Virus record (IMG/VR): IMGVR_UViG_3300017971_007915
Span: 1-64,000 of that record
Length of the DNA stretch: 64,000 nt
Strand: one strand, 5' to 3'
Origin: a virus
The notes beneath the pieces are model-generated. The model was not told the origin of the DNA, did not search any database, and worked only from the letters and a program-made list of their open reading frames with translations. Shown here piece after piece: positions 1-64,000 of the stretch (position 1 is the first letter of the stretch; each line of letters begins with the position of its first letter). Made by a program: the position numbers and the translations under genes.

Positions 1-381
1 TTATTGATCAAATATATTATCTAAAACCATTTTCTTCAATTTTTTTAATTTATTTTCATTTATTTCACATTCCCAAATAATTAAAACATTCCAACCAAGT
101 TTTTTTAATTCTTTTTTATTTCTTTTATCTCTTTCAATATTTTTTTGAAATTTATCTTCCCAATATTTACTATTAGTGGCTGGCATTGATGCTCTTTTAC
201 AATTTTTATGCCTATGCCAAAAACAACCATGAACAAATATAATAGTATTATATTTTTTTAATACAATATCAGGTTTTCCTGGTAAATTTTCTACATTTAT
301 TCTAAACCTAAAACCTTCGCCATGTAACCATTTCCTAACAAGTTTTTCCGGTGTTGTGTTTGAAGAAGGTACTTTTGACAT
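1..381 (-). CDS. vsr: Vsr-type very short patch repair endonuclease
   Basis: This 126-residue protein nicks DNA beside T:G mismatches created when 5-methylcytosine deaminates, which limits the mutational cost of cytosine methylation. The Vsr core is seen in order: a Leu-Pro-Gly-Lys-Pro-Asp-Ile motif carrying the catalytic Asp (about residue 38), then Ile-Phe-Val-His-Gly-Cys-Phe-Trp-His-Arg-His (residues 48-58), then Asn-Ile-Glu-Arg-Asp and a Gly-Trp-Asn-Val-Leu-Ile-Ile-Trp-Glu-Cys end typical of the family. Length is slightly below the usual 130-150. The stop lies at bases 1-3, so the gene is complete. An AAGGGA RBS precedes the start. It lies downstream of a C5 methyltransferase, the usual arrangement in type II R-M units. 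Confidence 0.93.
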   Translation of the reverse strand: MSKVPSSNTTPEKLVRKWLHGEGFRFRINVENLPGKPDIVLKKYNTIIFVHGCFWHRHKNCKRASMPATNSKYWEDKFQKNIERDKRNKKELKKLGWNVLIIWECEINENKLKKLKKMVLDNIFDQ

Positions 382-418
382 AATTTCCCTTCTTTTTTTT
401 TTGAAAATTTATCCATTA

Positions 419-667
419 TTACTTAGTAAATTCTTTGTAAAGTAATACTGACCGTTTTAACTGTGATTTAACTGAAGGTGAAAGCTCTTTAAATTTGTCA
501 TTACTTGAGACATCAAATATTATTTTATCAATAGATTTATTAAAGTTTACATTAAATAAACTTGAAACACGTTTTAATCTTGATAAAACATCTCTTGCGG
601 ATTTAATTTCAAACCCTTTTTCATCGATTAACCATTCTTGAAAATTTGATTTGTCTTTCTCATCCAT
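419..667 (-). CDS. small hypothetical protein of the R-M unit
   Basis: An 82-residue charged protein of unknown function between the methyltransferase and vsr genes. Its start sits directly against the methyltransferase stop (TAA then ATG), so the two are probably translationally coupled. No catalytic motif is visible; the sequence looks helical. A control (C) protein is unlikely because no helix-turn-helix can be recognised. Confidence 0.6.
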   Translation of the reverse strand: MDEKDKSNFQEWLIDEKGFEIKSARDVLSRLKRVSSLFNVNFNKSIDKIIFDVSSNDKFKELSPSVKSQLKRSVLLYKEFTK

Positions 668-1588
668 TTATTTTGCCTTTTTAAAAATTATTGTATTTTG
701 CATATCTATATATTCATTTATACACTTTGCAATAAATTCAGCCATTTTGACAGGTACTGCATTCCCTATCATTTGCTCTAATTCCGTTTTGCTACCTTCC
801 CAATAAAAATCTTTTGGAAATGTCTGAATTCTTGCTCTTTCAATAGTTGTTAAAGGCCTTAATTTGCTTGATTTTTTTATTGGGTCACCGGGATGTCCAG
901 GATAACCTTTAGGGACAGGCCTATTTACACCTCGTATTGTTGGCGAAGGCTCATCAATTGAAAATATTCCCCTCCTATTGTAGTTCCTAGGATGACGATA
1001 AAAATATTCAATATCAAGTTCTTCTCCAAAATAATCTCTTACAGTCATAGGTTTTGTTGAGAGGTTGTTTTGTATTATTTCATCTAAAAATCCATCTTCT
1101 GCATTTTTAACACCCACGCAGAAAAATCTTTTTCTTTTTTGTGGAACACCACAATAACTTGAATCAATAACCTTTTCTGTCAGCCCATAATACGATTCTT
1201 TAAATATTTTTCTAGCCTTTATATAACTATTACTCTTAACAATTCTATCCACATTTTCCATTACAAACCACTCTGGCTTGACCTCTTGAATTATCTTTGC
1301 AAAAGATATAGTTAAATCAGCTCTATCGCCCTCTTTTCTCTTCCCGGCATGTGAAAAATCTTGACATAGAGGTCCACCAATGATTATAAAAGGTTTATGT
1401 TTTGAAATAATTTTCGCAGAATTTTCATGATTCGATAAATCAATATCTGAAATATCATGTTTAAAGTTAGTTTTATATATATTTATTGCTTTTTCCCAGT
1501 TATCAAATGCATGAGCAACATTAAAACCTTCATTCATAAATCCCAAGGACATTCCACCACAGCCAGCAAAGATATCTATTGTTTTCAT
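668..1588 (-). CDS. DNA (cytosine-5-)-methyltransferase, type II R-M
   Basis: A 306-residue C5 cytosine methyltransferase. Motif I (Asp-Ile-Phe-Ala-Gly-Cys-Gly-Gly, residues 5-12) binds SAM. Motif IV reads Gly-Gly-Pro-Leu-Cys-Gln-Asp-Phe-Ser, with catalytic Cys75; the usual Pro-Pro-Cys is Pro-Leu-Cys here. Motif VI is Met-Glu-Asn-Val, and motifs IX-X (Thr-Ile-Arg-Gly; Gln-Met-Ile-Gly-Asn-Ala-Val-Pro) close the protein. The start at 1588 was chosen because a GGAAG RBS lies 8 nt upstream; a longer frame to 1627 has none. It is divergent from the endonuclease gene and followed by vsr. From the partner's family the target is probably GRCGYC, protecting phage or host DNA from the endonuclease. Confidence 0.93.
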   Translation of the reverse strand: MKTIDIFAGCGGMSLGFMNEGFNVAHAFDNWEKAINIYKTNFKHDISDIDLSNHENSAKIISKHKPFIIIGGPLCQDFSHAGKRKEGDRADLTISFAKIIQEVKPEWFVMENVDRIVKSNSYIKARKIFKESYYGLTEKVIDSSYCGVPQKRKRFFCVGVKNAEDGFLDEIIQNNLSTKPMTVRDYFGEELDIEYFYRHPRNYNRRGIFSIDEPSPTIRGVNRPVPKGYPGHPGDPIKKSSKLRPLTTIERARIQTFPKDFYWEGSKTELEQMIGNAVPVKMAEFIAKCINEYIDMQNTIIFKKAK

Positions 1589-1638
1589 ATATTTCTTCCG
1601 ATATTTAATATATGACATAATAATCATATTACAACAAT

Positions 1639-1658
1639 GACGTCAAGTATTTGACGCC
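1639..1658. promoter_or_regulatory. divergent R-M control region with inverted repeat and two GRCGYC sites
   Basis: The 99-bp gap between the divergent methyltransferase and endonuclease starts holds a perfect inverted repeat, CGTCAA-GTAT-TTGACG (1641-1656). Two GRCGYC sequences overlap it: GACGTC at 1639-1644 and GACGCC at 1653-1658. On the minus strand a TTGACG hexamer followed 18 nt later by TATTAT is a plausible -35/-10 for the methyltransferase, so the first site would sit in its promoter. Role in regulation is inferred. Confidence 0.5.
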
Positions 1659-1687
1659 TTTATTATAAAATTTTGAGGTGTTTTTTT

Positions 1688-2737
1688 ATGCCAGAAGAAC
1701 CTAGCCTTTACGGAATAATTAATTCAAATCGAACAGGGGATGATCTTTGGGGAAAAAATCAATTTAATAGTTCATTCCCTGTTTCTTTGGCATGCTACAT
1801 GAGAGACAATGACATTAATGCTATATATTTATCTTTGAATGAAAATCTTGAAGTTGTTGCAAATGAACTACATTTTAATGAAGTTTTTAATACATCTTTA
1901 GACTCAAATGATATATATTTTTCTTTTGAATCAAAATTTGATCCGTATCAAGTTTATTCGTACGATGATATTTCAGGAATTGATCTTGTTGTTAAAGATA
2001 CTTCAGGCAACTTTTTACAACCACTGGAAATTAAATTAACCGTAATACCTGATAATAGTACATATCAAAACAATGAAAGTGAATGGGGTTCAGAAATTGT
2101 AATTAGACCTCCTACTACAAAATATTGTGGCTTAGGCATGGTACATTCCTGTATAAATCAATTAGAGGAAATAAGAAATATATTTGAACCTGTTTGCCAT
2201 GATGTAAGACACTGGGACAGTATTCCCGAAATAAATTCAAAGATGGATGATTTTATTGATGCATTAAATATTTTTGAAAGTCAGTATATTCAATTTCAAA
2301 AACCATTATTATTACAGCCAATATGGAAAACGCAAGGTAAAAGCCCTTTATTAGCAGAGAATGCATTTGATATTTTTGTATGGAGTGATTTTGCTTTAAG
2401 CAGACTTTTTATTGATGCTTCAAACAATAGAAATGATAATGTAACTCGCTTGATGAGAAGTACTGCTCGTTTAACAAGATTTCTTTATGAAATAAGTACA
2501 CGTAGAATTACTCATTTGAATCATATTTACACAGAAATGACATTCGGTCATCAAACTGATAAAGAATTTTCAGTGAATGGTTCAAAAACTGTTCCATATA
2601 TGAATCATGTTAGACGTTTCAATCCCATATTACCCCAAAGTGTTCTTTCTAATATTATTCTTGGTGGTGGTGAAGAAAAATTAAGTCCTGAAAGAAGATT
2701 TGACCAAACGATATACTATACAATTGCAAATAGATAG
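1688..2737 (+). CDS. HindVP-like type II restriction endonuclease
   Basis: A 349-residue protein, the only clear plus-strand gene in the window. Its opening (Pro-Ser-Leu-Tyr-Gly-Ile-Ile-Asn-Ser-Asn-Arg, then Leu-Trp-Gly-Lys-Asn-Gln-Phe-Asn-Ser-Ser-Phe-Pro) matches my memory of the HindVP/HgiDI family of endonucleases cutting GRCGYC. The segment Ile-Asp-Leu-Val-Val-Lys followed by Leu-Glu-Ile-Lys-Leu fits a PD-(D/E)XK active site. The ATG at 1688 has a GAGGTG RBS; an in-frame TTG at 1673 overlaps that RBS and was rejected. It faces away from its methyltransferase, so expression is probably balanced through the shared intergenic region. Confidence 0.8.
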   Translation: MPEEPSLYGIINSNRTGDDLWGKNQFNSSFPVSLACYMRDNDINAIYLSLNENLEVVANELHFNEVFNTSLDSNDIYFSFESKFDPYQVYSYDDISGIDLVVKDTSGNFLQPLEIKLTVIPDNSTYQNNESEWGSEIVIRPPTTKYCGLGMVHSCINQLEEIRNIFEPVCHDVRHWDSIPEINSKMDDFIDALNIFESQYIQFQKPLLLQPIWKTQGKSPLLAENAFDIFVWSDFALSRLFIDASNNRNDNVTRLMRSTARLTRFLYEISTRRITHLNHIYTEMTFGHQTDKEFSVNGSKTVPYMNHVRRFNPILPQSVLSNIILGGGEEKLSPERRFDQTIYYTIANR

Positions 2738-2741
2738 TTTT

Positions 2742-3725
2742 TCAATCAGCCTCCGCCCTCCTTGGCTCCGGCTGACTAAATGTAAGAAGCTCGAAACTGC
2801 GCACAACACGGCGTAATGCGCGGCGCTCCCTGCGGTCGCTTGGGCTTCGCCACATTTTCACCTCCGCTATCGCTACGGTATAATTTGTTATAATTAATTC
2901 ATTGCCAATTTTTCTGGTACCATTTTTACAATTTGAAGTATTATATAACCATGAACGCTCATATATCTGTGCCCAGTTGTATAGATCTCTAATTTCAGGA
3001 CAGTCATCATATGATAAGCAGAAATAAAAACTTGTTTTTTTTAAAATATTTGCTAAGCGATGGTGATCATTTTCCACGAAAGATTTTTGATATGCTCGTT
3101 TTTGGTCTGCATGATAGTACGGTGGGTCTAAATATATCAATACACTTTTACCTTTTTGAGGAGTGTTTATAACATACTCAAAATCTAAACTAGTAAGCTC
3201 AACATTATGAAGTTTGTTGCCAGCATTTTCAATAAATTTACCCCAATTTTGAGGCGGAGAGCTTTTACCTTCTTTATAACCCCAAGCCGGCTTATGTATA
3301 ATGCCTGAGTATGAGGTACGATTTAAATAATAAATTTTAAATGCGTTTTCAAGTAATGATTCCGGTGAAAAATTTTTTATTTCGGCATGCCTTTCTTTTG
3401 TAGCAATTTCTTTTGAAATTAACTTCTGAAGTTTATGACGATTATCATTGCAAGCAATAATATTATAAACATCTATTATATCTTTATCAATATCATTGAG
3501 CCAATTATATTGTGATTTATTTTTCCCAAAAAAAATATTTCCACCACCTACAAACGGTTCTCTAAATTCGTCATGTGGGACACAATTAATGAAAGGTAGA
3601 ATATATTTAAGAGCATAAAATTTACCCCCTGGATATCTAAAAGGTGATGCAACAAAATCGCTTGACTTAATGTAACTACCATCAGAATCAAATTCGATTA
3701 TATTATTGTGAAATATTTTATTCAT
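2742..3725 (-). CDS. D12-class DNA adenine N6-methyltransferase, copy 1
   Basis: A 327-residue Dam-like enzyme. SAM-binding motif: Phe-Arg-Tyr-Pro-Gly-Gly-Lys near residue 30, then Arg-Glu-Pro-Phe-Val-Gly-Gly-Gly. Catalytic motif IV is Asp-Pro-Pro-Tyr (about residue 198). It methylates adenine in duplex DNA; the target is not deducible. About half the residues match the adjacent copy, so the pair is a tandem duplication. Its native end should be near Ile-Ile-Thr-Asn-Tyr, as in copy 2. Instead it continues for about 49 Arg- and Ala-rich residues encoded by the GC-rich segment, which looks like an acquired tail. Likely roles are shielding from host restriction or control of phage functions. Confidence 0.9.
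   Translation of the reverse strand: MNKIFHNNIIEFDSDGSYIKSSDFVASPFRYPGGKFYALKYILPFINCVPHDEFREPFVGGGNIFFGKNKSQYNWLNDIDKDIIDVYNIIACNDNRHKLQKLISKEIATKERHAEIKNFSPESLLENAFKIYYLNRTSYSGIIHKPAWGYKEGKSSPPQNWGKFIENAGNKLHNVELTSLDFEYVINTPQKGKSVLIYLDPPYYHADQKRAYQKSFVENDHHRLANILKKTSFYFCLSYDDCPEIRDLYNWAQIYERSWLYNTSNCKNGTRKIGNELIITNYTVAIAEVKMWRSPSDRRERRALRRVVRSFELLTFSQPEPRRAEAD
2745..2880. repeat. GC-rich foreign segment
   Basis: About 135 bp here are strikingly GC-rich in an AT-rich window, with many CG dinucleotides and an inverted repeat (TCAGCC...GGCTGA, about 2747-2776). The segment lies just past the endonuclease stop and supplies the last roughly 49 codons of the first adenine methylase. The paralogous methylase next door ends before this point. 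It resembles an interspersed repeat copied from another genome, which is an inference from composition only. Confidence 0.55.
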
Positions 3726-3745
3726 GAAAAAGCCTGTTATCGTTA

Positions 3746-4549
3746 TTATATTTCATAATTGGTGATAATTAATTCAAAGCCTAATCTTCTTTTTCCCTTT
3801 TGAATATGTGAATTGTCAACTCTATAGAAAAAATTAGCCTCATGTATATTTGCCCATTTGTACATATCTCTTACTTCAGGAACATCATCATATGTTAAGA
3901 AAAAACTATATTTTGTTTCTTTTAATAGGGATAATAGTCTGTAGTGATCGTCAATGCTAAAACCATTCCTATAATGTTTGTTTTTTGGTGGAGAAAAATA
4001 TGGAGGATCAACATATAATAAAACTTTTGAAGTATTAGTTTGCTTTTTAATTACTTTTTCAAAATCATAGTTTGTCAATTTAATATTTTCAAGTTTTTCA
4101 CCACAAGGTATGATTCTTTCATGCCATCTTTCAGGTGGTAAACTTCTTTTAGGTCTATAACCCCAAGCAGCTGAGGCAAGTTTGCCGCTAAATGATGTCC
4201 TATTTAAATAATAATATTTGAATGCAATTTCCATTTCATTATTTGGGTTGAAATCATATATTTCTTTCCATCTTTCTTTTGATGCAATTTCTTGAGATAA
4301 TTGATTGATTAATTTTGTTCTTTTATTTGGATCGCTCATTATTTTAAAAGTAGTGATTAATTCATTATCAATATCATTGAGCCAATTTTGATTAGATTTA
4401 GGTTTATTGAAAAAAACAGAACCTCCACCTACAAACGGTTCTCTGTATTCTTCGTGTAAAATATTGCTCCAAAAAGGTCTTAAAATATTCAATGCATAAT
4501 ATTTTCCACCAGGATATCTTAATGGTATTGGATGTCTTTTAAGTGTCAT
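3746..4549 (-). CDS. D12-class DNA adenine N6-methyltransferase, copy 2
   Basis: A 267-residue paralogue of the downstream gene, close to the normal length of D12 methylases (260-280). The N-terminal Leu-Arg-Tyr-Pro-Gly-Gly-Lys, the Arg-Glu-Pro-Phe-Val-Gly-Gly-Gly loop and a Val-Asp-Pro-Pro-Tyr catalytic motif are all present. The ATG at 4549 was chosen because a GGAT-type RBS precedes it and because the Tyr-Pro-Gly-Gly-Lys loop then falls about 11 residues in, as is usual; a longer frame to 4663 would add an implausible leader. A sigma-70-like promoter lies just upstream. Two near-identical-architecture methylases suggest two target sites or a recent duplication. Confidence 0.92.
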   Translation of the reverse strand: MTLKRHPIPLRYPGGKYYALNILRPFWSNILHEEYREPFVGGGSVFFNKPKSNQNWLNDIDNELITTFKIMSDPNKRTKLINQLSQEIASKERWKEIYDFNPNNEMEIAFKYYYLNRTSFSGKLASAAWGYRPKRSLPPERWHERIIPCGEKLENIKLTNYDFEKVIKKQTNTSKVLLYVDPPYFSPPKNKHYRNGFSIDDHYRLLSLLKETKYSFFLTYDDVPEVRDMYKWANIHEANFFYRVDNSHIQKGKRRLGFELIITNYEI

Positions 4550-4575
4550 AATCTTATCCTTTTCAATACGTAACA

Positions 4576-4603
4576 AATGTATAGCTGTATGAAAAATTGT
4601 CAA
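4576..4603 (-). promoter_or_regulatory. candidate sigma-70-like promoter for the two adenine methylases
   Basis: On the minus strand, a perfect TTGACA (4603-4598) is followed after 16 nt by TACATT (4581-4576), about 27 nt before the copy 2 start. The spacing is slightly short and the -10 imperfect, so this is only a candidate. Confidence 0.4.
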
Positions 4604-4620
4604 GTAAAAAATTCCATTTA

Positions 4621-4797
4621 TTATAACATAACTACTTCTGAATACATACAGTTTTCTTTGCAAAACTTTGTTTGTTTTATTGTTTCATTGTTTTGTAAAG
4701 CTAACTCCTTTTTTGATATAGAACAATTAATAAAAATACATAATGATAAAATAATAATTTTTTTCCTTTTATTTTCCTTTACGATTTGTGTCTTCAT
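4621..4797 (-). CDS. small putative lipoprotein
   Basis: A 58-residue frame. It begins with a Lys/Arg-rich stretch (residues 1-13), then a hydrophobic Ile-Ile-Ile-Leu-Ser-Leu-Cys-Ile-Phe-Ile-Asn-Cys run whose last Cys (25) could be a lipobox cysteine, then a hydrophilic Cys-containing tail. This looks like a lipidated exported peptide, as used by some phages to block superinfection at the envelope. It starts 6 nt after the upstream gene's stop, but its RBS is weak. The opposite strand also has a frame here, judged spurious. Confidence 0.45.
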   Translation of the reverse strand: MKTQIVKENKRKKIIILSLCIFINCSISKKELALQNNETIKQTKFCKENCMYSEVVML

Positions 4798-4802
4798 TTT
4801 AT

Positions 4803-5072
4803 TTAATGTTTAAAGTCTTTTGTTTCATTTTTATTTAAAAGTTCACTAGATACTGCTATATAATTGAGAATAATATTAGCCATTGCTCCTCTATTGCTTT
4901 CACAAATTTTCATTAATTCTCCCATTAGTGAAAATACATCGTTTTTTATCATAGCTTCTTTTATTAAAGCCTCACCTTTTTCTATCTCTTCACCAGTAAC
5001 ATTTAAAGATTCCAAAATTCTAAAATAGTTTTCCTCTTTTTTTGTTTTTATCCTATTGTTTTTATTCCCCAA
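4803..5072 (-). CDS. hypothetical helical protein
   Basis: An 89-residue, acidic and helical protein with no recognised family. The longest frame starts at a TTG inside the end of the upstream gene and lacks a good RBS; the true start may be a little downstream, after an AGAGG near 5036. It ends 6 nt before the lipoprotein-like gene. Function unknown. Confidence 0.5.
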   Translation of the reverse strand: MGNKNNRIKTKKEENYFRILESLNVTGEEIEKGEALIKEAMIKNDVFSLMGELMKICESNRGAMANIILNYIAVSSELLNKNETKDFKH

Positions 5073-5467
5073 GAAGTGCTTTCTTCATTTTCGTGGCGAC
5101 ATTTATCTGTATTCATATATTTACAATCAATAGGACGAGGCTCATTATCAATTGGTTTAAGGGGTTTCTTTTCATAGTCTTTAAATACAGATTCTAAAAT
5201 ATTGGTTACTTTGTTGTAAATATAATGGCTACCTTCTCCGCATTTGAAATAATCCTCTATACATCTTTTTATTTTATCGTCTATTTCTCTTCTTACTATC
5301 ATTTCTATTGTGCCATCTAGTCCACTAAGATTTTTAGCAAGTTCCTCCTTAACTCTTTGCTCTATGACTTCCCCTAATTCTGAACCATTTATTCCGAGAT
5401 GATGTTTTATTTCGTGAACCATATAGTCAAGTGTTAATGTTACAGTAGGTACTGCTCTAGCATCCAT
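5048..5467 (-). CDS. hypothetical protein
   Basis: A 139-residue protein, helical in the first two thirds (charged heptad-like pattern, residues 15-90), with a short C-terminal Cys/His cluster (Asp-Cys-Lys-Tyr-Met-Asn-Thr-Asp-Lys-Cys-Arg-His) that may bind metal. It is part of the run of small phage genes and sits 1 nt after its upstream neighbour's stop. Not recognised. Confidence 0.6.
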   Translation of the reverse strand: MDARAVPTVTLTLDYMVHEIKHHLGINGSELGEVIEQRVKEELAKNLSGLDGTIEMIVRREIDDKIKRCIEDYFKCGEGSHYIYNKVTNILESVFKDYEKKPLKPIDNEPRPIDCKYMNTDKCRHENEESTSWGIKTIG

Positions 5468-5468
5468 A

Positions 5469-5744
5469 TTAAACCTCCTCTTTATATTTTTCTAATAGTT
5501 CTTTTTTTATTCTTAATCCTTCTGTTCCAAAAGTGTGCTTTATGTTTTCATCTTTAGCACGTTCCAATAAAGCCATTAAAATATTTATATTTTCATCAAA
5601 AACTTTAGTGTGACGTTTGTATCTTTTAAAAGCCTCTTCACCCGCATCGGTAAGTATTCTTAAACAAGTATCACAAATATCGAGTCCATCATCTATTTCT
5701 TTTTCACAGTATTCACATACATTGAGTTCAATTATCTTTTTCAT
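5469..5744 (-). CDS. small zinc-ribbon protein
   Basis: A 91-residue protein with a CxxC pair at residues 10-13 and a second CxxC at 24-27, the layout of a zinc ribbon, followed by a helical, Lys/Glu-rich tail. The start overlaps the end of the preceding small gene, and a GGAGG-type RBS lies inside that gene. Partner and role unknown. Confidence 0.65.
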   Translation of the reverse strand: MKKIIELNVCEYCEKEIDDGLDICDTCLRILTDAGEEAFKRYKRHTKVFDENINILMALLERAKDENIKHTFGTEGLRIKKELLEKYKEEV

Positions 5745-5871
5745 TATCTTCCTCCATTTCTCTTTTTTGATTTAAAACACACTCAAAACAAAGATTAATT
5801 TTGTCTTTTCCGTAGGATCTTACTTTTTCTACACTTCCGCAACAATCACAAGTTTCTTTTTCTTTTTTCAT
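5728..5871 (-). CDS. 47-residue zinc-ribbon microprotein
   Basis: Found by reading the gap between larger genes. It encodes 47 residues with Cys-x-x-Cys-Cys at residues 8-11 and a second CxxxxC-type pair (Cys28, Cys31), then a Lys/Glu tail. Its ATG overlaps the TGA of the upstream gene and its own end overlaps the next start, so it is embedded in a translationally coupled chain. Function unknown; a metal-binding knuckle is the only visible feature. Confidence 0.6.
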   Translation of the reverse strand: MKKEKETCDCCGSVEKVRSYGKDKINLCFECVLNQKREMEEDNEKDN

Positions 5872-5872
5872 A

Positions 5873-6454
5873 TCAACACCATACCCTACTTATCGGACTT
5901 TTCTCATATGTAATCATAATTCTTGAATCTTTAGGTGGTTTTTTTGTTAAATGTAAAACATCTCCATTAGTAGTGCGAATCCCACCAAAACTAGAATCAA
6001 TTATTTTAAATTCATTTTCAGTTATAATACATCCATTAATATATACTGCTCTAACATTTTTAACAACGTATTCTAAATAATAATTACTACTTCTAAAAAA
6101 TCCTGATCCAGTAGTGAATGTTTCGGTTCTTATTTCTTTTTTATTACCATCCTTATAACTATCCTTTTCAACACCATCACTAATTAATACACACCTTTCA
6201 TTAGAAGTCCAAGATTTCTTTTTCTTCTTCTTTATATATTTGGGGCGACCACAATATTCACAAACATCGGAATTCAAACTATAAGGTGCTCCACAACTCT
6301 TGCATTCAGTAAGGTCATATTTCTCTTTAGATTCTTTATGTTGTACTTGGGCATCAACATAAGCCTTGTTTACTGCGGGGTATAATTCTGGAGGACTTAA
6401 TTCAACAAATCCCGTAGATGTTGAAAGAATTTTTAAAAGATCTGCTTGAGTCAT
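5873..6454 (-). CDS. zinc-ribbon protein with C-terminal beta domain
   Basis: A 193-residue protein. The middle carries a clear zinc ribbon (Cys-Lys-Ser-Cys-Gly ... Cys-Glu-Tyr-Cys-Gly, about residues 51-68), followed by a Lys-rich linker and a beta-rich C-terminal region (residues 85-193) with a Gly-Ser-Gly-Phe-Phe turn. No family recognised. The length and architecture suggest an accessory virion or regulatory protein, but nothing in the sequence settles this. Confidence 0.65.
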   Translation of the reverse strand: MTQADLLKILSTSTGFVELSPPELYPAVNKAYVDAQVQHKESKEKYDLTECKSCGAPYSLNSDVCEYCGRPKYIKKKKKKSWTSNERCVLISDGVEKDSYKDGNKKEIRTETFTTGSGFFRSSNYYLEYVVKNVRAVYINGCIITENEFKIIDSSFGGIRTTNGDVLHLTKKPPKDSRIMITYEKSPISRVWC

Positions 6455-6464
6455 TTTGTTCTCC

Positions 6465-6704
6465 TTAAATATCCGTAATTTTTCTATGATGTCTGTATTC
6501 TAGTTCTCTTTTTTTTATTTCGTCCTCATCTAAAATAATTCCTTGAAAAACTTTTTTAACTCGCCACCCATTTTCCCATTTACCATAATCATCTTTTATT
6601 TTTAACAATTTATCTTGTTTAGCAAATTTTTCTGGTATCCAGGAAATTACATTTATTATTCCGTATTTACTCGTTTTTATTAATTTACATTGTTTATACT
6701 TCAT
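6465..6704 (-). CDS. hypothetical basic protein
   Basis: A 79-residue, strongly basic protein. The start at 6704 follows a GAGGAAG RBS; the longer frame to 6719 would put the RBS inside the gene. It has a beta-rich middle (Val-Ile-Ser-Trp-Ile-Pro) and a charged C-terminus. The first few codons overlap the end of the upstream gene. Not recognised. Confidence 0.55.
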   Translation of the reverse strand: MKYKQCKLIKTSKYGIINVISWIPEKFAKQDKLLKIKDDYGKWENGWRVKKVFQGIILDEDEIKKRELEYRHHRKITDI

Positions 6705-6972
6705 CTTCTTCCTCATCATAAAATTCTAAAGCTTCTTTATAGCAATTGGGACAAAGACTATAACAATCACCGTGATAATCTTCGTAAGGAAAGAGGTGTT
6801 CTCCACAAAAATACCCCTCACAATGAAATTCTCCACTACCATGCATAGGCCCACATTTATACGCTAAACCTCTGTCAATCTTGTTATTGCATCCCTCATA
6901 GTCACATACAGCTTCTATACCATATCCTATATCTCTTCCTTTAGAATCTTTTCCACAATAAGCCCAACCCAT
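6694..6972 (-). CDS. Cys/His-rich metal-binding phage protein
   Basis: A 92-residue protein with about ten Cys and several His, arranged as Cys-Asp-Tyr-Glu-Gly-Cys, then Cys-Gly-Pro-Met-His, His-Cys-Glu-Gly-Tyr-Phe-Cys-Gly-Glu-His and Cys-Pro-Asn-Cys. This suggests two or three zinc sites. The pattern Asp-Ile-Gly-Tyr-Gly-Ile-Glu-Ala resembles a conserved small protein found in many phages, with no known function. Start chosen at 6972 after a GGAG RBS. Confidence 0.65.
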   Translation of the reverse strand: MGWAYCGKDSKGRDIGYGIEAVCDYEGCNNKIDRGLAYKCGPMHGSGEFHCEGYFCGEHLFPYEDYHGDCYSLCPNCYKEALEFYDEEEDEV

Positions 6973-7015
6973 TATTTTATTCTCCAATTTAGAAATCTCG
7001 TATCCGAGACGGTTA

Positions 7016-7216
7016 TTAATCATCATCAAAGATAATTGTTTCTATTGGTTTTAATCTTAAACCATAATATGTTTTACATTTATTACATGTAACTTCTATT
7101 ACAAGACTATCGTTATCAATATACATAGATTCACCATCTAAAAACAAGTCAGTTGATCCACACCCACATTTGAATCCATTCTTCATATATGGCTCTAACC
7201 ATTCATTACTAGGCAT
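7016..7216 (-). CDS. small zinc-ribbon protein
   Basis: A 66-residue protein with Cys-Gly-Cys near residue 18 and Cys-Asn-Lys-Cys near residue 46, a treble-clef or ribbon layout, ending in an acidic tail. It abuts its upstream neighbour (shared boundary base). Function unknown. Confidence 0.6.
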   Translation of the reverse strand: MPSNEWLEPYMKNGFKCGCGSTDLFLDGESMYIDNDSLVIEVTCNKCKTYYGLRLKPIETIIFDDD

Positions 7217-7491
7217 TATGTATCTTTATCTCCTATTAATCTAAAAACATAATCTTTCTTTTGCACTTCTTTTTCAAGTGATTTTTCTAAATCAATTATT
7301 TCTTCTTCAAGACCATTAACATAAGAATCCTTTCTATGTATAATTTTAATTATCTCTTTTCTTGTATATCCTAATGATAGCAACAGTCTAAAAAAATCGT
7401 CCATTATTCGGGATAATGGTACTTTTTTATTTCTTTTTATACATATAGTTTTATTTTCATCTTCTATGATTATTTTCATATTATTCATCAC
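7216..7491 (-). CDS. hypothetical protein with C-terminal coiled coil
   Basis: A 91-residue protein. The first half is beta/alpha mixed with a Tyr-Thr-Arg-Lys-Glu-Ile helix start, and the second half (residues 58-85) shows heptad-like Leu/Ile spacing typical of a coiled coil. It overlaps the stop of the upstream membrane-anchored gene. Not recognised. Confidence 0.55.
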   Translation of the reverse strand: MMNNMKIIIEDENKTICIKRNKKVPLSRIMDDFFRLLLSLGYTRKEIIKIIHRKDSYVNGLEEEIIDLEKSLEKEVQKKDYVFRLIGDKDT

Positions 7492-7762
7492 TGTTTATAA
7501 ATTTGTCTTTGTTCCATCTATCTCGATAGGATCCTATTTCGAATTTTTTAATAAAACCTTTAGGATCAAGATGTAATAGCATAGAATCAGCGTGTGTAAC
7601 TTTAACGACTTGTTCTAATTGATCTATTCTATTAAGAATATCTTCTTGTTTTTCCATTATTTGAATATTTTCAAAATGGATTTGAAGATGCTTTAAAATC
7701 AAGAGAGACACCATTATTGTTATTCCTAACATTAAAAAGAAGTAGCTTTTTACAGATGTCAT
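7481..7762 (-). CDS. single-pass membrane protein
   Basis: A 93-residue protein with one hydrophobic segment (about residues 6-24), then a coiled-coil-like stretch with Leu/Ile heptads (about 27-55) and a soluble C-terminus. Topology resembles small phage inner-membrane proteins. It follows the sigma-like gene with a 1-nt gap, so the two are probably co-transcribed. Confidence 0.6.
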   Translation of the reverse strand: MTSVKSYFFLMLGITIMVSLLILKHLQIHFENIQIMEKQEDILNRIDQLEQVVKVTHADSMLLHLDPKGFIKKFEIGSYRDRWNKDKFINSDE

Positions 7763-7763
7763 A

Positions 7764-8771
7764 TTAATTCTCCTCGTAGTATTTTATCCATTTTTTTATA
7801 GTTGCGTCTGAAACATTATACATCTTTGAAATAGCTTTTATACTATATCCAAAATTGATAAGTTCTTTAAGTTCGTTTCTGGATGCTGGTGGTATATTAA
7901 ACATTTTTAGTTTGTTTTTGTATTTGATGTAATCTTTTATGGGTTCTATTTTTTCGTGATAATTGTCTGGTTTTTTTGTTATTTGATACTCATATTTTAA
8001 TGCGTGATTTCCTGTTTTTGGAGGTGTTACATAATATGCACAAATCTCATTATGATTAATCATTTTCATAAAATCATTTTGTATTTTCATTATAATTTCA
8101 TAAACTGCATAATAACTGACATCAACTTCATCAGCAATTTCTTGACATGTTTTTGCACCAAACATGTATTCATCACAAACCTTTTTAGTTGTTTCTGTTT
8201 TGGCTCTTTTTTTATAATAATTTAGAATTCTCATCATATGTTTCATAATTTCTTTTGTTATGAAATACTCATGTACTGAATTCTTTCCACCATATTTCCT
8301 ATCCCTTGCTTGAGAATTAGCTACCATACTAATAGGAGTTTTTTTTAAGTGAATAATTTCTGTCTTTATTTGAGAATATAAATTTTTCTTTACTTTTATA
8401 TTGATAAAATAAGGAAATGATGCCATTTTTGAGTCATATTCTATTAAACCTTTTTCAAATAAAATGTATGATTGTTGAAATAAATCTTTAATATCTATTC
8501 TATTAGAATAGCGTCTACAATATTTTTCATATGTAATAGATGTTGCTCTTTTTAATAAGGGAAGAAATATTACTAATAGAATATTTTTGACATCACTATT
8601 TCCTTTTTTAACAAGCTCTACTAAATAATTAATGTTTTTACAAAGTACTACCATTTCTTTATCAGATTTATTCCTCTTTCTTGCTAAAGATAATGTTTCT
8701 ATTACTAATCTGTTATACTTCGTTAATTTATATATAGTTCTTTCTATTTCTTTTTTGCTATATTTTATCAT
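7764..8771 (-). CDS. sigma-70-like transcription factor with extra C-terminal HTH
   Basis: A 335-residue protein. Residues about 90-140 resemble sigma region 2: Asp-Ile-Lys-Asp-Leu-Phe-Gln-Gln, then Gly-Leu-Ile-Glu-Tyr-Asp and Phe-Pro-Tyr-Phe-Ile, the Asp-Leu-x-Gln ... Tyr-Asp ... Phe-x-x-Tyr pattern of the core-binding helix. Around 205-235, Cys-Gln-Glu-Ile-Ala-Asp-Glu-Val-Asp-Val-Ser fits a region-4 HTH. The last 30 residues form another HTH (Ser-Ile-Lys-Ala-Ile-Ser-Lys-Met-Tyr-Asn-Val-Ser). It probably redirects host RNA polymerase to late or middle phage promoters. The family is inferred from these motifs only; the target promoter is unknown. Confidence 0.62.
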   Translation of the reverse strand: MIKYSKKEIERTIYKLTKYNRLVIETLSLARKRNKSDKEMVVLCKNINYLVELVKKGNSDVKNILLVIFLPLLKRATSITYEKYCRRYSNRIDIKDLFQQSYILFEKGLIEYDSKMASFPYFINIKVKKNLYSQIKTEIIHLKKTPISMVANSQARDRKYGGKNSVHEYFITKEIMKHMMRILNYYKKRAKTETTKKVCDEYMFGAKTCQEIADEVDVSYYAVYEIIMKIQNDFMKMINHNEICAYYVTPPKTGNHALKYEYQITKKPDNYHEKIEPIKDYIKYKNKLKMFNIPPASRNELKELINFGYSIKAISKMYNVSDATIKKWIKYYEEN

Positions 8772-8793
8772 TTATATCTTAATAAATTTTATT

Positions 8794-8952
8794 CTAATCA
8801 GTTTCATTTTCTTCAAAATTTCTACTACACATTACTGAATATGAATCTAAAGATAAAGATCTTAAAATCTCTTTTATCCTCTCATCCATAGCCTCAAGAG
8901 CACCATTATCTAATTCTTCACTAGTTTTAATAGTAAATGTAAGTGTAACCAT
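8794..8952 (-). CDS. 52-residue hypothetical protein
   Basis: Found by reading the gap upstream of the sigma-like gene. A strong AAGGAGA RBS sits 6 nt before the ATG. The product begins with a Thr-rich beta strand, then an acidic helix. It looks like a small single-domain protein; no family recognised. Confidence 0.6.
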   Translation of the reverse strand: MVTLTFTIKTSEELDNGALEAMDERIKEILRSLSLDSYSVMCSRNFEENETD

Positions 8953-9141
8953 TTAATTCTCCTTTTTACAAGTACAGACATTTATAGACAAAGAATGATC
9001 TGACTCGCCTAAAACTATTTTATTATGTATGACACACATATGCCATTCGTGACCATTTTCACAAATTCTATCTGATCTAGGACACCTACAAGATATTTGA
9101 TAAGGTGCGTTACAGATTGGACAATAATCAAAATTTTTCAT
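8953..9141 (-). CDS. Cys-rich zinc-binding microprotein
   Basis: A 62-residue protein with Cys-Pro-Ile-Cys (7-10), Cys-Arg-Cys-Pro, an Arg-Ile-Cys-Glu-Asn-Gly-His-Glu-Trp-His motif and a final Cys-Thr-Cys, so two metal sites are likely. Start overlaps the TGA of the upstream gene. One of at least eight such proteins in this region. Confidence 0.6.
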   Translation of the reverse strand: MKNFDYCPICNAPYQISCRCPRSDRICENGHEWHMCVIHNKIVLGESDHSLSINVCTCKKEN

Positions 9142-9290
9142 GTCGTATCATTTTCTTCCTTTTCTTTTTGTTTAATAATTTCTTCAACAGCTTTTGTATA
9201 ACCACATCCTTTATCTATAAATGATAAATAATGTTTCCATAATTTTTTAACCGACATTCTTTTTAATTGTTTTTCAGTATAAAATTTCAC
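9138..9290 (-). CDS. 50-residue hypothetical protein
   Basis: Found in a gap. It starts with GTG overlapping the upstream TGA (GTGA) and ends overlapping the next ATG (ATGA), so it is coupled at both ends. The product is basic and helical, with Lys-Leu-Trp-Lys-His-Tyr-Leu in the middle. Function unknown. Confidence 0.5.
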   Translation of the reverse strand: MKFYTEKQLKRMSVKKLWKHYLSFIDKGCGYTKAVEEIIKQKEKEENDTT

Positions 9291-9433
9291 TTATTCTTTT
9301 TTCTTTTATATTTATAGCATACATCATCTTCTAATATTAATATTCCTTGACCATCTCCTTCCCGTTTAAAACAAATATTCTCTGGTGTTGCATATTTACA
9401 ATTTTTACAGCAAGGTTTTTCTTTTTTGTCCAC
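9287..9433 (-). CDS. 48-residue Cys-rich microprotein
   Basis: A GTG-started frame with a GGAG RBS located in the end of the upstream gene. Cys-Cys-x-x-Cys at residues 8-12, Cys21 and Cys39 suggest one zinc site; the C-terminus is Lys-rich. Coupled to both neighbours by overlapping codons. Confidence 0.55.
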   Translation of the reverse strand: MDKKEKPCCKNCKYATPENICFKREGDGQGILILEDDVCYKYKRKKNK

Positions 9434-9840
9434 TATTTTCTCCAATAAGCATAATGTTTCCTAATACAAAGATAGTCCATATTTTCTTCATTTTGTTTAG
9501 CTTCAACTTCGAAAATTATTTCTCTATAAGAAATCCAGAAAATATCTTTGAAAAATTGTAGCCAAGTTTTTTCTTTAGATTTACTTGGTATCATTTTAAA
9601 TAAATTTATAACATATCTTATTAAAAAATGACCTACATAAAGAATGTACCATAAAATAATGCCCCATTCTCGTGCTTGTGCAAAATGAATACATTCGTGA
9701 TTTTCTATAATGTTTCCATAATCAGTATTTAAATATTCTTGTTTTATTAGAAACAAGAATCCTAAATGAGATTGAGCACTTACACCACAGGCAGTTAAAT
9801 ACTTATCAGTTATGTCTCCAGATATTGTAATAAATTTCAT
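9433..9840 (-). CDS. membrane-associated HExxH metallopeptidase-like protein
   Basis: A 135-residue protein with His48-Glu49-Cys-Ile-His52, the HExxH zinc motif, followed by a hydrophobic stretch (about 60-80) and an Ile-Phe-Glu-Val-Glu-Ala-Lys-Gln motif whose Glu could be the third zinc ligand. This is the minimal layout of a gluzincin-type protease next to a membrane helix. The start at 9840 has an AAGGAGG RBS; the longer frame to 9882 lacks one. Substrate unknown; host-protein cleavage or prohead or lysis roles are possible. It lies just downstream of a terminator. Confidence 0.55.
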   Translation of the reverse strand: MKFITISGDITDKYLTACGVSAQSHLGFLFLIKQEYLNTDYGNIIENHECIHFAQAREWGIILWYILYVGHFLIRYVINLFKMIPSKSKEKTWLQFFKDIFWISYREIIFEVEAKQNEENMDYLCIRKHYAYWRK

Positions 9841-9905
9841 CACAGCACCTCCTTGCTTAAAATTTCTACTGCTATTTGACATACTAATAGAAAAGTTAGT
9901 ACATC

Positions 9906-9934
9906 AAAAAGATTTGCATTGTGTTCTGCAAATC
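9906..9934 (-). terminator. Rho-independent terminator
   Basis: On the minus strand, a perfect 8-bp stem GATTTGCA/TGCAAATC (9934-9911) with an 8-nt loop is followed by five T (9910-9906). It separates the 9957-10151 gene from the metallopeptidase-like gene. Confidence 0.75.
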
Positions 9935-9956
9935 ATAACTAAATTTAAAACATGTT

Positions 9957-10151
9957 TTATCTTTGTTTTTCTTCGTATTCTCTTTGTTGTTCTTCTTCCA
10001 TTCTTTCTCTTTCTTGTCGTTCATACTCTTGTTCCATCCATCTTCTATAATATCCATCTTTTCCGTGATCGATATCTCCATAACACATAGAACAAGTAGT
10101 AGAACCCTGATCATCTGGTATCCAGGAACCACACATTACACAAGTAGCCAT
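9957..10151 (-). CDS. zinc-ribbon protein with charged helical tail
   Basis: A 64-residue protein. Cys-Val-Met-Cys-Gly near the start and Cys-Ser-Met-Cys-Tyr-Gly at about residue 20 form a zinc ribbon. The rest is an uninterrupted Glu/Arg/Gln helix. Other open frames across the same bases on either strand lack a comparable motif and were treated as shadows. A terminator follows it. Confidence 0.65.
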   Translation of the reverse strand: MATCVMCGSWIPDDQGSTTCSMCYGDIDHGKDGYYRRWMEQEYERQERERMEEEQQREYEEKQR

Positions 10152-10168
10152 TATTAAACCCCCTTAAA

Positions 10169-10693
10169 TTAAAAATAATCATCCTGTTTAAAATACCCAT
10201 CAGGAAGAGCTTCTCTAAAATCATCTTTCCAAACTAAATTAAATTCTTTATTATACTTATCATAAAAATCGTGAGCTGACTTTGATCTACCTTTTCTATA
10301 TAATGTTTTCCAATTGTTTGGTTCGCAAACATTAACGAGATAATGCATATTTGGTAAAGCTGGTAATTGTTCAGAATGATAAATCTTGAAAATATTAGCC
10401 AATGCATCTATGTCAAAAGATGATTTAAATTCTATATCTATCCATAAATGTACATCTGGGTATTGCATACATTCTTCATAAATTGGTTGAAGATAAAGTT
10501 CTTGAAAGTCTCCACATTTTTTCTGCCATATTGAATGAGCAAGATAAAATTTATCGCAAGTATATATTAAATCAGCTTCAAAACAATTACAATCATGTTG
10601 AGTATAAGCATCTACAAATGGTCTTAAACACCAATAATCATTATGTGAATTTTTAATAGGTATATCCAAAGGCATATTCTTTGTTAAAGACAT
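10169..10693 (-). CDS. PLC/GDPD-like phosphodiesterase
   Basis: A 174-residue protein resembling PI-PLC/glycerophosphodiester phosphodiesterase TIM-barrel enzymes. Seen: His-Asn-Asp-Tyr-Trp near residue 17, then Phe-Glu-Ala-Asp-Leu-Ile (the metal-binding Glu-x-Asp), a later His-Ser, and Leu-Trp-Ile-Asp-Ile-Glu-Phe-Lys. The family cleaves phosphodiester head groups from lipids or polymers. It is shorter than typical (about 230-300), so it may be a trimmed or divergent member. A second protein of the same broad group lies at 51.7 kb. Start has a weak GGGGG-type RBS. Confidence 0.6.
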   Translation of the reverse strand: MSLTKNMPLDIPIKNSHNDYWCLRPFVDAYTQHDCNCFEADLIYTCDKFYLAHSIWQKKCGDFQELYLQPIYEECMQYPDVHLWIDIEFKSSFDIDALANIFKIYHSEQLPALPNMHYLVNVCEPNNWKTLYRKGRSKSAHDFYDKYNKEFNLVWKDDFREALPDGYFKQDDYF

Positions 10694-10708
10694 ATTTTAT
10701 AACCCCCT

Positions 10709-11032
10709 TTATATTATGTCGTCTTCAGTCTCATAGATTTTAAAGTATCTATCCAATGTAGCAAGTTTTAAAATATTTAAAACATCATTTTGAATATTTA
10801 CTAATGCGAATTCCCCACCATGAGCTTTCATTTTTTTATTACCAGCAACTAACGCTCCTATTCCAGAAGAATCCATATAAGTTACTTTGCTTAAATCAAC
10901 AAGCACATATTTATGAGTTCCATCAGTAACAGTAAACATACTTTTCTTCAACTCACTTACATTGTATAAGTCAACTTCTCCTATAGGCTCTATGACTTTC
11001 CAGTCCATATAATCCCTAAATGTTATTCTCAT
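10709..11032 (-). CDS. STAS-domain anti-sigma factor antagonist-like protein
   Basis: A 107-residue single STAS domain of the SpoIIAA/RsbV type. The phosphorylation loop reads Met-Asp-Ser-Ser-Gly-Ile-Gly-Ala-Leu (residues 53-61), with Ser55 or Ser56 the expected phospho-acceptor. Full-length for the family. Cellular homologues bind an anti-sigma kinase and free a sigma factor. A phage copy could hijack host partner switching, or act with the sigma-like factor at 7.8-8.8 kb. No kinase or phosphatase partner is visible in the window. Confidence 0.88.
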   Translation of the reverse strand: MRITFRDYMDWKVIEPIGEVDLYNVSELKKSMFTVTDGTHKYVLVDLSKVTYMDSSGIGALVAGNKKMKAHGGEFALVNIQNDVLNILKLATLDRYFKIYETEDDII

Positions 11033-11073
11033 AACATCCCCCTAATATATTTAACGCTTTCATATCATATTAT

Positions 11074-11283
11074 TTAGCCAACTCTTTTTTTCTCCATTAA
11101 TTCAACATCCCAAGCATTATTAGATATTGATTTTTCATCAACAATACAATCATGGTAAGTACAATTAAAACAATCCTCACAACAAACTTTTAAGTGTTGC
11201 CAAAGACAATGTTTATCGTTACATACTAGGGTAGAATAACTATTTTTTTTAGTGAGCTTTCTACCACAAAATTTACAATTCAT
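11074..11283 (-). CDS. Cys-rich zinc-binding protein
   Basis: A 69-residue protein with nine Cys, including Cys-Lys-Phe-Cys-Gly (3-7), Cys-Cys-Glu-Asp-Cys and Cys-Thr-Tyr-His-Asp-Cys; probably two zinc sites. RBS GAAGGA. It lies between the STAS and receiver genes. The 80 bp on its upstream side hold only a 19-codon GTG-started frame that I did not annotate. Confidence 0.6.
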   Translation of the reverse strand: MNCKFCGRKLTKKNSYSTLVCNDKHCLWQHLKVCCEDCFNCTYHDCIVDEKSISNNAWDVELMEKKRVG

Positions 11284-11366
11284 TTTTCCTTCTTCGAGAC
11301 ATTTTCTAAACGTTTAACTCTCTTGTTTTAATTGTTCAAAGAGTCTTTTATCGCAGTTAATATCAT

Positions 11367-11774
11367 TTAGCACTCCTTTTTACCGTAATTAACCTTATAA
11401 AATAATGCCATTTTTATAGCAGTATTTAAGGATTCTACAGAAAAAGGTTTAGATAAAAATCCACAAGGTTTTAGATTTTTAAATCTATCTACGGTTAATT
11501 TTTCTGGGAATGCTGTTACAAAAATTATTGAAGTATCAATAATTTTTTGTATTTCTATTGCTGTTTCTACACCATCACGATTTCCTATAATTGAAATGTC
11601 CATAAGAACAATGTTTGGTTCGTGTTTGATTGCTAAATCAATTGCATCTTCACAATTACTAGCAATTCCCACAACATTATAATTAAAACTGTCTAAAATA
11701 GCTTGTATATTTAAAGCTATAATATTTTCATCTTCTACTACTAATATTTTTTTATGATTGTTTTCTCCATCCAT
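11367..11774 (-). CDS. stand-alone response-regulator receiver domain
   Basis: A 135-residue CheY-like receiver with no output domain. Glu14-Asp15 (metal site), Asp59 in Val-Leu-Met-Asp-Ile (phospho-acceptor), Thr87 and Lys109 (Ser-Lys-Pro-Phe) are all in place, so it should be phosphorylatable. The Glu-Asp-Glu-Asn-Ile-Ile-Ala start resembles receivers that pair with hybrid histidine kinases. No kinase is nearby, so it probably intercepts a host kinase. Its start overlaps the previous small gene, with an AGGAGG RBS. Rare in phages and notable beside the STAS protein. Confidence 0.9.
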   Translation of the reverse strand: MDGENNHKKILVVEDENIIALNIQAILDSFNYNVVGIASNCEDAIDLAIKHEPNIVLMDISIIGNRDGVETAIEIQKIIDTSIIFVTAFPEKLTVDRFKNLKPCGFLSKPFSVESLNTAIKMALFYKVNYGKKEC

Positions 11775-11931
11775 CTTGGTACCTCCTGTGTTTTATTTCA
11801 CTCTCACTATACCCTATTTGATATATATTGGTTAGAAAATGTCGAATATATTTAACTTGTTCAATTTCATTTTCTGAATTTTTTATCTTGTTTAATAATT
11901 CTTCAGATTTTTTATCAAAATTAATTGCCAT
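11752..11931 (-). CDS. 59-residue hypothetical helical protein
   Basis: Found in a gap. The frame runs from ATG at 11931 into the start of the receiver gene, overlapping it by 23 nt, and contains that gene's AGGAGG RBS. The product is helical with mixed charge. Translational coupling to the receiver suggests that they act together, but no family is recognised. Confidence 0.55.
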   Translation of the reverse strand: MAINFDKKSEELLNKIKNSENEIEQVKYIRHFLTNIYQIGYSESEIKHRRYQDGWRKQS

Positions 11932-11940
11932 ATGACGGTT

Positions 11941-12117
11941 TTATCTCCTATTAACTATATACTTCCTATGAATTTGGAGAATCTTGTTCTTTTGATTCTC
12001 CGTAAGTTCATAGTCTTGAGTATACACACTATTCATAAAATCAGATTCCCATTCATTAAGTTCGTCCGACTTCAAATTTATAATCCTTTCTATTATCGCA
12101 TCAAAATCATATCTCAT
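11941..12117 (-). CDS. 58-residue hypothetical helical protein
   Basis: A frame in the gap between annotated-size genes, with an AAGG sequence 6 nt before the ATG. Product: acidic first half, basic second half, wholly helical by composition (Asp-Ala-Ile-Ile-Glu-Arg-Ile-Ile). It ends 10 nt before the next small gene. Function unknown. Confidence 0.55.
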   Translation of the reverse strand: MRYDFDAIIERIINLKSDELNEWESDFMNSVYTQDYELTENQKNKILQIHRKYIVNRR

Positions 12118-12118
12118 A

Positions 12119-12322
12119 TTAACCTTTTTTACATTTATATCTTTCTACAGGACTAATAACAGCTTCTGCCCATTCTACTGTTTCTAAAAGAAAAAACCTC
12201 TCACCTGGTTTTTTCTTCGCAAGCTCCAACATGTCAGTAATAGCTTCATTCCTATCAGCATAAACTTTAGATGGGTTGTGGTCGCTACTGGTATTTCCTT
12301 TTTTTATCATCCAAAATTTCAT
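12119..12322 (-). CDS. hypothetical protein
   Basis: A 67-residue protein with a beta-alpha-beta look: Lys-Phe-Trp-Met-Ile at the start, Ala-Ile-Thr-Asp-Met-Leu-Glu-Leu-Ala helix, then Phe-Phe-Leu-Leu-Glu-Thr-Val. Start at 12322 preferred because the alternative 7 codons upstream overlap the membrane-peptide gene more deeply. Not recognised. Confidence 0.55.
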   Translation of the reverse strand: MKFWMIKKGNTSSDHNPSKVYADRNEAITDMLELAKKKPGERFFLLETVEWAEAVISPVERYKCKKG

Positions 12323-12459
12323 CTCAATAACCCTATCAAGCATCTAATAAATATTACTATGCCATAGACTATTCCTACTGAACCAATAAGAACCAGTAGG
12401 AAAAATCCAGCAGATTCTACCCATTCAAAATTAAGTAGAGATTTTTTTCTATAAGCCAT
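12319..12459 (-). CDS. 46-residue single-pass membrane peptide
   Basis: Found in a gap. A short basic N-terminus (Tyr-Arg-Lys-Lys-Ser) is followed by one long hydrophobic segment (about residues 17-44). Its stop overlaps the start of the next gene. The upstream RBS is weak. Possible membrane or lysis accessory; no direct evidence. Confidence 0.45.
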   Translation of the reverse strand: MAYRKKSLLNFEWVESAGFFLLVLIGSVGIVYGIVIFIRCLIGLLR

Positions 12460-12460
12460 T

Positions 12461-13567
12461 CTATGATAGTTTATCCTTTATCTTTTTTGTCAAATCATTC
12501 ATTCTTTTTTTAACTGTTTCTTGAGTTTTCTTTGCTTTTGGATATAAACCATCAACATAATCCTTTGCCAATTTCTTAACTTTTTTACTACCCTCTAATA
12601 CTTTTGGTAATTTAGGAAGATAAGATTTGTCCTCTTCTTTCATTAAATCTTTATAATTATTTACATTAGTTTTTTTCAAACGAGTATGCCTTCCTCTAAC
12701 TTCTGAAACTAATTTCTGAAGAAGTTCTTCATCCATCTCTTCAAGAGTATCCAATTCATACTCCGCATCGTCTTTTTTAATAGTATCAACAAACTTATCT
12801 AAAGTTAAGTCACAATACTCATCTATCCAATCAACTATAAAATAAAGTTTGTCTGGCATATATTCTTGAACACCAAAACAAATAGGATCTTTTTCTTTAA
12901 TCTTTTCCTTATTTGTTTTTAGTTTCTTCTCTTTTTTCTTTGTGCCGTCAACATCTGTCTTTTCTTTATAGTTGAGATACAATACCCAGATTTCATCAAA
13001 AAGTTTAAGCTTTTTAAATCTATCTATTCTTTTTTTGACGTTTGTAGGTATAGGTCTATCATAATGCTCAATCTTACTAAAGCCTATTTCAACATCTTTA
13101 ACCTTATCTCTATACTTGTTAACAACAGATTTATCAACGAAATATTCAACACCACAAACCCCAAGTTCTTGCTCTCTTACAATTATAGCAATCTTTCTAG
13201 ACAATTCCTCGTACAATGCTGTTTGACCTAAATCTTTGGCTTGTACAACTAACTTTTGAAGTTTAAGCAGTCTTTCATTAAGAAGTCTCTGCTCTAATTT
13301 TGAGAGTTTAGATTTTACGAATTTAAAGTAAAGTCTTGGGTGTATGACTTTCTTATTGTTCACCTTTTCTTCTGCCATATCGAAATGAATCTGTGTTCCG
13401 ACATCCGTTATATAATTACTATATGTTGAAGATGTCCAGGCAATGATTGCAGCAGAAGAATTCTGAATATAAAAAGTATCTCCTGTACCAGCAGAAAGAC
13501 CAGTAATACTAGAAGTCCCAGTATCATAATAAGTACCTTGAGTACTATCAGTTGTTGCCCAAGCCAT
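12461..13567 (-). CDS. hypothetical Lys-rich protein with Ser/Thr/Gly-rich N-terminus
   Basis: A 368-residue protein. The first roughly 62 residues are Ser/Thr/Gly-rich and beta-like, unlike the rest, and resemble repeats in phage appendage proteins. From about residue 64 on it is Lys/Glu-rich and helical, with a coiled-coil-like stretch (80-110). An AGGAGG RBS supports the full-length start; an internal Met64 would give a purely helical protein. Adjacent small Lys-rich genes suggest a structural or DNA-binding role, but I recognise no family. Confidence 0.55.
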   Translation of the reverse strand: MAWATTDSTQGTYYDTGTSSITGLSAGTGDTFYIQNSSAAIIAWTSSTYSNYITDVGTQIHFDMAEEKVNNKKVIHPRLYFKFVKSKLSKLEQRLLNERLLKLQKLVVQAKDLGQTALYEELSRKIAIIVREQELGVCGVEYFVDKSVVNKYRDKVKDVEIGFSKIEHYDRPIPTNVKKRIDRFKKLKLFDEIWVLYLNYKEKTDVDGTKKKEKKLKTNKEKIKEKDPICFGVQEYMPDKLYFIVDWIDEYCDLTLDKFVDTIKKDDAEYELDTLEEMDEELLQKLVSEVRGRHTRLKKTNVNNYKDLMKEEDKSYLPKLPKVLEGSKKVKKLAKDYVDGLYPKAKKTQETVKKRMNDLTKKIKDKLS

Positions 13568-14169
13568 TATTTACCTCCTGGATTCAGATTAGCCAAGAAA
13601 AATCCAGACATAAGAAGTCCGAAATCATCTATTTCAATAAGAGATTTAAGAAGTTCTTCAATTTCTATTTTATTGGCAATTCTTATAGAAGTAATATGGG
13701 TATTAGAGAAGTAATTACTTGATTGTTCACCCTTCATAGAAACAGTTCGACCTTTCTCATCCTTAACCAATCTAGGTTTACCTAATTCAAACTCATTACC
13801 AACAGGATCAGATAAAGGTACTAAAACTATTCCGTGTTTGTAGGTAATATTATTTATTTTGCTTTTGCTCTCTGGAAGTTTCTCGTTAATTACTTCACTA
13901 ATTATTTTCCTTACGTGTGGTTCTCTACAATCAAAACCAGCATTAGCAATTAATTTATCTAATTTTATTGCTTTATCGGAATATTTACTTTTCTTTTTTA
14001 TCTTTTTTATTTTTTCTCCTTTAGGATATAATTCATATTCCGCTCCCCATTCAACGGTTCTTTTATACAAAAGCTCTGCCATGTTCTTTATTTGAGTATT
14101 TTTAGATTTCTCCTTTTTAGGAGCAGTATTTTTTTTAGACTTTACAGTCTTTTTATCTTTGGTTGCCAT
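13567..14169 (-). CDS. hypothetical protein with Lys-rich N-terminus
   Basis: A 200-residue protein. The first 30 residues are almost all Lys, Ser, Thr and Asn (a disordered basic tail, typical of nucleic-acid contact), followed by a mixed domain with Cys76 and a Leu-rich C-terminus ending Asn-Leu-Asn-Pro-Gly-Gly-Lys. Its stop shares a base with the next start. RBS GGAGG. Not recognised. Confidence 0.55.
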   Translation of the reverse strand: MATKDKKTVKSKKNTAPKKEKSKNTQIKNMAELLYKRTVEWGAEYELYPKGEKIKKIKKKSKYSDKAIKLDKLIANAGFDCREPHVRKIISEVINEKLPESKSKINNITYKHGIVLVPLSDPVGNEFELGKPRLVKDEKGRTVSMKGEQSSNYFSNTHITSIRIANKIEIEELLKSLIEIDDFGLLMSGFFLANLNPGGK

Positions 14170-14188
14170 TGTAATGGTCCTCCCTTTT

Positions 14189-14356
14189 TTAATCTTTGTT
14201 TTTATCTACATAATATTGTATAGCCTTTTGTAAAAAATCGAAAGTTGTTGTGTCATACTTTCCAGTTAATTCCTTTAAAGTTTTTCTTAAAGTTTCCTTA
14301 TCTTCATTTGAAGGGCAATTAATTGATAGAATCGACCTATTTTCTTTTGTATCCAT
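14189..14356 (-). CDS. small ribbon-helix-helix-like protein
   Basis: A 55-residue protein. Start at 14356 chosen for a TGGAG RBS. A short strand (Arg-Ser-Ile-Leu-Ser-Ile-Asn-Cys) is followed by two helices ending Phe-Leu-Gln-Lys-Ala-Ile-Gln-Tyr-Tyr-Val, which is reminiscent of a small RHH DNA-binding protein. This is a fold guess only. It heads the operon that begins after the 14.46 kb terminator. Confidence 0.45.
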   Translation of the reverse strand: MDTKENRSILSINCPSNEDKETLRKTLKELTGKYDTTTFDFLQKAIQYYVDKNKD

Positions 14357-14452
14357 ATTTTCTCCATTTAAAAGGTAAGCATCATATATGTATGACATAT
14401 ATTACAATATAATAATGCCACATAATAAAATCAATAACTTTTTTTATTAATA

Positions 14453-14484
14453 ATAAAAAACTCTCTTTTTAAGAGAGTTTTTTT
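14453..14484. terminator. bidirectional Rho-independent terminator
   Basis: A 9-bp stem AACTCTCTT/AAGAGAGTT (14459-14467 and 14471-14479) with a TTT loop is flanked by A-rich and T-rich runs on both sides. The ThiF-like gene's stop codon lies inside the hairpin, so the triad at 14.5-16.1 kb ends here. Confidence 0.8.
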
Positions 14485-15062
14485 ATGTTATACTTATTTG
14501 TTATGATATAGTCTGATTTTGTTTTGCTTTCTATGAAGTCACTTATAACACCTGTAGCAAATCCTGTTACAAATGTTATAAATGGTACAGCCTCACGCAT
14601 TTCACATATATCATCTTGTTCCTCTGGTATATCGTTAGGAACAGAATAATTTTCGTGCCAAATTATTTCTGCTGTATATTGAGGAGAAAATCCTATATGA
14701 AGAATATCAGGATTCCACCCATTTGCAGATTCAAAAAGTTTTCTTGATTCACTATTATCAAAACAATCAATCATAAGATGTTCTTCTTTAATATTTTTAA
14801 GATTTGCTACGTGCTTTTTATGGGTCATTTTCATATCTAATGGAGAATATTTAAATTTCCTAAGATTAAGACCTAGTACACCTTGCATAGCAAGAACTTT
14901 TTTAATTCCAATATGAGGAATTAGGTATGCTTGTGTCATGATATTTCTTTCTTCAACTACATCATAATCTATACCCATAAATTCAATATTTGGGTATTTC
15001 TTTGCTAATTGAAGTAATAGATTTGATCCTATAGCACCTAATCCAAATATATCTATCTTCAT
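14469..15062 (-). CDS. ThiF/E1-like adenylyltransferase-fold protein
   Basis: A 197-residue protein. Nucleotide-binding loop Gly7-Leu-Gly-Ala-Ile-Gly12, then Asp32 and Glu-Arg-Asn-Ile-Met-Thr-Gln (38-44), matching the E1/ThiF pattern of acidic residue plus Arg/Asn/Gln. Later, Asp-Cys-Phe-Asp-Asn-Ser-Glu-Ser-Arg fits the Asp-x-x-Asp-Asn-x-x-x-Arg motif, and a Cys precedes the Phe-Val-Thr-Gly-Phe-Ala helix. Members activate the C-terminus of ubiquitin-like or sulfur-carrier proteins. It is shorter than typical E1-like proteins (240-280) and a catalytic thioester Cys is not obvious. It overlaps the JAMM gene by 4 nt, so they are one unit. Confidence 0.78.
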   Translation of the reverse strand: MKIDIFGLGAIGSNLLLQLAKKYPNIEFMGIDYDVVEERNIMTQAYLIPHIGIKKVLAMQGVLGLNLRKFKYSPLDMKMTHKKHVANLKNIKEEHLMIDCFDNSESRKLFESANGWNPDILHIGFSPQYTAEIIWHENYSVPNDIPEEQDDICEMREAVPFITFVTGFATGVISDFIESKTKSDYIITNKYNIKKLS

Positions 15063-15469
15063 TTCATCTCTCCATATGATAAATATTTTAAAAATAAGAG
15101 TTCGTTATGTAATAAACGTCTTTTAGCATCTTCCTCAATTTCAACATAGCCTTCTTTTTGTTGTGTAAACCATATCATTTTATAATATGTATTAAACATA
15201 TCAATCTCACTTGCTAAAAATGTTATCACATAAAAATTAATATCCATACCAAAAGCTAATCTTAAACCTTTCATACAGTTCTTGTCTGTTTCACTTAAAA
15301 ATAATGAATCAGTTGGATGTACATGATAAAAATGATACAAATCAGAGCAAAGAGAAGTGTTTTTACTGTATTTCCAAATACGCTCAAAATTAAATTCTAC
15401 AGATGTAGGAGTTCCTCTACTGAAATCTATTATCTTGTCATTAAATATTGTTATAGATGATTCTATCAT
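15059..15469 (-). CDS. JAMM/JAB-type metalloprotease
   Basis: A 136-residue protein with an intact JAMM zinc motif: Glu25 upstream, then His49-Val-His51-Pro-Thr-Asp-Ser-Leu-Phe-Leu-Ser59-Glu-Thr-Asp62. The spacing is that of deubiquitinases such as AMSH. These enzymes cleave isopeptide or peptide bonds after ubiquitin-like C-termini. Directly fused in operon to a ThiF/E1-like gene (4-nt overlap) and an HNH gene, as in prokaryotic ubiquitin-like or PRTRC-type clusters. No ubiquitin-like substrate or E2 is visible in the window. Confidence 0.8.
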   Translation of the reverse strand: MIESSITIFNDKIIDFSRGTPTSVEFNFERIWKYSKNTSLCSDLYHFYHVHPTDSLFLSETDKNCMKGLRLAFGMDINFYVITFLASEIDMFNTYYKMIWFTQQKEGYVEIEEDAKRRLLHNELLFLKYLSYGEMK

Positions 15470-15472
15470 TTT

Positions 15473-16066
15473 TTACCTCGATACTTTATGAATCCTTTTC
15501 GGTATATCATATAAAGCATCTATTAATTCCTCGTTTGCTATTCTTACTTCATCGGTAAGATTTTCAGCAACTTTGTTATAGTAGTCACTATTTATCCAAG
15601 TAATATAATCATCATTCCCTCTTTTCTTGTTGCACTTTTTACAAGCAGCAACAAGATTTTCTTCTATTGATAGTCCACCCTCTTCCCATAATATTAAGTG
15701 GTCAACAGTTAAAGGAACATCATCATTTCCACAATATCTACATCTATACCTATCCCTTTTAAAAACTTTCCAGGAGACTCCTTGGTCTATTTGACGAGCG
15801 GATTTTCTTACAATAATCTTTTTTAGCCCGTTTTCATCTTCTGCTAATACTTCAGTCTCCATAATATCGGTTTGACGTATGAATTTTTTCCATTCCTCTA
15901 AATTCATATTAAGAATCTTAAATTCATTTCCAGAAGTTTTTTCAAATTCACTTGGGAAGAAACAAAAATAATCACATCCATTTCCTGACCATATTGCCCC
16001 AGAAATTTGAATAGTATTACCTACATCTAAAATATTGATATCATCTAATGTAATTGCTTCATTCAT
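15473..16066 (-). CDS. HNH endonuclease-domain protein of the ThiF/JAMM triad
   Basis: A 197-residue protein. The first about 100 residues form a beta-rich domain; the second half has an HNH nuclease: Arg-Tyr-Arg-Cys-Arg-Tyr-Cys-Gly, then Leu-Thr-Val-Asp-His-Leu, Glu-Asn-Leu and Cys-Lys-Lys-Cys-Asn-Lys, so both zinc pairs and the catalytic His are kept. I recall similar full-length proteins widely in phages and plasmids, so this is not a simple homing endonuclease. It lies 3 nt upstream of the JAMM gene and is transcribed with it. Confidence 0.82.
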   Translation of the reverse strand: MNEAITLDDINILDVGNTIQISGAIWSGNGCDYFCFFPSEFEKTSGNEFKILNMNLEEWKKFIRQTDIMETEVLAEDENGLKKIIVRKSARQIDQGVSWKVFKRDRYRCRYCGNDDVPLTVDHLILWEEGGLSIEENLVAACKKCNKKRGNDDYITWINSDYYNKVAENLTDEVRIANEELIDALYDIPKRIHKVSR

Positions 16067-16346
16067 GTTTATTAATCTCCTTTAATATATGCATTAATTG
16101 TCCTCCGTCTTTTTCTATAAGAAGTTCATCTGAAGCGAGCAACATAACTCCTTGAGTCATATCTATATTTCCATTACATCAATCTATAACTCTTTCACGC
16201 ATTATTCTAATTTTTTCAAGATGTGTATACATATCAGAACTACATTTTTCTTCAACCATTTTAAAAAAGGTTTTTTTGATAGAATCTTTATTAGTCATAT
16301 TGGTTGCAGGAATAAATCCACTGTTAAGAACAAGTACGTCAGTCAT
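16059..16346 (-). pseudogene. 95-codon gene interrupted by an in-frame TGA
   Basis: A strong AGGAGG RBS precedes ATG at 16346. The frame runs 55 codons, meets TGA at 16181-16179, then continues open for another 39 codons to a TGA overlapping the next start. Protein-like character does not change across the stop; the flanking residues (Arg-Val-Ile-Asp, stop, Cys-Asn-Gly-Asn) suggest that TGA replaced a Trp codon. It may be a nonsense mutation, a readthrough site or a truncated 55-residue protein. Function unknown. Confidence 0.5.
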
Positions 16347-16570
16347 TTCTTTTTCCTCCTGTTTAATATTTTTTTAACCAATTCCCACACATCTTTGTCT
16401 CTATCGTGGTTCTTGATTATAACTTCCTCTTTACCATCTATGATTGCTCTGTAGTTACCAAAGTCTGGACGATGTTTACAATCTTTCGTATTGATTATTT
16501 CAATCGCTGCTATTTGTTCTTTTCTATACTCACTTCCGTGAGGATGGAATTCTACTATTATTTTTAACAT
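16343..16570 (-). CDS. hypothetical protein
   Basis: A 75-residue protein with a Phe-His-Pro-His-Gly start, a central Ile-Glu-Ile-Ile-Asn strand and a basic tail. A GGGGG RBS lies 7 nt before the ATG. The layout resembles a conserved small phage protein I have seen near HNH and ThiF genes, with no known function. It overlaps the next gene by 4 nt. Confidence 0.6.
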   Translation of the reverse strand: MLKIIVEFHPHGSEYRKEQIAAIEIINTKDCKHRPDFGNYRAIIDGKEEVIIKNHDRDKDVWELVKKILNRRKKK

Positions 16571-16627
16571 AATAACCCCCTTATGTTAAAAATTAACAAT
16601 ATTCTTAACATATTTAAGTTTGTGTCT

Positions 16628-16643
16628 CCGACATTGATGTCGG
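16628..16643. other. short perfect hairpin
   Basis: CCGACAT-TG-ATGTCGG is a perfect 7-bp inverted repeat just past the tRNA-like 3' fragment. No T-run follows on either strand, so it is more likely an RNA-processing or end hairpin than a terminator. Confidence 0.5.
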
Positions 16644-16652
16644 TCAGTTAAT

Positions 16653-16700
16653 GCCTGCCCGAAGGGATTCGAACCTACATCTACCAACTTAGCATCCAGC
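16653..16700 (-). other. tRNA 3'-half-like fragment
   Basis: The minus strand carries a T-loop (GGTTCGAATCC) and a candidate anticodon 3' strand (GGATG, 16697-16693) but the T-stem pairs poorly. Immediately upstream lie a perfect CCAGCA/TGCTGG pair (16735-16730 and 16701-16696) and a hairpin with a GAAA loop, which look like intron-type RNA structure. No complete cloverleaf forms here. Confidence 0.45.
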
Positions 16701-16778
16701 ATTATGTTTCCATAACCACCTTAAAGGCTTGCTGGCTGGACCATATCTTCATCATCACAGATGGAGGGCGTATGGCCT

Positions 16779-17585
16779 CTACGCATCCCAATTATCGATG
16801 GTTTGCTCGGAATTGTCGTGAAATCTTTTAAAGATTCTTACGATGTTCTCCGAGACAGCCCTCTCCAGTTCTATGGTTCTTTCATTCCTTAATGCATAGC
16901 TAAAAGATGTTCCGCACGATTTAGAACAAGCCCTAAATTTTTTACCAAATCTTGTAGAAAGTTTATTAAAGGGTAATTCAAATAACTTTTTACAATTAGG
17001 ACATTTTAGTAATACCATCTTTTTACCTTGTTCTTTACTGCGGAGTTTGTTATGTTCTTTACTATTCATAACTTCAAGATTTTCTATTCTATTATCAAAC
17101 CTATCTCCATTTTTGTGATGCACTATTTCATTAGAATTGAGAAGTCTTTTTAAATGATTTTCAATTATTATTCTATGTAACAAAACATATCCATACTTGC
17201 TTGCATATGGATGATTCTTTACAACAGCATAAAGATAATCACCTTTATTGATAATCTTCTCAATTTTCCACATAGAACGCTCCTTATTTGAAGGATGGTG
17301 CTCATCCACTTGAGCTACTAGGACATTATTTTCTTCAAATCTTTTTAATTGCTCTAATTTGTTTGCTAAATCTCTTTCCTCCTTAATTTTACGTAATCTA
17401 TCTATTTTCGATTTTTTTATTTTATTTAAATAATCTGATTTTAATTTATGATGTTCTGGTAATTTTTGTAACCACAAACTAACAGAACTTTTAGATACAT
17501 TTAACTCTTTTGCTATTTTATTAATAGTAAATCCTTGTTTTCTTAAATTAATAGCTTTATTTTTTTCTATTATCTTCTTTTTCAT
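16779..17585 (-). CDS. HTH-HNH homing-endonuclease-like protein
   Basis: A 268-residue chimera. Residues 1-45 form an HTH (Phe-Thr-Ile-Asn-Lys-Ile-Ala-Lys-Glu-Leu-Asn-Val-Ser), 50-85 a basic helix, 105-265 an HNH endonuclease (Leu-His-Arg ... Val-His-His-Lys-Asn-Gly-Asp, Asn-Leu-Glu-Val-Met) with a later Cys-Pro-Asn-Cys / Cys-x-x-x-Cys zinc knuckle. The full frame has a GGAGG RBS. A second start, Met105 (17273), also has AAGGAG before it, so the HNH part may be made alone. Codons about 88-100 between the domains are a tRNA 5' half, suggesting that a mobile HNH gene invaded a tRNA and became joined to an HTH gene. Confidence 0.75.
   Translation of the reverse strand: MKKKIIEKNKAINLRKQGFTINKIAKELNVSKSSVSLWLQKLPEHHKLKSDYLNKIKKSKIDRLRKIKEERDLANKLEQLKRFEENNVLVAQVDEHHPSNKERSMWKIEKIINKGDYLYAVVKNHPYASKYGYVLLHRIIIENHLKRLLNSNEIVHHKNGDRFDNRIENLEVMNSKEHNKLRSKEQGKKMVLLKCPNCKKLFELPFNKLSTRFGKKFRACSKSCGTSFSYALRNERTIELERAVSENIVRIFKRFHDNSEQTIDNWDA
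17288..17324 (-). other. tRNA 5'-half-like fragment inside the HTH-HNH gene
   Basis: Read from 17324 downwards: a 7-nt acceptor strand GTCCTAG, TA at positions 8-9, a perfect D-stem GCTC/GAGC with an 8-nt AAGTGGAT loop, then CATCC, as in the 5' side of an anticodon stem. No matching acceptor 3' strand (CTAGGAC) was found nearby. CATCC can pair with GGATG of the fragment about 590 bp downstream. Confidence 0.5.
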
Positions 17586-17603
17586 TTATTCCTCCAATAA
17601 ATG

Positions 17604-17677
17604 TGACTCCACTGAGAATCGAACTCAGTACCTCGACCTTAAAAGGGTCTTGCTGCTACCAATTGAGCTATGGAGTC
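17604..17677 (-). tRNA. tRNA-Lys (TTT), copy 1
   Basis: Acceptor GACTCCA/TGGAGTC pairs fully; anticodon loop CTTTTAA gives TTT; T-arm CTGAG-TTCGATT-CTCAG is perfect. The D-stem is short (3 bp) with an enlarged loop. Decodes AAA/AAG, abundant in this AT-rich genome. Confidence 0.92.
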
Positions 17678-17683
17678 ATTATG

Positions 17684-17758
17684 TGCCAAGGGGCAGAATC
17701 GAACTGCCGACACACGGATTTTCAGTCCGCTGCTCTACCGAAATTGAGCTACCTTGAC
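17684..17758 (-). tRNA. tRNA-Phe (GAA)
   Basis: Acceptor GTCAAGG/CCTTGGC (one G-T pair), D-stem GCTC/GAGC, anticodon arm GCGGA-CTGAAAA-TCCGT (GAA) and T-arm GGCAG-TTCGATT-CTGCC form a complete cloverleaf. Lies 6 nt from tRNA-Lys. Confidence 0.93.
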
Positions 17759-17764
17759 ATAATG

Positions 17765-18262
17765 TTATCTTTCAAATTCTCCTATTATTTCATATTTATC
17801 CTTATCTATTTTTATATTTTTCCTATAAAAGCGATAAAACATTCCATGTAGAAAATAAGGTCTAAGTTTGTGTTCTGTTATATGCCTGTCTATGGGACGC
17901 TTATTATTTTCATCATAATCTGTATGCGTTCCTACGTACTTTCTAAAGTATTCGTGTTGTCTATCAAGTTGTTTTAAAAGTTTTTCTGGTATTCTATACA
18001 CTTTATAAAACCACTGGTATTCGTAATCAAAGAGTTCACCCTCTTCAAACTCCCATCCTTCTCTTTCGCAAACTTGTCTCCACTCTTCTTTCTCTTCCTT
18101 ATTAAACGGTATTTCATGTACAATTTCTTTATCAAATGCAAAATAAACTCTCTCTCCTTCCCACAACATAATTCCTGTTAATGGACCATCCCAGTAAGCT
18201 AGATGGTACAGAAATCTCGTTTGTCCATTAGTTTCTTTTGTTAGTTCATCAAGAGTTTTCAT
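17765..18262 (-). CDS. hypothetical protein
   Basis: A 165-residue acidic, aromatic-rich protein (many Tyr, Trp and Phe) located between tRNA-Phe and tRNA-Lys copy 2. Pattern: Leu-Tyr-His-Leu-Ala-Tyr-Trp-Asp-Gly-Pro-Leu-Thr-Gly near the start, then a Glu-rich helix and a basic C-terminus. I do not recognise a family. It is followed at once by the tRNAs, so transcripts probably read through. Confidence 0.6.
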   Translation of the reverse strand: MKTLDELTKETNGQTRFLYHLAYWDGPLTGIMLWEGERVYFAFDKEIVHEIPFNKEEKEEWRQVCEREGWEFEEGELFDYEYQWFYKVYRIPEKLLKQLDRQHEYFRKYVGTHTDYDENNKRPIDRHITEHKLRPYFLHGMFYRFYRKNIKIDKDKYEIIGEFER

Positions 18263-18265
18263 TTT

Positions 18266-18565
18266 TTATCCTGCATATTTCATTTTATCTCTGTATTCCT
18301 CTAAAATAGAAATTAACTTTTCTACCCCTTTTTTCTTTAGTACAAAAGCATCCGAATACGGGGAACCATAGGTCAGTATTCTCCATATTTGCCTTAACCT
18401 ATTTCTTAAACTTGGTTTACCAGTTATATTCCCATATTGATAAACTGAAAAATACAATAGAGATGGTTTCCCTTCTATTTCGAAATCCTCATCAAGAACT
18501 ATTTGAATAAGTTCTGTATGACAATCACATTCAATATATTTTGGTTCAAACATTTGACAACTCAT
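18266..18565 (-). CDS. conserved small phage protein
   Basis: A 99-residue protein. Cys-Asp-Cys-His near residue 14, then Phe-Ser-Val-Tyr-Gln-Tyr-Gly and Leu-Arg-Gln-Ile-Trp-Arg-Ile-Leu-Thr-Tyr-Gly-Ser-Pro-Tyr. This combination matches my memory of a small hypothetical protein common in tailed phages, function unknown. RBS GGAGG. Confidence 0.65.
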   Translation of the reverse strand: MSCQMFEPKYIECDCHTELIQIVLDEDFEIEGKPSLLYFSVYQYGNITGKPSLRNRLRQIWRILTYGSPYSDAFVLKKKGVEKLISILEEYRDKMKYAG

Positions 18566-18583
18566 ATCTATAACCTCCTTATG

Positions 18584-18657
18584 TGCGTCCTCTGAGAATC
18601 GAACTCAGTACCTCGACCTTAAAAGGGTCTTGCTGCTACCAATTGAGCTATGGACGC
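18584..18657 (-). tRNA. tRNA-Lys (TTT), copy 2
   Basis: Near-identical to the copy at 17.6 kb through D-, anticodon (CTTTTAA) and T-arms, but with a different acceptor (GCGTCCA/AGGACGC, one mismatch at the base of the stem). A duplication followed by acceptor change is the simplest reading. Its 5' end overlaps the 3' end of the next gene. Confidence 0.85.
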
Positions 18658-18878
18658 TTTAATAATCTAATAGAAAAACTTAATTCAAACTTGATAAGTT
18701 TTAATTTCAAGACCCATCCTAAAGTTTTAGATTCTATCCAAGTTTCAATACCGATATTAAATATAAAATCTTTATAGATTCCAGCAAATAATAAAATGTG
18801 TTCTCCATCAATTAAAGGATTTCTTGTTTTGTATGTAAAGAATCTCTTACTTTTACATTTGTACCATATGTCATTCAT
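18648..18878 (-). CDS. hypothetical protein overlapping tRNA-Lys
   Basis: A 76-residue protein with an AGGAG RBS. Mixed hydrophobic and basic, with Ile-Phe-Asn-Ile-Gly-Ile-Glu-Thr-Trp in the middle. Its last ten bases, including the stop, lie inside tRNA-Lys copy 2. The aromatic/Ile pattern is faintly like the neighbour at 18966-19133; a distant duplication is possible. Confidence 0.5.
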   Translation of the reverse strand: MNDIWYKCKSKRFFTYKTRNPLIDGEHILLFAGIYKDFIFNIGIETWIESKTLGWVLKLKLIKFELSFSIRLLKRP

Positions 18879-18892
18879 ATTAATCTCCTATT

Positions 18893-18965
18893 TCCGCTCG
18901 ACCGGAATCGAACCGATTGCCTCTCAGTTATCAGCCGAGTGCTCTACCTATTGAGCTACGAGCGG
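18893..18965 (-). tRNA. tRNA-Ile (GAT)
   Basis: Acceptor CCGCTCG/CGAGCGG, D-stem GCTC/GAGC, anticodon arm CTCGG-CTGATAA-CTGAG (GAT) and T-arm ATCGG-TTCGATT-CCGGT make a complete cloverleaf with A73. Confidence 0.93.
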
Positions 18966-19133
18966 TTAAGCAACATATTTTATATTTTTTCTCAAATCAT
19001 AAAATATTGCAAACTGTAACCATCTAAAACAACCTATTTTCCACCGGTATGTTTTGAGTTTAGGAATTACTTCAAATCTGTATAACAGTATCCCTGGTAC
19101 AGTATTCTTTGCTAATCCAATATTAATTATCAT
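18966..19133 (-). CDS. hypothetical basic protein
   Basis: A 55-residue protein started at 19133 after a GGAGG RBS; the longer frame to 19169 would translate part of a tRNA. Pattern: Gly-Leu-Ala-Lys-Asn, a beta strand, then Arg-Trp-Leu-Gln-Phe-Ala-Ile-Phe-Tyr-Asp. Its stop is 1 nt from tRNA-Ile. Not recognised. Confidence 0.55.
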   Translation of the reverse strand: MIINIGLAKNTVPGILLYRFEVIPKLKTYRWKIGCFRWLQFAIFYDLRKNIKYVA

Positions 19134-19144
19134 AGTTCCTCCTT

Positions 19145-19220
19145 TGGCGAGAGTGGGAGTCGAACCCACAGATTACAGAGTTTTTGGGACTCCAGCCTTT
19201 TCCAATTTAGCCATCTCGCC
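19145..19220 (-). tRNA. tRNA, isotype uncertain (CAA or CCA)
   Basis: Acceptor GGCGAGA/TCTCGCC, anticodon stem GGAGT/ACTCT and T-arm GTGGG-TTCGACT-CCCAC all pair. The loop CCCAAAA reads CAA (Leu) in the standard register but lacks U33; a one-base shift would read CCA (Trp). The variable loop is short, unlike a normal tRNA-Leu. Isotype left open. Confidence 0.75.
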
Positions 19221-19578
19221 TTAATTTGTTTCTTTTTGCTTGGTATGATCTATGACCTTCTCTACAAAGATCACATCTACATCCATGAGCATATTTGCTA
19301 TGTGTTCCATGATTTTCTTTTTTAAGTAAATTATGATGATAGTCACTATGACATTTTCTACACCATACAACACATTTTTTTAATTCTTTTTCTCTTCTCT
19401 CTTCAGACCAAGACCATATTTTATGATCTTCCTTTTCCTTTGGATTTTTATGATGTAATTCCAACTTTTCTATCGAACCACATTTTTCACATACTTTGTC
19501 TTTAAAAAATTCTAATCTTCTTTTCCTTACCCATAATTTAGCATATTCTCTTTGTTTGTTAACATCCTTATAAGACAT
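19207..19578 (-). CDS. HNH endonuclease
   Basis: A 123-residue free-standing HNH protein: Cys-Glu-Lys-Cys-Gly, Leu-Glu-Leu-His-His-Lys-Asn-Pro, then Lys-Ile-Trp-Ser-Trp-Ser-Glu-Glu-Arg-Arg and Cys-Arg-Lys-Cys-His-Ser-Asp, followed by a second Cys/His group. The Trp-Ser-Trp-Ser-Glu signature is common in small phage HNH proteins. Its last 14 bases overlap the tRNA at 19.15 kb. It probably promotes spread of this locus or aids packaging; homing is the usual explanation in a tRNA cluster. Confidence 0.82.
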   Translation of the reverse strand: MSYKDVNKQREYAKLWVRKRRLEFFKDKVCEKCGSIEKLELHHKNPKEKEDHKIWSWSEERREKELKKCVVWCRKCHSDYHHNLLKKENHGTHSKYAHGCRCDLCREGHRSYQAKRNKLRRDG

Positions 19579-19599
19579 ACTAATACTCCTTCAATTAAT

Positions 19600-19681
19600 T
19601 AGGAGCGAAGGGAGTTGAACCCTTACACCTTTCGGCATTGGAGCTTAAATCCAATGTGTCTACCAGTTCCACCACGCTCCC
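19600..19681 (-). tRNA. tRNA-Leu (TAA)
   Basis: A class II tRNA: acceptor GGGAGCG/CGCTCCT, anticodon arm TTGGA-TTTAAGC-TCCAA (TAA), a long variable arm TGCC-GAAA-GGTGT, T-arm AAGGG-TTCAACT-CCCTT. Reads UUA, the dominant Leu codon in AT-rich genes. Confidence 0.94.
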
Positions 19682-19686
19682 ATATG

Positions 19687-19765
19687 TGCCCCACCTCCGA
19701 TTCGAACGGAGACGCTTACGCACAGGGCCTAAACCTGTTGACTAGACCAATTCGTCTAATGGGGC
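19687..19765 (-). tRNA. tRNA-Leu (TAG)
   Basis: Acceptor GCCCCAT/GTGGGGC (one G-T pair), D-stem GAC/GTC, anticodon arm ACAGG-TTTAGGC-CCTGT (TAG), variable arm GCG-TAAG-CGT and T-arm CTCCG-TTCGAAT-CGGAG. Its 5' end overlaps the stop of a small zinc-ribbon gene. Confidence 0.94.
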
Positions 19766-19872
19766 TTACTTAATTTTAAAAGACCTCTACATTCAGGACA
19801 TTGCCAAGAATGTACAATATCAGTCATTATTTCAAAGACCTTTAAACATTTAAAACATACAAATCTTTTCAT
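19756..19872 (-). CDS. 38-residue zinc-ribbon microprotein
   Basis: Found between two tRNAs, with an AGGAGAGG RBS. Cys6-Phe-Lys-Cys9 and Cys25-Pro-Glu-Cys28 form a classic zinc ribbon and little else. Its last ten bases lie in tRNA-Leu(TAG). Confidence 0.65.
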   Translation of the reverse strand: MKRFVCFKCLKVFEIMTDIVHSWQCPECRGLLKLSKPH

Positions 19873-19887
19873 ATACCTCTCCTTATT

Positions 19888-19963
19888 TCCCCATGACAGG
19901 ATTCGAACCTGTAAAGATTTAGTCCCTCAAACTAACGCCTCTACCAGATCGGGCTACATGGGG
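19888..19963 (-). tRNA. tRNA with GAG anticodon (Leu), short variable loop
   Basis: Acceptor CCCCATG/CATGGGG, anticodon arm TTAGT-TTGAGGG-ACTAA and T-arm ACAGG-TTCGAAT-CCTGT are perfect. GAG reads Leu CUC/CUU, but the variable loop has only 6 nt, which is atypical for tRNA-Leu. The D-stem is 3 bp, as in class II tRNAs. Confidence 0.82.
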
Positions 19964-19969
19964 TTTTAT

Positions 19970-20362
19970 TTAATTTCTTATAACAACTTGCCTGCCAAAC
20001 CATGTTTTAAGAGGGTCAAATCCTCCTTTTATTAAAGTTTCTACATAACCCTGACTTCTTCGTACTTCATCATATTCTTTTCTTTCTTGTTCTTCTCTGT
20101 CATTTAATTCTTGTTGTTCATCTTCCAATTCAACTTCTTTATATATCATATCGAGGTCCATTTCAACAATTTCATTTATTTCATAAAGTTCGGCGTGTTC
20201 AAGCTGATTATCTCCAGTATAATATTCTTTAATAACTTTGATAAGTTCTACTTTAGCAGATTCTAGTGTTTTTGAATCCAAGTCAATAACATTAAGTCCA
20301 CATCCTATTGTGTAATCACATCCTTCCGCTTCTTGAACTATGTGTGCCTTATAAACTTTCAT
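19970..20362 (-). CDS. hypothetical acidic protein
   Basis: A 130-residue protein. N-terminal beta-like segment with two Cys (Gly-Cys-Asp-Tyr-Thr-Ile-Gly-Cys-Gly), a long Glu-rich helix (about 60-105) and a basic end. RBS AAGGGGG. It lies 6 nt from the GAG tRNA. Not recognised. Confidence 0.6.
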   Translation of the reverse strand: MKVYKAHIVQEAEGCDYTIGCGLNVIDLDSKTLESAKVELIKVIKEYYTGDNQLEHAELYEINEIVEMDLDMIYKEVELEDEQQELNDREEQERKEYDEVRRSQGYVETLIKGGFDPLKTWFGRQVVIRN

Positions 20363-20363
20363 T

Positions 20364-20519
20364 TTATTTATCCCCCTTTCTATTCTCTCTTAACTCTATG
20401 CAAATAGAGCTATTACACTCTTCTCCAAAATTAACTTTGCAATCGCATACGCTACATCTCCAACCCTTAATATATTCATTTATTTCGAAAAATTCTAAAT
20501 CTACACCTGTAGCTTTCAT
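20364..20519 (-). CDS. 51-residue Cys-containing protein
   Basis: Found in a gap. Cys24, Cys27, Cys29, Cys37 and Cys42 suggest a metal site (Cys-Ser-Val-Cys-Asp-Cys). It ends 2 nt from the next start. RBS is a weak AAGTAAGAG. Confidence 0.5.
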   Translation of the reverse strand: MKATGVDLEFFEINEYIKGWRCSVCDCKVNFGEECNSSICIELRENRKGDK

Positions 20520-20541
20520 CTCTTACTTCCTTCAAATATAT

Positions 20542-20592
20542 TTAATGACCTTCTAATGCCAATCTAATTAAATCCCCTTTAACTGTTTTCAT
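20542..20592 (-). pseudogene. N-terminal remnant resembling a macrodomain gene
   Basis: An ATG with an AAGGAAGG RBS opens only 16 codons: Met-Lys-Thr-Val-Lys-Gly-Asp-Leu-Ile-Arg-Leu-Ala-Leu-Glu-Gly-His, then stop. This start closely resembles the beginning of phage macrodomain (ADP-ribose-binding) proteins, which I recall as Val-Lys-Gly-Asp-Leu-Ile-Lys-Leu-Ala. The rest of the gene is gone, so this is probably a deletion scar. The comparison is from memory. Confidence 0.4.
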
Positions 20593-20602
20593 TATACCTT
20601 CC

Positions 20603-20890
20603 TTATGGTTGAATCACTTCATCTTCTTTCAACTCTTTAATATCTTTATCGAATTCTCCATTAGCAAACTTTTGAAGCACTTCAAGATTATCAAGAACCG
20701 CTTTAACTTTATTCTTGCTGAGATTAAATCCACCTCTATAGAAATTCCCTTTAATCTTTACCATTGGAACTCCAGAGCCAAGTTTAGGAAGACCTTCCTT
20801 ATCTTTTGGGACAAATTTGTAGAAGTGTTCGATGGTACTTGGTATTACTTCTTCGCCAGTTTCATCTTTTTCTAATTTAACTTTCTTCAT
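20603..20890 (-). CDS. hypothetical protein
   Basis: A 95-residue protein started at 20890 after an AAGGAG RBS; the longer frame to 20995 only adds out-of-family Lys-rich residues. It has a central Tyr-Lys-Phe-Val-Pro-Lys-Asp segment, a Gly-rich turn and an acidic helical end. Not recognised. Confidence 0.6.
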   Translation of the reverse strand: MKKVKLEKDETGEEVIPSTIEHFYKFVPKDKEGLPKLGSGVPMVKIKGNFYRGGFNLSKNKVKAVLDNLEVLQKFANGEFDKDIKELKEDEVIQP

Positions 20891-20891
20891 T

Positions 20892-21038
20892 TCAATCTCC
20901 TTTTTTAATTTTTTCTTTAAATTTTTCCAGTCTTTCTTTACTCTTTTTTTTAGCTTCTTCGCTTCTTTCTTTAAGAAGACCTTTCTTTGTAACATTAGAT
21001 AGTATATAATCTTGGATATCTATTTTATCTTTCTTCAT
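20892..21038 (-). CDS. 48-residue Lys-rich helical protein
   Basis: The start at 21038 follows a TTAAGGAGA RBS. A longer frame reaching 21158 merely translates tRNA-Asp backwards through its cloverleaf and was rejected. Product: Asp-Ile-Gln-Asp-Tyr-Ile-Leu then a continuous Lys/Glu helix. Function unknown. Confidence 0.55.
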   Translation of the reverse strand: MKKDKIDIQDYILSNVTKKGLLKERSEEAKKKSKERLEKFKEKIKKGD

Positions 21039-21060
21039 CTTAATCTCCTTAATTTTAATG

Positions 21061-21133
21061 CGGGGCTGACGAGTTTTGATCTCGCTACCTCTTGCGTGAC
21101 AGGCAAGCACTCTCCCAATTGAGCTACAGCCAC
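21061..21133 (-). tRNA. tRNA-Asp (GTC)
   Basis: Acceptor GTGGCTG/CAGCCCC (one mismatch), D-stem GCTC/GAGT, anticodon arm CTTGC-CTGTCAC-GCAAG (GTC). The T-loop is ATCAAAA instead of TTCRANN, so T54 is lost. Discriminator is G, as in normal tRNA-Asp. Possibly functional but decayed in the T-loop. Confidence 0.82.
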
Positions 21134-21169
21134 CATAAAAGTTATACCACAGCCCCATTATAAATTAGA

Positions 21170-21481
21170 TTATCTTTCATCTTTTTCCAAACCCAAGCAT
21201 TGCTTTAAGTAAGCTGCTAAATCTGCATCTTCTTCATTAGCCTCTTCTTTGTATTCTTCTAGTAGTTCTATAATTCTTTCTTTTAATGATTGGAATTTGA
21301 ATTCTTTCTTTTTGCCTGGTTCTAAATGAACATTATACCAGTTATCCCTCATTTTTGTAGCTTGGTCAAACGCATCTAAAGCATTTAATAGATACTCTGC
21401 TAAAATGTGGTCTGGTGTGTTACTGCCATTCTCTGCACTTGAAATATTAATTGCTTCCTTAATTTTCTCTCTTAAATCCAT
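21170..21481 (-). CDS. conserved phage protein (Ser-Ala-Glu-Asn-Gly-Ser-Asn-Thr-Pro-Asp family)
   Basis: A 103-residue protein beginning at 21481 after GGGAGG. The stretch Ser-Ala-Glu-Asn-Gly-Ser-Asn-Thr-Pro-Asp-His-Ile-Leu-Ala-Glu-Tyr-Leu, then Ala-Phe-Asp-Gln-Ala and Trp-Tyr, is a hallmark of a small protein found in many unrelated phages, function unknown. An acidic tail follows. Not membrane-bound. Confidence 0.65.
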   Translation of the reverse strand: MDLREKIKEAINISSAENGSNTPDHILAEYLLNALDAFDQATKMRDNWYNVHLEPGKKKEFKFQSLKERIIELLEEYKEEANEEDADLAAYLKQCLGLEKDER

Positions 21482-21487
21482 ACATAC

Positions 21488-22012
21488 CTCCCTTACTCCT
21501 TGTTCTTTTTTATAAATTTTATACATTCTTGAAAACCTGCAACAAAGTATGATTGTTCAGTTGCAGTCATATTTAATTTATCACTTATCTTTATTGCAAT
21601 GATTCCAGCTTCTTCTATATTTGGTAATAAATTATCTAACGTATCCATTTATCTTTACTCCTTTTGTGTATTGATATCCTTCATTTCATTTCTCTTTATA
21701 AGTTATTTTATTTAAATATATCTTTTAATATTTAAATTTATACCTCTCATATTTATTAAAATCACAATAATATGCATCACCATCTTCCCATACCCACGTT
21801 TTTAGATGATTACATTGCCCTTCCCCTTTTCTTACGATGCAACTCGTAGGACCAAGTATATTTAAGCAGAAATCTACTCCCATTATCACATCATATAAAG
21901 GGCAATAGGTAGGATGGGCTGATTTAGCATTTTCACTTGTTATCATAACAATTCTATTTATTTTACCAGTACCTTTACAATTAAGCATCTCCCTTACTCC
22001 TTGTTCTTTTTT
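21488..22012. repeat. 24-nt direct repeat pair
   Basis: An identical 24-nt segment (starting CTCCCTTACTCCTTG and ending in a T-run) occurs at 21488-21511 and 21989-22012. Each copy, read on the minus strand, carries an AAGGAG/GGGAG ribosome site just before a start codon (21481 and 21988). Confidence 0.85.
21493..21648 (-). CDS. 51-residue hypothetical protein
   Basis: Found in a gap, with an AAGGAG RBS. Acidic first half, then Thr-Ala-Thr-Glu-Gln-Ser-Tyr-Phe-Val-Ala-Gly-Phe-Gln-Glu-Cys, which reads like a conserved small phage family. Its 3' end lies in the 24-nt repeat that carries the next gene's RBS. Confidence 0.55.
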   Translation of the reverse strand: MDTLDNLLPNIEEAGIIAIKISDKLNMTATEQSYFVAGFQECIKFIKKNKE

Positions 22013-22285
22013 TATCTGGTCTTGTAACCAAAAATAGAGCTTATCTATGGTGAACTTTTCATTATAGAACGGAAGTGTTACTTCCCAATCAATCTTCTTT
22101 TCTGAAAGATATTCAATCATATATCCAACAAGCATCCTTTCATCCAGTTCAATCTCCCCATAACTCCCCATTCCAGCTACAATAGATATCCCTTCTTCTG
22201 ACAGTTCTATTTGTTTGTATCCTTTAGTTTCTTCTCCATATATGGTGTTGTTGTTTTCTCTCATCCAATTCCAAAATTCTTTCAT
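21725..22285 (-). CDS. hypothetical protein, possibly two fused genes
   Basis: A 186-residue frame. Residues 1-95 (Trp-Asn-Trp-Met-Arg-Glu-Asn, then Tyr-Gly-Glu-Ile-Glu-Leu-Asp, Met-Leu-Val-Gly-Tyr-Met-Ile-Glu-Tyr-Leu) resemble a common phage hypothetical protein. Residues 100-186 start at an internal Met (21988) with its own GGGAG RBS and contain six Cys (Tyr-Cys-Pro-Leu-Tyr-Asp, Cys-x-x-x-x-x-x-x-x-Cys). The junction is the 24-nt repeat, so the second part may be a separate gene that lost the stop between them. Confidence 0.6.
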   Translation of the reverse strand: MKEFWNWMRENNNTIYGEETKGYKQIELSEEGISIVAGMGSYGEIELDERMLVGYMIEYLSEKKIDWEVTLPFYNEKFTIDKLYFWLQDQIKKEQGVREMLNCKGTGKINRIVMITSENAKSAHPTYCPLYDVIMGVDFCLNILGPTSCIVRKGEGQCNHLKTWVWEDGDAYYCDFNKYERYKFKY

Positions 22286-22315
22286 ACTCCCCCTCTACCG
22301 ACAAACATAATTATT

Positions 22316-22400
22316 TGAACTAACATAGCCTAAAGGCTATGGATTCCTGATCTGAGCTTATTACATCTACACTCATATCTCTCAAACTGTTTCACAGTTT
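22316..22400 (-). other. IS200/IS605-like right-end / guide-RNA-like hairpin module (minus strand)
   Basis: Read on the minus strand: hairpin AAACTGT-GAA-ACAGTTT (22400-22384), about 40 nt, then GGAATC followed by hairpin CATAGCC-TTTA-GGCTATG (22341-22324) and TTAGTTCA (22323-22316). The AATCC-stem-CCTTTAGG-stem-AGTTCA pattern is like the right ends of TnpB transposons that encode the 3' part of omega RNA. No tnpB or tnpA gene is present nearby. Confidence 0.45.
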
Positions 22401-22427
22401 CGCTTATTCTCCATAAGTTAAGTGAAA

Positions 22428-23102
22428 TTACTCGCTTAATTCTTCTATGCTATAAATTTCCATATCTTCATATTTATCAGGCTTCAACCCAGAAGATGTT
22501 AAAGCGTTCCATAAAGCTTCTGCTTCAATTTCTAATTCTTTTCTTGATGTACTTTCACTCTCAAAAATAAATCTGTATTCTTCTTGAGGTTCATCAACAC
22601 GCATCAGTTCTTCAACTTCATCGTCTATTTTATAGCCCTTTCTCTCCAGCATTTCTGCTAAATCAGAAAGTTTACTAAAAAATTGTTTCATCGTTCCCGC
22701 AGTTTTCGTTACTTGTTCAGAGGTTAGCCCTAGTTCTTTTGCAATTTCTATTATTCTATTTCTATAAGGCTTGTATATTTCGTAGGCTTTTTTATATCTC
22801 TTTATCTTATCTCTTAATTCTGTGTTTTCTTTAGAGAAATTGTCTATTATCTCGTTCTTTTCTTTTAATAACTCTTTGTATTTCTCTAATCTTTTCTTGC
22901 TTTTTAATTTACTCTCTTTATAACTTTCTTCTTTTATTTCTTCTATTTGTTTATAATGATTATCACAAATCTCTTTTATTTTATTTTCATAATATTCTCT
23001 TAACTCATCTTCTTTTTCTTTATAAATCTTCTCAACTTTTGTTTTTTGAGCACTTAAAATCTTATCAAGTTTTTCTTTAGTCATCCGATAAGTTTTCGAC
23101 AT
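22428..23102 (-). CDS. long coiled-coil protein
   Basis: A 224-residue protein. Residues 5-125 are an almost continuous Lys/Glu heptad helix (coiled coil); residues 130-170 hold Leu-Gly-Leu-Thr-Ser-Glu-Gln-Val-Thr, a possible short HTH-like turn, and the tail is acidic. Phage coiled-coil proteins of this size include scaffold or chromatin-associated proteins, but nothing identifies this one. Between the guide-RNA-like module and tRNA-Met. Confidence 0.6.
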   Translation of the reverse strand: MSKTYRMTKEKLDKILSAQKTKVEKIYKEKEDELREYYENKIKEICDNHYKQIEEIKEESYKESKLKSKKRLEKYKELLKEKNEIIDNFSKENTELRDKIKRYKKAYEIYKPYRNRIIEIAKELGLTSEQVTKTAGTMKQFFSKLSDLAEMLERKGYKIDDEVEELMRVDEPQEEYRFIFESESTSRKELEIEAEALWNALTSSGLKPDKYEDMEIYSIEELSE

Positions 23103-23177
23103 ATTCTTATCTCCTTAATATAACATTAATAATTATATAAAAATATGTCTCATTTAAAGTCAATAAAAAAATACAAT

Positions 23178-23248
23178 TTGCGGGTGACAGAATTGAACTG
23201 TCCTGGGCGGCTTATGAGACCGTTGAGTAACCACTACTCTAACCCGCA
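23178..23248 (-). tRNA. tRNA-Met (CAT)
   Basis: Acceptor TGCGGGT/ACCCGCA, D-stem GAGT/ACTC, anticodon arm ACGGT-CTCATAA-GCCGC (CAT) and T-arm GACAG-TTCAATT-CTGTC. The CAT anticodon could also belong to a tRNA-Ile2 (lysidine-modified); the acceptor start T-A pair does not fit an initiator. Confidence 0.9.
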
Positions 23249-23254
23249 ATGTGT

Positions 23255-23525
23255 CAGTTTCTAATAGTGAGGATTCATCGGGTAGCTAATCCCTCCACCA
23301 CACGTTCGGCTTCACTGACAAGCTCGGTTGCACAGAGGAGTCCTGTTTAGGACACTGGTGTCCGTCCTCTCTTTACCTATAAAGGGTTAATTTAAAAGTT
23401 TTTGATATCGCTGTGCCAACGATAAAAGAGTTATATAGTACCCTATTTCTCTTGAATATTCAATGACTCTAGTTGTCTCAGTTCCTTTCGGTCACTGTTT
23501 AGAATATTCTGCTATATAACCCAAG
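23255..23525 (-). ncRNA. candidate structured non-coding RNA
   Basis: About 270 bp without a gene but with many strong helices on the minus strand: GTTATATAG with CTATATAAC (9 bp) enclosing CAGT-CC-GAAA-GG-CTG; AGAGGA with TCCTCT; two mutually exclusive hairpins, GGACAC-CA-GTGTCC and GTCCT-AAAC-AGGAC; and TGTCAGT with ACTGACA (7 bp) around a bulged stem. The density of paired elements is far above the window's norm. No known RNA family was recognised; tmRNA, RNase P and group I core motifs were looked for and not found. Confidence 0.45.
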
Positions 23526-23530
23526 ATGAA

Positions 23531-23579
23531 GAGGCGGAAAGGATCGAAAACCCATTGTACTGCCATTGTACTACGCCTC
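23531..23579 (-). other. minimal tRNA-like element lacking one arm
   Basis: GAGGCG at the 5' end pairs with CGCCTC at the 3' end over 6 bp, enclosing a perfect D-arm GTAC-AATGGCA-GTAC and only one further loop, GGG-TTTTCGAT-CC. It can be read as a T-arm, leaving no anticodon arm, or as an anticodon arm (TTC) without a T-arm. At 49 nt it is far shorter than a tRNA. It also contains the stop codon of the next gene. Confidence 0.45.
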
Positions 23580-23762
23580 TATATTATTTAATTTCTCAAT
23601 AATTTCCTTTTTGTTTTCTACAATTACTTGTGATAATTTTAATATCCCATAAAAACCTAATCTGTCTAAATCATTATGGTAATTTCTATAAAGCTTGTCA
23701 AGAAATTTAGCGAATTCTTTGTCTTTATCGCTAAAGAAATACTCCCAATTTTGTTTACTCAT
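23571..23762 (-). CDS. hypothetical protein
   Basis: A 63-residue protein: Trp-Glu-Tyr-Phe-Phe-Ser-Asp-Lys-Asp-Lys, then Leu-Tyr-Arg-Asn-Tyr and a helical C-terminus. GGGGG-type RBS. Its stop falls in the tRNA-like element. Not recognised. Confidence 0.55.
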   Translation of the reverse strand: MSKQNWEYFFSDKDKEFAKFLDKLYRNYHNDLDRLGFYGILKLSQVIVENKKEIIEKLNNIEA

Positions 23763-23776
23763 AAAAACCCCCTATT

Positions 23777-23849
23777 TGACGCTAGGGGGAGTTGAACCCG
23801 CCATTACAGAGTTGAAAGCCCTGTGGCCTAACCATTAGCCGATAGCGCC
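23777..23849 (-). tRNA. tRNA-Glu (TTC)
   Basis: Acceptor GGCGCTA/TAGCGTC, D-stem GGCT/GGCC, anticodon arm CAGGG-CTTTCAA-CTCTG (TTC), T-loop TTCAACT. One mismatch in the T-stem. Reads GAA/GAG, abundant here. Confidence 0.9.
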
Positions 23850-23854
23850 TTATG

Positions 23855-23926
23855 TGGAGCCGAGGGGAATCGAACCCTCGTCTTTTTGCTTGCAAAGCAA
23901 ACGCCTTCCCAGTTGGCTACGACCCC
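23855..23926 (-). tRNA. tRNA-Cys (GCA)
   Basis: Acceptor GGGGTCG/CGGCTCC, D-stem GCC/GGC, perfect anticodon arm TTTGC-TTTGCAA-GCAAA (GCA), T-loop TTCGATT with one T-stem mismatch. Fits the many Cys-rich proteins of this genome. Confidence 0.9.
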
Positions 23927-23988
23927 ATAAATAATGTTATTGTTGAATTTAAGTCAATGAATTTTTTATAATTATTAATAAAAAATGT

Positions 23989-24072
23989 AGGTCAGGAGGG
24001 ATTCGAACCCCCATCGGTTTTACCCTACACTTCATTAGCAGTGAAGCCTCTTACCAGTTAGAGTACCTTTCC
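23989..24072 (-). tRNA. tRNA-Ser (GCT), imperfect acceptor
   Basis: Anticodon arm CTTCA-CTGCTAA-TGAAG (GCT), a long variable arm containing GGGTAAAACC, and T-loop TTCGAAT show a class II tRNA-Ser. The acceptor GGAAAGG/CCTGACC has two adjacent mismatches and T73, so it may be damaged. Confidence 0.78.
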
Positions 24073-24077
24073 AAAAA

Positions 24078-24176
24078 GTTAACCCACAAAACAGCAATTG
24101 TCCACCATTTGTGGGTTAACTGTGATTTACATTTAACCTGTTCAAGAAATCCCCTGCCTTTAGGCGGGGGTAGTTC
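24078..24176 (+). other. IS200/IS605-like right-end / guide-RNA-like hairpin module (plus strand)
   Basis: A perfect 13-bp inverted repeat GTTAACCCACAAA/TTTGTGGGTTAAC (24078-24090, 24108-24120), then about 24 nt, then AAAT plus hairpin CCCCTGCC-TTTA-GGCGGGGG (24151-24170), then TAGTTCA. The arrangement matches the minus-strand module at 22.3-22.4 kb and resembles TnpB-type element right ends. No T-run follows, so it is not an ordinary terminator. No transposase is nearby. Confidence 0.5.
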
Positions 24177-24190
24177 ACTTATTATTAATT

Positions 24191-24292
24191 TTATTTCTTT
24201 TTTCTAAAGAGTATCTCAATCATCTTTGCAAATGCTTTTATTGTCGTTGTCCAAAGTTTCCAAATCATTTGGAATCCTTCTTTGTTTGCCAT
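24191..24292 (-). CDS. 33-residue amphipathic peptide
   Basis: Found in another frame at the 3' end of the next gene, with a strong GGAGG RBS and ATG at 24292. Trp-Lys-Leu-Trp and an Ile/Phe/Lys-rich amphipathic helix with a Lys-Lys-Lys end. It could be a small membrane-active peptide; both overlapping frames may be real. Confidence 0.45.
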   Translation of the reverse strand: MANKEGFQMIWKLWTTTIKAFAKMIEILFRKKK

Positions 24293-24515
24293 AATCGACC
24301 TCCAATTCAATAGATGGTAATGAAGTAATTGCACTTTCTACATACATTTTTCCGTCCATTTTTTTGTACCAAATAGTTGTATTTAATCCTTTCCAATGTG
24401 TAGTAGTAACTTTTGATTTTTTGAATTTTAGTCTTATTCTTTTTTTTAATGGTTGATTCTCTATCCATAATTTTGGATTCTTCCACCATTCATTAGGAAC
24501 TACAAGTGCAATCAT
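24216..24515 (-). CDS. hypothetical protein
   Basis: A 99-residue protein with a GGGGGA RBS. Val-Pro-Asn-Glu-Trp-Trp-Lys-Asn near the start, a basic middle and beta-like Ser-Ile-Glu-Leu-Glu-Val-Asp-Tyr. The C-terminal third overlaps the 33-residue peptide in another frame. A second overlapping frame (24307-24489) has no RBS and was dropped. Not recognised. Confidence 0.55.
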   Translation of the reverse strand: MIALVVPNEWWKNPKLWIENQPLKKRIRLKFKKSKVTTTHWKGLNTTIWYKKMDGKMYVESAITSLPSIELEVDYGKQRRIPNDLETLDNDNKSICKDD

Positions 24516-24575
24516 ATATTTCCCCCATATAAGTAATTTATATGGGGGAGCAATATATGTAAAGTAAAATTTAAA

Positions 24576-24869
24576 TTACTTATTCTTTTTTAACATTACA
24601 AGAATAAGGGCGATAATTATAAGTTGCCATCCACCAGCTTTTAATACATTTGCAATAGCAGTTAGTATTATTTTAGCTTGATCGACAGTAAATCCTATAA
24701 CTCCTACAGAACCTTTCAAAAGGATATCTGCAACTACTACGATAATTATTAGTAAAGTTACAGCACCTTTTGAAGTGCTTACTTGATTTGCAATCCCATC
24801 AATAAACTTTGTTAAAATATCAAGCAGTTTAGATGGAAGAGCTTTAAGTTTTACAAGAACCTCATTCAT
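24576..24869 (-). CDS. two-pass membrane protein, holin-like size
   Basis: A 97-residue protein with two hydrophobic segments (about residues 38-58 and 78-93) joined by a short loop, a basic C-terminus and a TGGAGG RBS. Size and topology would suit a class II holin, but a lysis cassette lies elsewhere (32-35 kb), so it may be another membrane or virion protein. Confidence 0.55.
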   Translation of the reverse strand: MNEVLVKLKALPSKLLDILTKFIDGIANQVSTSKGAVTLLIIIVVVADILLKGSVGVIGFTVDQAKIILTAIANVLKAGGWQLIIIALILVMLKKNK

Positions 24870-24889
24870 TTTAAGACCTCCATTAAAAT

Positions 24890-25033
24890 TTATATTCTTA
24901 AAAGAATCCTTATAATTAATCTAAAAGGTATAAAGATATCTAATAGAATCTCTTTTTTTTCTGAATACATTCCAGAAGAATATTCCAAATAAACTAATAT
25001 TAAATAAACGATGTACGCTATTAATATGGTCAT
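24890..25033 (-). CDS. 47-residue membrane peptide (weak call)
   Basis: Found in the gap between 24.87 and 25.16 kb. Two hydrophobic stretches flank a charged middle (Tyr-Ser-Glu-Lys-Lys-Glu). There is no clear RBS. The remainder of this roughly 290-bp gap holds only a small hairpin (GAAATCT/AGATTTC) and a 26-codon frame; I see nothing else in it. Confidence 0.3.
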   Translation of the reverse strand: MTILIAYIVYLILVYLEYSSGMYSEKKEILLDIFIPFRLIIRILLRI

Positions 25034-25156
25034 TATTATATGTTTTGTGTTGAGTTTTGAAATCTGATTTTAGATTTCGAATTTTCATCTGTAGATAAAT
25101 CTTTAGATGGTTTCATTTTGGATGTAAGTTAAATAATAACGAATATTCAACTTATT

Positions 25157-25687
25157 TTAAGGATATTCTGATAGTATTTCTTTTAATTCTTTAATAGTTT
25201 GATCAGCAGATTTATGTAAAATTCCAGTCCCGCCAGACTCTTTCCAGGCATTGATGTTTTTATCTCTATCATCTATTAGGATGGTATTTTTATTTTTTAT
25301 AAAATCTTCTTTTTTATTAGAGAAATTTACTTTAATATCTCCTATTTCTCTTCTTGCCCACGCTTTTTTATCTTCTTTACAATTCTTAACAGAATTTGCG
25401 GGTGTTGTTAATAATTCTACATCATAATCTTTTAAAAAATTCCATAATTTTTTACCATCTGGCATCCAATCCATGTTCAACCAATAATGGTCAGTTTCTT
25501 TATTTATGGTTTTCCATAGTGCTGGTTCGCCTTTCTTTTTAGAGTATTCTCTTGGATTTTCATAGCCTAAATCCATAAAAGCTTTTTCGAAATCGGTAAG
25601 CACTCCGTCCATATCCACGTAAATTTTTCGTCTCGTATCCGAGACTTTGATTAAATCATTAATAGTTTTCATATTTCTAAAGTTCAT
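25157..25687 (-). CDS. N-tagged HAD-family 5'-nucleotidase-like protein
   Basis: A 176-residue protein. Residues 1-16 are the shared tag (Met-Asn-Phe, Ile9, Leu12-Ile13-Lys14). The HAD core follows at once: Tyr-Val-Asp-Met-Asp-Gly-Val-Leu-Thr-Asp (about 24-33), with the nucleophile and acid Asp residues, then Leu-Thr-Thr-Pro and a distal Ile-Asp-Asp-Arg-Asp-Lys-Asn. It resembles 5'(3')-deoxyribonucleotidases, which dephosphorylate nucleotides. Phages often carry such enzymes for nucleotide turnover; the tag suggests that it is delivered or targeted with the five neighbours. Confidence 0.82.
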   Translation of the reverse strand: MNFRNMKTINDLIKVSDTRRKIYVDMDGVLTDFEKAFMDLGYENPREYSKKKGEPALWKTINKETDHYWLNMDWMPDGKKLWNFLKDYDVELLTTPANSVKNCKEDKKAWARREIGDIKVNFSNKKEDFIKNKNTILIDDRDKNINAWKESGGTGILHKSADQTIKELKEILSEYP

Positions 25688-25695
25688 ATTGCATC

Positions 25696-26007
25696 CTAAT
25701 GAGCAGTCTCTGTTTTAATAATATAATTTCTTGTATCATACATATCTTCATCATCATTATACAAAGGATGAATTATATCATTATATTTAAGTTCTTCTTC
25801 AATAACATCGGACGGTTTTATAAATGATTGAAGTTCTGATCCGTATGACCTATCCTCATTTCTTAATTCGTGATGTAAAGATTTCCATGTGTATTCAAGA
25901 GAACCGCCTTCATCTATAAGCTCATTTTTATTATATAATCTATATATGTTATCGCTATAAGCTTTTTTAATTAATTTATCAATATTATTTATTGATATAA
26001 AATTCAT
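25696..26007 (-). CDS. N-tagged hypothetical protein
   Basis: A 103-residue protein. Residues 1-16 carry the tag (Met-Asn-Phe ... Ile9 ... Leu12-Ile13-Lys14-Lys-Ala). The remainder is acidic and Tyr/Asp-rich, with no known motif. It sits between the tagged HAD enzyme and another tagged unknown, 8 nt and 1 nt away, so all are one operon. Confidence 0.7.
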   Translation of the reverse strand: MNFISINNIDKLIKKAYSDNIYRLYNKNELIDEGGSLEYTWKSLHHELRNEDRSYGSELQSFIKPSDVIEEELKYNDIIHPLYNDDEDMYDTRNYIIKTETAH

Positions 26008-26008
26008 A

Positions 26009-26710
26009 TTAATCCTCTTCTATATAATACTCTGGATTTTCAACATCCCTTTTTTCTAATTTATGATCAAAAGTAGTATAGTATGGTTTAACTTCTTTTT
26101 CAAAAGGTAATTCAATTTCACCGATTAAGTTCAAATATTTATCTAAAACTTTATTTTTAATTTCTCTTATCTCATTAGGAGTCATATCGTAAGTTCTAAT
26201 AAAGGGTTCTCCGTATTCTTGTTCATAAGCCCATTCAAAGAGTTTATCTATATCTTGATATTTGAAATATATATCCATCCAACCTTTAGGATATTCTTCA
26301 ACTTTACTATTGTTAACAACACCCCCGAAGTATTCAATTAGGTAAATATAAAAAAATCTATTGGGGTCAAGTGAATCTGATTCTCTGCTTATAATATAAT
26401 GAATAATTTCTTCTTCGTTTTCTCCCGCTTCTGATTTAAAAGCTTCAATTTCACTCTTAAATGCTTTAACAACTTCTGCATTTATCATAGATTCTGTAAT
26501 ATCGTCTTCTTTTGTTAAGCCGTACTGCGTTTTTAACATAAGAGGTGTCATACCCTTAGTATAGTAATCTTTCCAGGCATTTTTGAAATCGTTTTTGAAT
26601 TTTTCATTATTTAGTAACGATTCTATAGCGTTATTGAAATTAGAGATAGTTATTTTTTTATTACTCTTTTTTAATAATTCATTTATATTAATTATTTTTC
26701 TAAAATTCAT
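26009..26710 (-). CDS. N-tagged hypothetical protein
   Basis: A 233-residue protein started at ATG 26710, which overlaps the stop of the upstream gene (TAATG) and has a GGGGAG RBS; this puts the tag exactly at residue 1. After the tag the protein is helical and acidic with several Trp, and an Arg-Thr-Tyr-Asp-Met-Thr-Pro-Asn segment near 170. Architecture resembles the largest tagged protein at 28.9-29.9 kb, but I do not recognise a family. Confidence 0.72.
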   Translation of the reverse strand: MNFRKIININELLKKSNKKITISNFNNAIESLLNNEKFKNDFKNAWKDYYTKGMTPLMLKTQYGLTKEDDITESMINAEVVKAFKSEIEAFKSEAGENEEEIIHYIISRESDSLDPNRFFYIYLIEYFGGVVNNSKVEEYPKGWMDIYFKYQDIDKLFEWAYEQEYGEPFIRTYDMTPNEIREIKNKVLDKYLNLIGEIELPFEKEVKPYYTTFDHKLEKRDVENPEYYIEED

Positions 26711-28422
26711 TATTCTCCCCAAATCTCATTAAGGATTTCATATATTAAATAAATTTGATCATCGTTAAATTTCCATCTTACATTTACGTTTTTATCTGCC
26801 CATTCCATTGGAGTATTTGTACCTTTTTCTTCACTCATAGCACACCAATCGGTACAATTATGTAAAAAAATTCCTGATGTGATTGCAAAGTTATGATGAA
26901 CGTCAACTGTCATATCAAAAACATCTTTTTTTATGTCTTGTTTTTTTATGCTTATTATTTTATGGTTAACTGTATTATTTTTATGGGTTTTCATATGATT
27001 TCCTAAACCACCAGAGTTTCCGCAAATTTTACCACAAACAGAACATTCTATTGGCGTAGTGGCGTTTTTAATAGATGTTTTTCTCATTTTTTCTTTGTAT
27101 TTAGGGTTTTTCCAAATTTCTGAATTTCGGTTGGATTGTTTTTGTCTCCAATCAGGTATTACTTCGTGAAAACTTTTTATATGATTGGACAATGCTCCAA
27201 CATTTCCAAAAATTTTACCACAATAATTACATTTTTTACTTTTTTTATTTAATTCAATCATATTTTTAGACGCTGTTTTTTTGTGTTTTTTTGATTTGTT
27301 GTAATTAGTTAAATTTTTTGGTCCAGTTGTTTTACCTATAATTCCAACTCTTGTTTTTTGTTTTTTTCTAAATGCAGGATTTTCCCATAATTTTTTAAGA
27401 ACAGTACTTCCTACTTTTTTTTGTTTTTCAGAATGAATTTTGTAGTGGTTTTCTTTAGTCATTATTTCTAAATTAGAGGGGTCATTGTTTTTTTTATTAT
27501 TTTCATCCATAAAATTTTTATGGTGACAAACTAATTGGTTTGTTCCAAATTTTTTTGTATAATATTGATAACCACCAAAATACTCATCTACCATCATTCT
27601 ATGTGTTAACTTCCATTTATTGACATTTAAGTTGTATATTTGTTCATAACCATCTTTATCTTTCCTATATAGAGGCATAAGACTGTCTCCAACAACTAAA
27701 TCTTTAACTTCTTTATAAGTACCATCTCTCATCATAAATTTGTGATTATCAGTACAATCTACATATAAATCGTTATCTAGCGTGATTCTATATACCGTTG
27801 CATTTTTTTTAGTTTTTCTTACACTATGCCCTTTTCCAGGTACTATTTTACCTTCTGTTGTACAAGAATATACCCAAAATTCTTTTTCATTTACTAAATC
27901 TTTTATTTGTGTCTCTTTTCCATTTAATAAGGAAATTTTAGTATCTCCTGTTAAACACATTTCAGCTATATCTAAATCTTCCATAGCAGTAGCATCTATA
28001 ATCTCATCTGGTATTTCATCTCTGTTTTCTCTATTAATTTTACCTTTATTCTTACAATGAAATTCAGGGTGATGTCTATTATTATTAACGTGATGTTCTG
28101 TAGCATTGTTCATTAATTCTCTAACATCATCTGAAATATCAAAAGTGACGCCATCGTCTTTACACTTATAATCCCATGTTACTAAAATATAAGGTTCAAG
28201 TTCTGGATCTTTATATTTGCTTTGGTCGTGATCTTCCCCTCTTTCGATTATACCCTCAAATCTATTACCAAATCTATTGTGAATTCTTTTACAGTATTTC
28301 TTTGTTAAGTCAATATGGTTTTTAGTTCTTTTATCAAAGAAATCTTTCATACCTTGAGTAATATTAAGTCCCATTGCTTGTCTAATCAATTCGTTTATGC
28401 TATCTGCTAATTTAAAATTCAT
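26710..28422 (-). CDS. N-tagged DUF5662-like protein interrupted by an HNH intein
   Basis: A 570-codon gene. The mature host protein would be about 203 residues: tag (1-16), helical region with His-Asp-Gln-Ser-Lys-Tyr (65-70), then Glu-His-His-Val-Asn-Asn-Asn-Arg-His-His-Pro-Glu-Phe (110-121), and after splicing a Cys-Thr-Asp-Trp-Cys-Ala-Met motif. The His-rich pattern matches the phage DUF5662 family as I recall it; its function is unknown but a metal-dependent enzyme is likely. The intein (residues 156-522) sits exactly before the conserved Cys-Thr-Asp-Trp, a typical choice of insertion in a catalytic motif. Confidence 0.85.
   Translation of the reverse strand: MNFKLADSINELIRQAMGLNITQGMKDFFDKRTKNHIDLTKKYCKRIHNRFGNRFEGIIERGEDHDQSKYKDPELEPYILVTWDYKCKDDGVTFDISDDVRELMNNATEHHVNNNRHHPEFHCKNKGKINRENRDEIPDEIIDATAMEDLDIAEMCLTGDTKISLLNGKETQIKDLVNEKEFWVYSCTTEGKIVPGKGHSVRKTKKNATVYRITLDNDLYVDCTDNHKFMMRDGTYKEVKDLVVGDSLMPLYRKDKDGYEQIYNLNVNKWKLTHRMMVDEYFGGYQYYTKKFGTNQLVCHHKNFMDENNKKNNDPSNLEIMTKENHYKIHSEKQKKVGSTVLKKLWENPAFRKKQKTRVGIIGKTTGPKNLTNYNKSKKHKKTASKNMIELNKKSKKCNYCGKIFGNVGALSNHIKSFHEVIPDWRQKQSNRNSEIWKNPKYKEKMRKTSIKNATTPIECSVCGKICGNSGGLGNHMKTHKNNTVNHKIISIKKQDIKKDVFDMTVDVHHNFAITSGIFLHNCTDWCAMSEEKGTNTPMEWADKNVNVRWKFNDDQIYLIYEILNEIWGE
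26857..27957 (-). mobile_element. intein with HNH endonuclease and two zinc fingers
   Basis: 367 residues. N-terminal splicing block begins Cys-Leu-Thr-Gly-Asp-Thr; block B appears as Asp-Cys-Thr-Asp-Asn-His-Lys-Phe; the C-terminal end is Phe-Leu-His-Asn followed by Cys, so splice nucleophiles are intact. The middle holds an HNH nuclease (Leu-Val-Cys-His-His-Lys-Asn ... Asn-Leu-Glu-Ile-Met) and two C2H2-like fingers (Cys-x2-Cys ... His-x4-His). Self-splicing should restore the host protein; the HNH part should drive homing into intein-less alleles. Confidence 0.88.
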
Positions 28423-28432
28423 CTAAAAATTC

Positions 28433-28945
28433 CTATATTTTATTAAATTTATCAAATAATCTTTTACCTTCTTCAGTTTGTGGTCCTATAATATGTATAC
28501 TCGTTTTATTTGTAATATCCATAGCAAATTGTATCATAGCTTCTCCTATACCCATATTTTGATATTCAGGATTAACCTCAATTGCATTAATACTCTCTCC
28601 CCATATTATTAAAACGTTATGTTTTGTATATTTTGCTGTATTATAATCATCCCAAACAAACCAACCGATTATTTTATTTTCATTTAAATGTATTGTTTGT
28701 ATTTTAGGTTTATTGACAAGTCTTTGCAAATAACATAATTCTCCATTAGGTAGTGTTAGTGGTCTAATATAATTATTTATTTCTTCATCTGATAATCCCC
28801 ATTGCCTTTTTAATCTATTAACACTGTATTGATAATTGGGACTATCTTCGTATGTTTTTTGATTTTCTAAATATTCTTCTTCATCAAATTCTTCGGAAAT
28901 TTTTCTAAAAAAACCATCTATGTTATTTACCTTTCTAAAGTTCAT
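28433..28945 (-). CDS. N-tagged GNAT-type acetyltransferase
   Basis: A 170-residue protein. Tag at 1-16 (Met-Asn-Phe ... Ile9 ... Phe12-Phe13-Arg14), an acidic linker, then a GNAT core in the C-terminal half: Ile-Ile-Gly-Trp-Phe-Val, Ile-Glu-Val-Asn-Pro-Glu-Tyr-Gln-Asn-Met-Gly-Ile-Gly-Glu-Ala-Met (the acetyl-CoA loop Gln-x-x-Gly-Ile-Gly), ending Gly-Lys-Arg-Leu-Phe-Asp-Lys-Phe. It would acetylate a small molecule or protein. Delivery into the host at infection is a plausible reason for the tag. Confidence 0.78.
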   Translation of the reverse strand: MNFRKVNNIDGFFRKISEEFDEEEYLENQKTYEDSPNYQYSVNRLKRQWGLSDEEINNYIRPLTLPNGELCYLQRLVNKPKIQTIHLNENKIIGWFVWDDYNTAKYTKHNVLIIWGESINAIEVNPEYQNMGIGEAMIQFAMDITNKTSIHIIGPQTEEGKRLFDKFNKI

Positions 28946-29941
28946 TTAAAAAACTCCCATCTTTGCTAAATCTTCATCCCATTCAGTAGTGTCTTTATTA
29001 GACAATTCGTCTAAAAGAAACTTATCAACATTATAATGTTCTTCTTCAATATAGTCAAGCATACTTCCTGTTTGATGTGACGTATTTAATGCTATATTAA
29101 TAGTTACAATTTTATCTTTAAGTGATTTATTTTTTAAGTTTTTAAGTTCGTAATCTATTTCTTCTATTGTTTCTCTTGTTTCTACAATTCCTTGCTGTTC
29201 CCAATAATCAAACCACAGAGGAAAAACTCTTTTCTCATAAAAATTTTTAATCATTTCTTGTATGTCGGGGTGTTCTTTTATTATTGGATCAAGATTTTCA
29301 GAATCAAAATACCAATATGTGTCAATATATTCTTCTAATTCTTGAGGATTATCTAGATTTAAATTTTCAAGATATTCAATATTTTCTTTTGTGTTTTTAT
29401 AAGATTCTTCGTCTTCTGTTTCTTTAAAATAATCCAACTCTTCATTTAGACTTTGAATAGTATATTCTATTTCTTCTTCAAAAATATTTTTGAAATATTT
29501 TAGATTGTCTAAAAAAAATTCTTTTTTAAAATCGTGCTGATCTTTTTCTCCTATTTCATCTAAATATCTGTAGTATTCGTCTTCAACCATATTTAAAGAA
29601 AATTCTTCATCATGTGAATCTATTAATCTACTTCTAGCCCAAGTTTCGGCAGAGAGAAGAGCGTGTGTTTCTAACCACTTATCAAAGACTTTTAATAAAT
29701 CTTCTCCAACTTTATTCAATACTTTATTAAGATTGACTTCTATTATGGAGAGTATGTTATCTTTTCTTTTTGGGTTTATACCTAAAGATTGTTCGATTTT
29801 GTATTTCTTATATTCCCATTCATATATAGTTTCTAGATTTTCTGCCATATCTTCAGATACATCTATACCTAAATTTGATGTTTCTATAAATTTAGATAAT
29901 TTAATTAAATCAAATATGTTTTTAATACTTTTAAAATTCAT
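28946..29941 (-). CDS. N-tagged large acidic protein
   Basis: A 331-residue, strongly acidic, helical protein with the tag at residues 1-16 (Met-Asn-Phe-Lys ... Ile9 ... Leu12-Ile13-Lys14). Repeated Glu/Tyr/Leu-rich helices fill residues 60-330 (for example Leu-Asn-Glu-Glu-Leu-Asp-Tyr-Phe). No enzyme motif seen. First tagged gene of the operon (highest coordinate); it starts 2 nt after the next upstream gene's stop. Confidence 0.7.
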   Translation of the reverse strand: MNFKSIKNIFDLIKLSKFIETSNLGIDVSEDMAENLETIYEWEYKKYKIEQSLGINPKRKDNILSIIEVNLNKVLNKVGEDLLKVFDKWLETHALLSAETWARSRLIDSHDEEFSLNMVEDEYYRYLDEIGEKDQHDFKKEFFLDNLKYFKNIFEEEIEYTIQSLNEELDYFKETEDEESYKNTKENIEYLENLNLDNPQELEEYIDTYWYFDSENLDPIIKEHPDIQEMIKNFYEKRVFPLWFDYWEQQGIVETRETIEEIDYELKNLKNKSLKDKIVTINIALNTSHQTGSMLDYIEEEHYNVDKFLLDELSNKDTTEWDEDLAKMGVF

Positions 29942-29942
29942 A

Positions 29943-30383
29943 TTAAAACTTTTTTGTAAATCCTATTTTAGTTTCAAAGCTGTCATCAGAATGTAATCCA
30001 TCTCTACATATTTTATAAGGTTTTCCTTTAATAGAAACATAAAAATCAACATCTTCAATTTTACCTTCATATTTTAGTTCGACTTTTGTTTCACCCATAA
30101 TATCGTGGTCATCACCTTTAATTGCTTTTCCTATTTCGCCAAATTTTGGTTTTATTTTATAACTTAATTTTCCACCCTCTTCAAAGTCAAATGTTTGTTT
30201 ATCTGGTCTATATTTTTTACCATATCTTAAAACACGCCTACCAGTTTTTTTCAACCAGTTATATTTTTTATCTTCTTCCCATAATTCTCTATCAGATTTT
30301 TTAAATTCATCCACCCTAAAATTAGGATCATATTTGCTTTCTTCTTCAAGATATTTTAGATTATCTTTTTTATTCTTACTCAT
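29943..30383 (-). CDS. hypothetical protein (untagged)
   Basis: A 146-residue basic protein: charged N-terminus, Gly-Arg-Arg-Val-Leu-Arg-Tyr-Gly-Lys-Lys in the middle, beta-rich end with Lys-Val-Glu-Leu-Lys-Tyr-Glu-Gly-Lys. It borders the tagged operon but lacks the tag, marking its upstream limit. Not recognised. Confidence 0.6.
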   Translation of the reverse strand: MSKNKKDNLKYLEEESKYDPNFRVDEFKKSDRELWEEDKKYNWLKKTGRRVLRYGKKYRPDKQTFDFEEGGKLSYKIKPKFGEIGKAIKGDDHDIMGETKVELKYEGKIEDVDFYVSIKGKPYKICRDGLHSDDSFETKIGFTKKF

Positions 30384-30397
30384 AGATTATTTTCCTA

Positions 30398-31186
30398 TTA
30401 TAAAAATAGTCTTAAACTCACATCTACTATTGAGTCTGTAGAATTAACATTTACTGGTGGATTTGATGTATATTCTCTTCTAAATCCAATCTTAAATCCT
30501 ATTCCGCTTTTCTTTGTCCATTTTAAATCAAGAAAATCAAAACTCAAAGATGTTTCAAGTATAAATCTATATTCAGAAAAATCGTACAAAGGAATGTAAT
30601 AACAAAAGAATTGATATTTGATTACTTTAAAAAAGAATATGTCTATTCTATATCTAAAAGAATGGACAAAAGTATTAACAACATTTCTTGTTTTATAATC
30701 TTCATATTGATATGTTGGAGCATAACTAATATCCATTAATAAATAGGGGTTATTAAATATAATTAATTTAGGACCTATTCCAGTATTATTTCTGTATACG
30801 AGCTGTTCCATTTCGCTGTATTTGTTAAATGAAAAGAAAAACAATTCAAATCTTTTATGTAGTAAATAGTCTAAGTTAACTTTTCCAAAACCTTCATTAG
30901 AATGTATTTCAGATCCATCTGATTTTTCTTTGCTATATGAAAAATTAAAAGATGTTTTGTACGTGAAAATACCATTAAAATACATTATGCTGGTACTACC
31001 ACTTATCCCTATTGCGTCTATATTTCCAGTTTGGTTTTTAAAAGAAAAGTCAAGAGTGTAGAACCACTTTTTGTCATCTTTCTCTTTCTTTTTTAAAGGT
31101 TGGGTTGTCCATAGTATATTACCAATATTAGCAAATACAGGTAATGTGAATAACATTATTATTGTTAATAATATTAGTTTCTTCAT
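30398..31186 (-). CDS. exported beta-barrel-like protein
   Basis: A 262-residue protein. Start placed at ATG 31186 so that a signal peptide begins the product: Lys-Lys then Leu-Ile-Leu-Leu-Thr-Ile-Ile-Met-Leu-Phe and a Val-Phe-Ala end (residues about 1-18). The rest alternates aromatic and polar residues and ends Arg-Leu-Phe-Leu, as outer-membrane beta-barrels do. A GTG 12 nt further upstream lies in a hairpin and was rejected. In a phage this may alter the host outer membrane or block secondary infection; the host is therefore probably a diderm. Confidence 0.6.
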   Translation of the reverse strand: MKKLILLTIIMLFTLPVFANIGNILWTTQPLKKKEKDDKKWFYTLDFSFKNQTGNIDAIGISGSTSIMYFNGIFTYKTSFNFSYSKEKSDGSEIHSNEGFGKVNLDYLLHKRFELFFFSFNKYSEMEQLVYRNNTGIGPKLIIFNNPYLLMDISYAPTYQYEDYKTRNVVNTFVHSFRYRIDIFFFKVIKYQFFCYYIPLYDFSEYRFILETSLSFDFLDLKWTKKSGIGFKIGFRREYTSNPPVNVNSTDSIVDVSLRLFL

Positions 31187-31190
31187 AGAA

Positions 31191-31260
31191 TAACCCACTA
31201 ACTCTTAAAATGTATTTAAAAGATAAAAATTTTTTAAGAATTTTTAAGGTTAGTGGGTTA
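31191..31260. other. long inverted repeat before the beta-barrel gene
   Basis: TAACCCACTAAC (31191-31202) and GTTAGTGGGTTA (31249-31260) pair over 12 bp; an adjacent TTTTAAG/CTTAAAA extends the stem with one bulge. It fills the gap between two minus-strand genes and reaches to within 5 nt of the start codon. It may attenuate or stabilise the downstream message. No T-run follows. Confidence 0.65.
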
Positions 31261-31267
31261 CAAAATA

Positions 31268-31936
31268 TTAATTAACAATTTCTTTAGAATCTTCTTCTAG
31301 TTCGTTTTTTATGTGAACAACTGGTTCTTTTTTTGCGTCATCTTTTCCGTTTCCGTTAGTTTTATCTTCCAAACTCTCAAATTTTGGTAGTTGTGGGGTT
31401 ATTAGATGGCTGGTATCATCAGCTTCTGTTAATCTAATATCCGTTAAAGGTAGAATCTTTTTAATTAACTCATCAGCCTCAACTTTAATAGTTAATAAAA
31501 TATCTTTAGATGCTTTAACTCTTCCAGAAGATTTAATTATTGTATCATGTTCATCAACAACAAGATTTGCATGTTTATAAATCTTCATAAACACAACATT
31601 AAATTTTTGTATTAAATCTAATATTAGATTTTGATTTGTTCTTAATCTTTCTCTTTCTCTTTCCGTTACAGACATACATTCTTTGCATTGTTTTGTTCTT
31701 CTAGCCTCAAGTATGTCATTTCTTTCAGCATAAACAGATCGCAATTTCTCTTCCATTCTTAAATTTTCTTCTGTAAGTTCGCCTATCCTTTTCGTTAAGT
31801 TAGTTATTTTTTTTGACAAGCTTGCAGTCGTATCGTCAACTCCTCTTGAATAACCTTCCACTCTTGCCAAAGATGTATCTTTTTTTAACAAAAAATGTAA
31901 ATGAATCTTTTCTTTGACTTTTTTAAAAATATTCAT
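31268..31936 (-). CDS. coiled-coil protein
   Basis: A 222-residue protein. Residues 5-75 and 95-150 have heptad Leu/Ile spacing with a Cys-Lys-Glu-Cys in between (84-87), and an acidic, Lys-rich C-terminus. It may be an oligomeric structural or regulatory protein. AAGGAGG RBS. Not recognised. Confidence 0.6.
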   Translation of the reverse strand: MNIFKKVKEKIHLHFLLKKDTSLARVEGYSRGVDDTTASLSKKITNLTKRIGELTEENLRMEEKLRSVYAERNDILEARRTKQCKECMSVTERERERLRTNQNLILDLIQKFNVVFMKIYKHANLVVDEHDTIIKSSGRVKASKDILLTIKVEADELIKKILPLTDIRLTEADDTSHLITPQLPKFESLEDKTNGNGKDDAKKEPVVHIKNELEEDSKEIVN

Positions 31937-31951
31937 AGCTTTTCCTCCTTG

Positions 31952-32146
31952 CTATTTTGAAGAATATCCATTACTTGCGTTTCCGCAATTGCCTACGTTA
32001 ACTGAAAAAGGTAATGCGGAATATTTCCTTCTGGCCATCTCTCCACACTTTTTACATTTTATTTGTGGAGGAAATGGCTCGTTTCTTAGTTCATAAGGTT
32101 TATGATGTGTAAAAATATCACCACATTCACAAACGTAATCTGCCAT
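31952..32146 (-). CDS. FmdB-type zinc-ribbon protein
   Basis: A 64-residue protein beginning Met-Ala-Asp-Tyr-Val-Cys-Glu-Cys-Gly-Asp-Ile-Phe, with a second Cys-Lys-Lys-Cys-Gly near residue 35 and an Ala-Arg-Arg-Lys-Tyr-Ser segment. This is the zinc-ribbon layout of FmdB-like small regulators, frequent in phages. Start at 32146 preferred to the frame's first Met. Partner unknown. Confidence 0.65.
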   Translation of the reverse strand: MADYVCECGDIFTHHKPYELRNEPFPPQIKCKKCGEMARRKYSALPFSVNVGNCGNASNGYSSK

Positions 32147-32169
32147 CATAAACAATATCCCCAGTAATT

Positions 32170-32442
32170 TTAAATTCGAATATTTTTTACAACTTCTTTT
32201 ACCAATTCTTCAGATATTGATATCAATTTTCTTGAAATTATTAGTATTATAGATAGGGCAAGCCAACCAAAAGGTAAAAGCATACTAGGAATTACAATAA
32301 TCCAATATTCTTTAGGATTGCTATAATCATATTTAGTAAACCTATTAGTTAGTAGGTGCAATGTTTCAGGGAAAACAAAGTTAAATATATTTGGTAAATA
32401 CCCGAAACAGAATAAAAAACTATTTCCTAAAAATTCTATCAT
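32170..32442 (-). CDS. two-pass membrane protein
   Basis: A 90-residue protein with hydrophobic segments at about 5-25 and 46-70 and a basic amphipathic C-terminus. Position between small structural genes and the lysis region suggests a holin or membrane accessory role, unproven. The 67 bp upstream, to 32510, hold nothing visible. Confidence 0.6.
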   Translation of the reverse strand: MIEFLGNSFLFCFGYLPNIFNFVFPETLHLLTNRFTKYDYSNPKEYWIIVIPSMLLPFGWLALSIILIISRKLISISEELVKEVVKNIRI

Positions 32443-32509
32443 AATCTTAAATTGTTATGTCCCTTATTAAAAAATTAATAATTTTTATCAAGCATTTTTT
32501 TATAATAAT

Positions 32510-33106
32510 CTAAAAATTAAGTGAAATTCCTCCCCCAAAGCTTCTAGTACCTTTGTATGAAACCCCACTATAAAAATGTACTCTTGTATTTCCTAATACC
32601 TTTTTAAAAGGTCTCCATGATATAGAACCTCCAGCAGAGTATACTCCGACATATAAATGTGCTCCTAATCCTTCAATTATATTAATTTTTAGTGGTTCTA
32701 AACTAAAAAATTGGACTCCTATTTTAGGATCAACGTAGCTATTTCCTATTCCACTCTCTACCATTGCTGCCATACTTATTGTAAAGGGAAAGTATCTTAT
32801 TTTTTCTTTTTTAGTTAACACTTCAAATTTAATTTCGTATATTAAAGGTTTATCTCCTTCTATTTGAAATTCGACCTTTTGTATTACAACCTTTGTTTCA
32901 TCAATAATTTTATAATGTATTTTTGGTATTGTATTTATAAGATTGTTCCATCTTTTAGCTTGCCATCTTATTATTGCTTTATCTTTTTCTAGTCTTTTAT
33001 ATAATTCTTCAGCCTCTTTTATTGAAAAACACACGTCACCCGTATCTCCTTTAGTAGATGTAGCAAATATAATCAAAGCTAATAAAACAAATATAATCTT
33101 TTTCAT
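32510..33106 (-). CDS. exported outer-membrane-like protein
   Basis: A 198-residue protein with a clear signal peptide (Met-Lys-Lys-Ile-Ile-Phe-Val-Leu-Leu-Ala-Leu-Ile-Ile-Phe-Ala-Thr-Ser-Thr-Lys-Gly, residues 1-20), a helical stretch, then a Gly- and aromatic-rich C-terminal half ending Gly-Gly-Ile-Ser-Leu-Asn-Phe. A C-terminal Phe preceded by alternating polar/hydrophobic residues is the usual outer-membrane barrel signature. Its start overlaps the stop of the gene before it. It might be a spanin-like or exclusion protein. Confidence 0.6.
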   Translation of the reverse strand: MKKIIFVLLALIIFATSTKGDTGDVCFSIKEAEELYKRLEKDKAIIRWQAKRWNNLINTIPKIHYKIIDETKVVIQKVEFQIEGDKPLIYEIKFEVLTKKEKIRYFPFTISMAAMVESGIGNSYVDPKIGVQFFSLEPLKINIIEGLGAHLYVGVYSAGGSISWRPFKKVLGNTRVHFYSGVSYKGTRSFGGGISLNF

Positions 33107-33423
33107 TTTTTTGTTCCTTTAATATGTTTTTTAATCTTATTCTTTATCATTTCTTGTTTTTTAGTTATATCTATTATATCGGATTTGTGAGACGGGGTGG
33201 ACGGTTTGGAGTTATGTTTAATATCTTTTTGTTTTATTTTTATTGGACTGTTGCCGAGAGTTTTTAAATAATCTGTAACCCCTGTCCATTTCAATAAAAC
33301 CAAAAACATTATTAGAATCCCTAAAACAATTACGATTCTAATTATCAAAGCAGCAGACCACTTAACATTATTGTTAAGTACTTTTAACCAGGGTTTCATC
33401 TCTTTATTTAAATCAAATTTCAT
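33103..33423 (-). CDS. single-pass membrane protein, spanin-like layout
   Basis: A 106-residue protein started at 33423 (AGGAG RBS; the frame's earlier ATG at 33438 overlaps that RBS). One strong membrane helix (about residues 24-46), a short periplasmic Lys-rich tail with Pro and Ser. Directly before the exported beta-barrel-like gene, with 4-nt overlap. An inner/outer pair of this kind resembles a two-component spanin, but motifs are absent. Confidence 0.5.
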   Translation of the reverse strand: MKFDLNKEMKPWLKVLNNNVKWSAALIIRIVIVLGILIMFLVLLKWTGVTDYLKTLGNSPIKIKQKDIKHNSKPSTPSHKSDIIDITKKQEMIKNKIKKHIKGTKK

Positions 33424-33443
33424 ATCATATCTCCTCAAGAGTG

Positions 33444-33485
33444 AACTCCAGCAGACAATTCTTATACAAACTGTCTGCTGGAGTT
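33444..33485. other. 14-bp hairpin upstream of the membrane-protein gene
   Basis: AACTCCAGCAGACA (33444-33457) and TGTCTGCTGGAGTT (33472-33485) are perfectly complementary. A T-run follows only on the plus strand, where no gene would use it; on the minus strand it lies in the leader of the 33423 start. A second imperfect inverted repeat (TTTGATTT/AAATCAAA) lies further upstream (about 33500-33545). Probably a leader structure or plus-strand antisense terminator. Confidence 0.6.
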
Positions 33486-33585
33486 TTTGGTTGTGAGTTC
33501 ATAGATTTTGATTTGAGGTGAGTGTAAGTGAGTCTAAATCAAAAACTTTTCATATTATCTATATATTTATATAATATCCTCCTAT

Positions 33586-33957
33586 TTACTTTACGTTACC
33601 GTTTGACCATTTAGTTTTAAGGGATCTGAGTGCTCCTATAACAACTGGTATAGCTCCACATATTGTTGCAACCATTGTTGCAATTGGACCGGCTGAATTT
33701 TTTACGGATTCTATAAACACGTGTGCTTTTTTAAGCTCTAGTTCAGTATTGGCTTTCAATATCATATCAAAGCCTTTCTGAAACTCGTTTACCATTATGA
33801 ATATAACTACTACACCCACAACTTCTAGAAGATACATCCATAATCTTGTTGTCTTACTTAGTATTGTCTCATCAATCCAATCGAATATTTTTCCTATCCA
33901 TCTGAATTTAAAAATGACTTTTAATATTTCTTTTAATTTATCTTTTTTTATCGTCAT
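33586..33957 (-). CDS. two-pass membrane protein, candidate holin
   Basis: A 123-residue protein with a basic N-terminus, a strong membrane helix (about 42-58), a soluble middle and a second helix (about 92-110), then a Lys-rich end. It is immediately downstream of the M23 lysin and matches holin size, but the soluble N-terminus is unusual. Next to spanin-like genes, so a lysis role is likely by context. Confidence 0.5.
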   Translation of the reverse strand: MTIKKDKLKEILKVIFKFRWIGKIFDWIDETILSKTTRLWMYLLEVVGVVVIFIMVNEFQKGFDMILKANTELELKKAHVFIESVKNSAGPIATMVATICGAIPVVIGALRSLKTKWSNGNVK

Positions 33958-33991
33958 TATATTATACCTCTTTTTAATATTATTTTTTTAA

Positions 33992-34648
33992 TTAACTTAA
34001 TTTTCCTGAATTTTCTTTTTTAATCTTTTTAGCTAACCATTTAACAGGATTAACGGTTTTACCATTAATTCGAACCTCGAAGTGAAGGTGTGCTCCCATA
34101 CTATATCCGTAATTTCCTATATCTGCAACCTTGTCTCCAGCATTTAGTCTTTGACCAATGGCTATTACTGTAGGATCTACATGCTTGTAATGAAATGTTA
34201 CAGTACTATCATAAATGGATTGAAGAACAACATAAGGAGTCCAAGCTCTACCACTAGGAATCCCTCTTATATAAACAAATTTCCCAATTCTGTTATCCCA
34301 TTTAAATTTAACCGGATATTCTATGTCTGGTCCACGATATTTAACTACTACACTATCTGTAACTGCAAAACATTCCGTATTACGTCCTGTATAGTCTGTT
34401 CCACTGTGCCATGAACGTTTAGCTCCTTTTGCAGGTAACTTTCTCCAACCATAGGATGATGTTACACGTTGAATCTGAACTGGATGGACATGGATTGGAT
34501 CTTCAAAGACTACTTTTTCTTCTTCTATTACAGGTCCTTTATATCTAACTACATCCTTCTCTGTTTCGGTATCATTATACCAATTTTGATTTTCATCTAG
34601 TTTGTCTTGTGGTAGAAAACTTGTTATTAAATCCAGTATAGCTTTCAT
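33992..34648 (-). CDS. M23-family peptidoglycan endopeptidase (lysin)
   Basis: A 218-residue protein. The C-terminal half is an M23/LytM domain: Ser-Tyr-Gly-Trp-Arg, His-Ser-Gly-Thr-Asp-Tyr (zinc His and Asp), Phe-His-Tyr-Lys-His (about 155) and Gly-Ala-His-Leu-His-Phe-Glu-Val (zinc His pair). These enzymes cut peptide bridges of peptidoglycan. No signal peptide, so either a holin releases it or it is virion-associated; the N-terminal 60 residues are acidic and disordered-looking. It neighbours small membrane proteins, the usual lysis arrangement. Confidence 0.87.
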   Translation of the reverse strand: MKAILDLITSFLPQDKLDENQNWYNDTETEKDVVRYKGPVIEEEKVVFEDPIHVHPVQIQRVTSSYGWRKLPAKGAKRSWHSGTDYTGRNTECFAVTDSVVVKYRGPDIEYPVKFKWDNRIGKFVYIRGIPSGRAWTPYVVLQSIYDSTVTFHYKHVDPTVIAIGQRLNAGDKVADIGNYGYSMGAHLHFEVRINGKTVNPVKWLAKKIKKENSGKLS

Positions 34649-34692
34649 ATTATACTCTACTCTCCTATTTCATATAATTCTTAATATAATTC

Positions 34693-34974
34693 TTAATTGT
34701 ATCCATATTGAACATCATCGGATTTATTTAACCAAATCCAAGACTCTAACTTTGTTTTCAAATCTTTCTCAGTTTCTATTTTTTCTAAAACTTCCCAACT
34801 AAAACTCTTCCAACCAAATTTTAATAAAGCATCGTATAGTTTTAAGTACATTGGAATATTTCTTCCATTAATGGCATTATTTCTATGAGCAAGTCTTTCT
34901 CTTATAAGACAACATTCTGCTGTTCCTATAAAACATTTGCCATTGTTGTTGTTAATAGCCTTATAGATAATCAT
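34693..34974 (-). CDS. GIY-YIG-like endonuclease fragment
   Basis: A 93-residue protein started at 34974 after GGAGG. Ile-Ile-Tyr-Lys-Ala-Ile, Gly-Lys-Cys-Phe-Ile-Gly (the YIG motif with Tyr to Phe), Leu-Ile-Arg-Glu-Arg (catalytic Arg), a His and Glu in Trp-Glu-Val-Leu, and a terminal Asn. The fold is that of GIY-YIG homing nucleases; the changed first motif makes activity uncertain. It may derive from a homing gene beside the lysin. Confidence 0.65.
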   Translation of the reverse strand: MIIYKAINNNNGKCFIGTAECCLIRERLAHRNNAINGRNIPMYLKLYDALLKFGWKSFSWEVLEKIETEKDLKTKLESWIWLNKSDDVQYGYN

Positions 34975-35025
34975 AAAAACCTCCAAAGATGTTTAATTAC
35001 ACACTATCTATAAACCTTCTCCTGC

Positions 35026-35106
35026 TTATATATTATTCCTATCCTTCAAAACTTCGATTCTGTGTTCTAGTTCTATAATATTATTAAAGGAAGCAGTGAT
35101 TGACAT
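35026..35106 (-). CDS. 26-residue peptide (weak call)
   Basis: A 26-codon frame with an AGGAG RBS and heptad Leu/Ile (Phe-Asn-Asn-Ile-Ile-Glu-Leu-Glu-His). It resembles the short coiled-coil proteins at 35.11 and 39.82 kb, so it may be another, shortened member of that set. Confidence 0.4.
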   Translation of the reverse strand: MSITASFNNIIELEHRIEVLKDRNNI

Positions 35107-35109
35107 TAT

Positions 35110-35274
35110 TTACAATCTCCTATCTATTTGTTCTATAGCATCTTCCAGCTCTGATATTCTTTGATATAAGTCTTTTAGAGCTTCTTTAGTATTATTATTG
35201 GAGACAGATTCTATTGAATCTTTAATTTCTTTTTTTGTTTTTTGTTTTTTAACTATCTTTTCTTTTGCCATCAT
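35110..35274 (-). CDS. small coiled-coil protein preceding fibre gene (paralogue A)
   Basis: A 54-residue protein with AAGGAG RBS. The end Asn-Thr-Lys-Glu-Ala-Leu-Lys-Asp-Leu-Tyr-Gln-Arg-Ile-Ser-Glu-Leu-Glu-Asp has coiled-coil spacing and is almost identical to that of the protein at 39.82-39.94 kb. It is downstream of the first large fibre gene and may trimerise with, or chaperone, it. Confidence 0.6.
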   Translation of the reverse strand: MMAKEKIVKKQKTKKEIKDSIESVSNNNTKEALKDLYQRISELEDAIEQIDRRL

Positions 35275-35281
35275 AAACTCC

Positions 35282-38200
35282 TTATATCATCTCAACCGCA
35301 TCATCGAGAAGTCTTACATTAACACCTAAATCTACATAAGATGCCCCATCGTTTGGTTGTTTCATTGTTCTCGTAACATAATATTTATCATATGTTGGTT
35401 GATATTTGATTATTACGTTTCCAGTACCTGTTGCTGGAGGAGTATCAAAGCTTACTCCAAAGTACCCTGTTGAGGTATTAACTGTTTCGTCATCATAATC
35501 TGTAGCATTTGATCCCCAGGTTAATGTATAATCATATGGTAACAACCAATTAGTTCCACCATCTACACTAAAAGAAACTGGAGTATATGCATGGTTATTT
35601 CCAGACAGCACAAATTCTGTTGTAGAATCATCGCCATTAAATGTTTGGGTTTCTTCTATATCTACAGTTGAGCCTGCTGTTAATGTATAATCTCTTGTAA
35701 CAGATGTCCAATCTGTGTGCCACATTGTTGCAACAGTTTCAATTTCACTTTGTGCAAGTTCCTCTATTAAGAAATATTGCTGTATTCTTATATAATCGTT
35801 ACTTCCACCATTATTTTCACCAGAATGTTCTACTTTGATTTTATATTCATGTGTAGCATCTGGCAATGTTATCCAACAAACATAATCATCATCTACTGAT
35901 GCCTCAGCATGATAGATGCTTATATTTTCCTCATCCCAATCAGGGACAACGGTACTTGTAGTAACATCAGTAACAGTAACTTTAACACCACCGCTATCAT
36001 CATCTTTAATAAAATGAATTCCAGCCCCTACATAACCTGTAATATTTTCCCATTCTAGATATCCTTCTGTTGTACCATCTCTGTTTAGAGTCATTACATT
36101 GCCAGTGCTTGTCCATGTAGCTGTAGCACCATCAGTGTAGGTTATGTTAGCATCTCCAGTAGATGTTACTGTAACAACTTCCGATTCTGGCAATATAGCA
36201 TTTTGTATATAATGTGCTTGTGAAGGATTATCACAATCAAATGTTTCTGATACATGTATGCACTGATCCATATTAGGAAAGTGGAATATTTGATTAGGAA
36301 CAGAAGCAGTCTTTTCTACAAATGAAAGAATTCCATGTTCTGGTGAGTATCTAACTTGATACTCACCAGGATTTATAGTGCTATATGCTATTGGCATCCT
36401 TGTAAACATTGGTCTTGTTTTTTCAGTTATACCTGCGGGTTCAGTTGAACCATCAAATCCCCCAGAAGTTTTCATATGAGTCCATTGGTTTCGGTAGTAG
36501 GTGTCAAGCTCATCTCTAAATCTTAACTTTTTGAAAATGTCGAATCCTTGAAAAGATGATGTCAATCTTGCCCCAAATGCTAAATCTTCATAATTGTCTA
36601 TTGATGTATACTCATATGATGTGGCGACTTCAACATTCCATATGTTTTCCAAGGTTTCATTCTCAACATCAACTATTTGAATTCCTCCTTTTGCAGAACC
36701 ATCTCCGTCAGTACCAACAATTAATTGATGCCTATCATCTCCGCTTATAGTTTTCCAGTAACGAGAGTTGGGAGAAATGTCCACAACAACCCCTCCACAT
36801 AGGTCAGAATCTACTTCCGTAACATCCGCTCCTTGATCTTCATTAATTTCCCAAACAGGAATATTGTAATATTTAATAGATCCATTTACGGCATAATCAC
36901 CCATAAAAAGTGTCCCGCTTGGTGCTATCCACACAGCACGTGCTCCCATAGAAACATCATTCGCAAGATTGTTCCAAATTCTAACAGGAGTTCTGTTATT
37001 ATTATTTTCGTCCCAATCTATTCTTAATAATTCAGTTCCTCCATCAGTTCCCACAGCCACAAAAGTAGCCGGATTAGCTCCTTTATAATCTGACGGATCA
37101 TCCTGTATAAATGTGCGGGCATGAAATTTTCTTGCAACACTTGATATATTTAACTCTGCATTATATGTTCCAGCCCATCCATTAGCATCGTTTCTTTCTG
37201 TTAGAGTTCCATCATAATACTGCCCGCTATAAACAGCAGAATGGCATACTGTTGTTTTCCCTGATTGTAAATCAATAATCGTAAGATAATAGCCATTGGA
37301 ACCGACAAAAATCATATCCTTTTCAATATATATTGCATATACTACGCATGCGACAACTGCTATGAGATTATTAATAGAGCCTTCTTTATAATGCTGAACT
37401 CTTATTTTACTCGGATCTCTTCTAGGAAGTCCACTGCTAGAAACATCAGAAAGAAATTCGTCTAAATGAAGAATAGATATTCCATTATCTCCATATCCAA
37501 CAGCCATATAGTTCATATCTGGCACATCTCTAATATCTGAAAAATCTTCAGGATCAAAATATCTTTTAACTATCGGAGTAGAACACCATACACTATTTGA
37601 AAGTAATATGTTGTCTGTACTTAAAAACGAATGGAGTTGCATAACGTCTGGATCTTCTAGGATTTTCATTCTAGATATGATACCTGATGTTAGTCTCATA
37701 GCTAGTAGATCATTTCCACTTACTGTTATGCAAGATTGTCCATTTGTAGCAAATACAGGACTCATATCTTGATAAATATGTTTTACATACCAGGCACTTG
37801 ATGTTGATAATGTTTTATCTAATGCATATACTTTTGAAGGACTAGTATTAGCAGTATAATCGTTTACATATAATGTTCCATTATTATATCCCATCCCCAT
37901 CCAAACATTTGTAGGAGCAGGTAAATCGTATGCCGATGCATCATATGAAGTGGTTCCATCAGCACTAAACTTAACAATTTTATCTGTATATCCACAACAT
38001 GCATACACTACATCGTCATCAGCGTCGTATGCAAGACCATATTTATAATTAGTTTTATCCGCAGAATATCCAGTAGCACTAACCTCTATTCCTGACCAGC
38101 TTCCTCCTATGGATATTAATTTATCTGCCATATCCGTTACAAAATCTGATAAGTAACCATAATATATAGATACCCCTGATCCGTTAGCGAACATCAAGTA

Positions 38201-39811
38201 AATAGTATCTGTGGATTCTTTAAATGTTATACCATATAATCCAGCATAAGATGCACCACTTACCTCTGCATATTCATAGTCACCAGTTATTGTATCATAT
38301 CTAAATATTGTACCAGAACCTCCATCTCCTGTCCAATAATATCTATCTCCCTCTACTCCAATAACATATGGACTAGCAGGAAGGTTACTAGGAGCATATG
38401 ATGCGGGATTTACTACTTGAACTATCTGATTCTCAGCCCATTTTGCATTTTTGAGTGATCTCTTTGCTAAGAAACTGCCACTATCACTACCATCAGCATT
38501 ACTAACAACTTCTAAAATATCTCCTTCTTTTGAAATAGCAATACCTTCTTTTGAAACATTGTCTCCCCTTGCATCAGTATCTCTAGTAACTTCAAATCTT
38601 CCTGAAACTTTAATAGCATCTGGTGTCCCAGTTGATGTACTACCACTAAAGTCACCGCTATATGACCCGCCACTTTCTGATACATCAAACTTAAATATAA
38701 ATCTTTCATTTGCTCCTTGCTCATTAAGTTTTACCCATAAATCATTTCCGTTTTTACACATCCCAACACTACTTTGAGCACTAGAACCAATAGAAACAAT
38801 ATAATCTATTCTTACAGAACTTCTTGGATTTCCTGTTTCAAATGAACCTGCACCATCATCTGCGATTTCATAAAATTCTAATTCTAATTGATAATTAGGT
38901 GTTAACCCTGTATTATATATAAGCTTTGACACAGCAACATGAGTATCATTCCACACAGTACAATCTGTATAGTAATGACCATCTGCTCTTCTGTCTAATT
39001 GTTCACATACATGGAAGTCTCCATTAGAATCCCACACTTCTTGCCAAGTCAGTGTACCACCATTTGGAGTATCATTTTTACCAAGTGTTCCATCAGAATT
39101 AATTGATATCTTACCTAATCCTACTGTTGAAACACCACTACTATCGTTAGTTATAGTTATAAATAAGTTTGTTCCGTCTAGAGTAACATCTATTCCTGAA
39201 CAAAAAATATTACTTCCTATAGCAGTTATATACCATCTTCCAAGAACCTCAACTCTTCCATCTTTCATAGAAGATGATAATTTAACAATTTCACCGATAG
39301 CATTCGCACCATTATTGCTCATTAACCAATAACAATCATTTACTGAATCGTATCTACTAATACAATGTTTATATGATTGCCCAACACCTTCTAAATTAAA
39401 CTCATCAACAACCTCTAGCATATAGGATTGTTTCTGATTTCTAAGAAAAGCATTTTTAAATATGGGATCTTCCTCTCTATTTTTCCAGTTATTATTCCAA
39501 TCGGTATCGTCCATAACTTCAGCAGGTTTATTTGATGAAGTTTCAAAATCTGCTGTTTGAGATTCGTCAAAGAAACATTCAATTATATGATCAGATGATT
39601 GACTTCTTCTTTGCTGTAGATAAGAAGTTTCTATAGACATTTCTATAAGTTTAAGCTCAGTCGCATCTTGCCTATCTAATAAAGGATTAACCTTACTGTC
39701 TACATTAACAGTAATACGATTCTCAACATACTCATTGACACTATCGATGAGATTATCTTGAATATCATCCCAATCTATAACGATTTTACTGGCTTTTGTA
39801 AGTTCTGACAT
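35282..39811 (-). CDS. very long tail-fibre/appendage protein
   Basis: A 1509-residue structural protein. The N-terminus is acidic and helical with an Asp-Asp-Thr-Asp-Trp-Asn-Asn-Asn-Trp-Lys stretch; thereafter it is Ser/Thr/Gly/Asp-rich and beta-strand-rich throughout, with many Tyr and Gly-Thr-Asp-Gly turns resembling beta-propeller repeats (for example Gly-Ile-Ser-Ile-Leu-His-Leu-Asp-Glu). The last 200 residues have Asn-Gly-Asp-Asp-Ser-Thr-Thr-Glu-Phe-Val-Leu-Ser and Pro-Val-Ser-Phe-Ser-Val-Asp-Gly repeats also seen in the next fibre protein. Likely a receptor-binding fibre. Low in Cys, no signal peptide. Confidence 0.82.
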   Translation of the reverse strand: MSELTKASKIVIDWDDIQDNLIDSVNEYVENRITVNVDSKVNPLLDRQDATELKLIEMSIETSYLQQRRSQSSDHIIECFFDESQTADFETSSNKPAEVMDDTDWNNNWKNREEDPIFKNAFLRNQKQSYMLEVVDEFNLEGVGQSYKHCISRYDSVNDCYWLMSNNGANAIGEIVKLSSSMKDGRVEVLGRWYITAIGSNIFCSGIDVTLDGTNLFITITNDSSGVSTVGLGKISINSDGTLGKNDTPNGGTLTWQEVWDSNGDFHVCEQLDRRADGHYYTDCTVWNDTHVAVSKLIYNTGLTPNYQLELEFYEIADDGAGSFETGNPRSSVRIDYIVSIGSSAQSSVGMCKNGNDLWVKLNEQGANERFIFKFDVSESGGSYSGDFSGSTSTGTPDAIKVSGRFEVTRDTDARGDNVSKEGIAISKEGDILEVVSNADGSDSGSFLAKRSLKNAKWAENQIVQVVNPASYAPSNLPASPYVIGVEGDRYYWTGDGGSGTIFRYDTITGDYEYAEVSGASYAGLYGITFKESTDTIYLMFANGSGVSIYYGYLSDFVTDMADKLISIGGSWSGIEVSATGYSADKTNYKYGLAYDADDDVVYACCGYTDKIVKFSADGTTSYDASAYDLPAPTNVWMGMGYNNGTLYVNDYTANTSPSKVYALDKTLSTSSAWYVKHIYQDMSPVFATNGQSCITVSGNDLLAMRLTSGIISRMKILEDPDVMQLHSFLSTDNILLSNSVWCSTPIVKRYFDPEDFSDIRDVPDMNYMAVGYGDNGISILHLDEFLSDVSSSGLPRRDPSKIRVQHYKEGSINNLIAVVACVVYAIYIEKDMIFVGSNGYYLTIIDLQSGKTTVCHSAVYSGQYYDGTLTERNDANGWAGTYNAELNISSVARKFHARTFIQDDPSDYKGANPATFVAVGTDGGTELLRIDWDENNNNRTPVRIWNNLANDVSMGARAVWIAPSGTLFMGDYAVNGSIKYYNIPVWEINEDQGADVTEVDSDLCGGVVVDISPNSRYWKTISGDDRHQLIVGTDGDGSAKGGIQIVDVENETLENIWNVEVATSYEYTSIDNYEDLAFGARLTSSFQGFDIFKKLRFRDELDTYYRNQWTHMKTSGGFDGSTEPAGITEKTRPMFTRMPIAYSTINPGEYQVRYSPEHGILSFVEKTASVPNQIFHFPNMDQCIHVSETFDCDNPSQAHYIQNAILPESEVVTVTSTGDANITYTDGATATWTSTGNVMTLNRDGTTEGYLEWENITGYVGAGIHFIKDDDSGGVKVTVTDVTTSTVVPDWDEENISIYHAEASVDDDYVCWITLPDATHEYKIKVEHSGENNGGSNDYIRIQQYFLIEELAQSEIETVATMWHTDWTSVTRDYTLTAGSTVDIEETQTFNGDDSTTEFVLSGNNHAYTPVSFSVDGGTNWLLPYDYTLTWGSNATDYDDETVNTSTGYFGVSFDTPPATGTGNVIIKYQPTYDKYYVTRTMKQPNDGASYVDLGVNVRLLDDAVEMI

Positions 39812-39814
39812 TAT

Positions 39815-39940
39815 TTACAATCTCCTATCTATTTTTTCAACAGCAGCCTCAAGCTCTGCGATTCTCTCGAAAAGATTTTTTAATGCATTTTTTGTATTAC
39901 TGTCTAAAACGTTACTTGTTATTTTGGTTAAATCTGCCAT
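39815..39940 (-). CDS. small coiled-coil protein preceding fibre gene (paralogue B)
   Basis: A 41-residue protein ending Asn-Thr-Lys-Asn-Ala-Leu-Lys-Asn-Leu-Phe-Glu-Arg-Ile-Ala-Glu-Leu, a near copy of the end of the 35.11-35.27 kb protein, with the same coding sequence to the stop. It lies between the two largest fibre genes, again just downstream of one and upstream of another. A paired duplication of small-gene-plus-fibre seems likely. Confidence 0.55.
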   Translation of the reverse strand: MADLTKITSNVLDSNTKNALKNLFERIAELEAAVEKIDRRL

Positions 39941-39955
39941 ATTCTAAAACCTCTT

Positions 39956-42900
39956 CTATGTAACATATATTTCAATAGTATTAGCATCTATAATCTGAGT
40001 AAGTACTCCAATTTTAGTAAATAATAATGGTGCAGCATATCCAGGTGTTGCTCCATTAAGTTCAGTAGGATTAAGGAGTAATCCACTTGAATAATATAAA
40101 TAAAGAGCATCACCTACTGTCCAAGTTCCGTTTCCTACTGGTGATGTGCTTACTCTTACTAGACCTTTTGCACATATATTAACTGGATTAGGTCGTCCGA
40201 GTTTATTGACTGTTGGAATACTATGACACACTCCTATAACACTATAGTATCTTGAACTTGATGCAGTCCCATAAGGGAATGCATCTATTCTGCCAGTACC
40301 TCCAGATTCTATACATGCTATATTACCAGGTAAGACTGCACCCGTACTAGTACTTTCCATAGTAAACAAAATACTTTCGTGTTGCATCTTCCTAAATTTA
40401 TCTTCAACACTTTCATTTTCACCATGAAGTAGTATGGATTTAGCATCCATATCTGTTGTCATGTCTTTAAGATTAAATTCTATTAGATAATCATTTGCAT
40501 TATATCCACTAGGAAATTTGACTCTACCAGTTCTAACATCAACACCTATATAAGTTTCATATTCCCAAGTACTCCAAATAGAATCATTTGATAAATCAAC
40601 TCCCATTATATCTAACACACTTTGATCATATCTTCCACCAGCAGGATCACCATTTGCTAATCTTTCACTAACTATCGAAGTTCCAGAAGTATTTGTTATG
40701 TTTACTATATCACTACTTTTGTATTTACCAACATAAGGTTTATACATCTCAACAAAGTTAATAGCATTAGTTGTTACTTGTGCTCTTATTTCTGGAGGAT
40801 CACCGCTCGTTCTATCTACAACTAAAATGTGATAATGATATGTTTCTCCTATTGTTAAATCTACGTCTATTTCAAAGTAATTCCAATCAGCATCAGTAAT
40901 GTTTGCGTATAATATAGTAGCAGTATCCCCTACTTGTTCATTAGATGAATTGTGTATGTAAACCTCTAAAGATACCCATCCAGATTTTTTATCTGATACA
41001 TAAAAACCAACTCTTTGATGTTGCTCCGATGCAAGCAACGTTGCTGTCGGAGTAAAATAAACTATCGTTGCAGTATTAGGATCTTCATTTATTACAACAG
41101 TTTTATCTGTTACAAGTCTAATAGCACCACCTATAGTTAATGAATTATCTGCTCTACTAACAGGATAAACTTGTTCAACATCCCAATAATTTAAACTATG
41201 TCCAGTAGATGTACAAAGTTCTTTTGCATCGTCTAAATAAATCTCTGCTTGTCTATTTGCACTAGGTTGAGTATAAAATTTAAATAATGTATCTCTATAA
41301 TTAGTAACTTTATAAGGTTCCGTTTCAGGTCTTCCATATAATAATTCATACGCATAATAAGTATCAAGTTTTCCTACAAGAACACTATAAAGAGTAAGAT
41401 AATCTCTAACTTCATCTACTGTTATTCTTACCGTATGGTATCCTTCAGAGAATCCCTTTGTTACAAATATTGGATAGTACTCTATTGTATCTTTACTTGA
41501 CAAATCTATAGTATGATATTCAGATAATGCAAGTTCTCCATCAACAGCAGATTCTATTGCAGTAAACCCAATTAGATGATTAAATAAGTCTGCATAATCA
41601 AAATCCAATGCTACAGTAGATGAAGAACCAGTTGCAGTATTAGTTACTTTTATATCTTTACCTGTTTCAGGAAACGTGTTTGAAACAAGTGTAACTGTAA
41701 AACCATCAGATACAACAGCAGCGTGCATTAAATCTTTTAAATTAGAATATGTTGGATTAGTACTTCCAGTAGTTATTGCATAACTAGTTCCATTTACTTT
41801 AAAATGATAACTAGTATTTGTTGCTAATCCACATGGATCAGTCTCTGTTATTTCTAAATCTAATTGTTGATAACCAGAAGTTGGTGGAGAATCAGTACCA
41901 TCAACAGCAGTATCAAATGCTATAAATCCTGTTATACTATTAAACAAATCTCCAACATTTGTATCACAATGGTCAATATTAATATAAGAATCTAATCCTT
42001 CATAGAGAGCATCTGTAATTCGAATATCACCACCAGTAACTTCCGCACCAAACCCGCTCGCTCTAATAGCAATTTCCATTAAAGCTGCAACATTTGAATA
42101 TGTTGGATTAGCTCCAGAATTTATTTGATAAGTTGTACCGTTAACTTTAAAACTATAATTGGTATTTAATATTAATCCAGATTGATTATTTGTATTTACA
42201 ACAAGTCCTAATTCTTGATAACCTGCAACAGTATTAAATTCAACCGTTACGGTATTTTCCCAAGGAGTTTTATCTACAAGCATCCAAAATTCATCATTAT
42301 CCAAACAACTTATTGTCGTTGTTATTCTAGTACCCGAAGTTGTAGTTCTTACTGCATCTCTATCATTAATAATAGATTGTGTCCATTGCTCTCCACTTAC
42401 ATCGATTTCTCCAGATGAAGTGTAATAAGTTAGTTTTCCTACAGTTCTTCTTTTATCACTATAATCGTCACTTTGAATTTCAAGCAAATTTCTTACATAT
42501 TGAGCAAACGTTCTATTGTCCGTAATATCTGCTGATGATATAGATGTATAAAATGGTTTAACTTGTATTTGTGCTAACGGAATATATCTTTCACTTTGGA
42601 ATGGTGGAAGTTCATAAACATCTTCAGTACCAGTAATTACTCGGATATCATTTCCTTCTCCAACTTCTACTAAATCATATCTTGTATAACCCCATTCATA
42701 ATAACAATGAATTTCCTCTAAAGCAATACGAGATTCTATAGTAGGTGGTATTGTAATAATACCCCTATCATAATCTACTGTATAATCAATTCCTTCTCTA
42801 AATCCGTCAGGATAAGGTTCTCCAAATTTATCTGTTATTTTTAAATTACCTATATTTTGATATGTCAAAGTTACTGTACTTGGAAGAGCTGGTACGATAT

Positions 42901-43918
42901 GAACTTCTCCATTTCTTGTTTCCCAATCACCTACTTGAAAAGTTGTTTGAGGTTCTAATTGGAGTGTTAATTCTTCTCCTTGAAGAACGTGTGATATATC
43001 TCCTTGAACAAGTGCTTTACCACTTTGAACAACGACAGCTAACCCTGTGCTCGCCGGAATAACTTCCATTTCATCCCATTCACCTTGTATAATACCGTTA
43101 CCGTGAAGTTTATTAGCGGCAGAATCTGCGTCTAATAATGAAATGTTAGTAGATTCATCCCAAGTGCTTGTTCCTTTTAAATCTTTTATAACTGTTCTAA
43201 TATTGTTTAGATTATCTTCTAAGTTATCAGGTGTTCCAGAATAGTCATCATTAATTGTTTGAGATTCTTGGACATTTAATTGAGGAAGGGTAAAACCTTC
43301 TGTTGCAATCATTTCTGTTTGAATAGAACCTTCTTGAATGAATGATCTTACATATGTTCTTCCATTTTCTGTTACTGTTTCTATAGCACTTGTTCCATTT
43401 GCTATAAAACTTCCAAGACAGACATGTTGAGAAACTTCTTCAGATGAAAGTGCAGTAACTTCAGCTTGAGTATAAACTTTAACTTCCCATTTATCAATTT
43501 CTCTATCATAGATAGTTTGATAATCATATAAGTCTATATTTCTTTTAACACCTTCTTCTACTGTTTCAGAAGATTTATTAAAAGTTCCCTGAACTCTATA
43601 TAAACGAACATATACAAAATTCTCAACACCACTAGTAGAATCTGATGCCGCAATAGGATCTAAAATATCTTGAGTTTCTATTATGTCAGCATTTTCAGAT
43701 ATTAATCCGCCCCAACCCCCTTCGTGATAAATCATAACTTTGGTTGCATCTGTAGTACTGACTGCAAGATTAAAACCTTTGATTATTGCCGCAACTCCAG
43801 GATTTTGAATAATTTGTCGATACAATTTTTTTAATTCATCTTCTGTTGTATCTTGAAGATATTCGTAATCCGTGCTATATAGATTTTGTATTTTACCTTC
43901 GAATAGTATCTTATTCAT
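39956..43918 (-). CDS. very long tail/baseplate-type structural protein
   Basis: A 1320-residue protein. N-terminal 150 residues have a Thr-Asp-Tyr-Glu-Tyr-Leu helix and Asp-Pro-Ile-Ala-Ala; the middle contains a tandem pair of about 105-residue domains (about 570-670 and 680-790) that share Asn-Thr-Ser/Asn-Tyr-x-Phe-Lys-Val-Asn-Gly-Thr and Asn-Pro-Thr-Tyr-Ser-Asn. The C-terminus is Gly/Thr/Ile-rich beta. Such repeats and length suit a baseplate wedge or fibre protein. No enzyme motif seen. Overlaps no neighbour; 3 nt separates it from the next gene. Confidence 0.82.
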   Translation of the reverse strand: MNKILFEGKIQNLYSTDYEYLQDTTEDELKKLYRQIIQNPGVAAIIKGFNLAVSTTDATKVMIYHEGGWGGLISENADIIETQDILDPIAASDSTSGVENFVYVRLYRVQGTFNKSSETVEEGVKRNIDLYDYQTIYDREIDKWEVKVYTQAEVTALSSEEVSQHVCLGSFIANGTSAIETVTENGRTYVRSFIQEGSIQTEMIATEGFTLPQLNVQESQTINDDYSGTPDNLEDNLNNIRTVIKDLKGTSTWDESTNISLLDADSAANKLHGNGIIQGEWDEMEVIPASTGLAVVVQSGKALVQGDISHVLQGEELTLQLEPQTTFQVGDWETRNGEVHIVPALPSTVTLTYQNIGNLKITDKFGEPYPDGFREGIDYTVDYDRGIITIPPTIESRIALEEIHCYYEWGYTRYDLVEVGEGNDIRVITGTEDVYELPPFQSERYIPLAQIQVKPFYTSISSADITDNRTFAQYVRNLLEIQSDDYSDKRRTVGKLTYYTSSGEIDVSGEQWTQSIINDRDAVRTTTSGTRITTTISCLDNDEFWMLVDKTPWENTVTVEFNTVAGYQELGLVVNTNNQSGLILNTNYSFKVNGTTYQINSGANPTYSNVAALMEIAIRASGFGAEVTGGDIRITDALYEGLDSYINIDHCDTNVGDLFNSITGFIAFDTAVDGTDSPPTSGYQQLDLEITETDPCGLATNTSYHFKVNGTSYAITTGSTNPTYSNLKDLMHAAVVSDGFTVTLVSNTFPETGKDIKVTNTATGSSSTVALDFDYADLFNHLIGFTAIESAVDGELALSEYHTIDLSSKDTIEYYPIFVTKGFSEGYHTVRITVDEVRDYLTLYSVLVGKLDTYYAYELLYGRPETEPYKVTNYRDTLFKFYTQPSANRQAEIYLDDAKELCTSTGHSLNYWDVEQVYPVSRADNSLTIGGAIRLVTDKTVVINEDPNTATIVYFTPTATLLASEQHQRVGFYVSDKKSGWVSLEVYIHNSSNEQVGDTATILYANITDADWNYFEIDVDLTIGETYHYHILVVDRTSGDPPEIRAQVTTNAINFVEMYKPYVGKYKSSDIVNITNTSGTSIVSERLANGDPAGGRYDQSVLDIMGVDLSNDSIWSTWEYETYIGVDVRTGRVKFPSGYNANDYLIEFNLKDMTTDMDAKSILLHGENESVEDKFRKMQHESILFTMESTSTGAVLPGNIACIESGGTGRIDAFPYGTASSSRYYSVIGVCHSIPTVNKLGRPNPVNICAKGLVRVSTSPVGNGTWTVGDALYLYYSSGLLLNPTELNGATPGYAAPLLFTKIGVLTQIIDANTIEIYVT

Positions 43919-43921
43919 AAT

Positions 43922-46207
43922 TTAAGTTCCTTCTATGTCTGTAAATACAGGAATATAATAAACACTTGTTCCTATATATATTTTTAACCATCCAGCACTG
44001 TCCGATGTTGTCCCTGCTTGAGTAAGACGTATTGTTCCTATACCTGTGTTTATAGATGTGTTTGTAGTATTTGTTAAAGTTATACCTCCCACTTCTCCAA
44101 AACCAACATCATCATATACTAGTAATCCAGAAACACCAGTTACTCCAGTAGATGTAACTACTTCCAACGAAACTCCAGTAGAAGTAATTACTTCTAATGC
44201 AATACCTTCGTTACTACTTATGGATAAGTTTCCATCTAAAGAAATATCTCCACCATAAATATTGTCCGTGTCTAAATGTTCTCTTCGTATACTTCCAGTA
44301 GGAGGCTCTATCACATTTAAATTTCTAATATGTAGGACTCTCACAACATTTCCAGCAACTAAAGGTGTTGCAAATATAAGCACATCATCGACTAACGAGA
44401 ATGCTGTGTTATTTTGAAGAGCACCATCAATTGAAACAATTATAAAATCTTTTGATATTGGAGAATAGCTTAATGTAAATTGAGTCTCCCCTGTAGATGT
44501 TACTGTAAATTCATCACTATCTAAACTTGCCCCAGGATGTGCAAACATATTATGAACATACTGTAATCTTACTTCTTCTCCACCGTATAATGGAGTCACA
44601 AACGTTACTGTTGTGCCGTTCCATGTATACGCTGCTTTACTTTGAAGAACACCATCAATTGATACTATTAGATAATCTTGGTGTATTGGTGTTTCTGTTA
44701 AAGTGAATGCTGTTTGACTTACTGTTGCTGTGTACTCATCAACTTGCATTGCTGCACCAATAGCGGGACGATACGGTATAACAAAAGCCTCATTAGTAGT
44801 AATGGCATATAGCATCGGATTTGATATTTGAGGCTCTGTTGCCGTAACTTCACCAGCAGTAGTGTCTGATAAGTAGTACCAAGAATTAGGAGTATAACCT
44901 ACCGTATAAGTTAAATCCTCAAAGTATCCACCTGAACTTATTAGAAAATTGTCAGCATCAAGTACTCTTATTACAACAAATTGTCCAAGAGTATTTGGAT
45001 CATCTGCTTTAGCTTTTACATATCCATCTGGATCGACTGTAGAATCCCATCTTAAAATATCGCCTGGAATGAATCCGTGTGCAGTCATGCTAACACGGTG
45101 AGTTGTTCCACCACCACCGCCTATAGATTCCCAATTTGCTATATCATCAACAAAGTTAGCTGTTGAAGTGTGTCCGGTAATACATTTATAAATACCGTCT
45201 TCATAATAAACAACTTCACCAACAGTATAGGCTAAACTGCTTCCCCAAGGAAACACCAGACCTTTCGCAGTTAGTTTGTTATATACTACTAAATCACCTC
45301 CACCAGATGCACTACCAATAGAGGCATCTCCCTTATTAACAGAAAAACTACCTTCTTCAACAGTTAAATCATTTGTTATTACTGAATTATCATCTACTGT
45401 TAAAGATCCCCCAACATTTAAGTCCTCAATATTCATATTAGCAGTTACTGTTAAATCTGGAATAGTTAAAGCTCCAGTCATTGTATCTCCAGTAACATTT
45501 ACATATCTAATATCATTATATCCCCTATCTCCAACTTCATTATCAGTTGTGGGATCTGCTACATCTGTTATTGAATTTCCTTGTAAACTTATATCAGAAC
45601 CAAATGTTGAAGCTCCTTGTATTTCGGCAGTACCTGTAACTTGAAGATTTACTATTGCCTGACTATCAAATCTGTCTTGTCTTGATATATCTATATCACT
45701 AACTTGTATAGAACCACTAGCATAAAGTGTAGTATCGTATAAAACGTCACATAGAAGGACAGCATTTGTTGGTATTGTTGGTCGTACAGCACTTCCTATA
45801 TTTGCTATCGTACCTTGAATAGTAGAAATATTATAGCTATTTTGATAATCTTTATAATAAACAACGTCATCAATGTCAGTATCTTGTTCAGATGTTTGAT
45901 AAGTATATTCAACATAAGCTGTTACATATACTTCTTTTCCAGCAGTAGGGTCAACTGATGGTTTCATAAAAATATTAGTATTGGTAGGTACGTATATTCT
46001 TTCTCCAAGATAGCTTCTTGCAATCAAATTTTGAAGTGTAATTGTATGTTCTAATGTTAAGTGTGGTTGAAATGTTCCGCCAGATATAATACCTTTTATA
46101 TTACCATCTAAAGCTATCTCTCTCAAATTATATTCAATATAATCTTGAGCGAGATTATGCTCGCTTGCTACTACTTCTCTACCTTTACCAAATTGTCTTT
46201 TTCTCAT
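43922..46207 (-). CDS. tail fibre-type structural protein with duplicated domain
   Basis: A 761-residue protein, Gly/Thr/Val/Ser-rich. Two successive copies of an about 60-residue domain (Tyr/Phe-Thr-Val-Thr ... Phe-Thr-Leu ... Pro-Ile ... Asp-Tyr/Phe-Ile/Leu-Ile-Val-Ser-Ile-Asp-Gly-Ala/Val-Leu-Gln, about residues 490-630) are visible. A middle region has repeated Asp-Ile-Ser-Leu-Gln-Gly-Asn-Ser and Leu-Thr-Val-Asp-Asp-Asn-Ser turns like beta-helix fibre shafts. Starts after an AAGATATGAGAAAAAG context, upstream of the third fibre. Confidence 0.8.
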   Translation of the reverse strand: MRKRQFGKGREVVASEHNLAQDYIEYNLREIALDGNIKGIISGGTFQPHLTLEHTITLQNLIARSYLGERIYVPTNTNIFMKPSVDPTAGKEVYVTAYVEYTYQTSEQDTDIDDVVYYKDYQNSYNISTIQGTIANIGSAVRPTIPTNAVLLCDVLYDTTLYASGSIQVSDIDISRQDRFDSQAIVNLQVTGTAEIQGASTFGSDISLQGNSITDVADPTTDNEVGDRGYNDIRYVNVTGDTMTGALTIPDLTVTANMNIEDLNVGGSLTVDDNSVITNDLTVEEGSFSVNKGDASIGSASGGGDLVVYNKLTAKGLVFPWGSSLAYTVGEVVYYEDGIYKCITGHTSTANFVDDIANWESIGGGGGTTHRVSMTAHGFIPGDILRWDSTVDPDGYVKAKADDPNTLGQFVVIRVLDADNFLISSGGYFEDLTYTVGYTPNSWYYLSDTTAGEVTATEPQISNPMLYAITTNEAFVIPYRPAIGAAMQVDEYTATVSQTAFTLTETPIHQDYLIVSIDGVLQSKAAYTWNGTTVTFVTPLYGGEEVRLQYVHNMFAHPGASLDSDEFTVTSTGETQFTLSYSPISKDFIIVSIDGALQNNTAFSLVDDVLIFATPLVAGNVVRVLHIRNLNVIEPPTGSIRREHLDTDNIYGGDISLDGNLSISSNEGIALEVITSTGVSLEVVTSTGVTGVSGLLVYDDVGFGEVGGITLTNTTNTSINTGIGTIRLTQAGTTSDSAGWLKIYIGTSVYYIPVFTDIEGT

Positions 46208-46210
46208 ATC

Positions 46211-48400
46211 TTATGAATATACCTCGTTATTATCATAGTACGATTCATCATAAATAGCATAGTTTAAAGGGGGTTCTGATAAATCTATCTCTTCTCCTTC
46301 AGGATATAGAATTACTTTATCATCGTTAGCAAATATTACTCGGTACAATATCTCTGGAGGAATAAACTTTTCAAAAAGTAATAAAAGTCTCTCAATATTG
46401 TAATCTTCTATAGTACTTGAACTTTTACCATATAAAATAATAACTAATGATGTGGATTTTTTAAGTCTCATAAATAGATTATTTATACTGTATTTATCAT
46501 ATAATATTAGATTTTCAGGCTTTTCTAAACTAGTATAATTGTATAATCTTGGATATATAGAAGTGTTCGGAGAAAACCCACCAATATCTACAAAAAAGTT
46601 TGTTTCAGTAGAAGTTAAAAAATACATATTATCTAAAGATGTCCCTCTATATATCTTATAAAAATCAGTATCAAAAGCATAATCCCACATTAAAACATTT
46701 ACACCAGTATAAACATTAGGCCACCATCTTCTATCCACTCTCAATGATTGAATATCTGTTTCCGCACCATCATTTGTACACGATGAAATCCCGTAATAAT
46801 AATCATTTCTAGTTAATCCGGTTGATGTTGATGCAAAGATATAGGAGGTTCTATGGGTGTTATATAAGTCGTCTCTATAGTAAATATAATAATCATCAAA
46901 AGATTCGAGATTGTTTTTAAAAGCATCTAATAATAATTCTAAACTCCTTTCATAAGACGCATATTCAAATGCTTTAAATACTTCAGAAGCTATAGCTCTA
47001 AATATTGTTTCACTTTCATCCCCTTGTTTATATAATTCAATTAATGGTGCATACATATCAACAAAAGAAGAATATCTCGCTTCAGAAATTGATACGTCTG
47101 TTTGAATAGCTTCAGCCTCTGTTTCAACCTCATCATATTGAACACCTAAAGAATAAAACCAAGAATAAAGATTAATTGTTCTTATACTGTACGGTGCTGA
47201 TTGTCTTGAAAATTTTATATTATATTTATCCCTTGCTTGAAATGATACTAACGTTTCTCCTTTATTAAAAGAGTAATTTAAATCAAATTCCCCATAATTT
47301 CCTGTTGAAGTAGTAAAAGAGTAGATATCATTTATAAAAACATCTAATTTACTATTAGATACTCCTAAATATCCTTTTAAATTGTATGGTTGATCCTTAA
47401 AATAAGGAATTGCGTATGCTGTTTTATCATAGTAATTAGAATCAATAAGAGCTGCTTTTAAAAGTTTCCATTGAGTTTGTTGTAAAACAGCATTATCGGA
47501 ATTACCTGCCGATCTTAAATAAGGGTACGCTTGTAGAAAGTCAACAGTATATAAAAAGTATTTTACTTCTTCGCTTGTTTTAGAACCAGTTCCGTTTGAT
47601 ACAACTGTATAAATGTATCTCGTATCCGAAACGTAAGTAGTATCAATGTAGCTATTAACAAATGAGTTTCCAACTAAAACAGAACTTGAAGTATCTTCTA
47701 TGAAATATTGTAAATTATCCTCTAATATTGAATATTCCTCTGAATTATCACTTGCTTGAGTAACCTTATTAGAATCACTCATAACAAATTCGCCTTCAGT
47801 TGTTATTTCACCAAACCATATACATCTTTTTATCCTATCTGTAATCCAAAAAGCTTTGCCAACTTCTAGGCTAGAATGAGTTAAAGTACCATCGTCATAT
47901 GTAACATCAGAAAGTTGCGTTATATTTTTTCTATAAACAGAAAAGTCAACAAGAGATGAATTTCTTCCTGTACTAGTACTTAATTCATCCCAAGATAGCA
48001 TTGCATCATATCCATCATATCTTATCATTAAATTTGACGGTTTTGTTGGAGCAATATAAGTAGAGATTACATCAGAATAATTAGACATGTCGTTAGCTAC
48101 TGAAATGCCTATCATTTTGATGTAAATCATTCTTCCGTCAGATGCACCAGATGGAATTGAATATGTAAAATAAACAGTACTTCCAGATTCTGTAGTGTAA
48201 TTGCTTTGGGTATCTCCTGGCTCATAATGAACAAAGTCTATTAAAAAAGAATCCTCTTCATAAGTAATATCATCATAGCTTTTATAAAGGTAATAACCGC
48301 CTATATCTCCAGTAGGTTTATCAAAAGAAATTACGATAGTTGTAGTTCCGTTCAATAAATCTTGAGAATATAGTGCAATGTTATTAATATCACCTATCAC
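46211..48400 (-). CDS. large tail-associated structural protein
   Basis: A 729-residue protein rich in Tyr, Ser, Asp and Thr. The first 100 residues and stretches near 110-200 look like fibronectin type III-like beta sandwiches (Pro-Ser-Asn-Leu-Met-Ile-Arg-Tyr-Asp, Ala-Met-Leu-Ser-Trp-Asp-Glu). It follows three fibre genes in one transcription unit and overlaps the MAF gene by 4 nt. Probably a distal tail or baseplate protein linking fibres. Confidence 0.7.
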   Translation of the reverse strand: MIGDINNIALYSQDLLNGTTTIVISFDKPTGDIGGYYLYKSYDDITYEEDSFLIDFVHYEPGDTQSNYTTESGSTVYFTYSIPSGASDGRMIYIKMIGISVANDMSNYSDVISTYIAPTKPSNLMIRYDGYDAMLSWDELSTSTGRNSSLVDFSVYRKNITQLSDVTYDDGTLTHSSLEVGKAFWITDRIKRCIWFGEITTEGEFVMSDSNKVTQASDNSEEYSILEDNLQYFIEDTSSSVLVGNSFVNSYIDTTYVSDTRYIYTVVSNGTGSKTSEEVKYFLYTVDFLQAYPYLRSAGNSDNAVLQQTQWKLLKAALIDSNYYDKTAYAIPYFKDQPYNLKGYLGVSNSKLDVFINDIYSFTTSTGNYGEFDLNYSFNKGETLVSFQARDKYNIKFSRQSAPYSIRTINLYSWFYSLGVQYDEVETEAEAIQTDVSISEARYSSFVDMYAPLIELYKQGDESETIFRAIASEVFKAFEYASYERSLELLLDAFKNNLESFDDYYIYYRDDLYNTHRTSYIFASTSTGLTRNDYYYGISSCTNDGAETDIQSLRVDRRWWPNVYTGVNVLMWDYAFDTDFYKIYRGTSLDNMYFLTSTETNFFVDIGGFSPNTSIYPRLYNYTSLEKPENLILYDKYSINNLFMRLKKSTSLVIILYGKSSSTIEDYNIERLLLLFEKFIPPEILYRVIFANDDKVILYPEGEEIDLSEPPLNYAIYDESYYDNNEVYS

Positions 48401-49398
48401 CTTTTCTTTCTCCTCTTACGTCTTTTGCTTTTTGGCATTGCAAAAACATCTATCTTATCTATTTTATCTTTACAGTAATGGTATAAGCTATCTTTTAATT
48501 TCATATTTGGCATTCCTGTTAATATACCACCTTCAGTAGAATTGACAGCATCAACTTTTAGTTTTTTTATTAAATCTAAAAAACTATTTCTATAAAAAAT
48601 GAATGTTTTACTTGTCTTTACGAGGTTTCTATTAACGTCTTTTATTTCTGAATCAGACTTGATTTCCATAGCCTTTAATTTTTCTATATGTTCTATCTGT
48701 TCAGGACTTCCAGGTTCAAGAGTATCGTCATATATTTTTCTGTCTAAGAACCCATCACAATAAGCTTTTCCATCAGTATAAGCAAAATCGTATCCCATTA
48801 ATATTACTTTACTTGGATTGAAATGAGATACTACCTGTAACATTGTTGCTCCTATAAAAAATCTATTAAAAATAGTTCCAAAAGCCCCAGTAGATTTTGT
48901 AAGTTTTTTCAAAGCATTCCCTTTACTTGAATTTGGTACATCGGCTTGATTAAAGAAAAATATTTTTCCTTTCCAACAATCAAGTATGTCTGGATGGGCT
49001 GATGTAGGACATATTAGATTTATCTCCGATGTTTCCAAATCATTCCAAAATCTAACAAACATATCTGATGGGTCGATATTTACTACAAAATCTGGTTTAA
49101 TATCATATTCTAATAGTTTATATAGTGTAACATCACACGATAAAATAATAACATTTTTTTCATATTTTTTAAGGATATTCACGTTTTTATCTAGTGACGG
49201 ACCACCTACTACAAGGACAAAAGGCTTATTCCTATAAGGCATTGTTCTCTGTAAAAAAGAGAAAGGTCTTGAATTTTCTGAAACAAAAATCTTACTATTT
49301 AGATTAGCTAAATAATTTTTTGTCCACTTTTCTATTATAGGATCATTTCTCGTTACAGTATTTTCTATTCTAACTTCTTTAATATTATTTAAATTCAT
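48397..49398 (-). CDS. MAF/DUF115-family glycosyltransferase-like protein
   Basis: A 333-residue protein with the signature of the motility-associated-factor (MptE-like, DUF115) family: Val-Leu-Val-Val-Gly-Gly-Pro-Ser-Leu (about 58-66), a Thr-Leu-Tyr-Lys-Leu-Leu-Glu helix, Ile-Lys-Pro-Asp-Phe-Val-Val-Asn-Ile-Asp, and later Ile-Leu-Met-Gly-Tyr-Asp-Phe. Family members add nonulosonic sugars to flagellins. Its C-terminus is strongly basic (many Lys/Arg). Heading the glycan island right after the fibre genes, it could glycosylate phage fibres or modify the host surface. Confidence 0.72.
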   Translation of the reverse strand: MNLNNIKEVRIENTVTRNDPIIEKWTKNYLANLNSKIFVSENSRPFSFLQRTMPYRNKPFVLVVGGPSLDKNVNILKKYEKNVIILSCDVTLYKLLEYDIKPDFVVNIDPSDMFVRFWNDLETSEINLICPTSAHPDILDCWKGKIFFFNQADVPNSSKGNALKKLTKSTGAFGTIFNRFFIGATMLQVVSHFNPSKVILMGYDFAYTDGKAYCDGFLDRKIYDDTLEPGSPEQIEHIEKLKAMEIKSDSEIKDVNRNLVKTSKTFIFYRNSFLDLIKKLKVDAVNSTEGGILTGMPNMKLKDSLYHYCKDKIDKIDVFAMPKSKRRKRRKKR

Positions 49399-49413
49399 TT
49401 AGTTTTATCTCCT

Positions 49414-51705
49414 TTAATTGTGTATAAATAAAGTCTTTGGTACTTTTGATATTGCCCCCCTTCCATAAATTTTTAACATTTCTTTTATAAATAACCAATC
49501 AGCTTCGTGAACCCTATGTTTCCATCCTATTTTACGAGCAATCGGTGTTCTTACCATAAAACAACCACAATCAATACTACCAAAAACTAAACGAGTATTT
49601 ATAAGATTCCAATCCCAATAGTTATGAAGGCAGTTGCAGTACGCCCCAAGTACTTTACTATTGGTAAAAGGTAGTACCATATATTCCAAGAACTTTGGAA
49701 TGTAATAATTATCAGCACCAGTAAATACTATTAAATCACTCTTTTCAGATACTCTAGTCAATCCATAACTTCTGGGGGTATGACCAACATCGTTATATCT
49801 TTTATCTGTTTTCATTACTTTAATTTTGTTGCTGTGCTTTCTAAAATCATCTAACATTTCTTCTGTTTTTATAGACATTGGACCATCATGAATTAGTAAT
49901 ATTTCATAATTAGGATACGTTTGGGAAAGAATTGAGGCTACAGCAACAGGATAACAATCATATATTGGAATTATAAAAGATACTAAACGGGATGTGTCTA
50001 CAACATCACTTTTTTTATTAGCTGATTCAAGTAATGCATTTCTCTGTTGTATGTTAGGTCTTTCTCCTCTAATTTGATTAATATTATTGCGTGTTTCATT
50101 ACTTATTGCTGATATTATTTTATTATTATCCATACTTAATGCCGGATAAGAAAAAACAGGAGAAAGATTAAAATTGATATTGTAAAAAGGATCACCCTTT
50201 TTTAATATTTCAGAATGTCTTTGTAGCATATATCTCTTATCTTGTTGTTTTATTTCATTTCTTTCTCTTACTGAAATTATAGAACCTTTATTTTTACTTT
50301 CTTTGTGAGTTCCTCGACATAAAGGAGTAAACACATTATAATATCCTTTCTCGTACAATCTTAAACAAAAATCAACATCAGCAAAATCGATTATTAACTC
50401 TTTATCATTAAATTTATCAATCTCTTCATAAACACTTTTTTTAAACATCATACAAGCATCAGAAACAGAACTTACATTTTGAATATTTATGGCTCTGTTA
50501 TAATATCCTGCATAAGAAGATGATTGATTTTTGTATGGGTATATAACTATTTCTGGACCTTTTACAAAATAATTTGTGTGTTGTATGGTATTATTTGGAA
50601 ATAATAGTTTACCTCCAACAGCACCTACTTCTGATCTTTGAGAATGATCTAATAAACATTCAATCCAATTTTCATTGATAGGTTCGAAATCATCATGAGT
50701 TATTATTATGTGTTCTCCTTGAGCAACGTCAACACCAGCATTTAGAAATTTCCCGTAGTTAAAACCTTCATTAGTATAAACTATTTTAGCTTTTCCACTA
50801 ATTCTATTTAGCTTATTTTGAGTATCTTCAACATTGCTAACAACAATTAATTCAACATTTCTATAAGTTGATTTTATTAATATTTCTCTAATACATTTTT
50901 CTAAATTTATTATGTTATCTTTATAAGGAATGATTATACTAACTATAGGATTGCCAATAACATCTCTTTTTAAAGAGTAGTTCCCAAAAGATTTGCCAAA
51001 GTCTACTGAACCTCCACCATGTCTTCTTTTTAAAGCTGTTTCTATGCAACTTTTCCCTCTCTCCCATACTGCATTTTTAGAGGAATTGTCATGTGTTATA
51101 GAAGATTGAACGATTCTCCATAGATATAAAACTTTTGAGATATGTGCTACTTTATCAGTTTTTTCAACAACTCTTAATAAGAAATCATGATCCTGTGCTC
51201 CATCATAACCCCCTCTTAAACCTCCAGCTTGTTCATATAATTCCCTTTTTAACATTACAAAATGGCATATATAATTTTGAGATAATAGCATATCTGGAGA
51301 GAAGTCTGGTTTATAATGCACACCAGATAATTTTCCGTCCATTGACAACAAAGCCTCATCTGAATAAACCATATCAGAATTTGTTTCTCTTAAAGTTTTA
51401 ACAGATAATTCAAGGGCATCTGCGGTGAGTTCGTCATCACTATCTATAAATGCAATATATTCCCCTTTTGAAATCTCAAAAGCTCTTTGTGTAGCCTCGC
51501 CAATTCCTACATTGGTAGGTAAATTAATTATTTTTATTTTAGGATGGTCAATTGAATTTAAGAAGTTTATAGTAGCATTGTCTGTAGAACCGTCATTTGT
51601 AATACACCATTCCCATTCCTCATATGTCTGATTCTTTACGGATTCAAGACACATCGCTAACAAGGCTACGTTAGTGTTGTGTATTGGTGTTAAAATAGAA
51701 ACCAT
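49414..51705 (-). CDS. three-domain family 2 glycosyltransferase
   Basis: A 763-residue protein built from three GT2/GT-A domains. Domain 1 (1-225): Ile-Leu-Thr-Pro-Ile-His-Asn, Asp-Gly-Ser-Thr-Asp, Phe-Ile-Asp-Ser-Asp-Asp. Domain 2 (about 250-500): Ile-Ile-Ile-Pro-Tyr-Lys, Ile-Thr-His-Asp-Asp-Phe. Domain 3 (about 565-763): Phe-Ile-Ile-Pro-Ile-Tyr-Asp, Asp-Gly-Pro-Met, Thr-Gly-Ala-Asp-Asn. The Asp-rich motifs bind nucleotide sugar and metal. It probably builds a heteropolysaccharide chain by successive sugar additions. Such multi-GT2 proteins are common in surface-glycan loci, rare in phages. Confidence 0.87.
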   Translation of the reverse strand: MVSILTPIHNTNVALLAMCLESVKNQTYEEWEWCITNDGSTDNATINFLNSIDHPKIKIINLPTNVGIGEATQRAFEISKGEYIAFIDSDDELTADALELSVKTLRETNSDMVYSDEALLSMDGKLSGVHYKPDFSPDMLLSQNYICHFVMLKRELYEQAGGLRGGYDGAQDHDFLLRVVEKTDKVAHISKVLYLWRIVQSSITHDNSSKNAVWERGKSCIETALKRRHGGGSVDFGKSFGNYSLKRDVIGNPIVSIIIPYKDNIINLEKCIREILIKSTYRNVELIVVSNVEDTQNKLNRISGKAKIVYTNEGFNYGKFLNAGVDVAQGEHIIITHDDFEPINENWIECLLDHSQRSEVGAVGGKLLFPNNTIQHTNYFVKGPEIVIYPYKNQSSSYAGYYNRAINIQNVSSVSDACMMFKKSVYEEIDKFNDKELIIDFADVDFCLRLYEKGYYNVFTPLCRGTHKESKNKGSIISVRERNEIKQQDKRYMLQRHSEILKKGDPFYNINFNLSPVFSYPALSMDNNKIISAISNETRNNINQIRGERPNIQQRNALLESANKKSDVVDTSRLVSFIIPIYDCYPVAVASILSQTYPNYEILLIHDGPMSIKTEEMLDDFRKHSNKIKVMKTDKRYNDVGHTPRSYGLTRVSEKSDLIVFTGADNYYIPKFLEYMVLPFTNSKVLGAYCNCLHNYWDWNLINTRLVFGSIDCGCFMVRTPIARKIGWKHRVHEADWLFIKEMLKIYGRGAISKVPKTLFIHN

Positions 51706-51707
51706 TA

Positions 51708-52142
51708 TTATTCCTTTTTATATAAATTAATAATATCACTACAAATACCTGAACATTTTATGGTAGGAAAAGATATTCTTGATTCTTCTGGAAGAACGCA
51801 TATAGATTTTTTTGTTAGACTTTTTCCTGGGAATGTCCAAATATATCCGTTTGATGTTAAGGTAACTTCATCAGTATCGTGAAAAAAACAAATCGTGTTT
51901 AATTCAAGAAGACGGTGTAACGCAATGCTGGTTTTTGCATGACACCATATCCTAGAATCTTTAAGAAAGTCTTCATCAATATCATATTCTGGTCTATCGT
52001 GTCCAAGGTAAAATGTTTTAGTATCATACCAAACATCTACCTCAACATTATATCCAATATCCAGAGCTTCTTTTATATAATCTGGATGATTTTCTCTATC
52101 AGATTTTCCGTTTATGTTTCCTCTATGGGCGATAAGTATCAT
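51708..52142 (-). CDS. GDPD/PLC-like phosphodiesterase
   Basis: A 144-residue protein: Ile-Ala-His-Arg-Gly-Asn at residues 4-9, Glu-Asn-His-Pro-Asp-Tyr-Ile, Val-Glu-Val-Asp-Val-Trp-Tyr-Asp (metal Glu-x-Asp), Leu-Gly-His-Asp, Trp-Cys-His-Ala-Lys and Phe-Phe-His-Asp-Thr-Asp. This fits PI-PLC/GDPD enzymes, and the Ala-His-Arg-Gly-Asn-Ile-Asn-Gly start matches a family found in polysaccharide loci. It may remove phosphoglycerol substituents of the glycan. Overlaps the upstream methyltransferase-like gene by 20 nt. Confidence 0.75.
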   Translation of the reverse strand: MILIAHRGNINGKSDRENHPDYIKEALDIGYNVEVDVWYDTKTFYLGHDRPEYDIDEDFLKDSRIWCHAKTSIALHRLLELNTICFFHDTDEVTLTSNGYIWTFPGKSLTKKSICVLPEESRISFPTIKCSGICSDIINLYKKE

Positions 52143-52713
52143 CTTTAGGCTCCAATATTAGAAATCCCTGGTGTCGGTAATCTTTAATAAAGTTGTGTGT
52201 ATCAAAATATTTATCATAAATAAATTCGTTTGACATTCTAAATCTATCAATGAAATCTTGTTCCCATTTAAGTTCGTAATCACCATCTTCATATAATTGA
52301 AGATCATCTATTATAAAAACATCTTTACACTTTTTTCTTGTTTCATAAATTAAGTTGATTTCCCATTCTAAAGGGAATTTTAGATTAAATTCGATATTGT
52401 CATAATAGCTCCCTAATTGGAAATCAGCACCAGGAAAATGGGCATCAAGCCAAAATAAAATAGTATCATTTTTATCTGTTTCTTTAAGTATCTTTTTGAG
52501 ACCATCGATAGAAGTTGCATTAATTAGTTTAAGTCTGTTTGATGCAAATTTGTTTTTACACTCATTATATAGTTGAGTATGTATCTCGATAGAATAAAGT
52601 TTATCGAACCTGTATTTCAAAGCGTGTTCTATTCCAGTTCCTTTTCCTGTTCCAGTTTCTACAAAGATATTACAATTATACTTTGATAAATCATGTAGAT
52701 ATAATTCACCCAT
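52123..52713 (-). CDS. SAM methyltransferase-like protein
   Basis: A 196-residue protein. Phe-Val-Glu-Thr-Gly-Thr-Gly-Lys-Gly-Thr-Gly (18-28) is a class I SAM-binding loop, followed by Leu-Tyr-Ser-Ile-Glu-Ile (motif II acidic end) and Phe-Trp-Leu-Asp-Ala-His (about 89-94), then Asp-Asp-Leu. Such proteins O-methylate sugars (TylF/FkbM-like). Its position in the glycan island fits. Overlaps neighbours at both ends. Confidence 0.68.
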   Translation of the reverse strand: MGELYLHDLSKYNCNIFVETGTGKGTGIEHALKYRFDKLYSIEIHTQLYNECKNKFASNRLKLINATSIDGLKKILKETDKNDTILFWLDAHFPGADFQLGSYYDNIEFNLKFPLEWEINLIYETRKKCKDVFIIDDLQLYEDGDYELKWEQDFIDRFRMSNEFIYDKYFDTHNFIKDYRHQGFLILEPKDDTYRP

Positions 52714-53794
52714 CTAAATACTTATCCCCTATCACAGATGGTATTTTTACTACTGTTATTATAGCATCAGTAATTGCTTTAAAATCAGTTGAATCACCTG
52801 GTTCTAGATAAATTATATCATCTTCTTTATATCTAATACCATCCATTTCAACCTCACCAGATACTATTACACTTATTTCAACTGCTACTTTATGAATATG
52901 TCTCGCCTCAATATCTTCAGCTTTGTATCTTTGAATACCAACTTCGAATTTGTTATTTATAAACAATGATGGTAGAAATGCACCTAAAATCCATCCTCTT
53001 GTAAAATCTTTGACATTATGTATTTTTTTTGTTTTTATTTTTTCCCATTTTCGTTTAAGATGATACGTATCGGTTGATTTTAATATATTTCCAAAATATT
53101 CTGCGTTTTTACCATACAACGACCATCTGTAGATTGATTTTTGTTTGTGTATTAATCCCTTTCCTATTTTATTTGGGTTTATTTCTTTAAAGATATGTCT
53201 TATCCATTCTAGTAAATTTTTTGTACCATTAAAATCTATTGCTACTTTCCCTCTACTATTTAATTTGATAGATCCATCACCGTCACAATAACCTTTAATA
53301 TACGATAATGTGTTAATACCTTCAATATTAGGTGGTTTTAATATTAATGATTTGTTATTGACAATATTAAAATTATTTTTCAGATCATCTATTATTTTAC
53401 GGCATTTAATTAACAATCTTACTTGATCACTTCCTTTTTTAATTTTTCTTTTTTTAATAAACCCATCATATTTTATAGATTTTTTAAAAGATAACAATAA
53501 ATCCGAATCTTTTTCAGATATACTTATTTCTAAAGTTTTCCCATCTTTTCTTATATAACCATCAGCAGCGATAAAACCTGCCCAATACGAATTTTCTATG
53601 TTTGGTTTCTCAAAAAAACAAGTATCTAAATTATATATTCTATAAGGTTTGTATTCTAAACCTAACTCAACTATTTTAGTTCGTATAGATCGCCAACCTC
53701 TTTCTAATTTGTTAATTAAAAACAATCTGTCTTTCATATTATTCTTTTTAAGAAAGTCTATCTCAAAATTTGACCATCTTTTATATTTCCTCAC
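52706..53794 (-). CDS. LAGLIDADG homing endonuclease fused to a cupin
   Basis: A 362-residue fusion. Residues about 70-230 are a LAGLIDADG endonuclease: Tyr-Trp-Ala-Gly-Phe-Ile-Ala-Ala-Asp-Gly and Tyr-Ile-Lys-Gly-Tyr-Cys-Asp-Gly-Asp-Gly are the two helices with catalytic Asp. From about 262 a cupin follows: His-Asn-Val-Lys-Asp-Phe-Thr-Arg-Gly-Trp ... Gly-Ala-Phe-Leu-Pro ... Ala-Arg-His-Ile-His-Lys ... Val-Ser-Gly-Glu-Val ... Ile-Tyr-Leu-Glu-Pro-Gly. There is no His-Asn-Cys/Ser splice site and no intein N-block, so the fusion is translational. A free cupin start (expected Met-Lys-Val/Ile-His) reads ATA here. GTG start, AGGAG RBS. Confidence 0.85.
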   Translation of the reverse strand: MRKYKRWSNFEIDFLKKNNMKDRLFLINKLERGWRSIRTKIVELGLEYKPYRIYNLDTCFFEKPNIENSYWAGFIAADGYIRKDGKTLEISISEKDSDLLLSFKKSIKYDGFIKKRKIKKGSDQVRLLIKCRKIIDDLKNNFNIVNNKSLILKPPNIEGINTLSYIKGYCDGDGSIKLNSRGKVAIDFNGTKNLLEWIRHIFKEINPNKIGKGLIHKQKSIYRWSLYGKNAEYFGNILKSTDTYHLKRKWEKIKTKKIHNVKDFTRGWILGAFLPSLFINNKFEVGIQRYKAEDIEARHIHKVAVEISVIVSGEVEMDGIRYKEDDIIYLEPGDSTDFKAITDAIITVVKIPSVIGDKYLDG

Positions 53795-53795
53795 A

Positions 53796-54563
53796 TCAAA
53801 CTCCTAATTCTAGATACTCCTCTAAATCTTCTGGTGTTCCTAGTCCATGCATAGCACAAGTTGGGACTGGGAAAGCCGCAACCTTTTTATTTTTTGGTAT
53901 AATCAACTCGTTATATGTTGGGCAAACATAAAATTCGTTATTTACCCTTAAATTTTTATGTATCATTTCATCTGCTGCCCATACATAATCAGAGCCTTTG
54001 GCAAACCAATACAATCCGATAGTTGCATACGTTGATATTGGTTCTTTTTCTCTAACTCTTATAACATTACCATCTTCATCTAGTTCAGCGTAAGACCACT
54101 TAGGATGTGTTGCGTGAAATACTGGAATCGCTCCATCTGATTTAGTTATTTCTATACTCTTCATAAATAAATCAATACTCCAATCTACTAATTGATCACT
54201 GTTTGCTATTAGTAGTTGTGTATCATTATTTATTAAATCTCTCGCTTTTAAAACAGTACAAGCAGCTCCCTCGGTAATATAATCTATTTGTATTATGTCT
54301 GAAGATATGGCTACTTTTTTGCCATACGAATTTTCTATTGCCTCTCTTATTTTTACATCAAAATTAAATTGTTCGCAATGTTTCTTTTGAACAATAAAGA
54401 TAAATCTCATACCGTATTTTGCAAAATCCAAATTTTCTATAACTCTTTGTATCATTGGTTTGCCGTTTACTGGTATAAAAGGTTTCGGAACTTCATATCC
54501 AGCGTCTTTAAATCTTTTTCCTTCCCCCGCCATAGGAATGCAAATATTAATCGTTTTATTCAT
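53796..54563 (-). CDS. sugar nucleotidyltransferase
   Basis: A 255-residue NTP-transferase. Ile-Pro-Met-Ala-Gly-Glu-Gly-Lys-Arg-Phe (9-18), Pro-Lys-Pro-Phe-Ile-Pro-Val, Gly-Lys-Pro-Met-Ile, Ile-Ala-Asn-Ser-Asp-Gln (metal Asp) are the standard motifs of sugar-1-phosphate nucleotidyltransferases. It makes a nucleotide-activated sugar for the island's glycosyltransferases. Located between the cupin fusion and two methyltransferases; a phosphatase (55.9 kb) and epimerase (57.2 kb) probably act in the same pathway. Confidence 0.88.
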   Translation of the reverse strand: MNKTINICIPMAGEGKRFKDAGYEVPKPFIPVNGKPMIQRVIENLDFAKYGMRFIFIVQKKHCEQFNFDVKIREAIENSYGKKVAISSDIIQIDYITEGAACTVLKARDLINNDTQLLIANSDQLVDWSIDLFMKSIEITKSDGAIPVFHATHPKWSYAELDEDGNVIRVREKEPISTYATIGLYWFAKGSDYVWAADEMIHKNLRVNNEFYVCPTYNELIIPKNKKVAAFPVPTCAMHGLGTPEDLEEYLELGV

Positions 54564-54567
54564 ATCA

Positions 54568-55215
54568 TTACTCCTTTCTTATTTTCTCACAAAACCATAA
54601 CGCTCTTTGTCCAGATTCCCAATGACCATTATTTTTTTCTTTCCAATCATAAACGTGTGGACCAGAATTACATGAATTATCCTTTATTCTTTTAAATTTA
54701 AAATTATATGTATTTAATATATGTTCAATCATTCCTACAGACATTCTTGCTCCTACCCCATGAAGAGATTGATCGTATTCTTTTTGATTTTCATCAATGT
54801 AAGTTATATCCGAGATGTTCCTACTATCAACAACTTCAGTTTCAAGTATTATATAATTACATAACATACATGTTTCTATTAAAAGTTTTGATGGATTTTT
54901 TAAATGATAAAGTACTCCCATATTTATTATAATATCAACATATTCAATATCAAGAGATTCAATATCAAAATCTTTTTTAATTGTTTTTATATTTTTAAAA
55001 TTATTTTTAATGTAGGAGACATTATCTTGTCTACCCTCAATACAAACAACATTAGCTCCTATTCCATTAAAATAATTTCCTACATCACCATGCCCTGCAC
55101 CAAGTTCAACAATTGATTTATCTTTAAAGAAATCAATAGTATAATGCTTTATTATTGCATTAATTCTTTTTTCTCTCCATTCTATATAATGCCCAATAAA
55201 CTTATCTTGTTCCAT
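54568..55215 (-). CDS. class I SAM-dependent methyltransferase
   Basis: A 215-residue protein. Ile-Val-Glu-Leu-Gly-Ala-Gly-His-Gly-Asp-Val-Gly (34-45) is motif I, Val-Val-Cys-Ile-Glu-Gly-Arg is motif II, and Ile-Asn-Met-Gly-Val-Leu-Tyr-His-Leu (about 95) motif IV. Full-length small-molecule type. It overlaps the next methyltransferase by 14 nt. Probably methylates a sugar or sugar nucleotide. Confidence 0.82.
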   Translation of the reverse strand: MEQDKFIGHYIEWREKRINAIIKHYTIDFFKDKSIVELGAGHGDVGNYFNGIGANVVCIEGRQDNVSYIKNNFKNIKTIKKDFDIESLDIEYVDIIINMGVLYHLKNPSKLLIETCMLCNYIILETEVVDSRNISDITYIDENQKEYDQSLHGVGARMSVGMIEHILNTYNFKFKRIKDNSCNSGPHVYDWKEKNNGHWESGQRALWFCEKIRKE

Positions 55216-55912
55216 AAATCCAAATCCATTTTGGGTGATGGTCTTCTACTGTTTCAGAAAATTCAGTACAGATGTATTTAAACCCTATATTTGCAAAATC
55301 TTCCATCACCTCATTTATATTATCAACACGACAGTCAGCTCTCCCATTAGTAACGTCAGCATCATAAAAATCTTCGTAATAACCATATGTTGGAGTGTTA
55401 TTAATTGACACTCCAAAAGCTAACTGAATACAAATGCTTCCACCATCCTTTAAGCTTTCATACATATTATCTAATATTTTTCTTCTAATCGAATAAGAAG
55501 GTATGTGTTGAAGACATATTACAGAATAACAAAAATCATACTTATCATTAAGTGGCACACTCGTTCCATCATTTTCAACAAGTATTCCATTGTAGTTATA
55601 ACCTATATAATCCTTAGCATTTTCTAAATTCTTTTTTGATATATCTACACCATCTACTCTATTAAAATGTGGTAACATCCTACGTATCTGTCTACCAGGT
55701 CCACAACCATACTCATAACAAATATGATCAGGTTTAGGTTCATAGTGTTTAAACAACCAAGATTCATATGGAAACTTTTCTTGATGAGGAAAGTTTCCTA
55801 CTATTGCGTCTATTATGCATACACCGTCTCCGTATTTACTATTGTTTGCATTTCCCTCGTACCAATCTTTTTGCATACTAGTGTATTTCTTTTCTTCTTC
55901 TGTTTGACTCAT
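55202..55912 (-). CDS. class I SAM-dependent methyltransferase
   Basis: A 236-residue protein started at 55912, 8 nt after AAGGAG. Cys-Tyr-Glu-Tyr-Gly-Cys-Gly-Pro-Gly-Arg-Gln (motif I), Val-Asp-Gly-Val-Asp-Ile-Ser (motif II) and Tyr-Ser-Val-Ile-Cys-Leu-Gln-His-Ile (motif IV) are clear. C-terminus ends Trp-Ile-Trp-Ile-Tyr-Gly. Typical of glycan-locus methyltransferases. Adjacent to a HAD phosphatase. Confidence 0.82.
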   Translation of the reverse strand: MSQTEEEKKYTSMQKDWYEGNANNSKYGDGVCIIDAIVGNFPHQEKFPYESWLFKHYEPKPDHICYEYGCGPGRQIRRMLPHFNRVDGVDISKKNLENAKDYIGYNYNGILVENDGTSVPLNDKYDFCYSVICLQHIPSYSIRRKILDNMYESLKDGGSICIQLAFGVSINNTPTYGYYEDFYDADVTNGRADCRVDNINEVMEDFANIGFKYICTEFSETVEDHHPKWIWIYGTR

Positions 55913-55913
55913 T

Positions 55914-56549
55914 TCAAACACTCCTTTTGTCTAACGAATCAATTTTATTAATAACATTTTCTATTGTAACTTCTGTTGGGTCAGCTACCTCTAAAACATT
56001 AGCTCCAGACATTCTAGCAGAGATTATCCCTTTTTCAGAATCTTCTACAATTAAGGTTTCATTTTTTTCTAGGTTTAATTTATTCATTGCCAAAGTATAA
56101 CAGTAAGGATTGGGTTTTGGTTTATCTTTGAATATTTCGTTACCAAGAACTAAATCCATATATTCAAGTTGTCCTGTTACTTTCAACGCTAGGTTTATAG
56201 TTTTTATTATTGAATTAGAAACACAAGCCAATAAGTACCCTTTCTTTTTTAGAAATTTATGCAATTCAATCTTTTGTTCATCAATACTTAAATTGGTTTC
56301 TATTCTAATAAAAGTTTTATCTTGTTTATAAGACCAAACTTTTTCAACATCATTGGGATGTATTATACCACGATTGACTAACATTGCTAATTTTGTTCTA
56401 GTAGGTAAACCGTTATAGTATTTCCAAAACTCGTTCCCAACAACTTTATAGTCACAAACCTCCGCTAATGCATCATTAAAAGAATCTCGATGAACTTCTA
56501 CTAATTCGCAAAGAACTCCATCCATATCGAATATAACACACTTAATCAT
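55914..56549 (-). CDS. HAD-family phosphatase (beta-phosphoglucomutase-like)
   Basis: A 211-residue protein. Ile-Phe-Asp-Met-Asp-Gly-Val-Leu (6-13) has nucleophile Asp8 and acid Asp10; Ala-Cys-Val-Ser-Asn-Ser (motif II Ser), Lys-Pro-Lys-Pro-Asn-Pro (motif III) and Ile-Val-Glu-Asp-Ser (motif IV) complete the active site. Likely dephosphorylates a sugar phosphate, for example before nucleotidyl transfer at the anomeric carbon. Overlaps the next gene by 8 nt. Confidence 0.87.
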   Translation of the reverse strand: MIKCVIFDMDGVLCELVEVHRDSFNDALAEVCDYKVVGNEFWKYYNGLPTRTKLAMLVNRGIIHPNDVEKVWSYKQDKTFIRIETNLSIDEQKIELHKFLKKKGYLLACVSNSIIKTINLALKVTGQLEYMDLVLGNEIFKDKPKPNPYCYTLAMNKLNLEKNETLIVEDSEKGIISARMSGANVLEVADPTEVTIENVINKIDSLDKRSV

Positions 56550-57213
56550 TTTTATTATATTCTATTCCATCACCATAATCATATGCATTTTTTGCTAAAA
56601 TAAAAACATCTCTACTAAAAGGTTCTCCTACATATTTTGACAACTCATCTCCCAAACACTGTTCTGTACAAAAATCATTTGTTACTTCTATGTTGTAAAA
56701 TACCCTATTTCTAAAAGCAAATTCCCCATCAATTATAAAGAATTGGGGCATAAAGTCGCTTATACCCTCATATTGAAGTCTCCCTTCAACAACATCTGGC
56801 GGATTGTCTATTGTTGCATGGAATCTCTGACCAATTGCTTGTGAAACACCTGCAACTTTTTTCTCTCTTATCATCCTTGTATAAAGTCTTTCCAATCCTA
56901 GTATGTCTGAAATGTAAGTATCACCTGTTAAAGCTACGACATATTTAAACTCATTAGGCTGTTCATATAAAATAGTGAAAGCACGATTATAGTTTCTTGT
57001 AACGGAATTTGCTGCTAATTTATATGGGTTAATAGTACCGCCTAAATTAGGGAAAACTTCGAACACGTCATATCCAGTAATTGTTTGACCAGAATCTGAT
57101 TGGATAACAATAACAAAACTGTCATCTCTGTAATGATGTTTAATCATATTAATGTTATGTTGCACAACATCTTTTTCATTATACATTGTTATACAAAAAG
57201 CTACTTTTTTCAC
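56542..57213 (-). CDS. putative GT-A glycosyltransferase
   Basis: A 223-residue protein. Phe-Cys-Ile-Thr-Met-Tyr-Asn-Glu-Lys-Asp (6-15), Asp-Asn-Ala-Ser-type loop replaced by Ile-Gln-Ser-Asp-Ser-Gly, and Ala-Leu-Thr-Gly-Asp-Thr-Tyr (about 90-97, the Asp metal position) fit a GT2-like fold, though a perfect DxD is absent. The central Pro-Gln-Phe-Phe-Ile-Ile-Asp-Gly-Glu-Phe-Ala could be the acceptor side. Role in the island inferred from fold and neighbours. Confidence 0.6.
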   Translation of the reverse strand: MKKVAFCITMYNEKDVVQHNINMIKHHYRDDSFVIVIQSDSGQTITGYDVFEVFPNLGGTINPYKLAANSVTRNYNRAFTILYEQPNEFKYVVALTGDTYISDILGLERLYTRMIREKKVAGVSQAIGQRFHATIDNPPDVVEGRLQYEGISDFMPQFFIIDGEFAFRNRVFYNIEVTNDFCTEQCLGDELSKYVGEPFSRDVFILAKNAYDYGDGIEYNKND

Positions 57214-57223
57214 AAACGTCCCT

Positions 57224-58300
57224 CTACAAATACAAATTTGATAATAAATCTTTATTATCTTTAATCCACGCTATTATTTTTTCATATCCTTCTTCTAAAG
57301 TAATAGAAGGTTTCCACCCTAATACATTTTGAATTTTTCTGATGTCGGATATGTAAATACATTGATCAGATTTTCTTGGTTCTTGTATTTGTTTTGTTTT
57401 TAATTTTTTATTATACATTTTTTCCATAAGATTGGTTGCTTCAATAAGAGACATTGTACATTCGTGACCACCACCAATATTAAAAACCTCTCCAGCAATT
57501 TTATCAATATTATTTATCTCCATTTCAATCAACTTGCAAATGTCGTCTATGAACAAAACGTCTCTGACTTGTTTTCCTTTCCATCCAATATATGTTATAG
57601 GCAAATCAAATTCTGTAGCTATTGCCCACCAAGCTACCCATCCTTGAGCGACTTTGCCCCACTGTCTTGAACCCGCCAAGCAGGAGAACCTGTTGACAAC
57701 AGTTTTTACACCAAAGGCATCACTGTATTCTTGGCAAGCTAAGTCTGACATGACTTTACTCATACCATAGACGGAATGTTGTCCCCCATCTATACTAAAC
57801 TCTTCTGAAAAACCAAATTTTGGATTCCAACCTTTAAAATCTAATTTTTTAGCCTGATCTTCCGTCATTTCATCCGCCCACTCATAACGAGTATCTGTTT
57901 CGTTCATTGGATATGCGTTTACTTTTTCACCGCTATAGACTTTGTTTGTTGACCAGAATATAACAGTAGCATTGTTTTCTCTTGCTATTTCTAACACGTT
58001 TACTAAACCCAACGTATTATTTGAGAAATCATAATAAGGATTGTCGTAACCATCTATAGCAGATGGTTGGGCACTACATTCACATATAGCATCTATGTTT
58101 TCAATTCCTACAAAATCCTCTTTGCATCTTATATCTCCGTGTAAGAACTTTATACCTTTCTTTTTAAAATCGTTTAAGTTGTACTCAGCACCTCTTCTTA
58201 CAAGATTGTCCATTGCAATTATTTCGTGACCTTTATCACGTAGATAGAAAGCCAAATTAGCTCCAATAAAACCTGCTCCACCAGTAATTAATATTTTCAT
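57224..58300 (-). CDS. NAD-dependent sugar epimerase, CDP-tyvelose 2-epimerase-like
   Basis: A 358-residue extended SDR. Ile-Thr-Gly-Gly-Ala-Gly-Phe-Ile-Gly-Ala-Asn (5-15) binds NAD; Trp-Ser-Thr-Asn-Lys-Val-Tyr-Ser (about 119) and Ser-Val-Tyr-Gly-Met-Ser-Lys (catalytic Tyr and Lys, about 177-183) are in place. Gly-Asp-Ile-Arg and the Asn-Arg-Phe-Ser-Cys-Leu-Ala-Gly pattern recall CDP-paratose/tyvelose 2-epimerases. It epimerises a nucleotide sugar. Overlaps the next gene by 4 nt. Confidence 0.85.
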   Translation of the reverse strand: MKILITGGAGFIGANLAFYLRDKGHEIIAMDNLVRRGAEYNLNDFKKKGIKFLHGDIRCKEDFVGIENIDAICECSAQPSAIDGYDNPYYDFSNNTLGLVNVLEIARENNATVIFWSTNKVYSGEKVNAYPMNETDTRYEWADEMTEDQAKKLDFKGWNPKFGFSEEFSIDGGQHSVYGMSKVMSDLACQEYSDAFGVKTVVNRFSCLAGSRQWGKVAQGWVAWWAIATEFDLPITYIGWKGKQVRDVLFIDDICKLIEMEINNIDKIAGEVFNIGGGHECTMSLIEATNLMEKMYNKKLKTKQIQEPRKSDQCIYISDIRKIQNVLGWKPSITLEEGYEKIIAWIKDNKDLLSNLYL

Positions 58301-58866
58301 TTTATAACTCCTATTAATATTTTGTTAGCACACCCAAAAGGATTATCATAATAACCAGCAATCATATCTGGATCAAAATCCTGTTCCCATACGCTGAGTG
58401 ATATTCTTTTCATAAAATATTTTTCATCTATTTTAAAATTCTCATTCATCATTTGTTCATCTAATATTTTATTAAATCCTAAAGGTATTGTGAATACAAA
58501 TTCACCACCTTCCTTTAAAAGGTTTTGCTTTATATGGTGTACTGTTCTTATAACTTTAGTCTCATCCTTTTCTTCTGGAGGTTCATAACCTATATGCTCT
58601 AATGTTGATATGCTTACTATAAAATCATATTTACTAATAGAATGATAATTTATTATATCCTCATTAATACAATATTTAGCAGTATCGTATTTATCTACAA
58701 TGTCGTGATTTGATGAACAAAAATTTACCAATACATTACCTATCTCAAGAATGTTCTTTCCTTTATATTCACGTAAATACTCTTTAATTATAGGAATTTC
58801 TACTCTCCTATCAGGATTTGGAGTATCAGCATATTCGTATTGTTTATTGTTAAATTTAAATATCAT
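58297..58866 (-). CDS. SAM methyltransferase-like protein
   Basis: A 189-residue protein. Asn-Ile-Leu-Glu-Ile-Gly-Asn-Val-Leu (38-46) is a weak motif I (one Gly only), and Phe-Ile-Val-Ser-Ile-Ser-Thr-Leu-Glu-His-Ile-Gly (about 84-95) is a good motif IV; Glu-Gly-Gly-Glu-Phe-Val-Phe-Thr-Ile-Pro-Leu-Gly follows. The Asn-Glu-Asp region suits the acidic acceptor of SAM. Overlaps both neighbours by 4 nt. A divergent methyltransferase is the best fit. Confidence 0.65.
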   Translation of the reverse strand: MIFKFNNKQYEYADTPNPDRRVEIPIIKEYLREYKGKNILEIGNVLVNFCSSNHDIVDKYDTAKYCINEDIINYHSISKYDFIVSISTLEHIGYEPPEEKDETKVIRTVHHIKQNLLKEGGEFVFTIPLGFNKILDEQMMNENFKIDEKYFMKRISLSVWEQDFDPDMIAGYYDNPFGCANKILIGVIK

Positions 58867-59819
58867 AACAACTTTTCATATTCCTCAACAATTCTATTAG
58901 CTATATTTTTATAAGACCATTTATCTAATGCAAACTGTCTTACTTCTTTTGACCTTTCCTCTAAAGATTCTGGATTGTCTTTGTATTTTCCAATACATTT
59001 ATCTATATCTTCTTTAGTATTAACTACTTCAAATGGAAAGATGTCTGTTTGATGAAATTCTTTAAAGACTTGTTCAAAACAACCATCAGCACTTGTCATT
59101 GTTGGTATTCCGAGTGCTATGTTCTCTACTGTAGTCATTCCATGAAAACCTCTCCATAAAGCATCGAAACCCATAGTGCATTGTTTCTTTATCTCTATGA
59201 TTCTTTTATGAGGTACATCGGTAACGATATGATATTGAATAGCCATACCGTATTTACGCAAAGCCCATTTAAGCTCTTCGGTATTTTTATTATTACCACC
59301 ACCAGTTGGAAAATGCCCTATGATTATTTGTTTTCTATCTATATCTGATGGTGTATAATCTTCTGATAATTCATTTACCACATCTGGTATATACACACAA
59401 TCTTTATATATTTCAGTCGCTTGTGGTATAGAAGAAAATATTGCATTATATCCTGTATTTTCTCTTCTATTCCAAGTATCTTTTTTTTCAGCACGTTCAC
59501 TCCATCTCCCCATAAAACTATTATAATCGTGAAATATTTTAACTTTATCTTTAACTAGTTCATTCCAATCAAAACTAAAATCGTGAGTGCTTATATAGTT
59601 ATGGTCAGCAGAACAAAAATGAAGTATGTCAGATTCTTCTATTATACTAATAAATTCATCTTTATTATAATTTTCTGGACCTAAATCCAAATCATCATAA
59701 AATGTTTTTACTGCTCTGAAATGTCTTGCATCCCAATCAGTATGCATATTAATAGCCTCTGCTTGCTTATAAGAACATCCCGCAGCATCCCAAGCCATAT
59801 TAATAAAAAATGTTTTCAT
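58863..59819 (-). CDS. GT-B glycosyltransferase (GT4-like)
   Basis: A 318-residue protein. Residues 1-150 form a mixed alpha/beta half; the second half has Ile-Ile-Ile-Gly-His-Phe-Pro-Thr-Gly-Gly (about 168-177) and Asp-Ala-Leu-Trp-Arg-Gly-Phe-His-Gly-Met-Thr-Thr-Val-Glu-Asn-Ile-Ala-Leu-Gly-Ile-Pro-Thr (the GT-B donor site, Glu-x7-Glu type with the first Glu shifted). It adds a sugar to a glycan. Some residues of the classic motif are changed. Confidence 0.68.
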   Translation of the reverse strand: MKTFFINMAWDAAGCSYKQAEAINMHTDWDARHFRAVKTFYDDLDLGPENYNKDEFISIIEESDILHFCSADHNYISTHDFSFDWNELVKDKVKIFHDYNSFMGRWSERAEKKDTWNRRENTGYNAIFSSIPQATEIYKDCVYIPDVVNELSEDYTPSDIDRKQIIIGHFPTGGGNNKNTEELKWALRKYGMAIQYHIVTDVPHKRIIEIKKQCTMGFDALWRGFHGMTTVENIALGIPTMTSADGCFEQVFKEFHQTDIFPFEVVNTKEDIDKCIGKYKDNPESLEERSKEVRQFALDKWSYKNIANRIVEEYEKLL

Positions 59820-60706
59820 CCTAGTAACCCCTTAAATATTTCATATAGTTTTTCATTGAAATTTTCATAAGTTAAATTTATTACCTTATTCCTTCTTTTT
59901 AAATATTGATTTTCTATATCTTTAAAGATTGCCATTAACGATGTTAGTGTTCCTGCGGAAAACATATATTCAATATTAAACTCTGGAATAAGTCCAACAT
60001 CAGATGAAATAATAGGAATACCACAAGACATAGCTTCAAGGGGTGCGACCGGTCCACCTTCCCACAAAGATGGAACTAAAAGATAATCTATTTTCTCATA
60101 CAATACACGATGTTCTACATTATGGTATTCCTCTGGAGTGTAATTGTAAGTCTCATACCTAATATTTTTTTCTTGTAATCGACTTATAACAGATTCCCAC
60201 CCTCGTCCACAGAAGATGAACTTGAAATTTTCAAGGTTTATTCCAGAGTCTACAAAATCTTCCATAAAGTGAAGCCCTTTACCTACAACTTCACCGTTTT
60301 GGAATATACCGATAGATATCGTAGGCTTGAATTTGTGGACTTCAACAGGTGATGTTAGGTTAAAGTTCTTATCTTTTGGATAACCCATATCTAAGAATTG
60401 TTTTAAACTTCTTTTAGATTGATGAATCCAGGCATCTAGTTGTCTGAACTTATTAAAGTCGTGACCTATATCTATACTGTGACTTTCTGGACTGTTTTCG
60501 TGTATGTGTGTGACGTACCCAACATCTAAGGCGTTTGTTTTGTTGAAAGGAAGGAACGTGTTATAACAAACATAGAAATTAACATCAACATCATTTTTAG
60601 GTTCTAAAGATATAGTTTGTTCCATTTCTGTTTTATTATATTCCACAATTTTATCTGACCAAAATTTCTTTATCCAATTACCTTCTGTTACTATATTAAC
60701 TTTCAT
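59816..60706 (-). CDS. GT4-family glycosyltransferase
   Basis: A 296-residue protein, start at 60706 after AGGAG. The donor half shows Gly-Lys-Gly-Leu-His-Phe, Phe-Ile-Phe-Cys-Gly-Arg-Gly-Trp, Leu-Leu-Val-Pro-Ser-Leu-Trp-Glu-Gly-Gly-Pro-Val-Ala-Pro-Leu-Glu-Ala (catalytic Glu pair) and Ser-Ser-Asp-Val-Gly. Retaining GT4 enzyme using a nucleotide sugar. The N-terminal half is shortened compared with the usual 350-400. Ends overlap both neighbours. Confidence 0.8.
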   Translation of the reverse strand: MKVNIVTEGNWIKKFWSDKIVEYNKTEMEQTISLEPKNDVDVNFYVCYNTFLPFNKTNALDVGYVTHIHENSPESHSIDIGHDFNKFRQLDAWIHQSKRSLKQFLDMGYPKDKNFNLTSPVEVHKFKPTISIGIFQNGEVVGKGLHFMEDFVDSGINLENFKFIFCGRGWESVISRLQEKNIRYETYNYTPEEYHNVEHRVLYEKIDYLLVPSLWEGGPVAPLEAMSCGIPIISSDVGLIPEFNIEYMFSAGTLTSLMAIFKDIENQYLKRRNKVINLTYENFNEKLYEIFKGLLG

Positions 60707-61382
60707 CACAATCTCCTAATTTTTCTATTAATGGATAAATCATTTTACCGTCTGGATGACCTTCATCACAATAATTGTAATGGTCAACTTCGGCTATTTC
60801 TTTTGATTCTTCTTCTAATACAGTAGCACCTAACTCTAACATATAATAATAAGAACCAATAGCAAAAGGATGTGCTATTGAAAGATTACGATATTTTACA
60901 CTCTCTTCTATAAATGAATCAAAATCTGGCATTACATCTTTGTTTATTTTTATTATTCTTATTTCTTGACCACTACCATTTAAACAATAATCATTTTCAG
61001 CATCAATTAATGCTTTTAAATATTTTTCAGAACATATGCAATCTCCCTGGAATAGAAGAAAAGCCCCACCTTTTACTTCATCTAAACCTAATTTAAAAGA
61101 AACAAAAGGATCGAAATCAACAAGTTGTGCCGTATCATTGTGTACAAATTTGACTTTTAGATTTTTTTCATCTATAAAATTTATAACTTTTTCTTTTTGA
61201 TATCCAACAACAACAATAATATTATCTATTCCAAATTTATTCAAAAGTTTTATATTTCTCTCTAAAATAACTTCACCATTGATATGGTGAAGACATTTAG
61301 GTTTGCCTCCAGTAGGAAACCCTGTCCAACTAACATTGGCAGTTATTCCTGCTACAAGAATTATTGCATATTTTGGTTTCAT
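60696..61382 (-). CDS. nucleotidyltransferase (sugar-1-phosphate type)
   Basis: A 228-residue protein. Ile-Ile-Leu-Val-Ala-Gly-Ile (7-13) replaces the usual Leu-Ala-Ala-Gly-x-Gly; Gly-Lys-Pro-Lys-Cys-Leu, Arg-Asn-Ile-Lys-Leu-Leu, Ile-Val-Val-Val-Gly-Tyr and Leu-Phe-Gln-Gly-Asp-Cys (metal Asp) are kept. The Gly-rich loop is unusual, with a Trp-Thr-Gly-Phe-Pro insert, so the substrate may be phosphocholine- or sugar-like. Another activating enzyme in the same island. Confidence 0.78.
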   Translation of the reverse strand: MKPKYAIILVAGITANVSWTGFPTGGKPKCLHHINGEVILERNIKLLNKFGIDNIIVVVGYQKEKVINFIDEKNLKVKFVHNDTAQLVDFDPFVSFKLGLDEVKGGAFLLFQGDCICSEKYLKALIDAENDYCLNGSGQEIRIIKINKDVMPDFDSFIEESVKYRNLSIAHPFAIGSYYYMLELGATVLEEESKEIAEVDHYNYCDEGHPDGKMIYPLIEKLGDCDES

Positions 61383-62140
61383 TTAACACCACTAACAACA
61401 ACGAATTTCCATCTCATAAAAACATCACCATCTTTTTCTTGTATCTTATATACTTTTTTAAATTCATCAGAAGCTTTTGTTGTATGTAAATTATAAATTT
61501 CTTCTATATCATCTTCATATAAATCAGAATTATTTAACCAATTAAGAAGACTTACATCTTCCATTATAAAATATTTAATATGAACATCTTTAAATCCAGC
61601 ATCTATGAAATAATTAGACAATTCTTCTGCTGACATTATGTTTCTAACTGGTTCTTTTATTTTAAATATTTCTACATATTCATCTATTATATTATGAGAA
61701 AAAGGAACACCCTCACAAATTAGCATTATTCCAGAATCATTAAGTATTTTATAACATGTTTTGAATACGTTTTCTAAATCATCTAAATGATGAAAACACA
61801 TCCTAGAATAAATAACATCAAATTTTATATAATCAAAATAGATTAACCCTTTCCCTGAACAATCAACTTTATGTAATTCAACATCCTTTGTATTTAAAAG
61901 ATATTTACATTTATTTAGCATTTCTTCACAATTATCAACACCATAATAATTATGTCTTTTATCAGTAGATTCTATTAATTGTTTTAGAACAATTCCAGTA
62001 CCACATCCTATATCCAAAAAGTTAAGTCTACCCAATGGTTTATTATCTATAATAGAATACAAAAAGAAACTTTCAAATTCTTTGTTTTTTATCCATTCCA
62101 ACTTTTCATAATTGGTTGATCTTACTTTCCAGTTAGTCAT
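61379..62140 (-). CDS. class I SAM-dependent methyltransferase
   Basis: A 253-residue protein. Leu-Asp-Ile-Gly-Cys-Gly-Thr-Gly-Ile-Val-Leu (42-52), Tyr-Gly-Val-Asp-Asn-Cys, Asp-Val-Ile-Tyr-Ser-Arg-Met-Cys-Phe-His-His-Leu and Ile-Leu-Asn-Asp-Ser-Gly-Ile-Met are the four expected motifs. A full-length UbiE/small-molecule type enzyme. Overlaps the nucleotidyltransferase by 4 nt and abuts a GT2 gene. Confidence 0.87.
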   Translation of the reverse strand: MTNWKVRSTNYEKLEWIKNKEFESFFLYSIIDNKPLGRLNFLDIGCGTGIVLKQLIESTDKRHNYYGVDNCEEMLNKCKYLLNTKDVELHKVDCSGKGLIYFDYIKFDVIYSRMCFHHLDDLENVFKTCYKILNDSGIMLICEGVPFSHNIIDEYVEIFKIKEPVRNIMSAEELSNYFIDAGFKDVHIKYFIMEDVSLLNWLNNSDLYEDDIEEIYNLHTTKASDEFKKVYKIQEKDGDVFMRWKFVVVSGVK

Positions 62141-62716
62141 TTATCCTCTTGTTTCAGTAGTTGAATTATTAAAATCGTAATAATACAAAACTTTGTCTAT
62201 TCTAACCTCATTTTTTATATCTAAACAAGCTCGTTTGACCCAATCAATATCTTCACCATAATTCTTATCTATATATGTATGTTTCTTTGCTATAGAGGAT
62301 TTCCAAACCATTGTATGAGCGGGCTTACCTCTCCACTGATTTCCTGTTTGATTATATTCATAATTTATGCTATATTTAGAATAGGTTTGATTATCTTTAT
62401 CTCCATCAATTGTAGTTATACAATCAAACACAATACAATCCGCATCTGGATTTTTATTTATACAATCAAGGATACTAATTATATAATCATCTGCTATTCT
62501 ATCATCATCATCTACAAATGTTAAAAAATCTCCTTGTGCCAACTTCAATAATTCATTTCTTTTTTCACCAACAGTTCTCTTCTTGTTGTCATAAAATCCT
62601 ATAATTTCAACATCATCTCTATCTCTTATTTGTTTATTTATAGAATCAAGCAAATCTGGATAGAAGTTTCGTATCCGAGATGGAACTGTTGCGATAAGTA
62701 TAGATAATTTAATCAT
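62141..62716 (-). CDS. GT2 glycosyltransferase
   Basis: A 191-residue protein: Ser-Ile-Leu-Ile-Ala-Thr-Val-Pro-Ser-Arg at the start, Gly-Glu-Lys-Arg-Asn-Glu-Leu-Leu, Phe-Leu-Thr-Phe-Val-Asp-Asp-Asp-Asp-Arg (metal/nucleotide site, about 69-78) and Tyr-Gly-Glu-Asp-Ile-Asp-Trp. It is the shortened GT-A domain typical of glycan loci. Overlaps the next GT2 by 4 nt. Confidence 0.83.
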   Translation of the reverse strand: MIKLSILIATVPSRIRNFYPDLLDSINKQIRDRDDVEIIGFYDNKKRTVGEKRNELLKLAQGDFLTFVDDDDRIADDYIISILDCINKNPDADCIVFDCITTIDGDKDNQTYSKYSINYEYNQTGNQWRGKPAHTMVWKSSIAKKHTYIDKNYGEDIDWVKRACLDIKNEVRIDKVLYYYDFNNSTTETRG

Positions 62717-63435
62717 TTTTTAAACAACTTCCCTGCTAAAGCATGAGCCTTGGCATCATATTCTTTTCCCATTCTTCCCTGAAAACCATAATCGCCATTG
62801 GTGGTTTGTTCTCCGTGTATTCTGTATGATGTCAAAACTTCTGGAACTTTATAGTATAAATAATACTGTGATATTCTAACAAGCATTTCGTAATCTTCGC
62901 AAGCGACAAATTCCTCATTAAACATGCCAACTTTGTCAAATACGCTTTTATGAACCACCATATTACTCCACATCCCAAAGTAACTTCCTATAACAAATTG
63001 TTGTTGTTCCTCTAATGTGTTAAATACTGGTTCTACATAATGTGGATCACCTATTACATCATCTTCTCCAATAGTTTGCCAATCAGCATAAATAACCATT
63101 GCTTCAGGATGTTCTTTAGCAAAAGCAACTTGCTTTTCTAATTTGTAAGATTTCCACATATCATCAGAACTTAATCCAGCCCACCAATCTCCAGTCATAT
63201 TTCTAATTCCGGTATTTAGAGCACCGCAAGTTTTCTTGTTTTCCTGATGAATGATGGTTAGTCTTTCGTTCTTTTTAAATTCTTCTAAACAATCCAATGT
63301 TTCTTTTCTTGTAGAACCATCATCAACAACTATTATTTCATACGGCTTGTAGGACTGATTCAAAATACTGTTAATACTTTTTTCCAGAAAATCTGGACGA
63401 ATATTGTATACTGGTGAAACTACTGATATTTTCAT
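62713..63435 (-). CDS. GT2 glycosyltransferase
   Basis: A 240-residue protein with a textbook GT2 domain: Val-Ser-Pro-Val-Tyr-Asn, Val-Val-Asp-Asp-Gly-Ser-Thr, Leu-Asn-Thr-Gly-Ile, Gly-Leu-Ser-Ser-Asp-Asp-Met-Trp, Glu-Asp-Tyr-Glu-Met-Leu and a final Tyr-Arg-Ile-His-Gly-Glu-Gln. Inverting glycosyltransferase using a nucleotide sugar. Next to the intein-split Cys-cluster gene by one shared base. Confidence 0.9.
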   Translation of the reverse strand: MKISVVSPVYNIRPDFLEKSINSILNQSYKPYEIIVVDDGSTRKETLDCLEEFKKNERLTIIHQENKKTCGALNTGIRNMTGDWWAGLSSDDMWKSYKLEKQVAFAKEHPEAMVIYADWQTIGEDDVIGDPHYVEPVFNTLEEQQQFVIGSYFGMWSNMVVHKSVFDKVGMFNEEFVACEDYEMLVRISQYYLYYKVPEVLTSYRIHGEQTTNGDYGFQGRMGKEYDAKAHALAGKLFKK

Positions 63436-64000
63436 TATAAAAAATCCTCGTGTTTAATTTTTAATATTAGTTTATCCAATACAAAATTGTAATCATTATA
63501 GTAACATTTCACACACTGATTTCCATTAAAATATTTTTGTTTTTGATATATCTTTTTTAAATCTTGAATAGGCCCCATAGCCATACTATCACCACAACTT
63601 AAATCTGGTTCTTTTCTAGCATATTGCACACCGCAATTATGAAGAAGTATCCCAAATGAACTATAGAACATGTTTGTATTTTCAACTTGAATATCAAATA
63701 AGTCATCTGACATTATTTTTTCAATTTTTTTAACTGGAACAAACATTAATCCATCTTTTTTATAAAACCCCAAAGCTCGTTTAGGACTTCGCCTAGTAAC
63801 ATCTAAATATTTTATTTCAGGAAACATTGTTAATTTTAAAAGATTATAATTACCTGAAATTTTTACTCTATAGAGATCATGACAATTAACCTCTCTTTCT
63901 TCTATAACCATCTTATCTCTTTTATGTATACTAATTGTAGCTATTATTCCTAATGTTGATAACAATAATACAAGATCACTTGCTAATTGCTTACTAATAG
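63435..64000 (-). CDS. 3' part of an intein-split Cys-cluster protein (partial)
   Basis: The frame is open to the window edge. Its last 66 residues follow the intein: Cys-Gly-Val-Gln-Tyr-Ala-Arg-Lys ... Leu-Ser-Cys-Gly-Asp-Ser, then Asn-Gly-Asn-Gln-Cys-Val-Lys-Cys-Tyr-Tyr. This Cys spacing resembles the end (SPASM-like) of radical SAM proteins, which occur in glycan loci, but the N-terminal half with its CxxxCxxC is outside the window. Naming is therefore tentative. A TTG inside the intein (63965) is not a true start. Confidence 0.55.
   Translation of the reverse strand, partial: ISKQLASDLVLLLSTLGIIATISIHKRDKMVIEEREVNCHDLYRVKISGNYNLLKLTMFPEIKYLDVTRRSPKRALGFYKKDGLMFVPVKKIEKIMSDDLFDIQVENTNMFYSSFGILLHNCGVQYARKEPDLSCGDSMAMGPIQDLKKIYQKQKYFNGNQCVKCYYNDYNFVLDKLILKIKHEDFL
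63636..64000 (-). mobile_element. intein, C-terminal part with LAGLIDADG-like helix
   Basis: The segment ends Phe-Gly-Ile-Leu-Leu-His-Asn followed by Cys, the C-terminal splice junction, with Leu-Phe-Asp-Ile-Gln-Val-Glu about 20 residues earlier as block F. At the window edge, Ser-Lys-Gln-Leu-Ala-Ser-Asp-Leu-Val-Leu-Leu-Leu-Ser-Thr-Leu-Gly-Ile is typical of the second half of a LAGLIDADG endonuclease. The N-terminal half is beyond base 64000. Confidence 0.8.

Follow-up and report, generated by a model that had tools for sequence, protein, structure and literature searches.

The window analysed here is a stretch of 64,000 nucleotides, positions 1 to 64,000 of the IMG/VR record IMGVR_UViG_3300017971_007915, a bacterial virus record of 111,658 bp. 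On its minus strand, six neighbouring genes occupy positions 25157-29941, and their products begin with MNFRNMKTINDLIKVS, MNFISINNIDKLIKKA, MNFRKIININELLKKS, MNFKLADSINELIRQA, MNFRKVNNIDGFFRKI, and MNFKSIKNIFDLIKLS (Table 1). All six proteins start with MNF (6/6), and Ile at position 9, Leu/Phe at 12, Ile/Leu/Phe at 13, and Lys/Arg at 14 are each found in 6/6. Ala/Ser occupies position 16 in 5/6, the exception being the GNAT gene with Ile16; these are the columns described in the first-pass annotation. For the third gene, the ATG at 26710 was taken as the start instead of the TTG at 26722.

The bodies behind this N-terminus are unrelated, as had been claimed, and comprise a deoxyribonucleotidase, a GNAT acetyltransferase, an intein-split DUF5662 protein, and three proteins without a confident family. 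Cargo 1 matches phrog_2643 (E=2.2e-30) from residue 19 onwards and Pfam NT5C under the cut-off (E=8.3e-4), while cargo 4 matches both DUF5662 (E=3.2e-19) and Intein_splicing (E=5.5e-21) in Pfam. The match of cargo 5 to Acetyltransf_1 (E=1.2e-4) is barely above the cut-off (22.7 bits, cut-off 20.7). At E 0.1, neither Pfam nor PHROG matched cargo 2, and cargo 3 gave only a sub-cut-off Pfam hit to DUF29 (E=0.023) and no PHROG match. An AF2 fold of cargo 6 was discarded as not interpretable (mean pLDDT 51.7). Cargoes 5 and 6 found no match among named phages and, in viral contigs, matched the same phage only; the window protein at 43922-46207 had no match among named phages either.

Table 1. Coordinates of the tagged genes, the head genes, and related features.
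Feature	Record	Position	Strand	Tag or family evidence	Six-tag profile score
Cargo 1, 5'(3')-deoxyribonucleotidase-like HAD protein, 176 aa	window	25157..25687	-	tag codons 1-16, 25640-25687	
Cargo 2, no family, 103 aa	window	25696..26007	-	ORF; tag 25960-26007	
Cargo 3, no confident family, 233 aa	window	26009..26710	-	ORF; tag 26663-26710	
Cargo 4, DUF5662 protein interrupted by intein, 570 aa	window	26710..28422	-	tag 28375-28422	
Intein of cargo 4 (Pfam span), residues 163-522	window	about 26857-27936	-		
Cargo 5, GNAT-like acetyltransferase, 170 aa	window	28433..28945	-	tag 28898-28945, Ile at 16	
Cargo 6, no confident family, 331 aa	window	28946..29941	-	ORF; tag 29894-29941	
Tagged start	G001	88,077		MDYIGINNLKELIKTA	28.7
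Tagged start	G001	108,424		MNFRNIKNIKNLIKIA	42.5
Major capsid	G001	126,278-127,444	-	phrog_2522, E=5.3e-53	
Head-maturation protease	G001	133,441-134,325	-	phrog_18299, E=1.9e-14	
Tagged start	G001	134,548		MNLKNIDGINELLKTA	35.8
Tagged start	G001	135,980		MEFRKANNINELVRKS	42.2
Tagged start	G001	136,237		MEFRNIKSMEEMVKED	29.3
Tagged start	G001	137,229		MNFRNAVDINKLLSSK	30.2
Portal	G001	137,710-142,068	-	phrog_16240, E=4.3e-71	
Tagged start	G002	24,856			44.2
Tagged start, deoxyribonucleotidase	G002	76,860		MNLKGIATIKELLRKA	31.2
Tagged start	G002	91,904			31.2
Head-cluster start, marginal	G002	218,723		MDFIEAKTLSALLKTA	23.2
Tagged start	G010	12,823			33.8
Tagged start	G010	89,721			42.0
T4-type island	G014	154,408-158,875			

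Within the window, the 16-residue N-terminus of the six genes has no other match. With a profile built from the six tags, they score 40.7-48.2, and the runner-up among 848 candidate starts (ORFs of at least 40 codons) scores 18.0. When each tag was left out of the profile in turn, the held-out tag scored 32.4-42.2 and the best unrelated start, in a 30-codon ORF, 22.8-24.4.

A more complete record of a nearly identical phage, IMGVR_UViG_3300017963_000192 (217,703 bp, hereafter G001), was found via the nucleotidase; the compared pieces match the window record at 99.975-100%. On G001, the island six and six further starts rank top, the latter with scores of 28.7-42.5, and the best non-tag start reaches 18.0 among 3,207 starts (ORFs of at least 40 codons). 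In a looser scan of 4,571 starts, in which piece overlaps were counted twice, the best non-tag score was 23.7, from a 30-codon ORF. A short N-terminal peptide is common to unrelated proteins at 12 starts of this phage. The first-pass annotation had regarded the tag as the mark of a cargo operon; all six genes of the island do carry it, but it is also present outside the operon, which had escaped that reading. The sum-of-pairs score of the six tags, 32.1, is the highest among 1,763 sets of six consecutive genes from eight phage records (mean -12.5, sd 3.8), followed by 24.1 for a look-alike gene array in the related G012, and 50,000 random sixes drawn from G001 gave a maximum of -0.93. An N-terminal regular expression was also tried as a tag count (13, 14, 10, and 9 matches in G001, G002, G007, and G012, respectively) and was dropped as too loose, its internal offset giving 4, 10, 4, and 3.

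Three of the further starts, 134,548, 136,237, and 88,077, are internal ATGs within longer ORFs, and a loose ribosome-binding pattern is present upstream of each. At the starts of the longer ORFs, this pattern is absent for 136,237 and 88,077 and present for 134,548, so the tagged start at 134,548 is uncertain. The tag was also observed on two single G001 genes away from both the island and the head cluster, and the genes that bear it within the head cluster are small.

A reading in which the shared N-terminus has no targeting function, and arose through copying of 5' ends from gene to gene or through selective pressure on translation initiation, is highly improbable. Such an origin would be in keeping with the tight packing of the six genes and with the loose ribosome-binding match upstream of 11/12 tagged G001 starts, but the codons differ in 39/98 identical-residue pairs among the six tags, and both relatives and unlinked loci carry the tag as well. 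The likeness is therefore more than copied DNA, which agrees with the protein-level similarity first proposed; recent DNA duplication is rejected as a sufficient explanation.

Relatives were collected by a capsid search (12 loci) and an alignment search (16 loci), of which 11 were common, giving 17 distinct loci. When the profile was extended to relatives, as the first-pass annotation had advised, three clear tags were found in G002 (252,876 bp) and two in G010 (121,553 bp), but no start over 18.5 in G007, G004, or G011. G012 has one weak candidate (29,727, score 26.0), which lacks the motif at positions 13-16 discussed below, and the unrelated G014 tops out at 22.2, a chance level. The head-cluster start of G002 at 218,723 is within the chance range (23.7 in G001, 22.2 in G014) and scores below two G002 starts that were set aside, 14,124 (GTG, 47 codons, 28.0) and 225,066 (inside a core protein, 26.0). 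The tagged genes at 88,077 in G001 and 24,856 in G002 are flanked by homologues of the same two genes, and their bodies align weakly (best BLAST E 0.074). In addition, the tagged nucleotidase of G002 comes after homologues of G001 genes 57-62, with a few untagged genes between, and the six-gene island of G001 likewise comes after genes 57-62; this shared position points to a slot that is kept while its content differs.

For the nucleotidase and the DUF5662 protein, the tag is an add-on outside the cargo fold. In G007, the orthologues of both start at the enzyme domain without the tag, the DUF5662 one being intein-free as well, so tag and enzyme can part. In the AF2 model of cargo 1, residues 21-170 have pLDDT block means of 91-97 and residues 1-20 of 49 and 54, and the tag, with a separate helix at residues 7-16, is detached from the fold; the best PDB matches of the model are deoxyribonucleotidases. 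The structure alignment contained 25 rows, L110 and L114 having been dropped from 27. The first-pass annotation had allowed that these residues might belong to the normal fold of each homologue, which was not borne out: the tag-free orthologues rule this out for the two cargoes. With regard to the tag's possible absence from orthologues in relatives, which it had also raised, the result was mixed, since the G002 nucleotidase is tagged and the two G007 orthologues are not; this pattern points to a removable module rather than a part of the fold. Among 426 confirmed nucleotidase loci, 80 were kept and the N-termini of 40 were examined. The nucleotidase also occurs in 160 named records; of the six whose N-termini were examined, immuto has a tag-like extension and Melnitz a short one, and no tag-like extension was seen in the other four.

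The minus-strand gene order in G001 is portal, four tagged starts among other genes, protease, two long core-like proteins for which no confident family was found, and major capsid. The four tags lie at 134,548-137,708, between the portal and protease genes and near the major capsid gene. In G010, the tag at 12,823 adjoins the protease, and that at 89,721 is near a homologue of G001 gene 138. The argument from head-gene context is carried by G001 and G010, the head-cluster tag of G002 being marginal. Named-phage records matching the G001 capsid and protease number 307 and 253, respectively, all below 60% identity, and the closest by capsid is Virus Rctr197k. In a host search, 72 genome-contig stretches matched a capsid pattern and 0 were confirmed.

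Alternatively, the tag might send its proteins elsewhere in the infected cell, to a membrane, a replication compartment, or a host partner, with no relation to the head. Its amphipathicity (mean helical moment 0.40 for 16 tags vs 0.24 for other G001 N-termini) would suit this, as such sequences can bind membranes or partners. This destination is nevertheless improbable, given that tags lie between the portal and protease genes of G001 and beside the protease gene of G010, and that the tags have a motif in common with head proteins.

That motif was examined in a set of 16 tags, consisting of 10 from G001 (the two weakest starts left out), four from G002 including the marginal 218,723, and two from G010. 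Position 14 is Lys/Arg in 16/16, position 16 Ala/Ser in 15/16, position 12 Leu/Phe in 16/16, and position 9 Ile/Leu in 16/16. To look for a phage protease or a cleavage site just after residue 16 had been advised at first reading. A protease gene does lie in the head cluster, and hydrophobic-[KR]-x-[AS] ends 9/12 G001 tags at positions 13-16, but it is missing from 3/12 (GNAT, 136,237, and 137,229). Residue 16 of the 12 G001 tags is Ala/Ser in nine and Ile, Lys, or Asp in the rest, with Glu in 0/12.

Comparable sequences recur in conserved places of the head proteins. The protease C-terminus reads PGR[LI]LK[VI]A in 9/9 sequences examined, which fits the C-terminal self-cleavage reported for SPN3US gp245 and phiKZ gp175. 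The capsid N-terminus could be compared in 15 of the 17 distinct loci (the matches of L028 and L029 begin only at residues 41 and 25, respectively), and [KR]xA, with the preceding residue free, comes before a mature-like start in 13/15 loci (12 distinct starts), the exceptions being L019 and L020. In the core protein, hydrophobic-[KR]-x-A is found at two columns in 6/6 aligned genomes and at a third in 5/6, where G001 has Thr. Judged by sequence, the tag end resembles these candidate sites in all three kinds of head protein.

In head protein sets chosen by hand, with tagged genes left out, hydrophobic-[KR]-x-A was observed/expected 21/7.6 times in G001, 21/9.6 in G002, 17/8.6 in G007, 16/7.3 in G010, 22/8.2 in G012, and 14/7.9 in G004, an excess over shuffles of 1.8-2.8 times in the six family genomes; 0, 0, 4, 1, 0, and 8 of 400 shuffles, respectively, reached the observed count. 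The five proteins of the T4-type G014 were not enriched (7/6.0, reached by 166/400 shuffles). P1 was narrowed to Ala after the sequences had been viewed, with z-scores of 5.0, 3.6, 2.8, and 2.3 in the heads of G001, G002, G007, and G004 for Ala only, and lower values of 3.7, 3.0, 2.4, and 1.4 for Ala or Ser. The G001 proteome outside the head set is also mildly enriched (123 vs 91.6), and a control pattern, hydrophobic-[DE]-x-A, is also high in G004 (z 2.9). The T4 motif [LI]xE[AS] is enriched in the head proteins of G014 (2/400 shuffles) but also in those of G001 (14 vs 6.7, 2/400 shuffles), G004 (13), and G010 (15), so this cross-control is not clean. A motif with two hydrophobic residues was not used (z 1.9, -0.1, 3.0, and 1.2 in G001, G002, G007, and G004).

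The tag may instead dock, without being cut, to the scaffold core or to some other component of the virion, its proteins staying there or serving assembly rather than being injected. The four tagged starts in the G001 head cluster, the three G001 tags without the motif, and tag-like segments inside core proteins (G002 225,066; L020 5,247) are all consistent with such docking. We consider it unlikely, however, because 9/12 G001 tags end in a motif recurring in protease, capsid, and core proteins, and because the deoxyribonucleotidase and the GNAT protein would have no evident role in assembly.

The explanation that we favour, with a probability of roughly 70%, is that the N-terminus is a capsid targeting sequence (CTS) working like that of T4, in a lineage that has a cargo island of changing content and for which a distinct cleavage motif is predicted. 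We infer that an amphipathic helix formed by Phe3, Ile6, Ile9, Leu12, and Ile13 would dock each protein onto the scaffold core while the prohead grows. Next, the head-maturation protease encoded by the phage would cut after hydrophobic-[KR]-x-[AS], at about residue 16, as it would at sites of this kind in the core proteins, at the N-terminus of the capsid protein, and at its own C-terminus; the enzymes so released may be packaged and leave with the DNA. The six genes would constitute a cargo island whose content varies between relatives. As a guess, the nucleotidase may serve nucleotide handling and the GNAT protein the modification of host proteins. To our knowledge, no deoxyribonucleotidase, acetyltransferase, or DUF5662 protein has been described as an injected protein.

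A parallel island was found in G014 (IMGVR_UViG_3300008448_000004, 180,934 bp), a T4-type phage with gp21 and gp23 homologues (PF03420 and PF07068 matches). At 154,408-158,875, 5/7 neighbouring genes carry a tag pattern ending in [LI]xE, namely MIKLLDILKEA (on a deoxyribonucleotidase), MIKLIDLLEEQ, MIKLINILKEE, MIKLRDILKEV, and MIKLGTILYEV; the other two (MKLQLLEA and MNLTAFNLAKSIVED) are similar by eye only. As in the window phage, short N-terminal tags mark a series of adjacent genes, one of them for a deoxyribonucleotidase. Unlike there, the tags of G014 have about 10 residues (MIKL..[IL]L.E) and end in Glu, and gp21 and gp23 homologues are present. The window phage would follow the same logic as G014 and T4, its label and predicted motif being different from theirs. 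Like starts on nucleotidase neighbours were also noticed by eye in several other viral contigs, and the deoxyribonucleotidase is tagged in at least two lineages.

There is about an even chance that this holds more widely, and that phage lineages that differ in head protease also differ in loading label, the end of each label spelling the local cleavage motif, and load overlapping enzyme sets from changeable islands. Injected proteins of uncultured phages are invisible in annotation, and a sequence-readable, protease-linked label would expose them; if the idea is true, shared N-termini together with the head-protein motif would reveal them from the genome. The tag could also provide a new peptide handle with which foreign proteins are loaded into the heads of phages.

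The T4 CTS is an N-terminal propeptide of 10-19 residues on diverse proteins, which docks to the core and is then cut at a short motif (PMC9026906, PMC3012670, PMC5694885). It brings internal proteins into the prohead core alongside gp67 and gp68 (PMC5694885, PMC9026906). Cleavage occurs after [LI]-x-E, and CTS residues 4 and 7 are linked to targeting and residues 8 and 10 to processing (PMC9026906). Phage-injected proteins, with examples in T4, help to counter host defences and start the takeover (PMC3012670, PMC9026906). The present tag is likewise a short N-terminal peptide on diverse proteins. It differs in that the predicted cut follows hydrophobic-[KR]-x-[AS] instead of [LI]-x-E and in that it is borne by a six-gene enzyme island plus dispersed genes. 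Searches for gp21 (PF03420) and gp23 (PF07068) gave no match in G001, G002, G007, G010, or G012, G014 alone matching. With no gp21/S77 or gp23 detected and no Glu at 16, this phage falls outside the strict T4 CTS/gp21 system. The T4 analogy drawn in the first-pass annotation therefore fails by the strict gp21 and Glu criteria, but draws support from the tags in the head cluster beside the protease, the untagged orthologues, the parallel T4-type island, and the likeness of the tag end to the candidate protease, capsid, and core sites; its probable CTS-like working in spite of the missing gp21 and Glu suggests a variant of the CTS.

The tag had also been called apparently undescribed. Neither this sequence nor an Ala-ending motif in this phage group was described in the literature searched, which dealt mainly with T4, P1, and SPN3US/phiKZ and included few subscription papers, but the principle is known from the T4 CTS, P1 DarB, and the SPN3US propeptides. 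In phage P1, an N-terminal segment of DarB suffices for loading a reporter into the capsid, and BLAST is stated to have given no consensus for the Dar N-termini (PMC9024508); here, by contrast, one consensus is borne by many proteins. phiKZ and SPN3US are, like the present phage, large, and their head proteins have propeptides; their proteases, gp175 and gp245, respectively, cut their own C-termini (PMC9026906, PMC5694885, PMC10052503). Of the SPN3US proteins processed at the N-terminus, gp45 alone is reported with a propeptide as long as a CTS, whereas the tag here has 16 residues. The phiKZ and SPN3US motifs end in Glu (S/A-x-E, A-x-E), and the predicted one in Ala/Ser; Ala at P1 would set it apart from the Glu-ending motifs reported for T4, phiKZ, and SPN3US (PMC9026906, PMC10052503).

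Segments resembling the 16-residue tag of the cargo genes were also found inside core proteins, away from the N-terminus (MDFRNFSTVQELFQDALSKS in the tagged relative G002 and MDFREMNSVEELFQDAMNKG in L020, a piece of a viral record). A helix of the scaffold may therefore be what the tag imitates. Other shared N-termini occur in the relative G012: eleven small adjacent genes have look-alike starts (such as MKIYRxKTxEExxxEFGxxW) and are perhaps paralogues, while another N-terminus is common to four genes, three of which carry the pattern M[KR]xQxxxxFY[KR][KR]L[AS]G, and could be either the beginning of a domain or another label.

Within the intein splitting the DUF5662 cargo protein, one segment is HNH-like (PHROG E=1.2e-7) and two stretches resemble zinc fingers; the orthologue in the untagged relative G007 is intein-free. 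In G001, a fuller record of almost the same phage, helicase and terminase profiles also hit the middle of the portal gene (1452 aa), a sign that an intein-like element may have inserted there. A DUF481 protein is encoded one gene from the cargo island.

Locations of the features discussed
Feature	Location	Strand	E-value
tRNA genes (n=13)	window 17603-24072	minus	
DUF5662 cargo	window 26710-28422		
DUF481 protein	window 30398-31198		8.6e-14
Portal gene	L013 4710-9068 = G001 137710-142068		
Core protein, MDFRNFSTVQELFQDALSKS	L041 = G002 225066-226997		
Core protein, MDFREMNSVEELFQDAMNKG	L020 5247-7109		
Eleven look-alike genes	G012 169230-172370 (L163/L164)		
Four genes, common N-terminus	G012 17990, 59682, 60274, 64352 (L155 and L158)		

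In other uncultured phages (L084, L088, L101, L106, and L112), genes adjoining deoxyribonucleotidase bear N-termini, such as MIKLIDLLMEA and MVKLIDLLLEA, that were judged by eye to be T4-like tags.
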